This document shows, one piece after another, positions 1-64,000 of a stretch of DNA of 64,000 nt. Under the pieces are notes generated by a model. It worked only from the letters and a program-made list of their open reading frames with translations, ran no database searches and had not been told where the DNA came from. Both the position numbers and the translations under genes were made by a program. The DNA lies in NCBI RefSeq assembly GCF_010183535.1, contig NC_071332.1, positions 21,514,001 through 21,578,000 on the forward strand, given 5' to 3'. Source of the DNA: Caenorhabditis remanei. Taxonomy: Eukaryota > Nematoda > Chromadorea > Rhabditida > Rhabditidae. Within the stretch, counting starts at the first letter, position 1; each line of letters starts with the position of its first letter.

Positions 1-9
1 TCCTCGATT

Positions 10-2303
10 TCATCCCCCAAATGCACTCCATGCCGTACCCATCTCATCGGCGACCATATAGCGAACGAGTTGTTGATTGGACAGTGCACACGGATCGACT
101 CCTCCCTCCGTTTTGTCAGTTTTCTCGTGTTTCAGCAAATGTTCTCGGAAGTGTCGTTGAGATTTCGAAGTGAATTTACACTTTCCAAATGGACATCCGT
201 ACGTCGCCGATCGACCAGCGTGTCGTTGTCTGAAAATTATCTGGGGTGCCTTTGACGCGTTTTTCTGGCTTTTCAAGTGGCTGGTGCACCTGAGACGCGT
301 TCTGAGTGCATTTCTGAGCGGATTTTGACTATCTGACGCGTCTTTAGCGCGTTTTCAAAGTGAAGATTTTCACGATTTTTTAGCGCAAAAAGTTGGATTT
401 TTCAGAATTTTTGAGTCTAGAAAACGCTGAAAATCAGTATTTTTCAGCCTAAAATGTGATTTTTAGCAGTTTTCAGCCTAAGAATGAAAAAAGTTTTGAC
501 TATCTGGTGCGCCCTAAGCGCGTTTTTGTGCAAAATTTGGAGCGCCTTCAACGCGTTCTAAACTTGAGGCCCCTGGTGTGTCTTTGGCGCGTTTTTCTGA
601 CTTTTTAAGTGGCTGGGGCACCTCTGACGCGTTCTGAACGCATTTCTGAGCGGATTTTGACTATCTAGATGGTCTGTGTGTCTGTGCGTCCAGATGTCTA
701 TTTTTCGGCGGCTGAAAATAGACCAAAAATCGGCGTTTCAGCTGGAAAATATGAAAAAATAGAGATTTTTCAAGCAAAAACAGGCGAAAAATAGGATTTT
801 CAGCGAGAAAATAGGGAAAAATCGGTATTTTTCATCTAAAAAGAGGACATCTGGATCCCTGGACACACAGACACAACCCCCAACTCAATGAGAAAATTGG
901 GAGTTGTCTGTGTGTCCAGATGTCCAGATGACCATTTTTAGATGAAAAATTCCTATTTTTTCATATTTTCTGGCTGAAAATCCGAATTCCGGCCAATTTT
1001 TACTTGAAAAAGTTCTATTTATTCATATTTTCGGATTAAAAATCTTATTTTTGGCCATTTTTTCAGCTGAAAACCCCAATTTTTCCATATTTTCAGCCCA
1101 AAAATCACCCCAACTCACTGTACATGACTCTGATAACCGGCCGGCTCCATATAGGCATCTTCACAATACGGACACCGATAGCCCCATTCGGTTTTCGGCG
1201 TGTGATTTCGAAGTTTGTGACGGTGTAACGTCATTTGGCTCGCTGGAAATCCGATTTTTTAGTGATTTCTTGGTCAAAAATCACATTTTTGACCGAAAAA
1301 CCCACTTTTTCCGCGTTTTTTCGGTCAAAAACCACCCAAAAACACCCGAAAAACCCATTTTTCCCTCAATTCAATTACCTGCTGCATAGGCGCAGTGCTC
1401 GCACTGAAATGGGCGGGACTTGGTGTGTATATTCATGTGTTCGGTGAACGATCGTTTCGACGATAACTCCTTTCGGCACTCCCTGCAAATTCCGGAAAAT
1501 TCAAAAAATTTCAATTTTAGGGTGGCTGGAGCGCCGTTGACGCGTTTTTTTTCTTGGGAAAAGTTGAAAAAAATGGTATAAAATATGTTTTTGATTAATT
1601 CTTTGAATGGATTTTTAGTCTGGGGCACCTTTGGCGCGCTCAACACCCTGAAAATCAAAAAAAAAAGAGAGTCTGGCGCGCTTTCGACGCGTTTTTCGGA
1701 TATCACTTCCCAGTTGGAAAAATCGACGAAAAACCTCATTTTGATCCTTTTCAGTGTCGAAAATGCTGAAAATAACGCTATTTTTATGATTTTTAAGCTT
1801 AAAATCCTCAAAATTCAAAGAAAAATTGAGTCTGGCGTGCCTTTGACGCGTTTTTCGGAATCTTCGAGTATTCTGTGCCAATGTTTTAATTTTTCCGGGT
1901 TTCTCTTCCTTTGGGGCGCCTTGAGCGCCTATTACAGCGTGGAATTCATTTTTAAATAAAAATTTGAGTCTGGCGTGCCTTTGCCGCGATTTTTCTGGGG
2001 AAATCGCTCAAAATACCGAGTTTTTGATCAATTTTTCTCGAATTTTCGGTGTCTGGCGTGCCTTTCACGCGTTTTTCATCCTCTACATACGTGCAAGTCC
2101 ATGTCTGTTTCATCGCCTTTCCGGCAGACGTCTGTCGAATTTTTTGTGGCGTCGGAAGGCTTAAAAGCACGTTGTTCGGGAAGGAAGGACCCGGATTCAT
2201 GCCGTAATTCTGCCAGTTTTCCTGAAATTCAGCTGAAAAAATTAGATTTCCGCGGAAAATGGGGGCCACAAACCTTGCTGAACAGTGGCTCATTGATGGA
2301 CAT
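10..2303 (-). CDS. C2H2 zinc-finger protein, four fingers, 202 aa
   Basis: Model: complement of 2274-2303, 2091-2221, 1379-1482, 1119-1242 and 10-229. All five exons join in phase with GT/AG borders, and the stop is at 10-12. The protein has a ~50-residue leader, then four tandem fingers of the form C-x2-C-x12-H-x3-4-H; the last has C-x4-C spacing (CPFGKC). Fingers 1, 2 and 3 are each split across two exons. Tandem C2H2 fingers normally bind nucleic acid, so a nuclear DNA- or RNA-binding role is inferred. The chosen ATG lies 11 bases after a TTTTCAG acceptor with no obvious upstream exon, which fits spliced-leader trans-splicing. A further 5' exon cannot be excluded. Introns are filled with ACGCGT-containing repeats. 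I do not recognise the ortholog. Confidence 0.8.
270..2080. repeat. Degenerate ACGCGT/GGCGC repeats in zinc-finger gene introns
   Basis: The introns contain many imperfect copies of a phrase like 'GGCGCGCCTTTGACGCGTTTTT' shortened and mutated, for example near 280-310, 540-620, 1525-1550, 1620-1700, 1840-1860 and 1970-1990. A reversed version forms a denser array at 10.9-11.9 kb. Between about 660 and 1080 there are also two inverted blocks around 'GTCTGTGTGTCCAGATGTC'. Confidence 0.6.
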
Positions 2304-2714
2304 GTATTTGTGGTCTGAAAATTTGCAGTTTTTTGAGGTTTTTGTGGGTTAAGAGTGTTCTAGAAAAATTCCAGCGTGTTTTCTGAGTATTTTCAATCAA
2401 AAAATCGCGAAAAATGATGGAAAATTGATGTTTTTAGTGTAAAAATCGCAAAAAATGGACTTTTTGTTGGTATGCTGCAAACGCGCTCCATTTGACTGTG
2501 TGAAGTGAAATTGGCGGGAGGTTTGAATTTTAAAAGCGGGGAAAATAAGTTTGCAGGTCTAAAAACGACAAAATTAATGGATTTGAATGGTTCAAAATGG
2601 AAAAAATATTGAAAAATAATAAAAAATCTGATTTTATTGTTAGAACATTTAAAAAAACGAAAAATTCCCTCTTTTTTTCCAGAAAAAAACACAAATTTCT
2701 GTTTTACAGTGGCT

Positions 2715-3025
2715 TTGAAAGTCTGTAACTCCGCTCCTTTTAACCAATACGTCTATATTTTGACATGCTTACTAAACAAGTCATGGGCTATAATTTTATA
2801 GTTGACAACTTTTTGATAGCTCCGCCCACTTTTGAGATGTAGCTAGTGGAAGTTTTAAAATGCTGAAAATTTGAGTTTAAACCCCCCGTATCTCAAAAAT
2901 GGCCGGAGCTACAAAAACGTTGTCAACTAGGAAAATGTAGCCCTTGGTTTGTTTGGTGTACGTACCAAAAATTGGGAAGTAGGGATTAAAAGGGGCGGAG
3001 CTACGGGTGTTTGTCGGATTTTCAA
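2715..3025. mobile_element. Foldback MITE, 'GCTCCGCCCAC' family, copy 1
   Basis: Two inverted halves each contain the phrases 'GGGCTA..ATTTT.TAGTTGACAAC' and 'GCTCCGCCCACTTTTGAGAT'. The second half is the reverse complement of the first (CTCAAAAATGGCCGGAGCT). No coding capacity. Related copies occur at about 6.75, 13.6-16.1, 56.2, 58.7 and 62.8-64.0 kb. Confidence 0.7.
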
Positions 3026-3670
3026 TTCAAGATGAGGTTGACATGATATAACTAGTTATAACTCCATAGGGATTGGGTCTAGAAAAAAGTGGTAAACTGC
3101 AAAAATGCAGTTAAAGATTTGTTCTATCTATTGGTGTAAATTTTATTATGATTGGAGCAAGTTGGGGATTCACGATGGGATCTTAAACTTAGGGGACATG
3201 TTTCAACCTTCAACTGGCCGTAACTTCCTTCAACTCGCATCGATTTCGCTCAAATTTTCTCACAATCTGAAAACACAGTTTTTCTCCATTTTTCACACTC
3301 AAAACTCTCCAGTTTCCCACTTTTTCCCAGTTTCCCGTCGCTTTTGCGGCGCATCTCCAGGTGCTCACTCCCCTCCAGCGGAGCCACAACTGTTGTCCGT
3401 ATGCCATCCGCCGCCTCCAACAAGAGATATCTAAATCTCTCTCAATTTTCCCTCTGATCTCTTCGTAAATGATATACCTTTACTACCAGTGAGAGAGCGA
3501 GAGAGTATTGAGACCCAAAGAGACGCAGAGAAAGAGAGAAAAGGGGGCTCCGTGTGGGAAAGAGCTCTCGGGAGAAGAGAGAATGTTTGCTCTTTTTCCC
3601 GCCAACTTTTTTTTTTCTACTTGCCGATGTTTCTTCCCTTCAAAACTCTCCACACGGTTTAGTTTGCGGT

Positions 3671-3846
3671 ATTATGAATTCATTTTTATCTGTGCATGGG
3701 AAGACCGCGCCGCACTCGCGCGACGGCCACGCCCACTCCCATTTTAACGCTGCGTTCCATTTTGAACACTGTCGAAAAAAATGGGCGTGGCCGCCGCGCG
3801 AGTGCGGCGCGGTCTTCCCATGCACAGATAAAAATGAATTCATAAT
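3671..3846. repeat. GC-rich perfect-stem hairpin
   Basis: The sequence from 3671 (ATTATGAATTCATTTTTATC) reappears in reverse complement ending at 3846. The stem is about 75 bases and the loop about 25. The inner stem is GC-rich (CCGCGCCGCACTCGCGCG), unlike the AT-rich surroundings. Probably a small non-autonomous foldback element. Confidence 0.8.
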
Positions 3847-4316
3847 AATCCGAGTATATTCCGCTTTTAAAACTTTTTGACTCGAGTTTTTTGAACTTCT
3901 GACCTATTTCTCACTTCCAGATCCACTCCTGGCCTTAAAAACTCGAAATTCTTATACCAATCGATAGATAATGTCTTAAACTACACTTTTGTAGTTGAGC
4001 ACTTTTTCGTAGCTGCCTTCCCTGGCGCGCTGTGGGCGCGTTAAGGTCGGCGACCTGAAAGAGGGGGACAGCAACAGCGCTCTACCGCACTTTTAGCTTA
4101 GTAACCGGTAATCAGTGTATACATTATGTTGTTGTTTTATGTCAGATGACTGAAGGCGTGAGAATTTGGAAAATTGAAGGAATTTCGAATTCCCACGAAA
4201 AGAGTAGACATGTTTAGGGGGAAAGAGTGGGTGCTAATAAGCAGGTACACACCTCGACACTCAAAACGCGCTATCTCAGCAATCTTTTGAGCTACAGAGA
4301 ATCTGAAGATTGATTC

Positions 4317-5400
4317 AGAATCCTCAAGATTTCAGCTTTCCAGGCATGTAACTTTTATATGGTTTGCACTTTTTTAAGTAGTCGCTGCGCAACCGCAACG
4401 CCGATGAATTCTGTAACCTCGTTTGCTCCGTTAGATACTTTTGCCTTCCTATCTCTGCCAATTTTCGACCGATTTGAATTCTGAAAACTGATTCAGAATC
4501 CTCGTGAATTCAGCTTCAGTCATATAAAAATTGTAACAAAAAACTTATTTCCTGCCAGTTCCCGTCAAGGTTAAGGGCTACCATCGGCAGGACTAGAAAA
4601 GCGCGCCTCACAAAGTCCTTCATATCTCGGCGAGTTTTCCACCTATCGAAATTCTGAAAACTGATTCAGAATCCTTATAACCTTCCCTTCTCTGTCCCAT
4701 TTTTGAAACCCGTGTATGCGATTGTCTCCAACCCGAAAACGCCCTTCCACCTCATTCCTTCTTCAAGAGACTAAACAGTCGGCCATATTCAATGCCCTCT
4801 ATCTCACCGAGTTTTCAACTTAAAAAGAATTTGAAAGCAGATTCAGAATCCTCAAGATTTCAGCTTTCCAGGCATGTAACTTTTATATGGTTTGCACTTT
4901 TTTAAGTAGCCGCTGCGCAACCGCAACGCCGATGAATTCTGTAACCTCGTTTGCTCCGTTAGATACTTTTGCCTTCCTATCTCTACCAATTTTCGACCGA
5001 TTCGAATTCTGAAAACTGATTCAGAATCCTCGTGAATTTAGCTTTTTAGTCATATACGAATTGAAACAAAAACTTATTTCCTACCTGTTCCCTTCAAGGT
5101 TAAGGGCTACCATCGGCAGGACTAGAAAAGCGCGCCTCACAAAGTCCTTCATATCTCGGCGAGTTTTCCACCTATTTGAATTCTGAAAGCATTCAGAATC
5201 CTCAAGATTTCAGCTTTCCAGACATGTAACTTTTCTATGGTTTCCACTTTTTTTAGTAGCCGCTGCGCGACCGCAACGCAGCATGTAACCTCGTTTTCCC
5301 CCGTTAGATACTGTTGCCTTCCTATCTCTGCCAATTTTCGACCGATTTGAATTTTGAAAATTGATTCAGAATCCTTGTAAATTCAGCTTTCCAGTCACAA
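4317..5400 (+). repeat. Tandem duplication, ~528-bp unit with a third truncated copy
   Basis: The block starting CAGAATCCTCAAGATTTCAG at about 4318 recurs about 528 bases later (near 4846) and a third time, truncated, near 5196. The copies share phrases such as 'GTAGTCGCTGCGCAACCGC' and 'CTCCGTTAGATACTTTTGCC' with few differences. No coding potential is evident. Confidence 0.8.
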
Positions 5401-5725
5401 ACTCAGAATCTGTCCATCTCTCCATCCGACGCGTTCCCCCCATCTCCAAGAGTCCCTCAAAAAAGTACTGCAGGCCCTGCAGTTCCCAGAAACCCCTCGG
5501 GACCATTTTCTTTTCTTTTTCAACATTTTTCTAAAGTTGACTCAACTTTTGAATGACATTCCAAAAGAAGACTTGAACTTTTTCGTTTCGAACTCATTTT
5601 CTCTTTTTGAGGCACTTTTTAGAGCAATTAGGGACCCTAATTAGGCCAATTTTTGCTGAATTTCTCGAATTTTTTGGTCATTTTTCTTATTTTTCCCTTC
5701 CTTACCCACTTTTCCCACATTCCAG

Positions 5726-7320
5726 ATGATCCAGGAGTGGTCTCTGGACGTCGGCGAGTTCAATCTCGTCCTAATCGTCTTCTCGTCAGTCGTCGTCACT
5801 CTCGCTCTAATCGCAATCGTCATACTGTACTGTTGGATGAGTTGTGGGTGTTGTAAACGGAAAAGTGTGCGACGTCACAGTAATATTCCACACGTTATGA
5901 TCACACAGCACAGGGATAAGTAAGTGCGCTCTGTTGATAATCTGCATGAAATACTCGAAAAATTGATGAAAAACAATGAAAAAACGGTTAGAATTTGCAA
6001 AAATATACTTTTAAATACCCGAAAATCACAAAAAATCGGCTGAAATCTTTCGAAAACATGCAAAAATCGCTGAAATCGGTAAAAATCGTTTGAAATTCTC
6101 GAAATTTGAATTTCAATCGGTAGAAAGTGCGCTCTGTTGAGAAAAAATGAAACAAATGACTGAGATTTATCTAGTTTTAGCCACTTTATTCATTTAGCTT
6201 TAAAACACAGGGAAAATATAGAAAATTGATAAAAAATGGGTAAAATCGGTTGAAAAACTCGAAATTCGAATTTTAACCAGCAGAAAGTGCGCTCTATCGA
6301 TAACTTACCTAAAAATGCCGGAAAAACCCAAAAAATTGGCAGAAATGGTTTGAAAACATGCGAAAATTGGCTAAAACCGGTTGAAAAACTCGAAATTCGA
6401 ATATTATCCGGTAGAAAGTGCGCTCCATTGATAATATTCATAAAACTGCCTCAAAACCGCAGGAAAAAGACTAAAATTGACAAAGAATGACTGAATATCA
6501 CAAAAATCGGCTTAAATCTATCGAAAACATGCGAAAAATCACTGAAATCGGTAAAAATCGGTTGAAATTCTCGAAATTTGAATTTTAATCGGTAGAAAAT
6601 GCGCTCTATTGATTAAATACTTAAAGTTTACCTAGAATATGTTTCTGACCCTCAAAAACACCAAAAAACTAGTTTAAAATTATCAAAAAAAATCTAAAAT
6701 CCAAAAACAACGATTGCAAACGCGCTCCATTGACAATTCACCTCTCCAGCACCCGTAGCTCCGCCCCCTTTTACCCCATTAGTTCAGTTTTTGGTACATA
6801 CACCAAACAGACCCAGGGCTACATTTTTGTAGTTGACAACTTTTTGATAACTCCGCCCACTTTTTGAATTTTCAGCATTTTTCAATTCCCACTAGCTATA
6901 TCTCAAAAGTGGGCGGAGCTATCAAAAAGTTGTCAACTACAAAAATGTAGCCCTTGGTCTGTTTGGTATATGTACCAAAAATTGAGAAGTGGGGGTAAAA
7001 GGGGGCGGAGTTACGAATGCAGGAGAGGTGAGTTGTCAATAGAGCGTTAAAATTGAAAAAAAAAACTCGATTTTAACTATTTTTGTGATTTTCAGACATT
7101 TTTACTTGTCTTAGTCGCTTTCCGGCGCTTTTAAGACAGTTTTAGCTGATTTTAACCGATTTTCAGCCAATAAAAGTGGGCGTGGCCTAATTTCCCAATT
7201 TCCAGGACGCCGCTCTCCATCGATTGTCCGGATCTTGACTTTATCGACGCTCGCAACACAAATTTGGTCTCCTCAACAGTTCAAGTGGATTCAGTTCATC
7301 AGACGCCGACTCTTTCTTAA
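5726..7320 (+). CDS. Small single-pass membrane protein, 102 aa
   Basis: Model: 5726-5919 joined to 7206-7320, in phase (AA|G codon). Residues ~13-35 form a strongly hydrophobic segment (LVLIVFSSVVVTLALIAIVI) followed by a Cys cluster (CWMSCGCC) and a basic stretch (KRKSVRRH). That pattern suggests a type III or type I single-pass protein with a palmitoylatable juxtamembrane Cys motif and a ~60-residue cytosolic tail ending PTLS. The tail has no recognised domain. The ATG directly follows an ATTCCAG acceptor, so the mRNA is probably trans-spliced or has an unseen 5' exon. The 1.3-kb intron holds tandem repeats and a foldback element. Its 3' end faces the KIX gene 232 bases away. Function unknown. 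Confidence 0.7.
5925..6625 (+). repeat. Intronic ~140-160-bp repeat series ending GTGCGCTCTRTTGA
   Basis: About five imperfect copies in the membrane-protein intron share 'TTGAAA..CTCGAAATT.GAATTT' and then 'GGTAGAAAGTGCGCTCTGTTGA'-like phrases, near 5925, 6110, 6280, 6410 and 6590. Short relatives of the end phrase (GCGCTCCATTGACA) occur at about 2475, 6720, 12930 and 14280. Confidence 0.65.
6732..7041. mobile_element. Foldback MITE, 'GCTCCGCCCAC' family, copy 2
   Basis: Inverted ends 'ATTGACAATTCACCTCTCC' (left) and its near reverse complement (right) enclose mirrored 'GTAGCTCCGCCCCC' and 'GGGCTACATTTTTGTAGTTG' phrases. It lies in the intron of the small membrane-protein gene and has no coding capacity. 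Confidence 0.75.
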
Positions 7321-7552
7321 ATTTCTTTTTTTTGAAGTTTTTTTTTGAAAAATTTGAAAAAATCAAAAATCAATCGATAACGTCTTTCCGCCTTTCTACC
7401 TTTCTATTATCGAAATATAAATGTCGGAACTTTTTTGTTGCGACAATATATGTATCAATTTTTCTGAAATTGTTGAAAAAATTAATAAAAAATCAATAAA
7501 TCCTTCGAAAATCCATAATTTTTACACAAAAAATGGCAAAAAAAGTGACAAA

Positions 7553-10500
7553 TTATTCAATATTTATAGTGTTGGGACACGAAATCATTCGAATCGTCAT
7601 GTGTGGATCCTCTGCGGGTTCCCGATTCGAGTATCTCGCCATCACGATTTTCCGATTGTTGGGACCACGGCGGACCAGTTTTCGTCGTTGTTCTGCCTGG
7701 AAGACTACATGGAATTGCACAAAATTGGAGAGAAAAATCAATGAAAATCGCTTTTTGGGGTTGAAAATAGCGACTGAAAATTGCAAAAATTGGTATTTCT
7801 GGGTTAAAAATCGGTTTCAAACCATCGAAAATCGTCAAAAATTGCCAGAAATTGAGGAAAAAGCACTAAAAGATGTTAAAATCGTCAAAAATTGCCAGAA
7901 ATTGAGGAAAAAGCACTAAAAAAATGTTAAAATCGTCAAAAATTGCCAGAAATTGAGGAAAAAGCACTAAAAAATGTTAAAATCGTCAAAAAATTAAAAA
8001 TGTATATTCGATTTTCGCTATTTTCAACGCATTTTGAGTAATTTTCAACGGTTTCAAACAAATTTTTCACGAGAAATGCCAAATTTTTTATGATATTTAA
8101 CATTTTTGAGTGCCATTTCCTCAATTTCTGCCTATTTTCGATCGTTTGAAATCGATTTTTCACCCCTAAAATGCCAATTTTTTTGCCAATTTCAGCAGAT
8201 TCTTGGTGATTTTCAAACTATTTTGGCAATTTTCCGGCTAATTTCGTTCTCAAAAAATTATTTTCAGTGATTCTCAGGCAACTCGATGTTAGTCTAATTA
8301 GACAACCGAAGTCTAATTAGACAGAACACCAATCTAAAGACAATCTAACTAGATTAGCTCGAATTCCAAGGCGCGATCGCTGTGCGCGCAATCACAATCA
8401 TTTGCGCATATTATTTTTTATTAAATAAATATATTTTTTTAATTTGTTGAGCCTATATAATCTTTCCAAGCATTTATTCTTGTTTTTTTCGCTGTATTAA
8501 ATTCTGAAACTGTCAAGATTTTCCTCAATATATGTTTTTAAGGAACAAAAATCATTTCGGTTCATTATTTGCTAATAATTATGTTGTTTAAGAATATCTT
8601 TTTTCCAGCGTAATATGTCGAAGAGACATGAAAGATTGACAACTGGTGTGATATTGAATCGTGTGCAGAGGAAAAGCAAACGGGTCAAAACAGCGGCAGT
8701 TAATTCTACTCATGTCTGTGCAGTTTTCGGACGGTGACTTCAGATCAAACAAAAGAGATGAGCAAGATGAAAATCTTTGGAGTTGTCTTGAATCTGAGAC
8801 GCTTGCCAATTATGAAAATGCATTTTCCCGAAGTTAAAACTATGAAAATATGCCTTTTATTCTTTTTAGAAAATGACTGCCGGTCAACCACAAAATATCG
8901 AACGCGATGAGGAGACAACTAATATGTACAATTTCATGATTGAAAAAGCGAAAACCCCCGGAATCTCCGTTGAAAATCAAAAAATTGTATGAAGAATTTC
9001 AGGCAGAAACGAAGAGGACGCTCACAATCAATAGCTTGTGTATACAACGTAAGAATAAATCAGTTCGATGTCATAAAATTTCCTAATTAATTTTTACAGA
9101 ATCATTGAATATCGTGTAAAAATTCATGAACTCGAAAATATGGACGAAGAGACGAAAATTCGAATGATATTCGCTTTGAGCGCTCCGATCGACAGTGGTT
9201 TTCTTGTTAAAATTAAGGAATCTGATGACGTTCAAACAGATCATGCACGGAGAACTACTGAATACACAACGAAAGAAGGCGGTTTCGAATTGAAAGGAAC
9301 TTATGTAAGTGCACCGGTGTATATTGGTAGCAATTCGTGCATTTTCAGCTGTGGCCACATTGTTTGAGTCAAGAAAGAGAGAAGAGAACGCTGGAGTTTC
9401 TGGCAAGAAAATCAATGACGACCGATTTGACTGCATTTATAACAGATTTCCAAAATTACACTCAGACATCAGTCTCACTCTTGACATTAGAGCAAGGTTT
9501 TAGAAAGTTTGCAACGCAAAACGAAATAATCGTCAAATTCAGATATCGGACCATCAAAAGACATTTGCATTCGTCTTCCAGCAACCACGCCCGTTCCACA
9601 GACACCAAAAAATCAACGGACTGGACAAACGCCAATCAAAACGACAAAGGAATAAACAAATTTGTAGAAAAATTTCACATCTATTCTCTAGTTTTGTTGT
9701 TTTTCCAATAAGTTTTCTTTTTCTGTTGATTTTTCCGTATTTTTTAATAAAATTTTATACGAAAATCCAGCAAAATTCAATTCAAAAAAGCGATAATAAT
9801 TAGATTGAAACGGAATCTAGCTAGATTGTTTGTGAGTCGCATTAGACAAAATGCTAGTCTAATTAGACGAAATGCTAGTCTAATTAGACGGAATGTCAAT
9901 CTAACTGGGTCGCGTTAGTCTCGCATTTTACTACAATTAGATTACCATTTTGTCTAATTAGATTGATATCGAGTTGCCTGAGTTTTTGAGATCGGAAATA
10001 GCCCGGAAATAGACAAAAATAGCTTGAAAATCACTAGGAATCAACTGAAATCGGCTGAAAATTGACATTTTGAGGTAAAAATCGGGTTCGAACGATCGAA
10101 CACCGCCATAAATTGAGGAAATCACACTCAAAAATGTTAAAAATCATCAAAAATTTGGCATTTCTCGTGAAAAATCTGTTTGAAACCGTTGAAAATCACT
10201 CAGAAATCGACGAAAATCGAGTAAAAATCCCAAAATTTTATCAAATTTCAGCAAAAAAACGCATTTTTTCCATCAAGAATGCCATAGCAGTGTCGATTTA
10301 CGCCGTAAATCTACACGGATTTTCGACTATTGAACGCTTGATGGCCGAGTTTCTGCAAAAATTCGGCCACCGGGAAGCGAATTTAGCAGAAAATACAAGA
10401 TTTTGGATACAAATCTATGAATTTCATCGATTTTTCCGGTGATTTTCAGCGATTTTTTCGGAAATTTCATCGATTTTTCTGGAATTTTCATCGATTTTTC

Positions 10501-12494
10501 AGGAATTTTCAGCTTTTCCTTCCGAAATTCCTCACCATAATCATCTCAGCTGGTGGTTCTCTGTCAAGAATCAGATCAGTATGCCTGAATCTGTCCTCTT
10601 TTATCAATTCTATCTCTGCAACTCCATCCTCCAAATAGTCATCTTCAATCAATTCATGACGTTCCGCTTTCAGTGTGAACAGCTTCTCGAGTTGTTCTGT
10701 CGACGGAATTTCTGAAAAAAAGAGAAAAATAGGGTTTTCGGGTGATTTGGGACAGATTTTTATAGAAAAAATGGGATTTTTCACTCAAAAAACTGAGTTT
10801 TGGGCCATTTTTACAGGAAATTAGGTTTTGAAGGGATTTCTGGAGATTTCAGATCGAAAATTTCAACGCGTTCAAGGTGGATCTAAAAACCTATAAAAAG
10901 TAACTAAAAACGCGTCTCAGGTGCGCCAGAATGTCTAAAATTCGATTGTTCGCTTTAAAAACGTTCAAAACGCGTCTAAGGTGCGCCAGAAAGATTTAAA
11001 AATGATCAAAAATCGATGAAAACGCGTCTCAGGTGCGCCAGATCTCTGAAAATCGATTGTTCGAATTAAAAACGTTCAAAACGCGTTTAAGGTACGCCAG
11101 AAGGATTAAAAAATTATCAAAAATAACTGAAAACGCGTCTAAGGTGCACCAGATTTCTGAAAATCGATTGTTTGAATTAAAAACGTTCTAAACGTTCAAA
11201 ACGCGTCTAAGGTACGCCAGAAGGATTAAAAAATTATCAAAAATCACTGAAAACGCGTCTAAGGTGCACCAGATATCTGAAAATCGATTGTTTGAATTAA
11301 AAACGTTCTAAACGTTCAAAACGCGTCTAAGGTACGCCAGAAGGATTAAAAAATTATCAAAAATCACTGAAAACGCGTCTAAGGTGCACCAGTATGCCTA
11401 AATTCTATATTTCGCATTAAAAACGCGTCTCAAGCGCGCCAGAACGTCTAACAGTCGACTTCACATTGAAAACGTTGAAAACGCGTCATCAGAAGGCTCT
11501 TTTAATGCGAAATTCTCATTTTCAGCTCAGTTCTGATGAATTTTTCGCGATTATTGCACAGAATTCGAGATTTTTTTCGATTTCCGGTAGTCTTTGATGA
11601 TTTTTTCGCAAGTTTTTATCAAAAACCATAAATTTTGTCACTTTTCTACACTTTAATGCGATTTTCCACTATTCAACACTGATTTTTTGTTAAAAATACG
11701 TTAATTTTGGCTCAAAATCTTAGTTTTTTAACTCAAAATCTCAATTTCTTGGCTCAAAATTCTGGTTTTTTGACTCAAACATTTAACTTAAAAAGCGTCT
11801 CAGGTGCGCCAGAAGGATTAAAAAATAACCAAAAATCGCTGAAAACGCGTCTCAGGTGCGCCAGAGTGTTTGGCTCAAAATCTTGTTGTGTTTGCTCAAA
11901 ATTCTGGTTTTTTGGCTGAAAAGTCTGGATTTTTGACTCAAAATTCTGGTTTTTTGGCTCAATATATTGATTTTAGATTGATTTTTCCAGGTTTCTGACC
12001 AATTTTTGACAAATTTTTCCCATTTTTTCATCAAAAAAGTGAAAAAATGAACCATTCTCATCGATCAAATGCCGCATCGCCGGATCGGCCTGCATCAACA
12101 CATTCATGAGAGTGACAATCGTCTGTATTCCCTTCTCATAGATCTCGAATTTCGAAGATTTATGGAAAAGCGTTTCCTCCAATCTCCTCGCAAACCACAT
12201 CAACTCATCGAATCTCCGATGTCGAATATTGGTTTTTGTGCAATAGAATGCGTCGATAATCTTATCAACTTGTTCCATTCTATCTCGGATCATCATCCTC
12301 ATTTGCCATCTCAATTTTCCCATTTTAAATGTGTGCGGTGTCCATTTGAACCGCCCTTTCGGCTCAGAAACACCGTCTTTTTCTGGTTTTTCGAAAAGTT
12401 TTTCAGGATTTTCCACGGTTTCTAGAGTTTCCGCGGGTTTTTCGGACATTTTTTCCTGGACGACAAAGTCCTCATCGATGTAGTCACCCTCCAT
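7553..12494 (-). CDS. KIX-domain protein, 253 aa
   Basis: Model: complement of 12053-12494, 10536-10711 and 7553-7696; all joins are in phase. After an acidic Glu/Pro-rich leader, residues ~61-136 resemble the KIX domain of CBP/p300 and Mediator subunits: a helix with the R-x-x-M-x-x-x-V-x-K-I-I-x-A-F pattern, an R-R-F-D-E-L-M-W-F-A-R-x-x-E helix, and an E-I-Y-x-x-x-I helix. KIX domains bind activation domains of transcription factors, so a nuclear co-regulator role is inferred from family knowledge. No HAT or bromodomain is present. The ATG lies 11 bases after a TTTTCCAG acceptor, suggesting trans-splicing. If the GTGAGG donor at 10531-10535 were not used, the protein would end at 10509 (214 aa). 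The 2.8-kb second intron contains the SPK-bearing transposon, and the 1.3-kb first intron contains a minisatellite. Confidence 0.65.
7831..7990 (+). repeat. 50-bp tandem repeat, three-plus copies
   Basis: The phrase 'ATCGTCAAAAATTGCCAGAA' starts at 7831, 7881 and 7932, with a fourth partial copy at 7982. The period is 50-51 bases. It lies in the KIX gene's second intron. Confidence 0.85.
8600..8836 (+). pseudogene. Possible upstream exon remnant within the transposon
   Basis: After a TTTTCCAG acceptor there is an ATG at about 8614 with a short basic open frame (MSKRHERLTTG...). A second frame follows, acidic and ending ...NAFSRS before a stop at about 8836. The two would need a frame change near 8735. 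It may be the 5' part of the captured SPK gene. The family is not recognised. Confidence 0.3.
8873..9711 (+). pseudogene. SPK-domain gene, probably broken
   Basis: From ATG 8873 the protein shows SPK-domain (formerly DUF545) features: an N-terminal M-I-E-K-A-K-T segment, L-Y-E-E-F, a Y-R-x-K-I-H-E-L-E-N segment and F-A-L-S-A-P-I-D-S-G-F-L. Exons appear to be 8873-~9048, 9100-9304 and 9349-9711, the last an open C-terminal region of about 120 residues. Two problems suggest decay. The frame must shift at the CCCCC run at 8955-8959 to continue the domain, and the first splice junction does not keep phase with the canonical donor. SPK genes are a large nematode family, some linked to small-RNA biology. 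A sequencing error in the C run is the main alternative. Confidence 0.55.
10866..11870 (+). repeat. Minisatellite, 'AAAACGCGTCTAAGGTGCGCCAG'-like unit
   Basis: The intron of the KIX gene carries about a dozen copies of 'ACGCGTCTAAGGTGCGCCAG' with small changes, separated by 'AAAATTATCAAAAAT' spacers. This produces higher-order units of roughly 120 bases between 11060 and 11400. In reverse complement this is the same theme as the repeats in the zinc-finger gene introns. Confidence 0.85.
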
Positions 12495-13263
12495 TCGATG
12501 GGGAGCTGGAAAATCGGATTTTGCAGTATTTTCGACTAAAAAATCCGTCAAAAACGATGGAAAATAAGCGAAAATAACGAAAAAATCAAGTTTTAAACGA
12601 CATTTCAATGTTATTTATGAAAAATCACTTAAAATCGCGATTTTTTATATTTTATATGAAAAATAAGTGATTTATCTATATTTAAACCTAAAAAACCACT
12701 TTAAAAACGGAAAAAATGATGCAAAACAAGCCGAAATCAATTTTTCCGTGTTAGCTCTGAAAATCCGATTTTTATAGGAAAATTTTACATTTTTAAGATC
12801 AAAATAGGTTTGAAATTGTTATTTTTCAGTATTTAAACTCGAAAAACGCAAAAAATTGCGGTGAAATCGGTTGAAAACCACTGAAAATCTGCTGTAAAAT
12901 AATAATAAAACGAAAAAAGTCTATAAACGCAAGCGCGCTCCATTGACACGCTTTAGAGACTAGAGACGCAGAGAGAGAATGTGAAAAAATGGCGGTTTTT
13001 CGAATTCAATTAATTTCTTTTTTGCTCAGTCGCAGCCGGAAAGTTTTGGAAGAAAAAGGTTTATGGATGAAATTTGATTGATTTACTTTCCTGAAAAAAA
13101 GATTATTATTTTTGTTTCTTTTCTCTTTTTGTTTTCGCTTTACATCGTTTCTTCTCGTCATTAGCGAGGTGTCCGCAGGGATTATACTATTTTTTGTTTT
13201 AAATACCAACCAAATAATTCTTTTTCTCATTATTACTACCTTTTTCTTCATCTCACCACAACT
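12495..13263. other. Intergenic region between divergent genes, no gene seen
   Basis: The stretch is AT-rich, with a 'GCGCGCTCCATTGACA' phrase at about 12932 and a 'GAGACGCAGAGAGAGA' tract at about 12964. It presumably holds the promoters of the KIX gene (-) and the Str gene (+). Confidence 0.5.
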
Positions 13264-15800
13264 ATGGACACCTTCCTCCCTCTCATCTACAGTAACCTCG
13301 AATCGATAATTTTCGTGATCTCCGCGTCGATCAACTCCCTCCTTTTCCTCCTCATCCTCTTCAAATCTCCCGAAAAAATTGGAGCATATCGATATCTCAT
13401 GCTCACCTTCTCCGGCTATTGCTTGATTTTCTCGCTTGTCACGTGGCTCGGCGAGCCGACTTCAGTGGCGTCGGGACAGGTTTATATTATATTTGTGAGG
13501 AGGGAGAATCCGTTGCGATATGATTTGTGGAAGCATACTCTTGTTTGTGAGTGTAGGGACCTGAGAACTATATGAGCCTCTAGATTAAGTCAAGAGCTAC
13601 ATTTTTGTAGTTGACCATTTTTTGATAGCTCCACCCACTTTTGAGATATAGGTGGTTTAAGATTACCAAACTTCGAAATGTTGCCATGATTTCAGTTCTT
13701 GTTGGATCATATTGCTTTTTATATGAGTGTGTAGATCAAAACCAGGGCTATATTTTTGTAGTTGGAAGTTTTTTGATAGCACTTCACGTTCTCGAGATAC
13801 GGGCGGTCAAAGTTAGGCGGCAAGAGAGGAGACACAGAGAAGCTAGAGCGCCCTCTTTCTCTGCGTCTCTCCCTCGCTCCTGCCACCGCCTGGCAGACAC
13901 ATAACTTTGTCCGCCCGTATCTCAAAAGCGTGAATAGCTATCAAAAAACTTTCAACTACAAAAATGTAGCCCTGGTTTTGATCTACACACTCATATAAAA
14001 ATCTTCATGCTCCAACAAAAAGTGACGCCACGGTAACGTTTCAAAGTTTGGTAATCTTAAACCCCTTGTATCTCGAAAGTGGGCGGAGCTATCAAAAAGT
14101 GTTTAACTACAAAAATGTAGCTCTTGACTTGCTCTATTTAGATATTTAAAGTGTCAAATTAAATTCTCAATTCCCAGGCATGTACTCCACATCAATCGGT
14201 ATCCTAATGTATCTCATCGCCGTTCAATTCATCTATAGATACTGTCTGATTTGCAAGTGAGTTGCCCTGACTCTGCAAATGCGCTCCATTGTATGTTTGG
14301 GATTACAGACCAAAAATGATAATTTATTTTTCTGGAAAGTACCTGGCGTGTTGGCTTTCAGGTATTTTAGTTGTCGCCGTCGATTATGGAGTTCTGACTG
14401 CGTTTCTGGCGAGAAGAACAACGGAGATGGAGAGTGTGATGAGGTGGGTATATGAAAATTATATGAGCTTATAGAGAATTTCAAGGGCTTCATTTTTGTA
14501 GTTGACCACTTTTTGATAGCTCCGCCCACTTTTGAGATATGGGCTTTCCAAAAGTGGCGTCTAGAATGAAGCCAAGTGAAGCCGAAGCTTTGAAGGCTTG
14601 TATGTCAGAAGTGGGCGGAGCTACCAAAAAACGGTCAACATGAAAAATGAAGCTCTTGATTTGATCTACAAGAATATATATTATTTGATCTAGTACCATA
14701 TTCCCAGTTTCCAGAGAAACCCTGAAAACCGAGTTCCATACTAACATTGAAGAAGTCGAATTTATTGGGATTCAATTCTACACGGAGACCGCCAATAAAA
14801 GTATCGATTGGAATCTGAAAACGTTGCTTCTGATTGTAAATGTGATGATTTTGATGTTAATTTTCGGTTTTATTACGGTATACTGCGCCTTTAAGACTTA
14901 TCAATTCTCAAAAAGTCGATTGGAACAAAATGAGGAGAACGAGAAGTTTAATCGACAGATTTTTGTGGCTTTGGTCACACAGGTAGGGTTCAATGGAGCG
15001 TTCTTGCTATTTAAAAAAAAAATTGAAAAAAAAAATGTCAAAAATATGAAAAACCACCCAACTTTCAAGCTTTGCCGTTGCTTGATTTTCCCTGCAAACT
15101 TTAATATTTTTATATGAGTGAGTAGATCAAAACAAGAGCTACATTTTTGCAGTTGGAAGTTTTTTGATAGCTCCGCCCACTTTTGAGATACAGGCGGTCA
15201 AAGTGAGGTGCCTGCCTGCAAGGAGGGAGAGACGCAGAGAAAGAGGGCGCTCTCGGTTCTCTGCGTCTCTTTTCCACCTTAATCTTCAGTTACTCAACTT
15301 TGACCGCCCGTATCTCGAGAACGTGAATAGCTATCAAAATATTTCCAACTACAAAAATGTAGCCCTGGTTTTGATCTACACATTCTTATAAAAATATTAA
15401 AGTTTGCACTGAAAATAACGTCACTGCAATGTTTCAAAGTTGAAGAAAAAAACCAAAATTTTAAAAAAAGTTTTTCCAGTCCTGCATCCCATTAATTTTT
15501 ATGTTCCTCCCGATAACTATAATTATTATAATCCCACTATTCGGCTTATCTCCAAAGTTTTTGGTGCAAATATCCGCTATCAGTATATCGATTTATCCGA
15601 TTCTAGACCCCCTGGCGGTTCTTATTATTGTCAGCAGTTATCGAGAGTTTTTTATTGGTTAGTTTGTCTTAAAAGGGCATCAAATAATAATTATTATTAT
15701 TTCAGAATGCATCCGTTGCTGCCGTCCAAAAAAAATGGCTGCTATTTTGAAAAATTCGTGTATGACAGTGGACGAGGGCTTTGAAACGGAGATTTTGTAA
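13264..15800 (+). CDS. Str-type nematode chemoreceptor (7TM GPCR), 345 aa
   Basis: Model: 13264-13546, 14178-14256, 14309-14443, 14715-14982, 15480-15657 and 15706-15800. All phases fit and the length is typical for the family. Features in order: first membrane segment at residues ~13-32; the K-S-P-x-K-I-G-x-Y-R-Y-L-M loop that marks the Str superfamily; the Y-L-I-A-V-Q-F-I-Y-R-Y segment; a TM near L-L-L-I-V-N-V-M-I; and a last TM ending S-I-Y-P-I-L-D-P-L-A-V-L-I-I-V-S-S-Y-R, the family signature. Such receptors act in chemosensory neuron membranes, coupling odorants or pheromones to G proteins. Nothing is broken. Introns 1, 3 and 4 carry foldback MITEs. Assignment to Str rather than the related Srd/Srj families is from motif wording only. 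Confidence 0.85.
13575..14135. mobile_element. Nested foldback MITEs in intron 1 of the chemoreceptor gene
   Basis: Outer inverted arms (about 13585-13680 and 14040-14130; 'AAGAGCTACATTTTTGTAGTTG') enclose a second inverted pair (about 13730-13830 and 13900-13990; 'AACCAGGGCTA..TTTTTGTAG'). The centre has a hairpin 'GAGACACAGAGAA..TTCTCTGCGTCTC'. This appears to be one family inserted within or fused to itself. Confidence 0.75.
14478..14675. mobile_element. Foldback MITE in intron 3 of the chemoreceptor gene
   Basis: 'AAGGGCTTCATTTTTGTAGTTG' at about 14483 and 'GCTCCGCCCACTTTTGAGAT' near 14519 recur in reverse complement at 14605-14660 (AGTGGGCGGAGCTACC...). Same family as the intron 1 copy, shorter. 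Confidence 0.7.
15110..15400. mobile_element. Foldback MITE in intron 4 of the chemoreceptor gene
   Basis: Inverted arms begin 'TATATGAGTGAGTAGATCAA' near 15111 and end with the complementary 'GATCTACACATTCTTATA'. The centre is the 'GAGAGACGCAGAGAAAGAG..TCTCTGCGTCTC' hairpin. The gene keeps its splice sites outside the element. Confidence 0.75.
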
Positions 15801-15854
15801 CCCAACTTTAAGACGCCATCACGGAGTACGTTTTGATCGGAGCCAATTGATTTT

Positions 15855-16130
15855 TACATGAGCGTGTAGATCAAAATCAGGGCTACATTTTTGTAGTTGG
15901 AAGTTTTTTGATAGCTCCGCCCACTTTTGAGATATGCGCCTTTAAAGTCAAGCGACAACCTCCACAGCTGCGGGGGCGAGAGAGAGACGCAGAGAAGCGA
16001 GTGCGTCTGCTTTCTCTGCGTCTCTCTTCCTCACCACCTAACTTTGACCGCCTGTATCTCAAAAGTGGGCGGAGCTATCAAAAAACTTCCAACTACGAAA
16101 ATGTAGCCCTGGTTTTGATCTATACAAAAA
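15855..16130. mobile_element. Foldback MITE downstream of the chemoreceptor gene
   Basis: Same architecture as the intronic copies: 'GAGCGTGTAGATCAAAATCA' on the left, mirrored 'TAGCCCTGGTTTTGATCTA' on the right, with a 'GAGAGACGCAGAGAAGCG..TCTCTGCGTCTCTC' centre. Confidence 0.75.
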
Positions 16131-17695
16131 TGTATTTTTCAAAAGTCGTTAACACCTGTACGTTGTTCAAATTTAATTTTTATGTATATATTGATCAATC
16201 AATAAAAATTCACAGTTTTCGTTTCGAAATCTTTCAAACTCCAAAAAAAAAATACAAGTCTTCATTTGGTGCACAGTATTTAAAGAAAACAGAAAAGATG
16301 CTGCAGAGTCTTTGAGTCAACAGACGCCTACATTAGAGGTGTCTCTCGAGCGGGGTAATATGAAACAGACGGTACGCCCGGTGGATCATTACACTGATAA
16401 GTTCTGAGATGTGAATAAACCATGAATACGTCATCAGGTTCAGCAGATTGAAGAATGAACCATCCTATCTTATTATTCTCCACAGTAACCGTTGCAATCG
16501 ATTTGTCCTGACGAGTTATGTGATATCCGTTTTTGATTATAGCTCCATACGGAAATCTTACTTTGAATTGAAACTTGTACGCATGCATTATTTGGTTTCT
16601 GGAAAAAAGGTTTTTTTGCAGTTATTTAGCAGTGAGCACTTATGGATTCTTACAAACCGGGTCGACGCGTAGCTCTCTAAAGAGCCAAAAAATGGCAAAA
16701 AAACCCGAGCCGTTGTATGTCACGGACATAGAATTCGTCGAGATCTACATTTTGGTACATGTTTCAAATGTAGATCTTGGCGAGTACTATATTTGTGACA
16801 TACTACGGGGTCGGATGGCAGATAGTTATTATCCCACGGGTCGGATTTCCTGATGAAATCATTCCGTCCTAAAAATAATATCAAGAGATATCATGAATTA
16901 TCACAGTACGAAACAATGTTAATCCTGGAGATTTCTCTATTTAGCCTTCTTGAGCTACCTTCAGGCAAAGACCGGTGACTAGGTCAAAGTACTAGAGCCA
17001 CAAAAGGTATTCTAGAAAAGTCTCTCCAGTGAGATTCTACATAATAACAATACGGGGAAAATGTCTGAAAAAACCCAAAAAATGGTCAAAAAGCCATTCT
17101 AAGCCGGTCCGCGGTACATTACCGAACAGCCACCCAGCGTAGGTCACAGTCATAGAACTCATCTGCATTTTGGTATATTTTTCCGATCATGAAACTCAGT
17201 TTCAAGCGAGTTACGCGGATGGTGAAGATTCCTGCTAGGGAACCACATTTCTTCTGCTTGACAAAATGGGATTTTGTAAATTTTTTTCTTGTAAAGTTTT
17301 TCTAGCCGGAGGCCTGCGACTGCACATTATCCATACGACACGGAATATGCCAAAAAAGTTATTCTAGACCGGCCCGCGGAATATTAACAACCTATAGTAA
17401 GTCACGGACATAGAATTCGTCGAGATCTACATTTTGGTACATTTTTCAGTTCATAAAACTCAGTTTGAATCGATTAACACCCTCCGCCCGGGTCGCAAGT
17501 ACGGTATTTCTAGATTATTAGTTTGCTTACACTTTCCGGGTGGGTTTAAAGGCTGCCCCTGGAATGATATGCTAATTGAAAAGATATCAGATACTGTTTT
17601 TGAGCTTTGCAGGTCTGAGAGAACTGCAAACCGTACTATGACCCCACCCGCTGAGTGTTCGCGAGCCCAGAATAGGAACTATGCACAGAATGACA

Positions 17696-18152
17696 TACAG
17701 TACCGGACAAAAAGATATCAACTTTTGCTTTTTTTCAGTTGAAAATGTCCAACTTTGAGAGTGTTCTATAGTAAAAGTAACTGTCCCACAAAACAAATTT
17801 TTATGGTATCGAACAGAGCAAGAATAAAACTCCATTTTTGTAGTTATCAACTTTTTTGCACGGACAATCCCTAGCAAGTTACATACCGTCATAGTTATTT
17901 CTCCCTCAAATCGACCAATTTTAGTGCAAAATAGTGCGATTTTTGAGCTGTCTCCTTAAAATGACCATAACTCACTAGGGAGTGTCCGTACAAAAAAATT
18001 GCCAACTACAAAAATGAAGGTCTACTTTTGATCTGTGTGTTCCTGTAAAAAGTTATTTTGTGGGACAGTTAGTTTCACTATGACACACTCTCAAAGTTGG
18101 GCATTTTCAACTGAAAAAGACAAAAATTGATACCTTTTTGTCCGGTACTGTA
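17696..18152. mobile_element. Tc1/mariner-type MITE, 457 bp, copy 1
   Basis: The ends are TACAGTACCGGACAAAAAG and its reverse complement, with TA at both edges as expected for Tc1/mariner target duplication. The halves are inverted copies of each other (GAGAGTGT...; AAAAATTTG/GTTTTGTGGGACAGT). It lies in F-box intron 3. A second 457-bp copy is at 59717-60173. Confidence 0.85.
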
Positions 18153-19744
18153 AGAGGCGCCTCGTCATGCTGTGACTGTGTTATATTCTTGTTCATTCGT
18201 GATCCCATGAAAATCCTTATAAGAGCTATCCGGCCCGAATGTAGTATGTCAGTACCATAGATCTCGTTGAGACCTACATTTTGGTATACTTTTCAGCTCA
18301 TAATATGGAGCTTCAAGCAAGTTACACCCCGCCCGGTTTGAAAGTATGAATAAGGCTGCCTTCAACACGAGACAAAAACTTACTCAGTTATTAAACTTCT
18401 GATGTTTCCCAAATCTTCTTGACCGATATTAATTACTGGATCATTAATCCATGAGTCGATATCCAGAATTTCGTTAGCTTCAATCATAATCCGATTCCAT
18501 TTCGGTGTCCAGCCATCCTTCCATTTCTCAATCAAGTCTTTGAAATGAACATTTGAAAAGTTCGATCTCAGAATATAATTGGCATTAGATCTCAGATCGA
18601 GAACCTGTTCCCACTTGACCCAAAACGAATATCCAATTTCTAGAAACTCTGGAATGTTGCGGAGAGAGTTGAGATCGAATTGAAAAGTCTCGTTAGTAGG
18701 TTTCAAAGATATCTTTAGCTCTTTCGTGGCATTTTGACGTTCTAGAATTGAAAGCGCAAGTTTTTGATCTACTTCTTGATTGCTATCACTATCAATTTCA
18801 AAACTTGTAACCAAGCAGTGGCAATCCATGATTCTATCAATTTCTTCCGTATTGAAACAGTTAAAAGTGAGAGATAGAGATGTTGGTTGAGCAGAGAATA
18901 ACTCGGATAGAAATCTAACCCAAGTTAGAGTCGAGGCAGCCAAATCAGTTGAATAGTATACAATCGGACGAAATTTCCACAGCCAGGTGGCACTACTGAA
19001 AATAGAGAATTTTTGAAAAAGAAATTTATTTAGAAATTTAAAAAATTTCCTATTTATTCTTATAAACAGCTCGTAACTCGCGTCAAACTCAATATTATGA
19101 GTTGAAAAATATACCAAAATGCAGATCTCGGCTAGATCTATGTTCGTGACCTACTACGGGCCTGGCTATTTGTTAATATGTCTCGGACCGGGAAAAAGTG
19201 CCAAAAAACGCGAAAATGACCAAAAAAGCCATTCTAGCCCGGCCCGCGGCATATTAACAAATAACCATACTTGTCAAGGGCCGTCTTTTGGGGGGAATTT
19301 TTTTTTCAATTTTTTTTTCGAATTTAGGTAAAGGTGGACTAAGTTCAATTCTGATTTTTTCATAGAATAATGTATGTGTGTCTGAGTATATTTTCATATC
19401 GAAAGAAAATTTTCAAAGAATTTTTTTTCAAGTTTTATAATATAATTACTTTCGCCATGTTTTTATTGTCTTCTTCCACGGCTACAGAAATGCCCAAACT
19501 GTTTCGCCGCTCGATCTCAGGGGGGGTTTCGACCAAATTTTTATACTCTTTCGATATGAAAATGAACTCACGAAAACACATAGATTATTCTGGGAAAAAA
19601 ATCAGATTTGACCTCGAAAAATATACTAAATCATCATTAAATAAGTGTAAAAACGAGTAAATTGGGAAATTTTTCCCCCTGAAAAATTGAATTTTCGGAA
19701 AAACTTTGAAAATTTTTCTCAATAATTCCATATCCCTGAAAAGA

Positions 19745-19815
19745 GGGGCCTAAGGGGCCGGGCCCGGGCCGAAGCTTTTCAGGACCGGCCCGGCCCGGGC
19801 CCGGGACCAGGCCCC
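19745..19815. repeat. GC-rich GGCCCGGG tract
   Basis: A run of overlapping GGCCCGGGCC blocks (about 19752-19812) interrupts otherwise AT-rich F-box intron 2. It is similar in style to the 'GGCCCGCGG' phrases of the dispersed repeat around it and may be an expanded part of that element. Confidence 0.7.
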
Positions 19816-20279
19816 TCATTTGACAAGTATGCAAATAACCGTAAGGTCCGTAGTAGGCCACAGACATAGAACTCACTGAGATCTACATTTTGGTATATTT
19901 TTGAGCTCATAAGATTGAGTTTTACGCGAGTTACGAGCCGGCCCGGTTTGCAAGTATGCTTATAAATGTTCTTCATATCCAAACATTTTTTAAACTTACA
20001 ACGGCCACCACATATCATGACCGATATGTTTAACATTTGGACTCCAGTTTCTCGAAATATACAAGCCGTTTGCAATGCACATATACAAGTCATCCAAATG
20101 TTCTTCCAATTTTTTCAATTCGAAATTCAAGCACTGTGTTAACGATGGATAGAAATTGATGTCTACTTTACTACTATCGGAGAGAAATTCCACGTGGAAC
20201 TTCTCAATCTGTTTCTTCATTTTAATCGAACTTCTGAATTGCATGCATCTTGATTTACATCGACTACTGCATACAGAGA

Positions 20280-20284
20280 GAGAC
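20280..20284. other. Target site duplication GAGAC (left)
   Basis: GAGAC directly precedes the 5' LTR and recurs directly after the 3' LTR at 55939-55943. A 5-bp duplication is usual for LTR retrotransposons. The site lies inside F-box exon 2. Confidence 0.9.
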
Positions 20285-21024
20285 TGTTGACAGTCTCCTG
20301 GTCCCCGAATCAGGGTCCTGTCCCACTCCAAACTAAAATGTAATAATTGTTCACTAAATTATTCTAATTTAGTTTACATTTATTTCATATTTTACTTTCT
20401 GTTATTTTCTCCCTTTTTCCCCTTCTTTAACTTCATTGGAAACGGAAGTAATTCCCTTTCAATTCAAATCACCGCCTTAATCGTTGTCTGCGTCTCCACA
20501 ATCAAAGGCGCACTCTCTTTACAACTTCATGGGTCTCGCCGCGCCGACACACAGGAAACGAGTGCAACCGTAGCCGACCGTCATCGACCTTTGGCCTAAA
20601 TCATAATTCATTCAGTCTTCTAACTTTCCCTTTTTGTTAGATTCTGTTGTTGAGTTTTTCCCCATTTTATTGTAGATTTGTTGGAGAAGTTGTAGTCGAG
20701 CACTCGGCGAATCCCTCGGTTCTTCTCCTTTTAGGAGAATCACCTCGGGTATTCTTCTAGTCCTCTACGAACCTTTTCCCCTTTAACTCTATTTTCTGTA
20801 AAGGAGATAACCGGTATAGGTTTTTAATGCAGTCCCTCGTTGGACATGCTTTTTATCCTAATAAACCTGTTATCTATAAACACGTGTTATTCCTTACAAA
20901 TGGGCACCTTCTAATACCTCTGAACCACCTAAAAAGAAGGAATAATTGCGAGAACATGTACATCTCACTCGGCTCTTACCGGCGGCCTTCCGTCCCCCCT
21001 CGGGAGACAGAAGAGATGGCCACA
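20285..21024 (+). repeat. 5' LTR, 740 bp
   Basis: Starts TGTTGACAGTCTCC and ends GATGGCCACA, matching 55199-55938 in length and, by eye, sequence. A hairpin 'CTTCTCCTTTTAGGAGAA' lies at about 20728, and AATAAA (polyadenylation type) occurs within 'CCTAATAAACC' near 20858. A 65-codon open frame begins at 20827 and is not thought to be a gene. Confidence 0.95.
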
Positions 21025-21040
21025 TTTGGTGCATCTGACC
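21025..21040 (+). promoter_or_regulatory. Candidate tRNA primer-binding site
   Basis: The bases TTTGGTGCATCTGACC follow the 5' LTR immediately. A TGG start a couple of bases after the LTR is what a primer-binding site pairing with a tRNA CCA end should look like. I cannot identify the tRNA. Confidence 0.4.
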
Positions 21041-23530
21041 AGGTTTACTGGCTTCCGGAGGAAATTTCGATGAAAATCGATTTTTCCGTCGGCCCAGCGA
21101 ATCAGTCGGTTTCGCTCAAAATTTGCCCAAAAAATCGATTTTTTCGATTGAATTTGTACGATTTCACGTGTTTCTCCTTGAGAATTTAGTGTTTTAGGCG
21201 AAATTTTATTTCGCAAGTCTCAAATTCGGGTATTTCTCAACGATTTATCGCGGAAATTATGCTTTATTTTTTAAATTTCGCGCGCCTTTGGCGTCGTCCT
21301 TTAAAATTTATAGCAAGCGCGCTCTAGTGAGACGCGGGGTTTAGGCCTCGTTTTCATTAATTTGCGAATTTCCTCGCGATTTCTCGTCACTTTTTTTGGG
21401 ATTTCCGTCGGTTTTTCGCGATTTTTTCGCGATAAAGCGACCGAATACCCCGAAAATAGTGCCAGAGTCTTTGAAAACCCCGATTTATCGGCGTTTTCGC
21501 GAGGAATTCGGCAGAAATTCCCGAGAAATCGGCGCTGGCCTAAATTATTTCCTTTTCTTCGGAAAAGTTGAGATTTTTTGGCCCAGAGCTGCATTGCTCG
21601 CACAGTTTCTGCCACCTCGGCTCGCATTCTCCACTTCTCGTCTTCATTTTGGCTCCCTCGTGCACATTTCGTCGATTTTCGCTGGAACTTGGACTCGATT
21701 CGCTCGGAGACCCCTCGGATCGACCGTTTGCGCGATGTTGTCGGGCGTCGCAGCTCGTTAGCTGTCGTCAGGTACCCGTTTCCACTGGTTTTCGCCAGAT
21801 TTAGCCTTCGCTCGGCATTTCGAAATATTGCGAAATATTTCGAAAATCCCGAGAGAAGCGAATCAAAGCGAAAACTAATCGGAAACACTCGGTGTCCTGT
21901 TGTATGGCTATCACGTGTCGCGTTCGCTTCGGGAGCAGTCCGTTCTGGTCTAATTTCCCTCGATTTTCGCGAGAAAATCGATCGGAAAGTCCGAGGAAGG
22001 CTCCGAATGGGATTCTATTGCTATATTTGCTGTGGTTTTCAAGGATTGGATGCAATTTCCCTCGATTCTCCGCCGGATTCCGACGTCGCTCGCGATTTCG
22101 AAATGTTGCGAAACATTTCGAAAATCCCGAGAGGCATGGAAATCGACTGGGATTGATGAAATCGCCTCGTGGACGGTCAAATACGATGTCGAGAAGAAGG
22201 AATACAGTCGAATTTCCTCGTTTTGGCTCAAATCCCCTCGTTTTTCGTTGAAAAATATTTTTTCGGCTTAATACAGGGTTATTGCGGTTGGATTTGTTTT
22301 CGAGGGCTCCCTAGTGAGCGGGGTGTGTTAGTTGCCCTGGTTCTTGCTGTGTTTTAACACGGAATTTTCCGTTTGCGGAACAAAAGAGCTTCTGAGGCAC
22401 GCCAATCACTCGGAGACTTCCGAATTCAAATGCCCAATCTATCGGATATCTGTTGTTTGGATATTCGACGCCTCTTTGCGGATTCAACGTGTCGATTGGA
22501 GGAAATTTCGCAAGTTTATCGATTTATTCAATTCTTTTTGGATTCGCTCGGAATTTCGGGAAACCGAAAATCCCTCAGAGCTGCCGAAGAGACTGGAAAT
22601 CGGTATATACTTGAGAAGGATCCTCATATATTGACGCGAAGGATTCAAGACATTTTTTCGAAAATCGAGCATTAGAGAACTCCCGACAGTCACCTCGGTG
22701 ATTTGAGGCTGAGATTTCGAACCCTCGAGTTAAGAGAGAGTGTAAATAAAACTGGGGGTCCCTGGGTTTGTGTGTTGTGCGGATTGCGTTTATTCTTCTG
22801 CTGAATTGCTGAAACTGGCCTAGATGTTCGGATTTCGGACAGTTTTCAGTAGTTCTTGCCCTGTCGGGGGATCAGCAGCTATTGCTGCATACGATCTCCC
22901 TCGTGGGACGGATGTCTTTCCGAATCGGCACAATGTGCGGATCCTCGGGTCGGCTGATGTTTTGATTGCGTGGTTCTGGAATAGCAGAAGTATTCTGATG
23001 TTTCGAGAGCTACGAGGTCGAGGCAGAGCAGGCGAGCCCCTTCGTGTGAAGCTAAGGCTGTTCTAGCTCTTAGTTTTGAGACTTTAGGAGCTCGTTGAGA
23101 GCTGGCGTAAGCGGTGCCAGGCAAGAGACGGGGCGTACCTCCAGAGTGGATGATTCTGCTCCTCGCCTCAAGTGCTCCACCACACTGCGTCGGTTGAGTT
23201 CGTATAGCGTGTAGATGCGTCATTGTTCCCCCTAGCGAATACCTTCCACCTCGAGTGGTCATTTAAGTCGGCAAGGGAACCTCGACGTGTATACAAGCGC
23301 TATGTGGGCTTCATGATCTAAATGCGAGGGCATGTACAGTGCCCAAGTGTCGTCATCCCCTTGCTGTGATTGTGATTAGCGAGTAACGAAGAGTTTCATT
23401 AGACGGCAGAGTAACTTCTTTCGCCTTATTGTTTCTAGGGAGTTTCGGAAGAATTCTGCGAAAGCGGAAGTCTTCTGGGACAAACTAGTGACAATTCGGC
23501 AGTCGTTTGAAAGAAGGGAAGCTGACGTAC
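21041..23530 (+). other. Retrotransposon leader, part 1; no supported gene
   Basis: GC-richer than the flanks and full of CTCG/CCTCGG and TTTCGCGA phrases. Open frames exist on both strands (the longest is 21301-21888 on the minus strand, 195 codons), but none shows a domain, and overlapping frames of similar length in all directions suggest chance. Near-duplicate phrases such as 'GCGAAATATTTCGAAAATCC' recur at about 21829 and 22105. Confidence 0.5.
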
Positions 23531-23970
23531 TACAGTGCGTGCAATAAGGATAGGACCACCCCCCATTTTGGATGTTCCGAGAAAAGTAAAAATGATATGA
23601 AAAATCTGTGACTGCCATTCGATTCAGAATACAAAAAAAACCCCAGGAGCCAAATTTTCATGTCTCTAGCACTTTCCGTACTCATGTACCATCCAGAAGT
23701 CGCTTTTTCAGGCGTGCAATAAGGATAGGACCACCAGCCATTTTCGATGAAGTGGTGCCTTTTTTTCAATTTTTTTTCAACACAGTGCTCATATTTTAAT
23801 TTATTTCGTTGTTTTTTTAAAAGTTTTCACTTCAAGACCATTGGACTGTGTAGATTTACGGCACTTGCCGATATACGAGAATCATTTCTAAAGCTTCAGT
23901 TAACAATTCAATCATTTATTGACGAAAATGAGAGAAAACACAAAAGAAAACAGAAAAACGTAAGCGAAAT

Positions 23971-24129
23971 TTAATAACTTGTTTCCCCACCATTGTTCTG
24001 GATAACTTCGAACAGGCGGTTGGGCATACTGGCGACGAGAGCCCTCAATTCAGCAGCAGTGATTGCATTCCACTCGGTCTCAACGGCGTCTTTGAGCTCT
24101 TGGATCGTATTGAATTGCCTTCCGTGCTT
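23971..24129 (-). pseudogene. Duplicated 3' end of Tc1-like transposase (antisense copy)
   Basis: This is the mirror of the C-terminal coding end at 24555-24713, including the I-Q-E-L-K-D-A-V-E-T-E-W and M-P-N-R-L-F-E-V-I motifs before the stop. It cannot encode a working transposase alone. Confidence 0.85.
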
Positions 24130-24713
24130 AAAAACATTTTCCAGGTTCTCTTCTCGGACGAGAAAAAATGGAATCTTGACGGCCCGGACGGCAACAGGCA
24201 TTATTGGAGAGATCTCCGTAAAGATCCACAGCTCTTCTCAATACGGAACTTTGGTGGCGTATCGCTGATGGTCTGGGGAGGCTTCTGCAACGGAATGAAG
24301 ATGAAACTTCAATTCATCACAACTCGAAAACGTCTGTTTCCTACCAGAGCATCCTCCAGAAGGCCATCGTTCCATTTTTCCGAAACAAACGCCGAACCCA
24401 TGTTTTCCAGCAGGACAACGCGTCGATCCACAAGAGCATCTCCACACAGAATTGGCTGAAGGCGCAAAAAATCACGGATCTCGAGTGGCCAGCAGTCAGC
24501 CCAGACCTCAATCTAATCGAAAACTTATGGGGACTGCTGGTTCGACGCGTTTACAAGCACGGAAGGCAATTCAATACGATCCAAGAGCTCAAAGACGCCG
24601 TTGAGACCGAGTGGAATGCAATCACTGCTGCTGAATTGAGGGCTCTCGTCGCCAGTATGCCCAACCGCCTGTTCGAAGTTATCCAGAACAATGGTGGGGA
24701 AACAAGTTATTAA
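24130..24713 (+). pseudogene. Tc1/mariner transposase, catalytic part only, frameshifted
   Basis: The readable parts include F-S-D-E-K-K-W-N (first catalytic Asp), Q-Q-D-N-A-S-I-H (second Asp) and S-P-D-L-N-L-I-E-N-L-W-G (the Glu of the DDE triad), ending N-G-G-E-T-S-Y before the stop at 24711-24713. The N-terminal helix-turn-helix DNA-binding half is absent, replaced by the inverted arm. A frame change is needed near 24330 between the first Asp region and the rest. Non-functional. Sits in the leader of the LTR element. Confidence 0.85.
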
Positions 24714-25152
24714 ATTTCGCTTACGTTTTTCTGTTTTCTTTTGTGTTTTCTCTCATTTTCGTCAATAAATGATTGAATTGTTAACTGAAGCTTTAGAAAT
24801 GATTCTCGTATATCGGCAAGTGCCGTAAATCTACACAGTCCAATGGTCTTGAAGTGAAAACTTTTAAAAAAACAACGAAATAAATTAAAATATGAGCACT
24901 GTGTTGAAAAAAAATTGAAAAAAAGGCACCACTTCATCGAAAATGGCTGGTGGTCCTATCCTTATTGCACGCCTGAAAAAGCGACTTCTGGATGGTACAT
25001 GAGTACGGAAAGTGCTAGAGACATGAAAATTTGGCTCCTGGGGTTTTTTTGTATTCTGAATCGAATGGCAGTCACAGATTTTTCATATCATTTTTACTTT
25101 TCTCGGAACATCCAAAATGGGGGGTGGTCCTATCCTTATTGCACGCACTGTA

Positions 25153-28100
25153 TGCTAAGGACCAGCCGAAGGCTCAGGATTTCATAAGTCGTAGTAGATA
25201 GCGTAGCAGTACGTTCGGTTGAGTCTGTGATTGCTTACGTTCGAGATTGAGGAGGAATTAGCGACATTTCTGCCTCGAACTCGAATATAAAAGTGATCCT
25301 AGAAGAACCCGATGGTGATAACGCGAGCCTCGGTCATCTGATCTCGCTCGATTTATTTCGAGTCTTTCGGATTCTCGTCACCTCGCCGATTTGCCTCGCT
25401 TGTTCTTTTAGTGACTCTTCTGAGTGGACCCTTCGCTTTCAGAATCACTCAAAAGGATTTGGTAGAATCAGTCGTTTGATTGAGGTTCTCTCCAATCCGT
25501 GACGAGTATCCTGGTAAGGGTTCGGCTGATGCCTAAATTCGAAAACGCGTGATTTAGGTCACGTGGTTAGTAGAGTGGAAGCGATCGAGCAGTCGAAACC
25601 TTCTGTTACTCGAACGGCAAAGGATTGCTCCAAATCTTGGGAAAGGCGAATCGCTACTATCGCAGAATACTGAGTAATTTTGCACTTGTCTTCCTAGCAG
25701 AAGACTTAGTTGAGAAGCTGAAGAATATTCATATATCTTTTATATGATCATTTGGATGCATCTTGGCGACCGACATATTCAGTAGCGTGAAAACGTGTGC
25801 TGAAATAGTCACACCGGTTAATCCATGGCTTCTGTGGCACTCCGGAGTGAGCAAACCGCCAGGTTTCCTCTCTTCGCGAGGATTCCGGGAGACCCAGGAA
25901 TAGTCGGCTGTGTTGGTTTGTGAAGTTATCTTTCATATACCAGTTTGATGTAATATCTGAGGAGGATACTCCCTATGGAGCATCCTCTGGCCCCCCGGAG
26001 CGTAATTATTTACGACCTGGTAAGGGTTTCTAGTGTCGAGTCTGGTTGACGAGGAGTTGTGTCATTTGGGATCAGGTTATTCCGCGATCGAAGATATCCC
26101 TCGGGTTTCCGAGAGAGACACTTCGGATCGGGGAAGGACTCGAACCCTCTGGCCCCCCGGAGCATGAGTTCTTGAATTCATTGCTCCAGGAGGCATTTGG
26201 TACAAACCTCTGAACAGATTTGGTGCTATCAGATTATACAACCGGACTAGTAGATGGAGTACGGGCGAAGAATTTCGGTTCGAAACCCCAGATAATTGAT
26301 CAAATATAACATGGAACTCTGAGTATCTTGCAAAAGATGCCAGCATTCGAGTTGTTCATAGAGCGATACAGGTTTACGGTCCTTTTCGAAATGAACGTAT
26401 ACAGGTATCTTTCGACGTACAGCGGGATTCTTGAAGCACGGTTTCTGTATTGAAACTGAGCTTACCCTAGGGTATCTGGTATATTCTGACCAGACTACGA
26501 GCTAGTCTTCTCGTCACGTCGCGTGGCTTTTGAACTCTTTATAGAGTCAATAGTGATTGAGAATTCCCCCTCGGAGTCTGAAGATTACTCGTAATCGTCG
26601 TCAAGAATATTACCGATCCTGAATCCTACTTGAAACCGCGTGCATCTGGAATAGAGAAAGAGCATAAACTAGCGGTGTATTTGTTTGAGGTTTAGGCAGA
26701 TATGAGCGATTTGTCGGAGTTATGCTAAGAGGACAGTCGGTTGACCGAAGCTATGATCTACTACGATTTTGTAGGAGCTCAGACCTCGGTCTAAATTCGG
26801 TGTGATTTATTCTACTCCACCCTCGGGTCGATCTAGATGAATTACTCGGAATTCCGTTTGAAAACACCTATCATTCGCCTCTATCGAAAGATCGATTGAG
26901 CAGTTTGAGAAAGTTCGTTCCTCGTGTGTAGACGAGAGTCGTTGATTCGTCAATGATTCGTAATCTACCTTCACAGGTATTAACTTATGTCATATATCTC
27001 GTATCTCTCAGTGACCATAAGTAGTCGTTTGTGGGCTATGATTCTTCTCTGTCAGTCGAGTCTTTGTTTTGTTGTAGTATCTCGGTGAGGGGAATCTAGG
27101 TGTGTCTTGGAGTTTCGTCAGCGGATCGTTAGATTAACGGGCCGGCCGCCTGGCAAGCGGAGGGCCTTATTAGGCTAGCGATACCTCGTTACTCCAGGAG
27201 GCACATGGGATTTCACTCCGCGAGCTCTATTATAGCCGATGAGTCTGACAGTCGTTTAAGAGAAGATCTAGTTTCAGCTTATGGATACACTAGACTAAGA
27301 ACAGATTACATCGCGGAATCCGTTATGATTTCAAAGCCTCTTGTTACGCTTTTGTAGCAGTGATTTCGATCGCTGTGAAAGTAGCGAAAAAATTAAAAAC
27401 GTTTGATACCGTTGTATTCAAACAATCAAAAATCTGGTAAAAAGCAGAGCTCCAACGTTTCAGCCCGTGGTGCCTGTTTCCGTACCGATGCACCTTTATT
27501 GCTCGAAAATTCCCGCGTTTCCGACGATTGTTGTAAAAGCAAGAACAAAAGCAACGGAAAGAAAAAGCGGAGAGTTGCTCAAAACCAGAAGCCTCTAGTT
27601 TCTTCGGCAGTTGAGTCGGCAACAGGGCACCCAGAATTCTCGAATGCTGGACGCACTGTCCCCGGAGCAACTTCTCCGTCGGAGAAATTTGGTCGTCGAC
27701 CGTCTCAGCCTTAACTGGTGTTTCTGTTGAAGCTTTCCGTATGTGGAATCTCTCGTTTTCCCGAAGCAGAGCTATTTTCTGTCCTCTACTTGGAGAGACA
27801 GATAATGACTTTCTTCGTGGCCTGCAGATCGATCCTCGAGTCATGTCTAGAGACCGCGCCTATAATGGTCCGTCCTCTCGAAATGATCCTCGGGAGCGAT
27901 ATGTTAGCCCACGTATTGGGAATCTCGAGTAGAGTCCTCTTTCGTGGAATGTTTGCCATTTGGTCCAACCATCTTTCCGGCTCCTCAAGTGCTCCAGTTC
28001 CCATCTCGGATTGACACCAAAGCAAGTTCTCGCTTTCTCACCGGGAAAGTTCTCACTCGTATTTACCCCTCGGATGTTCCAACCATCAATGGCATCACCG

Positions 28101-29296
28101 ACCTCACACCACCTCGTCTCAATCAAAATTCGGCCACTTCAAGTCAACTCCAGTAATTATAAAGCTGTCCAAGATCACTTCACGTCCTCTTCCACGTTTT
28201 ACTTACTCTCGCCTCGGCCCGGATATGAATCGGCATTCGGAATTAGTGGCAGTATTTCCAGTCATGTCAAACAACAAGGTGCAAAAGAGCTTCGGAAACC
28301 CTCTTCGCGGAACAACGAGTCAAGAATACGAAGGAGAAACTCCCCGGCTGATGACAGAAGAAATATTCTTCTGGAGTCTTGTAATGATACCTCAATCCCT
28401 CGAGCGGAACTAAGGAGAACTCAGGAAAAGGGCAAGATGATGGTTTCTCGATGCCTCGGAATTCATTGTTTCAATGACACCGAGTTCATCCGGAAGCCAA
28501 ATGGTAGAAGAATCTCGCGTTTCCTCGGAACTTCAATGGACAACCCAGTTTTGAGTTAAGGTCAGTGATCGAAGAATAATGACGGAGAAAACTGTCGGAG
28601 AGATTTTATTGGCTTGTGAGAGACCTCGGAGACGTGGCCAAATAGAAGTTGAAGGATTATCGAGCGTCGCTTGAAACCTTTCAAGTCTGTGACCTATGGG
28701 GACTCCCTAGAGTTGTATGGCTCGTTGGAAGAGTCGGATTTCGGTGAATCTAATACAGATACTCCGCCATCTAACTCGGACGACGACGAAGATGATTCGG
28801 ATGATGACACCCTCATGGGATTCAAGCTCGCCCCAGCTTCGCTGAAGGTGCCCTGATTCTCGGTCGGTGAAAACAACTGAATACCTCGGTCACCTTCCCT
28901 CGATACCTCGATCCTCTCAAATTCTTTTCTTCCATTGCTCTAAGTGCCTCCCACGACAACTCAAAGGGTAGTGCTGGCCAATTCGCCGGGCTTTCCTACT
29001 TCTATAGTAGAAGTAAAACGCCATACTCAATGATTCTTCGGAATCTGCGAGGCTAAAAGGAATTTCATCCTTCTCTATGACCTCGAGTCTGAGAAAAATG
29101 ATAACTTGAATGTTAGTCACAGAAGAGAGTGCTTCAGATATACTTGAACACATGATTCGGTGCATTGGGTAGAAGTTAGCAGGCAGCTAACATTGTATTC
29201 CGATTTGGATTCGTCCAGCGTCTACGGGCATGTGGTGTCTAGAGCATATGCTTTTGTTGCATTCTAACCCACGATCGGTTTTACAGACGATTGACA
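25153..29296 (+). other. Retrotransposon leader, part 2; no supported gene
   Basis: Continues the CTCGG-rich composition. Frames between 27400 and 28850 are more open than elsewhere, including 27960-28559 (199 codons, +) and an acidic tail at 28671-28856 with S-N-S-D-D-D-E-D-D-S-D-D-D. These lie in different frames and carry no recognised domain, so at best this is a decayed coding region. The phrase CTCTGGCCCCCCGGAGC occurs at about 25986 and 26147. Confidence 0.4.
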
Positions 29297-29302
29297 CCGG
29301 AT
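29297..29302. other. Target site duplication CCGGAT (left)
   Basis: CCGGAT immediately precedes the palindrome and recurs at 48087-48092 immediately after it. A 6-bp duplication is the Polinton/Maverick standard. Confidence 0.95.
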
Positions 29303-29897
29303 AGAGAAGTGGGGATGGGTCTTTAGGACACACAGGGGGTGGCATACCATGGGGCTTTTAACACAACCACCGGGATGACGTCACCAAAACCACTTTACGG
29401 TGCAATAATTGAATTTTTCATATTATTTTCTTTGTTGTTGTTGTATTTTTACTTAATGTTAGCGAAACTTATTCAATTATTATTCTTTAAACTTTATTTT
29501 CAACTTTAAATTAATTTATTTTTTAAACTTATTCAATTATTTATATTACTAATTTATTTTATCGATTTATTATTTTATTTTCCGACAATTAATTTGTTTG
29601 CTGTTTTAATGAATTGTATTTGTTTTAATTTGTTTCATTGTTATTTTTAATTTGGAATTATTTCAAATAACCAGATATGTAAATTGTAGTTTTGTCTATT
29701 CTTCATGTGTCTGTGCTATATGAATTCACGTGAAACACTTTTCAATAGAGGCTTTGTTTTGTAAACAGTTTAATTTTAACCGATATTGTGATTAACGGAT
29801 GATACAAATTTTATTTGGTTTTGCTTGACATAACTATTTATATAACAATACGAGTAATGTAGAAATTCAAAAAGGTACAAACGAAGCATTATTTATC

Positions 29898-30117
29898 AGT
29901 AGATACCAGAAAGAACAGCTTTTTAGATTTAATATACCATTTCTCCTTGTTTTCAAGACATTTTGCGCATAATAGAAACGACAAAAGGGGCGGAGCTTGT
30001 GAAAACTAGTAGATACCAGAAAAAAGTAACGTATTAGGCTCAAAAAGACATTCTCCCTCATTTTCAAGACATTTTACGCATAATAGAAACGACAAAAGGG
30101 GCGGAGCTTGTGAAAAC
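29898..30117 (+). repeat. Two 110-bp direct repeats upstream of the small paralog gene
   Basis: The unit starting AGTAGATACCAGAAA at 29898 recurs at 30008 with few changes. Each contains 'CGACAAAAGGGGCGGAGCTTG'-like sequence. The second unit abuts a TATA box. They look like promoter-proximal elements. Confidence 0.8.
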
Positions 30118-30125
30118 TATAAATA
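30118..30125 (+). promoter_or_regulatory. TATA box for the small paralog gene
   Basis: TATAAATA lies about 100 bases before the ATG at 30226. The polymerase gene has a similar box at the same spacing. Confidence 0.55.
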
Positions 30126-30225
30126 ACACAAGTATTGAGAAGTGGACATCATTCTACGTTTCTATTTCACCCAAACACCATTGATTTTCACCTATTTGCT
30201 CTACCAAATCTCAAAACTGATTGCA

Positions 30226-30750
30226 ATGAGCACATCTGGAGAAAACAACGAATCATCTTCCGGAAATCAAGCAACAACATTGATTGAGTGGATGAAACAA
30301 CATTCTGTGGGAATTCTGCCTGAAGAGGTAAATACTATTTTCTAATTGAATACTTTCATTCTTTGTTTTTAGGAGCTAAAAAAAGAACCAGTCAACGTTC
30401 TAAGAAAAACTGTCGATGAAGCTCAGGGATCATTTCGTGGAACTGTCACAACCATCACATTATTCACCGAATTGTCGATGATCATCACAGCTCATCCATG
30501 TGGAGCTGAAGCGTTTGGAGAGTGCGTACACGATCTTATTATAATACACAATCCATTCACTGGTCCGAAAGTGTATCTCTCTGTTTCCATTGAATCGCCT
30601 GAAAGAAGACTACCCCTTGGTACATGTTTCGGAATCCTCGAGACAATCACAGGTGAAACCATTGCAAATTGCTTGGAAAATAGCGGACAAAATCTTGAAC
30701 TGAACACTCCAAATGTTACTATCAAATTGGCATATCTTAATTCTCCTTAA
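30226..30750 (+). CDS. Stand-alone paralog of the polymerase N-terminal domain, 159 aa (left arm)
   Basis: Model: 30226-30327 joined to 30373-30750, in phase, with a 45-bp intron. After a Ser/Asn-rich start, residues ~55-155 match the N-terminal ~170 residues of the adjacent polymerase. Shared patterns are T-x-T-L-x-x-x-L-S, A-x-x-F-x-x-x-(V/L)-x-x-L, (N/D)-P-F and a closing (T/D)-(V)-P-N-(V/I)-(T/S)-(I/V)-(K/R)-(L/I)-x-Y-L-N-(S/P)-P. It is therefore a duplication of that domain, freed from the polymerase. The domain family is not recognised. By analogy with protein-primed replicons it could be a terminal-protein or DNA-binding cofactor, but that is inference. Its TATA box and repeats suggest its own promoter. 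An identical copy lies in the other arm. Confidence 0.75.
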
Positions 30751-31377
30751 ACTGTTGTATTCACGATTCTCCTATAAAATAAATATTTTTAAACCAGTAT
30801 GCAACACGACACACTAAAAGGAATACTTTTCCTGGTGTTACAATGCCACCATGAATGTTATAACAACATTAGCCGTGTTCCCACAGAAGATTATTGTTGA
30901 AAATAATACAATAAAAACAAAACACACACACACACACTTAAAAAATAATAACTTTCTATATGATCAAAAACAACTCACACCTACAGTCGGACAATCTTTC
31001 AATAATTTCAATGTAACCAGGTTTTTGAAGAAAGAAATCTTCGTTCATTCGATTTTAATTGTATTCTATGAACAAAAACTTTGTTTGTAGTATGTTCTTT
31101 TGCCAGACGCACTTTTTCTGGAACAAACTGACAACTCCAACAAATTATGAGTGACATAACTGAATCTACCTATATATATATATTGAACATGTGTTGAAAC
31201 AATTTTAACAAGTGTTTTCCATTTCCAACAACAAACTGGTGGTTGAATAGAAATGTACGCCACGTGTAAAGCACAAACGCACTACATATTCCGTAAGCAG
31301 TTTTCGCTTTTTGGTTAGTAGTGTTGTCTCCCAAAAAGCAGACCAGCGTTCGAACCTCCTTTGTAATGGATTCTTTC

Positions 31378-31409
<32 letters not shown>

Positions 31410-31858
31410 GTTTTGTTTTTATACACCACCTACACTCAAATTTTTGAATGAACGCGTGAAAAAAAAGACTAGGCAAAAAGTGTGTTAAATGTGGAAACGA
31501 AATAGTTTTGAACATTTGAACAGAAAAGACGGTGATTGGTATGTAATCTTATATTTTCTGTATGTTTACAAGCCATGCAACATTTTTGAAATAAATGCAT
31601 GAAAATTGACTAAGGTTGCTAGACACCGAACGATACCGAAAAGAACCTGAGGAGACTATTTTTATTACAATTACGCAGAACACATAAAAAAGCACAGGAG
31701 AATAGAGACATGCAGTGTTAATGTATTGATGACTCATTGTCATTTCTAGTAAATAATGGAAAAAATGAGAATTTACGGTGCGACATGCATGTAACCGTGG
31801 AAGTGACCTTATTCTCCATTTTAACCAATATTCGTGATTTTTCCGACACTAAAAACAC
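30751..31858. other. Spacer between the paralog and polymerase genes (left arm)
   Basis: AT-rich, with AATAAA-type signals just after 30770, a (CA)n run near 30925, TA/T-run microsatellites at 31377-31412 and a tRNA-like fragment near 31311-31362. Short open frames here have no support. Confidence 0.5.
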
Positions 31859-31866
31859 TATATAAA
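31859..31866 (+). promoter_or_regulatory. TATA box for the polymerase gene (left arm)
   Basis: TATATAAA about 100 bases upstream of the polymerase ATG at 31963, the same distance as for the small paralog gene. Confidence 0.55.
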
Positions 31867-31962
31867 GCCCAGCTAAACGCGAATACCTCATTCATACCTG
31901 CTTTTTCCCCTTGTATAAGGAACATTTATTTTTCTTCTTAAATAGTTTCTGATATTTCTGTG

Positions 31963-34900
31963 ATGCTCTCCAAACTTTCACTACCAAATACGACACCAAG
32001 AGTTGGAGAACAGGTAAGTTATCTTTTCACAGTTAATTTAAGGTAATGAGCTATACTTTAGGAACAAATAGGAGGTGCTAGTGTTCGTGTGGTACAAAAA
32101 ACCAATGAAAAGGCCGGAGGACGCTACATTGGAATGGTCGAGACAGTAACACTTGATCTACAATTGTCGAAATCTCTGACAGCTGATCCACAATGTGCAG
32201 AAATATTTGCTGATACTCTAGTACAGCTAGTTAAAAAACATGACCCATTCAAAACACCTCAAACAAGAGCTGGTTTGGTTTTTGATTCCGATGAAATTTT
32301 CGACGCTGTAGGATTGACTTTTCGTGAAATTAAGAAAGTCAGGGCAAGTGAAATTGTTGAGAGCATGTCACGAATGTCTCAGTCGAGCAGATCTCCACTC
32401 GAACTAGATGTCCCGAACATTTCTGTGCGAATTACCTACCTGAACCCTCCAGCAGGTAGTGGAAAACGAAAGTTTGACACAGGTAGTATCATGGATCTCA
32501 CTACTTTCGAGAAACGCCCAAAACTCGACGAAAGTTTGGACAATGTGGAATCAGAGAAAACAAAACGTTCGAACATGATGCCAAACGAAGGTAACTCATA
32601 ATCAATTAGTTTATAATATTTGGATTATTTCAGTTTTGGAGGATTGTCTGTTCCATGCACTCCACCAAGCACTCATGTATAACCGGTGGAAACAGAGTAA
32701 GTCTTTGGAAGATTACAACAAATACCGGAGTTCGATAAGAAAAACTTACAAAAAACCAGGATTATGCTGCGATGTCTATGAGGCTGTGAAAGCCATGAAA
32801 GAGGTAAGTGTTAATTAGTAAAGCACACTAATCAACTGCTTTATTTTCAGGAGGCAGAAATGACAAAATCCAACAATTTCGACTTAATAGATGTTGATCA
32901 CTTGCAAAAAACAGTTTTTACTGGAAAGTACCAGATAATTGTATTTTGTCAAAACTCAACAACACCTTACTATAGAGGTCCATACGTTGGAGAGAAAAAA
33001 AGTCTCGTGCTTTACCTCAGCAACGGTCATTATAACGGTGTGAGAAGTATATGTGCCTTACTAAAAACCAGTTACTATTGTTTTCTGTGCAATAGTAGGA
33101 CAGAAAACGCCATCACCCACTACAGCTGTCCTCTTCTCCATCGTCTGTGTGGTAAAAAGAATTGCCCAGCTGTGAAGGAAGGAGAACAAAAGAAATGCGA
33201 AAAATGCACTGTTGTGTTTCGATCAATCCAGTGCTACGAAAACCACATAGCTAAAGGTAAAACACATGTTTTGTAGATAATCACTAATACTTATTTTCAG
33301 GACCGAATGGAGGTAAAAGTCGATGCGACTACACATCTGTTTGTAAGAAGTGTGATGGTATTTACTATACAAACAAAAGAAAGAACGATCATCAATGTGG
33401 AGCAAAGTGGTGTTCCAGATGTAATTGCAAAAGAACGAACCCACATAAATGTAATATGCCAAAAGCGGTGAAGAATGAAAAGAAGTTGACAAGAAAACGA
33501 GTCTATTTTGATATTGAGGTAAGACTAAGCAACAAACTTAATGTTCATTGTGTTTATTTTCAGAGTAGAGCCGATGAATCAACAGGACAACAACATCCCG
33601 TTTTGTTCGTGGCTCTTCGTTGCTGTCCAAAGTGTTCATCTAACATACCAAAATGTCTACAGAGTTTGAAAAATGAAACATGTCAACATTGTGCACCAGA
33701 TGGACGTCTAAAAATAATTGAATGCATCACATTAGAGAACCGTCATGTGAATGTTGGATCTCAGATGACAAAATGGTTATTCGCGGATCAACACAGAGGA
33801 AGAGTTGTTGTGGCACACAACGCTTCAGGGTAATTTGACTATTTTTAGCATTAAAACTTTTTGTACACATTTCAGGTACGACGCACAGTTCATTTTGGAA
33901 AACATGATTGCAAGCAACACTGCAAAACCAAAAATCATTTTGGAAGGAACAAAACTTGTATTTCTCGAGTATAACGGAGTTCGACTTTTGGACTCCATGA
34001 AATTTTTGACAATGAGTCTAGCCTCATTGGGTAAATCATTTGAAGTTGATTCAGTCAAAGGGTAACCACAAAAATGTATATAAGGTATAAATTTGTTACT
34101 TTTCAGAGATTTTCCGGTTCTCTTCATCAAACCAGAACATTACAACTATAACGGCAGTATTCCAGACGACAAGTGGTACAATCTGGAAAACAAATCTTCT
34201 TCTGTAAAGAAACAGATTTTGAACTTCCTTGAAAATGAGAGAAATTCAAACAAAACATTCAATTTTGTTGATGAGATCATGAGGTATTGCTACAACGACG
34301 TGTATATACTAGCAAAAGCTATGGATATTTTTGAGAAAGAGTTCGAGACTATGACAGATGTATGTCTTTTGGAGGTAAATTTCTATTCAATATAGCATAT
34401 AATACTTTCTTTTTTTTTTTTTCAGGAATCCACGACAGCCGCGTCAGCTGCTGCGTTAGTATTCCGCCGAAACCATCTCGACCCAGAAAAACCGATTGTT
34501 TTAGATGTAAAACCGTCGGTTTCCATCAAATGTTCCGTAATAAGTCAAAAATATTTGGCATGGTTCAGCAAAAAAGAAAATGTTTCACTGAACATGTCAA
34601 CAACGTATGGAGAAGAAAAGGTAAATTATTTATCTTTTAGTTTCAAAGTTAATTCATTTTGTTCAGATCGGAAAGTATCGTGTAGATGGTTTTGTTTCAC
34701 CATGTGAAAAGTATCCTGATGGATTGGTGATTGAGTTCTTTGTGAGTAATTTCATACAAGTTACAAAAATAATAATAATTTTTACAGGGCTGCTATTGGC
34801 ATGCACATAGTTGCAGTTATTCTCAAGAATCCGTGATCGGTGACTTGAGTGCCAAAGAGATTTGGGCACGTGATGACGAACGGTTAAAGTATTTGAGACG

Positions 34901-36725
34901 GAAACATCCAGTCAAAGTTGTATGGGAATGTGAAGTGAATCAGGAACTTTGTGAAAACCAAGAAATGCACGACTTCTTTGAAAACTATGAACCGGTGGTG
35001 AGTTATATGTCGATTCAAAAAAAAAACTAATGTCATAATTTCAGGATATTCTACAAAGCGAAAAATCACTAGCCGGAGGGAGAACTGAAGTTTTCCGATT
35101 GTACATGAACAACGAAAAAAGAACCTTACGGTATTTGGATGTTGTCAGGTAGTTTCACTTTTAAAATTAATCTTATTGTAATATTTACAGTCTTTATCCC
35201 ACCGTCATGAAGCATGAAGCGTATCCAATTGGTCCCCCAGAGAATATTTCACGAAGTACCATCAAAACACCAATGACTCTTCCGGAACACATCACATTCA
35301 GAGGTTTTATCAGCTGCAACGTATTACCCCCACGACATCTACGATTACCAGTACTACCCATAAAATATGGGGGTAAACTGTTGTTTGGACTTTGTAAACG
35401 TAAGTTCTATCAAAATGCCAGTTTCAAAACTAATTTTTCAGAATGTTGCAAGGAAAGTAACCAATCGGATTGCAAACACAACAACGAAGAACGTTCTTTC
35501 AATGGCACATTCACAACGGTGGAACTCCAAAAGGCTCTGAGCGTGGGTTATATCATAAACGATATTTATCACGTGAGTTTTAAAACCAGTTTCCATTATA
35601 ATATGATAATTTTCAGAGTGTCAAATATGAACACTGGGTTCAGAACAATGAAAAGGGAGAAGGAGGCCTCTTTACATCATTTATCAACCAGATGATGGAA
35701 GAAAAAATTGTGAGTTTTAGTTTAGAAAAGCAAGTATTTGACTAATGTTTTAATTTTCAGTATAGCTCAGGTTGGCCTTCAAATGTCAAGACCGATGAAG
35801 AGAAAGATGCGTTTTGTAAAGCTTATTTAGAAAAGGAACACATCCATCTGAGTGACCGAAACCGTTTTAAAAAGAATCCAGGAAAAAGAGCAGTTGCCAA
35901 GTTGATGCTGAATTCATTGGTAAGCTTCAAATTCTACTATAATCATAATGTTAAATTTTTCAGTGGGGAAAGTTCGCACAAAACGTTGATCGAGAGTCCA
36001 CGGAAATTGTCATAGACCCAATGGAATTTTGGAAACTTGTCTATGACACAAACGTAGTAATTTCGATTGTACGTTGTGTGAATGACGTTCTGGTTGTGAA
36101 ATACAAGAAACAACAGGAAACACTCCAAAGTTTGAAGACAAGTGCCATGCAACTTGCATCCTTCACAACTTCGTACGCTCGTCTTCGACTTTACCGATTT
36201 ATGGAAATGGTTGGAGGTGAAAACATTGTATATACTGGTAAGAAAACAAACAAAAAAAAAAACAATAGTATTAATTTTCTATTTTCAGACACCGACTCCA
36301 TTATCTACGCTGTACCTGAAGACACAAAAGATCCACTAGAAATGGAAGTTGGGCCTTACCTCGGACAACTGACGAATGAGGTTGATGGCGAAATGACAGA
36401 GTTTGTCAGTTTGGGTCCCAAAACGTACTGTTACAAGGATATATCCAACGGTGAAGAGAAGATTGTCAGAAAAGCCAAAGGAATTACGATGAATTCACAA
36501 GTAGAGAAGTATGTGAACTTTGAAATGATGAGAGGCTTGGTTGATGAAGCAATCAAGAATACCGGAGAACGGACAGAACATCTTATACCTCAACATACGA
36601 TGTATAGGGATAACAATCATCGTGTGTATAGCCGAAATATTGTGAAGAAGTTTAAGTACACGTTCAACAAAAGAAGGCTTCTTACTGATGGATCGACACT
36701 TCCTTTTGGATATTCTTGTACTTAA
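31963..36725 (+). CDS. polB: Protein-primed family B DNA polymerase with OTU-like N-terminus, 1326 aa (left arm)
   Basis: Eighteen exons: 31963-32013, 32062-32590, 32634-32803, 32851-33256, 33301-33518, 33564-33829, 33876-34061, 34107-34374, 34426-34620, 34667-34741, 34788-34997, 35045-35148, 35191-35399, 35442-35572, 35617-35709, 35761-35919, 35964-36237, 36289-36725. All phases fit and there are no internal stops. Residues ~1-190 form the domain shared with the upstream gene. An OTU-protease-like pair follows: D-C-L-F-H-A-L with Cys198, and G-H-Y-N-G-V with His310. Next is a Cys/His-rich zinc-ribbon stretch (~325-440). Exonuclease motifs are Y-F-D-I-E (456-458), H-N-A-S-G-Y-D (544-549) and Y-C-Y-N-D (669-673). 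F-F-G-C-Y-W-H (~787-793) is typical of the DNA_pol_B_2 group. Polymerase motifs: A, D-V-V-S-L-Y-P (890-896); B, K-L-M-L-N-S-L-W-G (1084-1092); C, D-T-D-S (1182-1185). All catalytic residues are present. It should copy the element by protein-primed synthesis. Confidence 0.92.
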
Positions 36726-37551
36726 ATTGTTTTGTTTGAAATAAACCATATAACGTAAATACTGAATCTTTTTTTTTAAACAATATTCCACTAGGTTGAA
36801 AAAAAAAAAATTCCGAATTTCATATTGTTTGATGTAGGAATAGGCGAAATGGTAAAAACAAACAAAAAACATTGCATCTTCGGAAAAGAGAAATGACTAA
36901 CGGAAAAAGCCTACGTCTCGCACTCCCTCTACTAAAAGACCTTACTTGACTTTTTCGCCATTTCTACCTTTTTTCTTGAAAGCGTGTGTTAGCTTTTAAA
37001 AAATAATGTATATATTTGCTTTTTATTGAATTCTAATATTTCTTTTTAATTATTCGACTGTCTACTGAATGACAGTCTCTGTATATTTTGATTTTTATTG
37101 AATTCTAATATTTCTTTTTAATTATTCGACTGTCTACTGAATGACAGTCTCTGTATATTTTGATTTTTATTGAATTAAAAATCTCATCCAATCTCTTCCA
37201 ACCCACGTCGACTACCTCGAGTTCTTCATCCATGCTCAGAAAAGCAATTTGATCAAAGATGATGGATTCTCCTATCTTCTGACAGTAAGCAACCATCATG
37301 TAAGTACATATAGATACCGTTAATACTGTATTACATAGGCATGACGTTATATTGTTACTCCCAAAGAAATTTCGTTTCTTTCAGAAGTTGTCGACTACCT
37401 TGAGTTCTTCATCGGGAAGTGATTCAGAAGTTGATGATGAATACCTTCAATAACAACCCGATCCGTACAGTGATTATGAGTTCGATTGTGACGATTATTT
37501 GAAGGTTGAAATTGACTAATTATTTCAGTTTTGAACATTTAATTTCAGAAA
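36726..37551. other. Region 3' of polymerase: 72-bp tandem repeat and possible exons
   Basis: AATAAA at about 36740 may end the polymerase mRNA. A 72-bp unit is tandemly repeated at 37021-37092 and 37093-37164, with a third partial copy. The two phrases GTCGACTACCTCGAGTTCTTC (about 37207) and GTCGACTACCTTGAGTTCTTC (about 37388) are near-repeats on either side of a GTAAGT donor and TTTCAG acceptor, suggesting small exons. Confidence 0.5.
37387..37519 (+). pseudogene. Acidic Ser-rich open frame with an in-frame stop (left arm)
   Basis: After the TTTCAG at about 37386 a frame reads a Ser-rich then acidic segment (S-G-S-D-S-E-V-D-D-E-Y-L-Q), meets TAA at about 37452, and continues in the same frame with another acidic segment (Y-S-D-Y-E-F-D-C-D-D-Y-L) to a stop near 37519. 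It is either two short pieces, a recent nonsense mutation, or readthrough. The mirror copy has the same stop. Function unknown. Confidence 0.35.
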
Positions 37552-38105
37552 ATGTCCCGAGAGTTACCAGAGTTAACTAATGATCTGATTGTCGGTGGGA
37601 CGGATAATACGAGTCTTCAAGAACTTCAAGATTTAGGCGACCCGGTGGAGTTTCTAAAAGTAAGAACCGAAACTGAAACATTTTACAGCAGGTTAAAATC
37701 AATATTTTGCGAAGAAAAAATTTCAAAATATGGAGCCACTCTAGACGATGGATAGAATGATTGTGAAAATCGTGTAAAAAGCTGCTATAAAAATACCTGA
37801 TTCAATCTAAAATAGATAGAAAAGGTGAAGATCCACATTTATAATTTTTACGTACAGCCTTGCTTTATATTTAGAAATATATAGAAATGAAGCAAATAAC
37901 GAAATTTCAGGTTTTCTTGACGGCCTCAATGATGGGTCAACCACTAAAAGTGAAGGATGGTTTCGATCCGGAAGACTTGGACAAACGTTGTACCGAATTA
38001 ATGGGAATCACTCTGACATGTGTCGCTAGTGCCTTGCTTGGTGCTGAATTGCAGAATATTCCGAATCGATCGAAGACTGAAAGGACTAAGAATGAACGAC
38101 TGTAA
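37552..38105 (+). CDS. Unknown small protein, 100 aa (left arm)
   Basis: Model: 37552-37659 joined to 37911-38105, phase 0, with a 251-bp intron. The N-terminus is acidic (M-S-R-E-L-P-E-L-T-N-D-L) and exon 2 has an amphipathic stretch (L-M-G-I-T-L-T-C-V-A-S-A-L-L-G-A-E-L) followed by a basic end. No family recognised. The stop overlaps a second open frame (ATG at 38092) that continues with protein-like sequence, so the two could be one gene with a 1-nt shift. Confidence 0.5.
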
Positions 38106-38295
38106 GATTATTGAGATATGTCCGGCCGTTGTGACTCTGGGAGATGTCAATCAATTCTTGAGAAACTGGAGTTCGCTGAGCACTAACCACAACATGGAAA
38201 TCTTGAGTCTCTTGTCTAATCTTGGTAAACAAAATAATTTTTCTATAAATTGAATGTGAAATTTCATTATTTCAGAAAGTCAATCAACGGACTGA
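38092..38295 (+). CDS. Overlapping short open frame, ~50 aa (left arm)
   Basis: Model: 38092-38224 joined to 38276-38295, starting inside the last codons of the 100-aa gene in a different frame. The peptide (V-V-T-L-G-D-V-N-Q-F-L-R-N-W) looks protein-like rather than random. Either a separate ORF with a 14-base overlap or the true C-terminus of the upstream gene reached by frameshift. AATAAA follows at about 38339. Confidence 0.35.
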
Positions 38296-38633
38296 TTGGG
38301 TTCACCTATGGCGCACTCTACACTGAACTCTTTTCAAAATAAAATCTGAAACATATTCTAATTTAATTGTCATTATCATTATTGAAAATATCGACACGCT
38401 TAATTAATATACTGTAATTCTTTCTTTTCTTCAATTCTAAATAAACATATGTAATTTTGTTTATAAAATAAAAATGAATACACGACAGAAACAAATTATA
38501 TTCAATAACGACACAAAAAAAAAATATTATAAACCTATATCATTTTTTTTTTTTTTCATAGTTTAGCCAAAATTCCCAAGTGAGTCATTCCTATCTCTCA
38601 TTTTTCATTTCCATTGTTTCAACAGAACAGCGA

Positions 38634-38755
38634 GAGAAGTGTGGGGAGAGGGGAGAAGATGAGTCACCGACCGGCCGAGGCTTACCCCCCGAGAGAGCGA
38701 GAGGGTGCTGGGAGGTACAAGAAAAAATGGTGCTAAACTCACCCCCACACTTCTC
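38634..38755. repeat. Palindrome centre with terminus-like inverted repeats
   Basis: The asymmetric spacer is 38647-38742 (96 bases, GC-rich, GAGAG and CCCCCC runs). It is framed by AGAGAAGTGTGGGG and its reverse complement, strongly resembling the outer element end AGAGAAGTGGGGATGGG and in the same inward orientation. The centre thus looks like a tiny element or a remnant of former element ends. Confidence 0.7.
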
Positions 38756-39093
38756 TCGCTGTTCTGTTGAAACAATGGAAATGAAAAATGAGAGATAGGA
38801 ATGACTCACTTGGGAATTTTGGCTAAACTATGAAAAAAAAAAAAAATGATATAGGTTTATAATATTTTTTTTTTGTGTCGTTATTGAATATAATTTGTTT
38901 CTGTCGTGTATTCATTTTTATTTTATAAACAAAATTACATATGTTTATTTAGAATTGAAGAAAAGAAAGAATTACAGTATATTAATTAAGCGTGTCGATA
39001 TTTTCAATAATGATAATGACAATTAAATTAGAATATGTTTCAGATTTTATTTTGAAAAGAGTTCAGTGTAGAGTGCGCCATAGGTGAACCCAA

Positions 39094-39297
39094 TCAGTCC
39101 GTTGATTGACTTTCTGAAATAATGAAATTTCACATTCAATTTATAGAAAAATTATTTTGTTTACCAAGATTAGACAAGAGACTCAAGATTTCCATGTTGT
39201 GGTTAGTGCTCAGCGAACTCCAGTTTCTCAAGAATTGATTGACATCTCCCAGAGTCACAACGGCCGGACATATCTCAATAATCTTACAGTCGTTCAT
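39094..39297 (-). CDS. Overlapping short open frame, ~50 aa (right arm)
   Basis: Mirror of 38092-38295 (39165-39297 joined to 39094-39113). Same uncertainty about whether it is separate from the 100-aa gene. Confidence 0.35.
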
Positions 39298-39837
39298 TCT
39301 TAGTCCTTTCAGTCTTCGATCGATTCGGAATATTCTGCAATTCAGCACCAAGCAAGGCACTAGCGACACATGTCAGAGTGATTCCCATTAATTCGGTACA
39401 ACGTTTGTCCAAGTCTTCCGGATCGAAACCATCCTTCACTTTTAGTGGTTGACCCATCATTGAGGCCGTCAAGAAAACCTGAAATTTCGTTATTTGCTTC
39501 ATTTCTATATATTTCTAAATATAAAGCAAGGCTGTACGTAAAAATTATAAATGTGGATCTTCACCTTTTCTATCTATTTTAGATTGAATCAGGTATTTTT
39601 ATAGCAGCTTTTTACACGATTTTCACAATCATTCTATCCATCGTCTAGAGTGGCTCCATATTTTGAAATTTTTTCTTCGCAAAATATTGATTTTAACCTG
39701 CTGTAAAATGTTTCAGTTTCGGTTCTTACTTTTAGAAACTCCACCGGGTCGCCTAAATCTTGAAGTTCTTGAAGACTCGTATTATCCGTCCCACCGACAA
39801 TCAGATCATTAGTTAACTCTGGTAACTCTCGGGACAT
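39284..39837 (-). CDS. Unknown small protein, 100 aa (right arm)
   Basis: Mirror of 37552-38105: exons 39730-39837 and 39284-39478, identical protein. No family recognised. Lies at the inner end of the right arm, 3' of the polymerase gene. Confidence 0.5.
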
Positions 39838-39869
39838 TTTCTGAAATTAAATGTTCAAAACTGAAATAA

Positions 39870-40002
39870 TTAGTCAATTTCAACCTTCAAATAATCGTCA
39901 CAATCGAACTCATAATCACTGTACGGATCGGGTTGTTATTGAAGGTATTCATCATCAACTTCTGAATCACTTCCCGATGAAGAACTCAAGGTAGTCGACA
40001 AC
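39870..40002 (-). pseudogene. Acidic Ser-rich open frame with an in-frame stop (right arm)
   Basis: Mirror of 37387-37519 with the same internal stop, so the stop predates or was homogenised with formation of the palindrome. Confidence 0.35.
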
Positions 40003-40663
40003 TTCTGAAAGAAACGAAATTTCTTTGGGAGTAACAATATAACGTCATGCCTATGTAATACAGTATTAACGGTATCTATATGTACTTACATGATGGTTGC
40101 TTACTGTCAGAAGATAGGAGAATCCATCATCTTTGATCAAATTGCTTTTCTGAGCATGGATGAAGAACTCGAGGTAGTCGACGTGGGTTGGAAGAGATTG
40201 GATGAGATTTTTAATTCAATAAAAATCAAAATATACAGAGACTGTCATTCAGTAGACAGTCGAATAATTAAAAAGAAATATTAGAATTCAATAAAAATCA
40301 AAATATACAGAGACTGTCATTCAGTAGACAGTCGAATATTTAAAAAGAAATATTAGAATTCAATAAAAAGCAAATATATACATTATTTTTTAAAAGCTAA
40401 CACACGCTTTCAAGAAAAAAGGTAGAAATGGCGAAAAAGTCAAGTAAGGTCTTTTAGTAGAGGGAGTGCGAGACGTAGGCTTTTTCCGTTAGTCATTTCT
40501 CTTTTCCGAAGATGCAATGTTTTTTGTTTGTTTTTACCATTTCGCCTATTCCTACATCAAACAATATGAAATTCGGAATTTTTTTTTTTTCAACCTAGTG
40601 GAATATTGTTTAAAAAAAAAGATTCAGTATTTACGTTATATGGTTTATTTCAAACAAAACAAT

Positions 40664-43600
40664 TTAAGTACAAGAATATCCAAAAGGAAGTGTCGATCCA
40701 TCAGTAAGAAGCCTTCTTTTGTTGAACGTGTACTTAAACTTCTTCACAATATTTCGGCTATACACACGATGATTGTTATCCCTATACATCGTATGTTGAG
40801 GTATAAGATGTTCTGTCCGTTCTCCGGTATTCTTGATTGCTTCATCAACCAAGCCTCTCATCATTTCAAAGTTCACATACTTCTCTACTTGTGAATTCAT
40901 CGTAATTCCTTTGGCTTTTCTGACAATCTTCTCTTCACCGTTGGATATATCCTTGTAACAGTACGTTTTGGGACCCAAACTGACAAACTCTGTCATTTCG
41001 CCATCAACCTCATTCGTCAGTTGTCCGAGGTAAGGCCCAACTTCCATTTCTAGTGGATCTTTTGTGTCTTCAGGTACAGCGTAGATAATGGAGTCGGTGT
41101 CTGAAAATAGAAAATTAATACTATTGTTTTTTTTTTTGTTTGTTTTCTTACCAGTATATACAATGTTTTCACCTCCAACCATTTCCATAAATCGGTAAAG
41201 TCGAAGACGAGCGTACGAAGTTGTGAAGGATGCAAGTTGCATGGCACTTGTCTTCAAACTTTGGAGTGTTTCCTGTTGTTTCTTGTATTTCACAACCAGA
41301 ACGTCATTCACACAACGTACAATCGAAATTACTACGTTTGTGTCATAGACAAGTTTCCAAAATTCCATTGGGTCTATGACAATTTCCGTGGACTCTCGAT
41401 CAACGTTTTGTGCGAACTTTCCCCACTGAAAAATTTAACATTATGATTATAGTAGAATTTGAAGCTTACCAATGAATTCAGCATCAACTTGGCAACTGCT
41501 CTTTTTCCTGGATTCTTTTTAAAACGGTTTCGGTCACTCAGATGGATGTGTTCCTTTTCTAAATAAGCTTTACAAAACGCATCTTTCTCTTCATCGGTCT
41601 TGACATTTGAAGGCCAACCTGAGCTATACTGAAAATTAAAACATTAGTCAAATACTTGCTTTTCTAAACTAAAACTCACAATTTTTTCTTCCATCATCTG
41701 GTTGATAAATGATGTAAAGAGGCCTCCTTCTCCCTTTTCATTGTTCTGAACCCAGTGTTCATATTTGACACTCTGAAAATTATCATATTATAATGGAAAC
41801 TGGTTTTAAAACTCACGTGATAAATATCGTTTATGATATAACCCACGCTCAGAGCCTTTTGGAGTTCCACCGTTGTGAATGTGCCATTGAAAGAACGTTC
41901 TTCGTTGTTGTGTTTGCAATCCGATTGGTTACTTTCCTTGCAACATTCTGAAAAATTAGTTTTGAAACTGGCATTTTGATAGAACTTACGTTTACAAAGT
42001 CCAAACAACAGTTTACCCCCATATTTTATGGGTAGTACTGGTAATCGTAGATGTCGTGGGGGTAATACGTTGCAGCTGATAAAACCTCTGAATGTGATGT
42101 GTTCCGGAAGAGTCATTGGTGTTTTGATGGTACTTCGTGAAATATTCTCTGGGGGACCAATTGGATACGCTTCATGCTTCATGACGGTGGGATAAAGACT
42201 GTAAATATTACAATAAGATTAATTTTAAAAGTGAAACTACCTGACAACATCCAAATACCGTAAGGTTCTTTTTTCGTTGTTCATGTACAATCGGAAAACT
42301 TCAGTTCTCCCTCCGGCTAGTGATTTTTCGCTTTGTAGAATATCCTGAAATTATGACATTAGTTTTTTTTTTGAATCGACATATAACTCACCACCGGTTC
42401 ATAGTTTTCAAAGAAGTCGTGCATTTCTTGGTTTTCACAAAGTTCCTGATTCACTTCACATTCCCATACAACTTTGACTGGATGTTTCCGTCTCAAATAC
42501 TTTAACCGTTCGTCATCACGTGCCCAAATCTCTTTGGCACTCAAGTCACCGATCACGGATTCTTGAGAATAACTGCAACTATGTGCATGCCAATAGCAGC
42601 CCTGTAAAAATTATTATTATTTTTGTAACTTGTATGAAATTACTCACAAAGAACTCAATCACCAATCCATCAGGATACTTTTCACATGGTGAAACAAAAC
42701 CATCTACACGATACTTTCCGATCTGAACAAAATGAATTAACTTTGAAACTAAAAGATAAATAATTTACCTTTTCTTCTCCATACGTTGTTGACATGTTCA
42801 GTGAAACATTTTCTTTTTTGCTGAACCATGCCAAATATTTTTGACTTATTACGGAACATTTGATGGAAACCGACGGTTTTACATCTAAAACAATCGGTTT
42901 TTCTGGGTCGAGATGGTTTCGGCGGAATACTAACGCAGCAGCTGACGCGGCTGTCGTGGATTCCTGAAAAAAAAAAAAAGAAAGTATTATATGCTATATT
43001 GAATAGAAATTTACCTCCAAAAGACATACATCTGTCATAGTCTCGAACTCTTTCTCAAAAATATCCATAGCTTTTGCTAGTATATACACGTCGTTGTAGC
43101 AATACCTCATGATCTCATCAACAAAATTGAATGTTTTGTTTGAATTTCTCTCATTTTCAAGGAAGTTCAAAATCTGTTTCTTTACAGAAGAAGATTTGTT
43201 TTCCAGATTGTACCACTTGTCGTCTGGAATACTGCCGTTATAGTTGTAATGTTCTGGTTTGATGAAGAGAACCGGAAAATCTCTGAAAAGTAACAAATTT
43301 ATACCTTATATACATTTTTGTGGTTACCCTTTGACTGAATCAACTTCAAATGATTTACCCAATGAGGCTAGACTCATTGTCAAAAATTTCATGGAGTCCA
43401 AAAGTCGAACTCCGTTATACTCGAGAAATACAAGTTTTGTTCCTTCCAAAATGATTTTTGGTTTTGCAGTGTTGCTTGCAATCATGTTTTCCAAAATGAA
43501 CTGTGCGTCGTACCTGAAATGTGTACAAAAAGTTTTAATGCTAAAAATAGTCAAATTACCCTGAAGCGTTGTGTGCCACAACAACTCTTCCTCTGTGTTG

Positions 43601-45426
43601 ATCCGCGAATAACCATTTTGTCATCTGAGATCCAACATTCACATGACGGTTCTCTAATGTGATGCATTCAATTATTTTTAGACGTCCATCTGGTGCACAA
43701 TGTTGACATGTTTCATTTTTCAAACTCTGTAGACATTTTGGTATGTTAGATGAACACTTTGGACAGCAACGAAGAGCCACGAACAAAACGGGATGTTGTT
43801 GTCCTGTTGATTCATCGGCTCTACTCTGAAAATAAACACAATGAACATTAAGTTTGTTGCTTAGTCTTACCTCAATATCAAAATAGACTCGTTTTCTTGT
43901 CAACTTCTTTTCATTCTTCACCGCTTTTGGCATATTACATTTATGTGGGTTCGTTCTTTTGCAATTACATCTGGAACACCACTTTGCTCCACATTGATGA
44001 TCGTTCTTTCTTTTGTTTGTATAGTAAATACCATCACACTTCTTACAAACAGATGTGTAGTCGCATCGACTTTTACCTCCATTCGGTCCTGAAAATAAGT
44101 ATTAGTGATTATCTACAAAACATGTGTTTTACCTTTAGCTATGTGGTTTTCGTAGCACTGGATTGATCGAAACACAACAGTGCATTTTTCGCATTTCTTT
44201 TGTTCTCCTTCCTTCACAGCTGGGCAATTCTTTTTACCACACAGACGATGGAGAAGAGGACAGCTGTAGTGGGTGATGGCGTTTTCTGTCCTACTATTGC
44301 ACAGAAAACAATAGTAACTGGTTTTTAGTAAGGCACATATACTTCTCACACCGTTATAATGACCGTTGCTGAGGTAAAGCACGAGACTTTTTTTCTCTCC
44401 AACGTATGGACCTCTATAGTAAGGTGTTGTTGAGTTTTGACAAAATACAATTATCTGGTACTTTCCAGTAAAAACTGTTTTTTGCAAGTGATCAACATCT
44501 ATTAAGTCGAAATTGTTGGATTTTGTCATTTCTGCCTCCTGAAAATAAAGCAGTTGATTAGTGTGCTTTACTAATTAACACTTACCTCTTTCATGGCTTT
44601 CACAGCCTCATAGACATCGCAGCATAATCCTGGTTTTTTGTAAGTTTTTCTTATCGAACTCCGGTATTTGTTGTAATCTTCCAAAGACTTACTCTGTTTC
44701 CACCGGTTATACATGAGTGCTTGGTGGAGTGCATGGAACAGACAATCCTCCAAAACTGAAATAATCCAAATATTATAAACTAATTGATTATGAGTTACCT
44801 TCGTTTGGCATCATGTTCGAACGTTTTGTTTTCTCTGATTCCACATTGTCCAAACTTTCGTCGAGTTTTGGGCGTTTCTCGAAAGTAGTGAGATCCATGA
44901 TACTACCTGTGTCAAACTTTCGTTTTCCACTACCTGCTGGAGGGTTCAGGTAGGTAATTCGCACAGAAATGTTCGGGACATCTAGTTCGAGTGGAGATCT
45001 GCTCGACTGAGACATTCGTGACATGCTCTCAACAATTTCACTTGCCCTGACTTTCTTAATTTCACGAAAAGTCAATCCTACAGCGTCGAAAATTTCATCG
45101 GAATCAAAAACCAAACCAGCTCTTGTTTGAGGTGTTTTGAATGGGTCATGTTTTTTAACTAGCTGTACTAGAGTATCAGCAAATATTTCTGCACATTGTG
45201 GATCAGCTGTCAGAGATTTCGACAATTGTAGATCAAGTGTTACTGTCTCGACCATTCCAATGTAGCGTCCTCCGGCCTTTTCATTGGTTTTTTGTACCAC
45301 ACGAACACTAGCACCTCCTATTTGTTCCTAAAGTATAGCTCATTACCTTAAATTAACTGTGAAAAGATAACTTACCTGTTCTCCAACTCTTGGTGTCGTA
45401 TTTGGTAGTGAAAGTTTGGAGAGCAT
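40664..45426 (-). CDS. polB: Protein-primed family B DNA polymerase with OTU-like N-terminus, 1326 aa (right arm)
   Basis: Mirror of the left-arm gene: each exon coordinate equals 77389 minus the left value, for example first exon 45376-45426 and last exon 40664-41101. The protein is identical in every segment compared, including exonuclease motifs I-III and polymerase motifs A-C. Two intact copies of an 18-exon gene in opposite orientation imply recent duplication or ongoing arm-to-arm conversion. Confidence 0.92.
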
Positions 45427-45522
45427 CACAGAAATATCAGAAACTATTTAAGAAGAAAAATAAATGTTCCTTATACAAGGGGAAAAAGCAGGTATGAATG
45501 AGGTATTCGCGTTTAGCTGGGC

Positions 45523-45530
45523 TTTATATA
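45523..45530 (-). promoter_or_regulatory. TATA box for the polymerase gene (right arm)
   Basis: Mirror of 31859-31866, about 100 bases before the ATG. Confidence 0.5.
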
Positions 45531-45979
45531 GTGTTTTTAGTGTCGGAAAAATCACGAATATTGGTTAAAATGGAGAATAAGGTCACTTCCACGGTTACAT
45601 GCATGTCGCACCGTAAATTCTCATTTTTTCCATTATTTACTAGAAATGACAATGAGTCATCAATACATTAACACTGCATGTCTCTATTCTCCTGTGCTTT
45701 TTTATGTGTTCTGCGTAATTGTAATAAAAATAGTCTCCTCAGGTTCTTTTCGGTATCGTTCGGTGTCTAGCAACCTTAGTCAATTTTCATGCATTTATTT
45801 CAAAAATGTTGCATGGCTTGTAAACATACAGAAAATATAAGATTACATACCAATCACCGTCTTTTCTGTTCAAATGTTCAAAACTATTTCGTTTCCACAT
45901 TTAACACACTTTTTGCCTAGTCTTTTTTTTCACGCGTTCATTCAAAAATTTGAGTGTAGGTGGTGTATAAAAACAAAAC

Positions 45980-46011
<32 letters not shown>

Positions 46012-46638
46012 GAAAGAATCCATTACAAAGGAGGTTCGAACGCTGGTCTGCTTTTTGGGAGACAACACTACTAACCAAAAAGCGAAAACTGCTTACGGAA
46101 TATGTAGTGCGTTTGTGCTTTACACGTGGCGTACATTTCTATTCAACCACCAGTTTGTTGTTGGAAATGGAAAACACTTGTTAAAATTGTTTCAACACAT
46201 GTTCAATATATATATATAGGTAGATTCAGTTATGTCACTCATAATTTGTTGGAGTTGTCAGTTTGTTCCAGAAAAAGTGCGTCTGGCAAAAGAACATACT
46301 ACAAACAAAGTTTTTGTTCATAGAATACAATTAAAATCGAATGAACGAAGATTTCTTTCTTCAAAAACCTGGTTACATTGAAATTATTGAAAGATTGTCC
46401 GACTGTAGGTGTGAGTTGTTTTTGATCATATAGAAAGTTATTATTTTTTAAGTGTGTGTGTGTGTGTTTTGTTTTTATTGTATTATTTTCAACAATAATC
46501 TTCTGTGGGAACACGGCTAATGTTGTTATAACATTCATGGTGGCATTGTAACACCAGGAAAAGTATTCCTTTTAGTGTGTCGTGTTGCATACTGGTTTAA
46601 AAATATTTATTTTATAGGAGAATCGTGAATACAACAGT
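45531..46638. other. Spacer between polymerase and paralog genes (right arm)
   Basis: Mirror of the left-arm spacer, with the same TA/T-run microsatellites (45977-46012), (GT)n run and tRNA-like fragment (about 46027-46078). Confidence 0.5.
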
Positions 46639-47163
46639 TTAAGGAGAATTAAGATATGCCAATTTGATAGTAACATTTGGAGTGTTCAGTTCAAGATTTT
46701 GTCCGCTATTTTCCAAGCAATTTGCAATGGTTTCACCTGTGATTGTCTCGAGGATTCCGAAACATGTACCAAGGGGTAGTCTTCTTTCAGGCGATTCAAT
46801 GGAAACAGAGAGATACACTTTCGGACCAGTGAATGGATTGTGTATTATAATAAGATCGTGTACGCACTCTCCAAACGCTTCAGCTCCACATGGATGAGCT
46901 GTGATGATCATCGACAATTCGGTGAATAATGTGATGGTTGTGACAGTTCCACGAAATGATCCCTGAGCTTCATCGACAGTTTTTCTTAGAACGTTGACTG
47001 GTTCTTTTTTTAGCTCCTAAAAACAAAGAATGAAAGTATTCAATTAGAAAATAGTATTTACCTCTTCAGGCAGAATTCCCACAGAATGTTGTTTCATCCA
47101 CTCAATCAATGTTGTTGCTTGATTTCCGGAAGATGATTCGTTGTTTTCTCCAGATGTGCTCAT
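46639..47163 (-). CDS. Stand-alone paralog of the polymerase N-terminal domain, 159 aa (right arm)
   Basis: Mirror of 30226-30750: exons 47062-47163 and 46639-47016, identical protein. TATA box at 47264-47271 and 110-bp repeats at 47272-47491 lie upstream, as in the other arm. Confidence 0.75.
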
Positions 47164-47271
47164 TGCAATCAGTTTTGAGATTTGGTAGAGCAAATAGGTG
47201 AAAATCAATGGTGTTTGGGTGAAATAGAAACGTAGAATGATGTCCACTTCTCAATACTTGTGTTATTTATA

Positions 47272-47491
47272 GTTTTCACAAGCTCCGCCCCTTTTGTCGT
47301 TTCTATTATGCGTAAAATGTCTTGAAAATGAGGGAGAATGTCTTTTTGAGCCTAATACGTTACTTTTTTCTGGTATCTACTAGTTTTCACAAGCTCCGCC
47401 CCTTTTGTCGTTTCTATTATGCGCAAAATGTCTTGAAAACAAGGAGAAATGGTATATTAAATCTAAAAAGCTGTTCTTTCTGGTATCTACT
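47272..47491 (-). repeat. Two 110-bp direct repeats upstream of the paralog gene (right arm)
   Basis: Mirror of 29898-30117. Confidence 0.8.
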
Positions 47492-48086
47492 GATAAATAA
47501 TGCTTCGTTTGTACCTTTTTGAATTTCTACATTACTCGTATTGTTATATAAATAGTTATGTCAAGCAAAACCAAATAAAATTTGTATCATCCGTTAATCA
47601 CAATATCGGTTAAAATTAAACTGTTTACAAAACAAAGCCTCTATTGAAAAGTGTTTCACGTGAATTCATATAGCACAGACACATGAAGAATAGACAAAAC
47701 TACAATTTACATATCTGGTTATTTGAAATAATTCCAAATTAAAAATAACAATGAAACAAATTAAAACAAATACAATTCATTAAAACAGCAAACAAATTAA
47801 TTGTCGGAAAATAAAATAATAAATCGATAAAATAAATTAGTAATATAAATAATTGAATAAGTTTAAAAAATAAATTAATTTAAAGTTGAAAATAAAGTTT
47901 AAAGAATAATAATTGAATAAGTTTCGCTAACATTAAGTAAAAATACAACAACAACAAAGAAAATAATATGAAAAATTCAATTATTGCACCGTAAAGTGGT
48001 TTTGGTGACGTCATCCCGGTGGTTGTGTTAAAAGCCCCATGGTATGCCACCCCCTGTGTGTCCTAAAGACCCATCCCCACTTCTCT

Positions 48087-48092
48087 CCGGAT
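48087..48092. other. Target site duplication CCGGAT (right)
   Basis: Matches 29297-29302 exactly, directly outside the right terminus of the palindrome. Confidence 0.95.
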
Positions 48093-51000
48093 ACTTGAAT
48101 TTTTTCTTGTATCGAGCCAGTAAAAACGTTCACTTGGCATTCGGGGCTCAGATAGTTGGTGACCTTGTCATCAAGTGTATTCTATACACAGGGTTATTTC
48201 CCTATATTTGAGCTAAATCGTTATAATTCTCCCCTTCTGATTGAGAGTAAAAGTGCTCGATCGGAGAAACCCTACACCTGTAATCGGAGCGATGACTCTC
48301 AGGTGGCTCCTGGGATTAAGCCGAGATTCAGGGTTATCCGGGTCGGTGATCGCGAGGATCTTAAAAACCGGTCCATTCCCTCGGGATAAAGCTAAAATTA
48401 TCCGGATCTATGATGCTAACGCTAAGAGAAGGATGAGGATATAGGAAATAATTTGTGTTTTGGTACCGTGAAGTTCTCGCATCGCTTTCGAGTGATCATT
48501 ATTTGATATAGCTAGTCCGCATTCGCTGCGCACTTGGTACGTCAAATATATAGTCTTCAAGGTCGATTTAGTCGTGCTAGGGAATAAATTCTCTGACACT
48601 TCGCACAAATTGTTTCGTCTAGGCCACATGAGTTACTGGACAAGCCTCCGACACCTCGATGTTGTTAATCTTTCGTTGCTCCCTCCTTGGAGATTGAGAA
48701 TCGAATGACTCACTTCGCCGAGCTGTCTGAGATACTCCCAGGAATTCGGTTCTAAGAACTGAGGCTGCATACGCCCTTCGGGGGTATACAAGAATCAGTT
48801 CGCGTACGACTTTTTGTGCAAACTGTCTATAATCCGATTTACCAATATATTGGTAGAATTGGAGCGAGAGATAAGAACTGTCCAAAGCGGACAGTTCGAG
48901 ATAAATCATCTCGTGAATGCAGTCATTTAGCAAGATTAATTGAATCACAAGTGATGTCGGTTGACGGGCGGCTCGAGAAGACCCCCTTTGACTACGTCAC
49001 CTCGTTTATACCTATACGTCTTATTGACGATTTCATTTGAGTCAAGCGACTGAAATGGGATGCCTCTTGTACCGAGATTTCGATCTCAATTTCGTTCATC
49101 AACGTATTTTCTTTGTGCTCGTAAGACGGAAGTTAATCGTTCATGTTCGGCGGTCCGATTGATTTAGGAGAAGCGCTAGCGAAGTATCTCGATTACTTTA
49201 ATGGTGTGGATCTTATAGCATGACGATGGCAAAGGTGCCGGTCACCTCCTTGACAAGTGATATCATCTCGTAGTTACCTACAGATGAAACCTCAGTTCTT
49301 TCTAATGCTGCTTGATCGAACTGCAGCGTGTCACGAAAAGCAAGGACCAGTCTCCAAAAGGAGTTTTCCTTTTGATACATGCCTCGACGCAAGTTCATCG
49401 ATGAATGACCCGTCCATGCGTGGTCGTATCCCCCTGAAGATGTTCTCACCGGCAGAAACGCCACCGAGAGCTACACACTTTAGGTCTAGTACGACACAAC
49501 GAGATTATACGTAAATTATTAGTGCGTGTAAACCCTCGTGACGTCTCGAAAGAACGTCAGACGTCTCGAAAGAACGTCATCTCTTACGTGTGCTAATAAA
49601 CTTGTCCACGTGGCTACGTGGCTAAAGTGAGCTCGGCGTTTTTGTAGCAGTAGTGTTCAGTTCGTGCTTGTCGACACCAACCCACCCTACTCCTCTCAAT
49701 CTTCGTCTCATTTTGGTTAGACGAAACGTTTTTCGGTGCTAATCTGTATGCCATACCTCGCTACCCACTTTCAGATTGAAAGCTTGGTGCATGAGCTGAG
49801 TTTTGCAGCTAAAGTTCGGTCTCATGCAGCTAGAGTTCGGTTTCTAATGGGCGCTCCTGTAGACGTCGTGATCAGTGATCAGCGAGATTGAAACGGTCTC
49901 GCTGCGTACTCAGCACGATAATCTCGGAGTGAAAATTCTGGTAATCCATATTCCGTGAGGGGTTTGGTACACAATGGACTAGATTCGGTGCACAATGCGC
50001 CGGATTTGGTGCATAATGTATCGGAATTTTGGAGCAGGTTTGCATCATTTAGTGCATTTGATCTACATCGAATCCCTCGTCAGCAGACGATATTTGGTGC
50101 AAATGCGCAACATACAGATAGCAACCATTCTTAAATTAGAAAGGCCCGATTAAACGCTTATTCGTTAAACCTCTTTAGATTACAAGTCTGCACGTAAAGG
50201 AACCAAGCCCTTCTATGAGCGCGAGGCTCTTGAAGGGGGTAAAATGTGATGAAATCAACTCTATGCGATGAGTAGAAAGCAGGCTCGATACGATCGTTTG
50301 AGCCGCCTGGTGGCGAGATCGTACTGCTTTGTAGCGTGTTAAAATCGGCAATGTTCACAGATGTGGTAAGAATCCGAGAATTTGGGGCATCGGATGCTTC
50401 AGATTCAAAGGTTCACTGGGAAGAGTGGTTGTTTACGGAAGAAAGCGGCATCTTAGCCAGATGGTGAGCTCCGTAAACAGTAAATCCGCATCGGACTTCG
50501 CGATGTTCCGCCAGTTGATGAGTGGGTCGAGTCCCTCTATCGTTTCACATATCCGATTCTAAACTTTGGTACAAGTTTAGAAACACGTCCAATTTCATCC
50601 CATGTCTCTAGTTCAGTCCTCGCGGTGAAGCCGTGTAGTCGTGAGAGATTGATAAACGGGCAGTTTACTGTCTGGTCAAGGTGGACATATTCGCCACGTC
50701 TCTAGGGGATCGTGCAATTTACCGTGTTTGAGATCCTGTTACCCGCGTGTCTTTGATGCATCAGTGATCATATATAACCGGTAATAGACTGCAACCCGCT
50801 AGAGAGGGAGTTGAATAAACCGATACGCCTCGGACAACACCTAGTTTCCCTGTCTAGAAACTACTATGACCTTGACCGGGTAATGGAGAATAAGAGCTAT
50901 CCAAATTACCCCCTACCGAATAGTAGTGCCCCACCGAAGGGTTTCGAAGTGCCTATTAGCAGATCCAGTTTAATCTGACGGACTACTTCAGGTAAATTCG

Positions 51001-51748
51001 TAGTGTTTTGTTGGAAGACCCTCGAGTTGTTAGGTGAGGAGCCACCAGGCTGCGAGGAACACGCCCTCGAGATACAGCAATCTTGCTGCGTGCTCAGTTG
51101 AAAAGATGATCCATACTCTACCAGGACCACCGCGGGCCTGTGTAGATTGCTGTGCATCATTTGGACGTCTGTAGCCTATCCCGATTTGAATAGTGGAGCT
51201 TCGTTTGGTAACCGATACCCCACACCCCCGATTCAGTTCTCTTCACTGAATTGGACCCCTCTCGTATCTCAGAGTTGCGAGGCTCTGAACGTGTCTAGCT
51301 GACGGTACAGCGACAACACACCCCAGCCACTTCAATTCTAGGATTCTAGTATTCAGACTGTGTCGACTCTCTGGACGGCGAAAATTTCTTCTTCTTCCGG
51401 AGTGATGGTCGATGAGTTGATGAGCTATGACGAGATAAACGTTGTATAACATCCATTTAGGATGAACTAAGTTAGAGTTAGACGTAATTATAACTTGGTA
51501 TTCGTCCTACCAAGGCAACGTCTCGGAGCTCATCTGACTCATCTGCCTACTGAGCACAGCTGAAGCTACAATCGGAGTTTTGTTGTGTAGCCTGGTTTTC
51601 AGCTTCGGATGTGCACAATTCGTGGATGGACGTCAGGACTCGCCCGAACAGGAGCGGATTACTTAGCGTTTTGTTTCTCTTTTTTAATCTTTCTATAACC
51701 CCGCTGTCCGGTCTCAATTCTCTTTAAGAATATCTTTTTTAATTTCAG
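48093..51748 (+). other. Retrotransposon leader, part 3; no supported gene
   Basis: CTCGG-rich sequence with no domain-bearing frame. A direct repeat GACGTCTCGAAAGAACGTCA occurs twice in tandem at about 49540-49580, and TTTGGTGCA/TTTGGTACA phrases recur at about 49970-50100. A TTTAATTTCAG acceptor ends at 51748, just before gag, so some or all of the leader may be removed as an intron. Confidence 0.45.
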
Positions 51749-51789
51749 CTTCGACTCCACCCCCTCTTCTTTTTGTGAACAACAACAAC

Positions 51790-53703
51790 ATGTCTGGTAC
51801 CGGACTACAACCCTCGCGGAACGGACTGCCGACGTCTTCTGGAGATGGCTCCGCAAACAACGTGCGCCAGCCCTCGGAAAACTTCAAGACGACTCAACGC
51901 AACGTCAAGACCGCAATCACCCGTGCAAGCACCACCGGCCTCAAAACCGCGGAGCAAGCACTCCAATTCATGGACGACACCTCGGGCGTCTATGATGCTC
52001 TCGGACTCAAGACGATCGATAACTTGCGAAAGAAGTTGATTGTCATAGCAGGAATGATCGAAACGGACACTCATTTCTTTGAATTCGTCAAGAATTCCAA
52101 GGAGATTTTGTCCGACAAGGAACGTCAACGTCTACGCGTAGTGGCTAAGGCTCATCTCGACCAGAAACCACGGACCGACAACTTGCCGATCATCAAGAAT
52201 GCCATCTCGGCCCTGCAAGAAGCCCTCGAGAAGCAGGATTACCTCGCTGAAGAGATATCTCCCACGGAAACCGCGGATATCTCGGAGGATGTGGCAAATT
52301 CACCCGTGGAGGAGGAAGAACCATTCGAAGAAGATCACTCGAATGCGGAAATTCTCCAACCAACCGATGACGACATCAAGGATCACGATCGTATTCAACA
52401 CCCCTCGACTGTCGGATTCAACAACTCCGGTGGAACGCAAGTTCCTCCTGTGGCCACCTCGCACACTCGTTCAAGTGTCGAGAACCACGAAGCCTCTAGT
52501 CATTCTTCGTTCGGAGCGCTCACTGAAGCGGCGTCCCATGGACAGCCGATGACGTGCCCGGTCTGTAAGGAAGGACATGAGCTTTTCGACTGTAATAGCC
52601 CGAAGCTACCGGTCTATTTGGCAAGGAACGATTTTTGCGTTCATTGCATGTCGAAAAAGCATGAGTCACATAAGTGTCCTCTTCGGAATTTCGGATCATC
52701 ACCATATCTTGCTGGGCGTCTCGTTGAGAGACTTCCAGAAAGCGGTGGACGTTTCATGACCCCGGAATTGCCGATGGTAGCATCCACACCTCGTGAAAGA
52801 ATTCAGTCGAACTTCCCGTCCCTGTCTGACAGCGAGGGGAAGGAACACATTGGATCTGATCGGACTCCTGCCCCTCGTGCTCGTAAGGCAGACTCCTCTG
52901 ATGAGGAAGCTGACGATGAGTGTCGTGCGGCAGAAGAAAGCAAGCAAACGAAGACGAACGGTGAATGGTTGTCTTATCACGACCTGGATGCCCTTCTTCC
53001 GAAGTTTTCCGGCGACCCGCTCAGATACATACAAGAAGTTCATGACGTCTTTCGAATCACTTGGAATGAACAACCCGCGACTTTCCGATATGATGCGGTT
53101 GGTTCTCTTGGAAAAGAAGCTTGTCGGAGACGCGAAAGGCTTCTACTGCGAACTGAGTTGTCCTCGTAAGTCGGTCAATGTTATCTTGAAAGATCTTCGA
53201 CACACTTTCGAAAAAGATAATTCGGAAGTCACAGAAGCCCTAAAGCGGTTCAGTCAGCTTAGTTTCCACGAGACTGACTACAAGCGTGCAGCTCGGCAGC
53301 TTCAGGAGAGCAGAATGCTCGTATGGACGCTCCGATATCTTGAGGAGGATGTAAATTCCACCTCGTTTGTACGCAAATTCTTGGAAAAGTTACCAGCGGA
53401 GATGATTCGTATCATCACACCGTTGTTTGACAACGGTTCGCAGCCCTCGGTGGAAGACATCATCGAAAAATATGACCGTTTTCTGAGCGATCATGCCTTC
53501 GTTGATCGATTCCGAGCTGCTAATGTCTCTCAGAGGTTGAAAGAGATACCGGAAGAGTCAGTAATGGCTACATCCCTGATCTCGAGTAAACCTACGAAGT
53601 CTAGTGGAAATTTCGCTCCTGGCAAAGGAGGGAAGGATCCGCAGATTTCAAACCAGGCGGAGGAGTCAGAATTTTTTCGTGGCCCCTTCGGGGGCTCGCA
53701 ATA
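51790..53703 (+). pseudogene. gag: Bel/Pao-like gag, frameshifted
   Basis: From ATG 51790 an open frame runs to 53169. It has a helical N-terminal half, an acidic middle and a double zinc-knuckle region (C-P-V-C-K-E-G-H-E-L-F-D-C and C-V-H-C-M-S-K-K-H-E-S-H-K-C, the latter a canonical C-x2-C-x4-H-x4-C). It then reaches L-P-K-F-S-G-D-P-L, the start of a DUF1759-like Bel/Pao gag domain. The homologous continuation (L-S-D-M-M-R-L-V-L-L-E-K-K-L-V-G-D-A-K-G) is in another frame and runs to 53703, so a single-base shift occurs near 53030. The knuckles lie before the DUF1759-like part, the reverse of the order I expect. Gag would package the element RNA. With LTRs apparently identical, the shift is either very recent or a sequencing error. 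Confidence 0.7.
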
Positions 53704-55250
53704 ATTCTCTAGAGGTTGACTCCGGGCCGTCCGCGGTCTGCAGTCCAACTGTTGCCTTGCCAGCAACAACGCCTCTAGGAGTGATTGAGACGTTAAAATA
53801 CAGTCCCTCGGGAGAAATCCATGTAGCGACTGTTAGATGCAAAAGTAAGATCTATGAGCGGCCAGTGTATCATCCGATTCCTCTCGAAGTCTTCCCCTCG
53901 GAAGACAATCCAGCTCTCGAGCTGGTTGAGCAATCCGTTGATTCTCGGGTACCTCCGGATCCCCCTTGCATTGCTACGTTCTCGATCCAATCCAAAAGCC
54001 AAAACAAATCAAAGATCGGAGTAATAGGACAGAAATCGCAGAAAGTTCCAGTTCAAGGAGTCAGCGAAGTGTTGGATAAAGCAGGTTCAAAGATTCCGGA
54101 TGTAGGGGTTGGTTGTTCTGGCACTCCTACAGAAGGAATTGGACTAAAGTCTAATGGGACCGAGCCTCTCATCGATCCATTGTTTCCACTAGTTTCTGAA
54201 TCTCAGCCACTAGGGGATAGTATGGGTCCAGGAGCGATTCCCCCATCTGTTAAAGATCCGGACTTGGATGTTAGTCGTTCAGGCACCTCCAAATTTGGCA
54301 GCTCAGCTGCAGTTCCGTCTTCAGATGTTTGTCGTTCAGGCACATCTGGGGAGGGAGATGCACGAGAGTCGCCGGAATTGGATACTGGTCGGTCTGGCGC
54401 ATCCAAAGGAAGGATTGGACTAAAGTCATCTGGTTCCGAGTACTTCCCCGATAATGGTATCCCTCGAATAGCTAATTCTTTAGCCTTTGATGGTAAACCT
54501 CGATCCGGTAGTGCTCAGCCAGTCAAACCAGCAACGGACTTGGATGCTAGTCGTTCAGGCGCACCCAGGAAGAGGATTGGACTAAAGTCATCTGGACCCG
54601 AGTATTTCTCGGCTACTCCAGTTGATACAGTTTCGGACGTAGATGTTGGTCGTTCTGGCACATCCAAAAGAAGGAGAGTATCTCCAAGGCCGGTTTCTGA
54701 TGTTTGTCGTTCAGGCACATCAGAAGAAGGTTATACGAGAAAAGTCCCGACGTTGGCTGCTAGTCGATCAGGCTCATCCAAAGCTAGGAGAGTTCCTCCA
54801 GCACCGGATTCAGATGCTAGTCGTTCAGGCGCATCTGGAGAAAGCGCTAAACGGAGAGTTCCTAACTTGGATGTTATTCGCAACACATCTGTTAACGATT
54901 CTGTCAAGTCCTATTCTAATCCTAGAGCCCCTCGACAACGAAAATTCAAGAATATGGATGACAGGGCGAAGTCATCAGGGTCCGCGATCTCTCATGGTGA
55001 AATTGTACCCCAAGACACTGTTAATCAGAGTCCAGGTGTCAGTTATCCTATGATGTCTTCTCGTCCTGACGGCGTCGATCAAGCGAAAGCTCGTTTACCC
55101 AGTCACCGTGTCCGGCCTTACAACCCTCGCAAACCGAAAGCCAAGCTTGCATGTTATGTGATCATAACGCAAGCAGCCGGGCCTCAGACCCCCCGGAGTG
55201 TTGACAGTCTCCTGGTCCCCGAATCAGGGTCCTGTCCCACTCCAAACTAA
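53604..55250 (+). CDS. Fused possible pol tail plus repeat-rich C-terminal ORF ending in the 3' LTR
   Basis: An open frame of 548 codons overlaps the end of gag in another frame. Near 53760-53900 it reads a segment ending K-I-Y-E-R-P-V-Y-H-P-I-P-L-E-V, which resembles the DUF5641 end of Bel/Pao polyproteins, placed right after gag. Protease, RT, RNase H and integrase would lie between them in a complete element and appear to be deleted. The last ~400 residues contain about nine copies of a (D/A)-x-x-R-S-G-(T/A/S)-S-K-like motif and three of R-I-G-L-K-S-S-G, suggesting a disordered repeat protein. The final ~17 codons lie inside the 3' LTR. No start codon context is clear; expression probably depends on gag frameshifting. 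Confidence 0.5.
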   Translation: MEISLLAKEGRIRRFQTRRRSQNFFVAPSGARNNSLEVDSGPSAVCSPTVALPATTPLGVIETLKYSPSGEIHVATVRCKSKIYERPVYHPIPLEVFPSEDNPALELVEQSVDSRVPPDPPCIATFSIQSKSQNKSKIGVIGQKSQKVPVQGVSEVLDKAGSKIPDVGVGCSGTPTEGIGLKSNGTEPLIDPLFPLVSESQPLGDSMGPGAIPPSVKDPDLDVSRSGTSKFGSSAAVPSSDVCRSGTSGEGDARESPELDTGRSGASKGRIGLKSSGSEYFPDNGIPRIANSLAFDGKPRSGSAQPVKPATDLDASRSGAPRKRIGLKSSGPEYFSATPVDTVSDVDVGRSGTSKRRRVSPRPVSDVCRSGTSEEGYTRKVPTLAASRSGSSKARRVPPAPDSDASRSGASGESAKRRVPNLDVIRNTSVNDSVKSYSNPRAPRQRKFKNMDDRAKSSGSAISHGEIVPQDTVNQSPGVSYPMMSSRPDGVDQAKARLPSHRVRPYNPRKPKAKLACYVIITQAAGPQTPRSVDSLLVPESGSCPTPN

Positions 55251-55938
55251 AATGTAATAATTGTTCACTAAATTATTCTAATTTAGTTTACATTTATTTC
55301 ATATTTTACTTTCTGTTATTTTCTCCCTTTTTCCCCTTCTTTAACTTCATTGGAAACGGAAGTAATTCCCTTTCAATTCAAATCACCGCCTTAATCGTTG
55401 TCTGCGTCTCCACAATCAAAGGCGCACTCTCTTTACAACTTCATGGGTCTCGCCGCGCCGACACACAGGAAACGAGTGCAACCGTAGCCGACCGTCATCG
55501 ACCTTTGGCCTAAATCATAATTCATTCAGTCTTCTAACTTTCCCTTTTTGTTAGATTCTGTTGTTGAGTTTTTCCCCATTTTATTGTAGATTTGTTGGAG
55601 AAGTTGTAGTCGAGCACTCGGCGAATCCCTCGGTTCTTCTCCTTTTAGGAGAATCACCTCGGGTATTCTTCTAGTCCTCTACGAACCTTTTCCCCTTTAA
55701 CTCTATTTTCTGTAAAGGAGATAACCGGTATAGGTTTTTAATGCAGTCCCTCGTTGGACATGCTTTTTATCCTAATAAACCTGTTATCTATAAACACGTG
55801 TTATTCCTTACAAATGGGCACCTTCTAATACCTCTGAACCACCTAAAAAGAAGGAATAATTGCGAGAACATGTACATCTCACTCGGCTCTTACCGGCGGC
55901 CTTCCGTCCCCCCTCGGGAGACAGAAGAGATGGCCACA
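55199..55938 (+). repeat. 3' LTR, 740 bp
   Basis: Same TG...CA ends and same length as the 5' LTR; no difference was noticed by eye. It is preceded by CAGACCCCCCGGAG rather than a purine-rich tract. Confidence 0.95.
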
Positions 55939-55943
55939 GAGAC
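55939..55943. other. Target site duplication GAGAC (right)
   Basis: Matches 20280-20284 and is part of the first 8 bases of F-box exon 2 (55939-55946). Confidence 0.9.
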
Positions 55944-56064
55944 ACTCTGAAATTATTACAAAATATGAAAAATCCTACATAAAACTGACTTACAACTCGA
56001 AAACGTTCAAATGTGCAAGAACTCTGTTTAACATCAGAATAGGAAGCTTTAGAAGTGGGAGCAT
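55939..56064 (-). pseudogene. F-box gene, exon 1 and first bases of exon 2
   Basis: Exon 1 is 55994-56064 and encodes the start of an F-box (M-L-P-L-L-K-L-P-I-L-M-L...V-F-E-L). After a 47-bp intron, exon 2 begins at 55946 and is interrupted at 55939 by the LTR element, resuming at 20284. Codon phase is kept across the site once the duplicated GAGAC is counted once. The promoter side lies to the right. A transcript from here would run into the retrotransposon antisense. Confidence 0.8.
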
Positions 56065-56218
56065 GTTTTGAAAATCAATTTTGTTTTGAATGTCGTCCTG
56101 TGTGTGTATCGAGTCGGGACCAGATGGAGTATGAAAGGTCTCGAAGCGAAAACTGTGGGAGAAATCAATAAATTAGTAAAAATCCATAGATAATTTTGAT
56201 CTAAATAACTTTTTTCCA

Positions 56219-56600
56219 ATTTTACAGTGGGAAGTTTTTTGTAGTTATTCACGCTTTCGAGAAACGGTGCATGGATCTAAAGGGCTGCCACAAACCCCGC
56301 TGTGATGAAAATTGCAAAACTTTTATATGTGCGTGTAGATCACAAATTGGGCTACATTTTTGCAGTTGGAAGTTTTTTGATATCAACTTAAGCTTTCGAG
56401 ATACAGGCGGTCAAAGTTGTGCGGAGAGAAAGGAGACGCAGAGAAGCGAGAGCGCCCATTTCTCTGCGTCTCTCCTTCTTCCTCGCCACCAGCTGGCAGG
56501 CACCTAACTTTAACCGCCTGTATCTCAAAAGTGGGCAGAGCTATCAAAAAACTTCCAACTACAAAAATGTAGCCCTGACTTTGATGTACACAATGCATTT
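56219..56600. mobile_element. Foldback MITE upstream of the F-box gene
   Basis: 'TGTGCGTGTAGATCACAAAT' and 'GGGCTACATTTTTGCAGTTG' are mirrored by 'CTACAAAAATGTAGCCCTGA' and 'TTGATGTACACAATG'. The centre is the 'GGAGACGCAGAGAAGCGAG..TTCTCTGCGTCTC' hairpin. Same family as the chemoreceptor intron copies. Confidence 0.75.
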
Positions 56601-56689
56601 ATTTTGGAAAAGTTTGAACTTTAGAGAAGACCACGGCGACTAGTCAAAGTATGGCCTCATCACAAATTTGGCTACATTTTTGCAGTTGG

Positions 56690-56900
56690 ATGTTTTTTGA
56701 TATTAACTTAACTCGGCTACTTCCCACAACAGTTACGCAGCATTCACAGCTTTTGCAACAGTTACGCGACACAATCGCTACAGTTCCACCGCAATAACGA
56801 CAAATCAGAGCATATGCAACAGTTATGCAGCATTCACGGTATTGCGACTGATGGTTCCCTTGTTTTTGGGGCATGCACCAGTTGTGCAGCAATCTCACAA
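56690..56900. repeat. 'CAGTTACGCAGCATTCAC' direct-repeat region
   Basis: Several degenerate copies of 'CAACAGTTACGCAGCATTCA' (about 56725, 56757, 56817 and 56878) form a short dispersed array. A related tract is at 58590-58690. No gene. Confidence 0.55.
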
Positions 56901-56901
56901 C

Positions 56902-58049
56902 CACGGCCGGGATTTTACTACTCGTGGCCTAGAAAATAGTGCGACGAGTTACGCAGTAAGCAGCGAAATTTGTCTGCAAAGATTGCGTCACGGTGTGTGC
57001 AGACTGCGTACCGTAATCGCATGAAAAATTCAGATTTTTTGGCGAGTTTTTCGGAAATTTGACGCAGAAAAATACTAAATGTATTTAAAAAAAACGAAAA
57101 AATGTACCAGAAGATAGAAGAAGGCTTTATCGACGTGAGGAAATGCGAAATTTCGATGTCTGACCAACTCAATTCACATTCTGGGCAAAAACTCCTCTAA
57201 GTTTTAAAATCGTTCATTTTCTTTGAAAAATAACATTAGCGAATATTATATTTTTTACAGAAAACGTCAAATTGCGTCTGGTTTATCTTTCTATCCTGCT
57301 CCGAATTTTTTTAGTCACAAAACGACGAAATTATGAAGGATTTGGAGCCGATTTTTGACATTTTTCAATTTTTCTCGAAAACGAAGTCATGAACCCCTAC
57401 TTTTGAACATGTCAAAACGTGAAGAATGCAAAGGCGGAACTTTTGGCAAATTTTTTCAAAATTCGAGGAGAGCATCTTCGAGAAAAGTCATTTTTAGCTG
57501 TTTTTGGCCCATTTTTTGCATGTTTTTGTCTTATATCTCGAAATTGAGTTCATGAACCCCCATTTTTGACCATAAAATATTGTAGAGAACACCGCTGTGC
57601 ACGTTCTGGCAAATTTAAAAAAATTTTGAGGAGAGCATCTTCGAGAAATTTAAGTTTGAAGTGTGTTTTTTCGAGTTTTTCAAGGATTTTCCGTTTTCTC
57701 GAAACGTGAGAAATCAAATCCGAGATTTTTAGCATATTTTTACGAATCGGACGTGACTGGCGACGTTTCTGAGTTACTCTCGCTTTTCCAACAGCTATTC
57801 TGAGCCTGAAATTGAGCAACTTTTACACAATTTGTGTTTTTGGCTACATACGGTGCAATCTGTAATTATATTCAAAACTTTCCGGTTTTCTGTGATGTTT
57901 CATCGATTTTCAACAACTCAGCATTAAAAAAATTCCGAAACAATAATCAAAAACACCGATTTTTTGCTCCGAAAGTTTGCCATGCTTAAGGTCACGGTGG
58001 CCGAAGTCACTGATTTTTCTAGGCCACGAGTAGTAAAATCCCGGCCGTG
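56902..58049. mobile_element. DNA transposon with 35-bp terminal inverted repeats, 1148 bp
   Basis: CACGGCCGGGATTTTACTAC... at 56902-56936 recurs in reverse complement at 58015-58049. Flanks share CAAC, a possible 4-bp duplication. The inside has no transposase but contains two related segments, each with 'GAGGAGAGCATCTTCGAGAAA' (about 57465 and 57640). Non-autonomous. Confidence 0.75.
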
Positions 58050-58206
58050 CAACAGTCGCGCAGCAACTGTATATTCGCTCCAATGCAAATTGGACTTTGG
58101 CTGCATTTTTCCATTTTTTTCCAATGATATTTATTGTCTATTTAACAAGTTTTATCATTTTTCCGACTTATTTTTAGTCTATTTTTTGAAAAAAATTATT
58201 TTTCAG

Positions 58207-58405
58207 AAGAAGAATGTGTTTGGATGGCAAAGACGAGTCAGAGGGAGCGATAATTCTCATATTCGATAAAAAATTAGGGATTTTGAAGCGTTTTTAGCAA
58301 GAGTTGATCTAAAAATGTGAGTTGCTCCTCAACCGAATTTCTTTGAAATATCCTTTTTCAGTTCTAGAGTCGATGAGCTTGGAGCACCGGACGTCTACAG
58401 ATAGT
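58207..58405 (+). other. Possible exon remnants
   Basis: Two short segments follow good acceptors (TTTTTCAG at about 58206 and 58361). One reads M-C-L-D-G-K-D-E-S-E-G and the other S-R-V-D-E-L-G-A-P-D-V-Y-R before a stop at about 58405. No donor joins them in frame, so a gene is not supported. AATAAA-type signals follow at about 58508. Confidence 0.2.
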
Positions 58406-58699
58406 AGGAACTTGGAAACTTCACCGAATGTCGGTCATCATAGAATTTCAATGAAGTTTCTAAGTTTTTTGTTTTCGCTTTAATTGTTTTTAATTTTATA
58501 TCCTTAAAATAAATATTAATAGTTATTTCTGTTATTCTGTTCACAAATTAACTATACTGATTAGAAACGAGAAGTAATGAGCGCATGCAGCACGCCGGCA
58601 GCACTGATGCAACAACTGTGCAGCATTCATGCAACACTTGTGACGCAGCAGGAGTAAACTCTACGAATAACTGCTGCGTTAGTGCTGCGCAACTGTAGC

Positions 58700-58875
58700 G
58701 GAAAGTAGCCGAGAAGCTTTCGAGATACAGCCGGCCAAAGTTTGGTAATGTGGAGGAGACGCCACAAGTGCCCAACTTTGACCGCACGTATCTCAAAATT
58801 GTGAATAGTTATCAAAAAACTTCCAACTGCAAAAATGTAGCCCTGGTTTTGATCTGCACATTCATATAACTTTCG
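58700..58875. mobile_element. Truncated foldback MITE
   Basis: 'GCTTTCGAGATACAGCCGGCCAAAG' near 58718 is mirrored by 'CTTTGACCGCACGTATCTC'. The right arm continues with 'CTGCAAAAATGTAGCCCTGG'. A shortened member of the same family. Confidence 0.6.
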
Positions 58876-59559
58876 AGTCTATTGATATTGGAGCAGGAGC
58901 AGGCCTTGTGGAACACGTTCGAAGTCGGATGATTTTAAGCATAGGCCAAACTTTCCCCAATTCTTCTTTCTCCAAAGCTTTTACTTTTTCCTTTGCTTTC
59001 ACAATTTCCCTATAAAAACCATTGCCAAATTGCTAGGTAATGATGATGATGGATTCCGTTACAGTTGGAAAAACGAGAAGTTATATAATTGGTCTCTTTT
59101 CTATTATGTAAGTGAAGCGGTGGCTAAAAAGGAGGAAAGTTTATAGGCACTATAATTAGCGTGGAGGTGTCTAGACAGTACAAACTACAGACAAGGTAAA
59201 GTAGAAACTGTATTTTGAGAATCTCCTTGAAATGTAGCTGCTATCAAGGGCTTCATTTTTGTAGGTTTCTATTTCATGTTAGCTCCGCTCATTTTCGAGA
59301 TACAGACAGTTCTAGACAGGTAGTCCTGGGCTTCAGTAAATTTTCATCTAATTTGAGTGAATCGACAACAAGTTCCCGTAAATCTACATTTAGATTCCGT
59401 AAATTTACAGCTTCCTGTAAATCACCATATAGCTCACGTAAAACGATTCATTGTCCTCCTGAATTCCCCCGCGACTTTTCGTAAATCTACTTGTGGCTTA
59501 CATTATCAATATGTGTCCATTCACGAAAATCTGTGCTTCGATTTAGGGGGAGCTTGAAG

Positions 59560-59695
59560 TCAGTTTACAGAAGATAAGAGTCGATTTACGGGAGCTAGAT
59601 GTCGATTTACGGGAGGTAGAAATCGATTTAAGGGAAGCTTTGTGTCGATTTACAGAAGCTTGGAATCGATTTACGGGAGCTATATGTCTCCATGT
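59560..59695 (+). repeat. 'GTCGATTTACGGGAGCTAGA' short tandem repeat
   Basis: About five imperfect copies, roughly 28-30 bases apart. A region at 59370-59490 carries reversed 'CGTAAATCTAC' phrases, making a loose inverted arrangement. Confidence 0.7.
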
Positions 59696-59716
59696 TTCTC
59701 TATAGTCCATCTGCAC

Positions 59717-60173
59717 TACAGTACCGGACAAAAAGGTCTGAACTTTGGCTGTTTTCAGTGGAAAATGACCAAATTTGAGAGTGTGTCATGGTATCAGTGA
59801 TTGTCCCATTAAGTAAATTTTTAATGGATCGTACAGATCAAAAGTAGAGCTCCATTTTTGAAGTTGACCACTTTTCTGTACGGACACTCCCTAGCAAGGT
59901 ACATATCGACAAAGCGATTTCTTCATCAAATCGACCCATTTCAGTGCAAAATAGTGCGATTTTTTGAGCTGCCGACTTAAAATTACTATAACTCTCTAGG
60001 AAGTTTTTGTAGAGAAAAGTTGTCTACTACAAAAATGAAGCTCTACTTTTGGTCTAATCGATCCCATAAAAAGTTATTTTGTGGGACAGTTAGTTTTACT
60101 ATGACACATTCTCAAAGTTGAGCATTTTCAACTGAAAAAGGTAGAACTTAATTTACTTTTGAGCGGTACTGTA
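59717..60173. mobile_element. Tc1/mariner-type MITE, 457 bp, copy 2
   Basis: Same TACAGTACCGGACAAAAAG start as the copy at 17696; the right end (GCGGTACTGTA) is diverged by a few bases. Identical total length to copy 1. Confidence 0.85.
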
Positions 60174-60724
60174 TATGTCTCCCTGTTCGTCTACAGTCCA
60201 TGTGTACTAAATCCTTCCTCCCACCTCTTGATCTATATCCCTCCGATCAATCAATCACTTCACAAAAGCCTCTCCTCTCAACATTTAAATTCGAAAATTC
60301 TCCTTCCTCATTCCCCTTCTTTAGAATAACAGGAGAGCGGGTTTCTCCTCCTTTTTTCCGATTCCGAAGACCTCCTCCTCCCTTCTCCTATTCTCACCGC
60401 AGAAGCATACCCGCTTTATCCCCCACAGTGTCGAAATATCCCCCCAAATGCATATCCGCTTCTCTCTTCAATTAGACAGGTTCCTTGAGATTCTCGTTTT
60501 TTCGGTCTCTTGGGGCTATGTCTTCTTATGTAATCAATTGATATTATGCAGAAGGAGATTCTGTTGTTCTTATCCAATTTCTATCTGTTGCCATCTCTCG
60601 GGATATCTTGATGATTTCTGAGATGTTATAGGCATTGTTAGAGGATATTCTTGCTTAATATCACTTTTTCAATGTTTTCGTCAAGATTTTGCAAAGTTTA
60701 CGCAGTTTTTAGTACAAATGTAAC

Positions 60725-61187
60725 CTCACAAGGGGAGTCTTTGGAGACACCACTTTCAAACGACCTGTAAATTTGGTTATAGGTATTTTCGACTACGGGG
60801 AGTCCATTTCTGCAGTCAAAACCTGCTAAATGTCTCTGCGAGCCGAGTTATGAGTTCTCAAGTCTTTTCATATAATCAAGCTGTTTCACATGGAATTCCA
60901 AATCTTCCTCGTATACGCGCGATCCCTTTTGTGTTCCCCAGCGGTTTACCTGTGCTCATACGTTGCAAATATGAGAAAATCTTGTGTATACTACTTGCCT
61001 ATTTGGAATTCCATTTGAAAAAGCTTTATCATATGAAAGTTTGAGAGCTCATAACTCGGCTCGCAGAGACATTTAGCAAGTCTTGACTGCAAAAATGGAC
61101 TCCCCCTGGTCGAAAATACTTATGACCCAATTTATAGGTTTTTTTGAAAGTGGCGTCTCCAAAGAGTTCCCTTGTCAGAGACTCCGA
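60725..61187. mobile_element. Foldback element around 'CTCTGCGAGCCGAGTTATGA'
   Basis: 'GGGGAGTC..TTGGAGACACCAC' and 'CTGCGAGCCGAGTTATGAG' on the left recur in reverse complement on the right (CATAACTCGGCTCGCAGAG near 61050). About 460 bases, non-coding. Confidence 0.75.
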
Positions 61188-61269
61188 AAATTCATTTCCA
61201 GATCTTTAATTTGTCATTCCACGTATTTTGCTCAACTCTGGGAGAGACCTTATATTTTTTTGTGACATG

Positions 61270-62800
61270 ACCTCCTTTTAGGGATCATACCACAAAAATC
61301 TTTTCCTAGGGGTATTTTTGTAGAAAGAATCCAATTCAGTTATCAGTTCTGCACAGAAATCTTCCGTTGAGGCAATAGACTCAATTACACGTGTTACTCA
61401 GCTATTGTAAAACCCGAGAATAACTTTTAAAACGCCAAGGCACATCTACTCCTACGATGACTCTGACGGAGTACGGTAATATGATATTTGGTGTTTTTAA
61501 CTGCAATATCAGACAAATAACATAAAAATATGGAGTACAAACAATAAATGCTAAATAGTTAGACTACAAAGCGATGCAAATGGTTTTACCAATTATTACT
61601 CCCCTTGTTGAGTGTTTCAACCAATTTCCTAAAATTTAGTTGTTAAAATCCTTAACATAAACCTGATGATTACATCACTCATTGTGTGTTTTTTTTGCAA
61701 AAAAAGGATAATCGTGTCCCCCACTGATATCTTATATCATCAGGGCAGTTTCTTTATCCAATTTTTATCGCATTAGTGTCGGTGTCTGTTTCCGAATTGC
61801 GTCGTGTCGACGGTATGTGTTGCCATTGTTTTATTTCCTTCCACTTCTTCTTCTTCTCATGTTGCATCTTCCCAAAAAAAAATAGTTTGGGGGCTTGTAA
61901 CTCAAAATTGTTAATAGTTTCTGAATAGAATTTTGTTATGAATGGAAAGCTAAAGTTCTAAACTTTCCAAATACATAATTAGTTTTTAGTAGGTCAAAAA
62001 CACATGGAGTTAGAGGGTGTTGAAGTTTGCGTACATCAATGGGATGTAGCTCCGCAAGTTTTAAGTCTATCAGAAATTTAAAACCAGATTCTGAATTCTC
62101 ATGATATCAGCTATCTAAATGTGTAAATTTCATTATATTATAGTAAACTTAGTTTTTAATTGATTTTCATTGAGATATATCGTTGGTCACCTCATCCCTC
62201 TAACTTTGGAACCGTGTATCTCTGCAGGTTTTCTACCAAGCGGAAAACTAATTAAATATTCAGAAAGCTTATAATTTCAGCTTTTTAATCATATCAATTT
62301 CAAACCAGATTTTTAATTTCCAGACGGAAATTTTTGACTTTTTTATTTACGCTTCATCCCTTGAAGGTACCCACTCTATTTCGGGGTAGGTGAATAACCC
62401 AGGGATTGCCCTTCTAATACAGTTTTTTTGTGTTTTATTGATCAAAGGTGATCAAAACACACCCAGATCACACTTTCTTCAGTTTTCTGACCAGAAAATC
62501 CTTTTTTTCGGAAAAGTGCAATACGAGATATCTCACGTACTGATTTGTACTGAGCGCTTGGCGCCGGGGTGTCTAGTTTTCAGAAATTCCGAGATTCAAG
62601 GATTAAACATCTTAGAAAAAAAAGAGAAATTTCACATTTAAGTGCTAAGCTTAGAACTGGTTAGAACCGACCGTCTTGACCTACTTAAGCCGCATGGCCT
62701 ACTTAGTACTTACTACTGATCCAGAATACTTTTTCGGCTATGACAGGAGCGCGCCGTTAAGTCTGGGTATAGTTTTAATCCAATTTATTTAAACAATCAT
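61270..62800. other. Intergenic region, no gene seen
   Basis: AT-rich sequence. Near 62040-62300 it contains phrases like 'CAGATTCTGAATTCTCATGATATCAG' shortened relatives of the 4.3-5.4 kb tandem repeat. An 83-codon frame at 62390 has no support. Confidence 0.45.
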
Positions 62801-63540
62801 TTAGATAAAGTCCTGGTCTACATTTTTTTAGTTGACTGTTTTTTGATAGCTCCGCCCACTTTTGAGATAAATGTATTAGAAGATAGGTAACCCGAACGGG
62901 GGGAAAATTGCGTCTAGACTACCTTTTAAAGCATTGTTATGCTTCTGGCATTTGTCAAAACTCAAATTGTTTTACATCAGTGTGTAGACCACATCCAAGG
63001 CTATATTTTCGTAATTGACATCTTATTGATAGCGCCGCCCACTTTATAGATATGCGCCTTTAAAGACAGGTAGCTAGAAGCCAAGATGCGCCGGAGGGTA
63101 TGGCCGTTCTTAGAAACGGTGTCATGAATTTCGCTTGGATAAAAACTCAATTATTTTTATATGAGCATTAACATCTATTCAAGGGCTATATTTTAGCAGT
63201 TGACAACTTTATTATTGCTCCGCCCACTCTTGAGATATAAACATTCTAAGTCAGGTAGCCTTAAGAGGATCACCAGCTAACGTTTTTGCGTTGTTGTTTT
63301 GCATCCAAAATTTGTCAATCTGTAATTTTTTAAAATATCACTGTGTAGATCACATTAAGGGCTATATATTTATTGATGACCGTTTTTATCTAGCTCCGCC
63401 CATTTTTGAGATTTGCGCCTTTGAAGTAAGGCACCCCCATAACTCTTCCAGTCCTCATAACTCTCCAGACTCCCCTCCAATTCAAAAACTATCAACTACG
63501 AAAATGTAGCCCTGCTTTTGATCTACACATTCATATACCT
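62800..63540. repeat. Tandem degenerate half-copies of the foldback MITE
   Basis: Four successive blocks about 175-185 bases apart (near 62810, 62985, 63170 and 63350). Each has 'AAGGGCTA.ATTTT', a 'TTTTTGATAGCTCCGCCCAC'-like phrase and 'GAGATATGCGCCTTTAAAG', followed by one reverse copy ending 'GTAGCCCTGCTTTTGATC' near 63520. Confidence 0.7.
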
Positions 63541-63819
63541 TAATTCTGAATTCCTTTAACACCCTCATCAAATTTTCAACATCCCCTCCTTCTTTCTCCT
63601 CACATGGCCTCCGTTGGCCTTCACATGAAGAGATTTTCGATGCATATCTCTTAGATACATATATATGCTATATATCGATGACATGACATGAAAAAACCGG
63701 TCTGTTTTCTTTTCTTTTTCCAAAAAATTTCTTCTCATTTCGCCTCGTTTTCGCCTCCCCACTCGGCTACTTCCGTGGTGATCCACTTGAAATGTTGAAA
63801 TTTTTATGTCACTTTTTGA

Positions 63820-64000
63820 TAGTTATTTATGGTTTTGATATTTTGAAGCGTTGCCACAAATCCTGTTGTAATGAAATTCGCTAAATTTTTTATATGACTG
63901 TGTAGATCTCAAATCGGGCTACATTTTTGTAGTTGAAAGTTTTTTGATAGCTATTCACGCTTTCGAGATACGGGCGGCCAAAAATAAGCGGCGATGAGGG
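63820..64000. mobile_element. Foldback MITE cut by the window end
   Basis: Left arm only: 'GACTGTGTAGATCTCAAATC', 'GGGCTACATTTTTGTAGTTG' and 'GCTTTCGAGATACGGGCGGC', as in the copy at 56.3 kb. Confidence 0.6.

What the first reader, a model, noticed from the sequence alone, without database searches (positions are those of the whole stretch)
29303..48086. An 18.8-kb near-perfect palindromic Polinton-like element
The sequence shows an exact mirror (x pairs with 77389-x) over 9.34 kb per arm with one mismatch found by eye. It has AG...CT termini and a clean 6-bp CCGGAT duplication. Known Polintons have short terminal inverted repeats and a unique centre with integrase, ATPase and capsid genes; here the repeat is effectively the whole element. 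The duplication means the palindrome probably inserted as a unit, or formed in place with no loss of its ends. A possible route is snap-back or inter-strand template switching during protein-primed replication.
Basis: partly seen in the sequence, partly recalled or inferred. Interest (0 to 1): 0.95.

Follow-up and report, generated by a model that had tools for sequence, protein, structure and literature searches.

The report
Palindromic satellites of Polinton virus-transposons
This worm chromosome carries an 18.8-kb mobile element that is a near-perfect mirror image of itself, one of at least 19 such elements in the genome; it encodes a DNA polymerase but no capsid or integrase that we could detect, so it likely moves by borrowing the machinery of full-length Polintons, whose end sequence sits at its centre.

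Summary
The palindrome is real: 29303-48086, two 9,344-bp arms, one mismatch, 96-bp loop, 6-bp duplication CCGGAT. The genome is Caenorhabditis remanei. It is not a one-off: 20 of 83 polymerase loci are mirror-image pairs (two may be one locus, so at least 19). Of eight with both ends read, seven have exact, different 6-bp duplications. No Q-like capsid or integrase match lies inside the 20; 35 of 57 single-copy loci have both nearby. In an N-terminal-domain tree palindromic and conventional elements separate. P1 and P2 differ at 19 sites where both arms agree, with no cross pattern: arms are homogenised or re-made. One side of the central loop is the terminus of a conventional Polinton, a different family in each of five sublineages. 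Best reading: Polinton-derived satellites, likely inserted by helper integrase, the palindrome likely re-made by foldback self-priming at the central terminus. Mechanism, packaging and mobility are inferred. The main nematode Polinton paper was not held, so novelty is provisional.

The parts
29297..29302 (.). left target-site duplication CCGGAT
29303..38646 (+). left arm, 9,344 bp, begins AGAGAAGTGGGGATGGG
30226..30750 (+). gene 1 (intron 30328-30372 by eye): 159-aa protein, NCBI hypothetical protein GCK72_021846; stand-alone relative of the polymerase's N-terminal (terminal-protein) domain
31963..36725 (+). [quoted passage not shown] N-terminal domain exon 32062-32598, OTU-like Cys near 32639 and His near 33022, exonuclease motif YFDIE 33501, motif C TDS 36291
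37050..37050 (.). only arm-to-arm mismatch
37413..38082 (+). sequence 91% identical to C1:4690790-4691470; origin unknown, frames broken
38633..38646 (+). inner stem AGAGAAGTGTGGGG, left side
38647..38742 (.). 96-bp asymmetric loop
38691..38756 (+). helper-type Polinton terminus, 93-94% identical to the ends of conventional Polinton Q (C4:19923527-19943035)
38743..38756 (+). inner stem CCCCACACTTCTCT, right side
38743..48086 (-). right arm, reverse complement of the left arm
40664..45426 (-). second copy of the polymerase gene (mirror coordinates)
46639..47163 (-). second copy of gene 1 (mirror coordinates)
48087..48092 (.). right target-site duplication CCGGAT

Best explanation
This is a palindromic, Polinton-derived satellite element that encodes its own protein-primed DNA polymerase but no detected integrase or capsid, and that is likely inserted by the integrase of co-resident full-length Polintons and likely re-made as a perfect palindrome by foldback copying at the Polinton terminus at its centre. 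Shown: the palindrome, the 6-bp duplications, the group of at least 19 such loci, the missing helper genes, the helper terminus at the centre, and the homogenised arms. Inferred: a linear half-size form (outer end, gene 1, polymerase, helper-type right end) exists; its 3' end (..CCCCACACTTCTCT in this element) folds back on the inverted AGAGAAGTGTGGGG lying 96 nt upstream, primes synthesis, and copies the whole arm outwards. That yields two identical arms around a short stem and an uncopied loop. The product, with two identical outer ends, is then inserted by a helper integrase with a 6-bp duplication. Whether the DNA is also packaged in helper capsids is a further guess.
For: (1) Arm identity runs up to the inner terminus motif and breaks down within about 30 bp after it in 13 of 14 elements: on the arm side there is no mismatch in the stretch compared (7-300 bp each) in 13 of 14, while the first 15 bases of the motif carry one mismatch in 5 of 14 (in P1 and P2 at base 15). 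In P4 the first 8,282 bases of the arms are identical and the first mismatch is the sixth base of the motif. (2) One side of the loop is the end of a conventional Polinton, a different family for each of five sublineages: Q, C3:10.68/C6:3.25, C156/C5:18.25, C1:15.3/C2:13.3/C5:16.75, C5:18.61/C4:9.88/C5:22.13. These loci have polymerase, integrase and capsid matches. (3) Seven of eight palindromes with both ends read have exact 6-bp duplications, as has Q (TGCTGA). (4) P1 and P2 share the loop but differ at 19 arm sites where both arms agree within each; 0 cross sites (outer 2 kb). (5) Polymerase N-terminal exon: dN/dS 0.03-0.44 in 13 of 13 hand-chosen, not independent pairs. (6) No match of Q protease, capsid, integrase or ATPase pieces to the P1 arm, one half of P4 or both halves of P5 better than E 0.3. 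(7) P2's joined flanks, with one GATGCC, match satellite monomers with 1 mismatch in 40 at six places: an empty site.
Against: No linear half-size form, hairpin or intact single-arm insertion was seen. Chromosomal gene conversion could also homogenise arms. In C1_15.6 identity goes on at least 60 bp past the motif. Two of 16 centres lack a motif pair (C122_277, C6_4.85). In two sublineages the loop is itself partly inverted, so helper similarity appears on both sides. The P1 stem-loop folds only modestly better than shuffles (7 of 200 as good). P5 has an 8-bp, not 6-bp, repeat at its ends and a rearranged centre. Trans-integration is inferred from shared end motif and duplication length only.
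Confidence: 0.6

Rival explanations
1. The palindrome arose once long ago and its arms are kept identical by arm-to-arm gene conversion in the chromosome, as in Y-chromosome palindromes (recalled); replication foldback plays no part.
For: Fits concerted arms and one palindromic side in the tree. Conversion tracts ending at the non-matching loop could also leave the innermost bases unconverted.
Against: P2 keeps a length difference of about 1.15 kb between its arms and a 228-bp deletion in one arm; C5_20.6 keeps arm differences near its ends (2 in 308 bp). Target duplications are exact in 7 of 8, so insertions look young. It does not explain why the loop carries a helper-type terminus.
Confidence: 0.2
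2. Palindromes form now and then by break-and-foldback at a short inverted repeat left by a nested, shrunken Polinton; the helper terminus has no role afterwards.
For: The inner unit looks like a tiny element with AGAGAA...TTCTCT ends; the product geometry would be the same.
Against: In the centres printed the inner unit has no direct 6-bp duplication, its flanks are inverted. In P1 and P2 only one side continues into the Q end (z 15.0 and 16.7 against 1.6 and 0.2). The same position and orientation recur in five sublineages, and palindromes lie on one side of the tree.
Confidence: 0.12
3. The palindromic elements are autonomous and carry an unrecognised integrase, for example gene 1.
For: Gene 1 is found in three of four main palindromic lineages and has no Pfam match.
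Confidence: 0.06
4. Assembly artefact.
For: One related element is apparently split over two small contigs, C128 and C176.
Against: Different flanks with exact 6-bp duplications and palindromes of different sequence, 14 of the 20 loci on the contigs C1-C6 of 17 Mb or more.
Confidence: 0.02

Closest known systems
Polintons (Mavericks), here represented by Q at C4:19923527-19943035 and other conventional copies
   Same: protein-primed polymerase with terminal-protein and OTU-like parts, AG...CT ends, 6-bp duplication, similar length (palindromes 15.6-19.7 kb, n=8; conventional 16.1-20.5 kb, n=10)
   Different: whole element is an inverted duplication; no capsid, integrase, protease or ATPase match in the arms; extra stand-alone terminal-protein-like gene; helper-type end at the centre
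AAV and other parvoviruses, rolling-hairpin replication (PMC11575299, passages seen)
   Same: a terminal hairpin primes second-strand synthesis and gives inverted (alternating) repeats; depends on a helper
   Different: no sequence relation claimed; protein-primed polymerase, integrated as the inverted dimer
Hairpin and inverted-dimer derivatives of the yeast linear plasmid pGKL1 (recalled; the papers listed do not hold the terms)
   Same: protein-primed linear DNA giving palindromic dimers
   Different: laboratory deletion products of a plasmid, not a diverse chromosomal group
Virophages and foldback transposons (recalled; a virophage review seen only in a search listing)
   Same: dependence on a helper virus; long inverted repeats
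   Different: virophages encode their own capsid; foldback elements are not known to me to carry a polymerase

Membership tests
[quoted passage not shown]
   Pfam DNA_pol_B_2 in two exons, PHROG DNA polymerase in three, 45-61% identity to Q's polymerase in five exons
Polinton/Maverick | 6-bp target duplication and AG...CT ends | tested here: met
   7 of 8 palindromes; the eighth has an 8-bp repeat
Polinton/Maverick | retrovirus-like integrase gene (one of four core genes in PMC3671162, passage seen) | tested here: not met
   no tblastn match of Q integrase pieces to P1, half of P4, or P5; none of 84 genome-wide matches lies inside any of 20 palindromes
Polinton/Maverick | double jelly-roll capsid gene | tested here: not met
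   none of 100 genome-wide matches lies inside any of 20 palindromes
Polinton/Maverick | packaging ATPase and C5 protease genes (core genes in PMC3671162) | tested here: not met
   no match to P1, half of P4, or P5 better than E 0.3; not searched genome-wide
Satellite of Polintons | conventional helpers present in the same genome | tested here: met
   35 single-copy polymerase loci with both capsid and integrase matches within 12 kb
Satellite of Polintons | helper end sequence carried by the element | tested here: met
   at the centre in 5 of 5 sublineages tested; not at the outer ends in 2 of 2 tested
Satellite of Polintons | mobilised or packaged by helper proteins | not testable with these tools
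   needs experiments
Rolling-hairpin replicon | self-complementary terminus able to prime | tested here: inconclusive
   14-bp stem at the centre; fold better than shuffles at z -2.5 for P1 (200 shuffles) and -24 for C5_4.40 (20 shuffles); no terminus in linear form seen
Rolling-hairpin replicon | Rep-type nicking nuclease | not tested
   no dedicated search was made

The most novel reading that the evidence does not exclude
These are capsid parasites of Polintons: a half-size genome doubles itself into a palindrome that matches the helper's genome length, and carries the matching helper's terminus at its centre as a replication or packaging signal, with each palindromic lineage matched to its own helper lineage. 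That would make animal Polintons hosts of their own dedicated satellites and the palindrome an adaptation to fill the helper's shell.
Probability: 0.3. Interest if true: 0.96.

Novelty: new variant of a known kind. Interest (0 to 1): 0.88.

Why it matters
Polintons are thought to bridge transposons and viruses. A diverse set of perfect palindromes that keep only the polymerase, sit beside full-length Polintons and carry their ends would show that Polintons have satellites, and would give natural, repeated evidence of foldback copying by a protein-primed replicon in an animal germ line. The arm comparison makes the mechanism testable. It also matters practically: such palindromes can break assemblies and are easily mistaken for artefacts.

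Tried and rejected
Assembly artefact: rejected, see observation check. One-off rearrangement: rejected. A count of 39 differences between P2 arms was an alignment error at a 228-bp indel; re-measured as 2 mismatches in the matching 1,639-bp block and 0 in a 981-bp block. The gap-free count of 133 in 300 for P2 has a similar cause and is set aside. The first tables used only part of the rows (113 of 162 polymerase rows; some capsid and integrase rows dropped); one search repeats them with all listed rows (150 of 162 polymerase rows typed, some of the rest not listed by the tool; 125 of 125; 100 of 100 capsid; 84 of 84 integrase). It gives 83 clusters: 20 palindromic, 6 doubtful, 57 single; the added palindromic one is C128, whose second arm is cut by the contig end and which may be an allele or duplicate of C62, hence 'at least 19'. 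Relatives in viral contigs: none. PDB by sequence: none. Fold search of the gene 1 model: no match below E 0.001; middling Z matches to an APC subunit and Cas7 as well as to little-finger domains, so only the sequence relation to the polymerase domain is firm. Pfam hits to BIV_Env and Cas families were taken as chance. Papers: searches, judged by titles and starts of abstracts, listed nothing on palindromic Polintons; the nematode Polinton paper (Jeong 2023, msad274, seen only as a reference in PMC11071308) is not held, and Widen 2023 (recalled) was not looked up. Two conventional loci with both ends located were left out of the length comparison: C5:16.75 (end not reached by the match) and C6:21350357-21379659 (29.3 kb span).
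Full report
Observation. One search confirms the palindrome exactly: 29303-48086, arms of 9,344 bp, one mismatch at 37050, a 96-bp loop, and CCGGAT on both sides. The genome holding the window is available (130,466,896 bases, 186 contigs; window = C5:21514001-21578000). A protein database entry for gene 1 names Caenorhabditis remanei on a 22,502,457-base contig, the length of C5.

Not a full Polinton. Q (C4:19923527-19943035) in the same genome is a conventional one: capsid domain (above its cut-off), integrase core (E 3.6e-6) and C5 protease (E 3e-4), both below their cut-offs, a P-loop ATPase (several weak hits), polymerase, inverted ends of 190 bp, duplication TGCTGA. Its protease, capsid, integrase and ATPase pieces find nothing in the P1 arm, one half of P4 or both halves of P5 better than E 0.3, while P1's polymerase exons match Q at 45-61%.

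A group, not a freak. Protein searches of the whole genome with two exons gave 83 clusters when all listed rows are used. In 20 the plus and minus copies share one mirror centre, within 3 bases, at two or more probe matches, with equal or near-equal scores (P2 has a third probe shifted by about 1.15 kb); 6 are doubtful and 57 single. No capsid or integrase match lies inside the probe span of the 20; for 19 of them none lies within 12 kb, and the one exception (C124) has a conventional Polinton beyond its right end. Of the 57 single loci 35 have both genes within 12 kb, 3 have one, 19 have none. These are lower bounds, since the search scores only its best candidates. In a tree of the N-terminal exon (20 rows from 17 palindromic elements, 7 conventional, gene 1 as an extra row) the two sets lie on two sides of one branch, support 91/98, in 96% of bootstrap trees; the branch is not starred and only 7 conventional loci were used. 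Four main palindromic lineages are seen; sublineages A1 (P1, P2) and A2 (P4, P5, C122:158) belong to the first.

Insertion. Exact 6-bp duplications: P1 CCGGAT, P2 GATGCC, P4 CTCATA, C5_4.40 TATTAT, C5_20.6 TCCCTT, C98 TCCGAG, C124 TGGGTT. P5 shows an 8-bp CACCGGTG. P2 lies in a satellite with a period of about 168 bp whose monomers hold the empty site. So palindromes insert as units.

Arms evolve together. P1 and P2 have the same loop (97%), in opposite orientation. In the outer 2 kb they differ at 19 sites where both arms of each agree, with no site of the cross pattern, 0 differences between P1 arms and 1 between P2 arms; in the inner 2.8 kb the same kind of count gives 8 such sites, on an alignment disturbed by an indel. 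A G-to-C difference in the stem is present on both sides. P4 is 75-87% like P1 in its main aligned blocks yet its own arms are identical for 8,282 bases. C98 and C5_20.6 differ at dS 0.54. Not everything is homogenised: P2 arms differ by about 1.15 kb in length and by a 228-bp deletion, and C5_20.6 arms by 2 bases in 308.

The centre. Of 16 centres examined, 14 have the inverted motif AGAGA(A/C)NTNTGG at the arm-loop border, enclosing 123 to 987 bp in the 13 measured. Arm identity breaks down within about 30 bp past the motif in 13 of 14; in C1_15.6 it goes on for at least 60 bp. One side of the loop goes on into the end of a conventional Polinton: A1 with Q, 93-94% over 66-71 bp; B with C156 and C5:18.25, 90-96% over about 250 bp; C with C1:15.3, C2:13.3 and C5:16.75, 83-90%; D with C5:18.61, C4:9.88 and C5:22.13, 88-91% over about 240 bp; A2 with C3:10.68 and C6:3.25, 84-86% over 327 bp. 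These are ends of loci with polymerase, integrase and capsid matches. In D and A2 the loop is partly inverted itself, so weaker similarity shows on the other side too. The outer ends do not match those ends: P1's 23 matches include none at Q's ends, and C5_4.40's 8 matches are all palindrome ends.

Reading. A 3' end of a helper-type terminus that folds back on an inverted copy of its first 14-15 bases and is extended would give just this: identical arms outside the motif, a stem that may keep mismatches, and an uncopied, one-sided loop. That the position is the same in five sublineages while the helper end differs suggests that this end is re-acquired and matters. Purifying selection on the polymerase exon (dN/dS 0.03-0.44 in 13 of 13 hand-chosen pairs) suggests that the elements replicate with a working polymerase. 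Without integrase, insertion likely comes from the helper. Palindromes (median 18.7 kb, n=8) and conventional Polintons (median 19.5 kb, n=10) have like lengths (those with both ends located, two conventional loci left out), which is the only hint of packaging.

What is not shown: extrachromosomal forms, movement, packaging, and presence in other species (three database proteins without species name show that relatives exist). The best paper for comparison could not be read.

Noticed in passing
window 20282-21024 and 55196-55938: 743-bp direct repeat, 99.9% identical, 35 kb apart, on either side of the element
   Followed up: no
window 23531-24135 and 24549-25152: 600-bp inverted repeat, 99.5% identical
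   Followed up: no
window 37413-38082: part of each arm is 91% identical to C1:4690790-4691470; frames are broken, source gene unknown
   Followed up: partly
G000 contigs C114, C86, C92, C174, C75: inverted pairs of conventional Polinton integrase (C114 also capsid) matches on small contigs; perhaps palindromic conventional Polintons or assembly folds
   Followed up: no
G000 C1:14082207-14086360: two inverted copies of the lineage B central loop about 3.4 kb apart
   Followed up: no
L013, L012 (C62 flanks): P2 sits in a satellite array with a period near 168 bp
   Followed up: partly
alignment A1, end of the N-terminal exon: RSN(I/M)M(P/L)NEG is present in the palindromic polymerase rows and in three unnamed database proteins, and not in the conventional rows as cut here
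   Followed up: no
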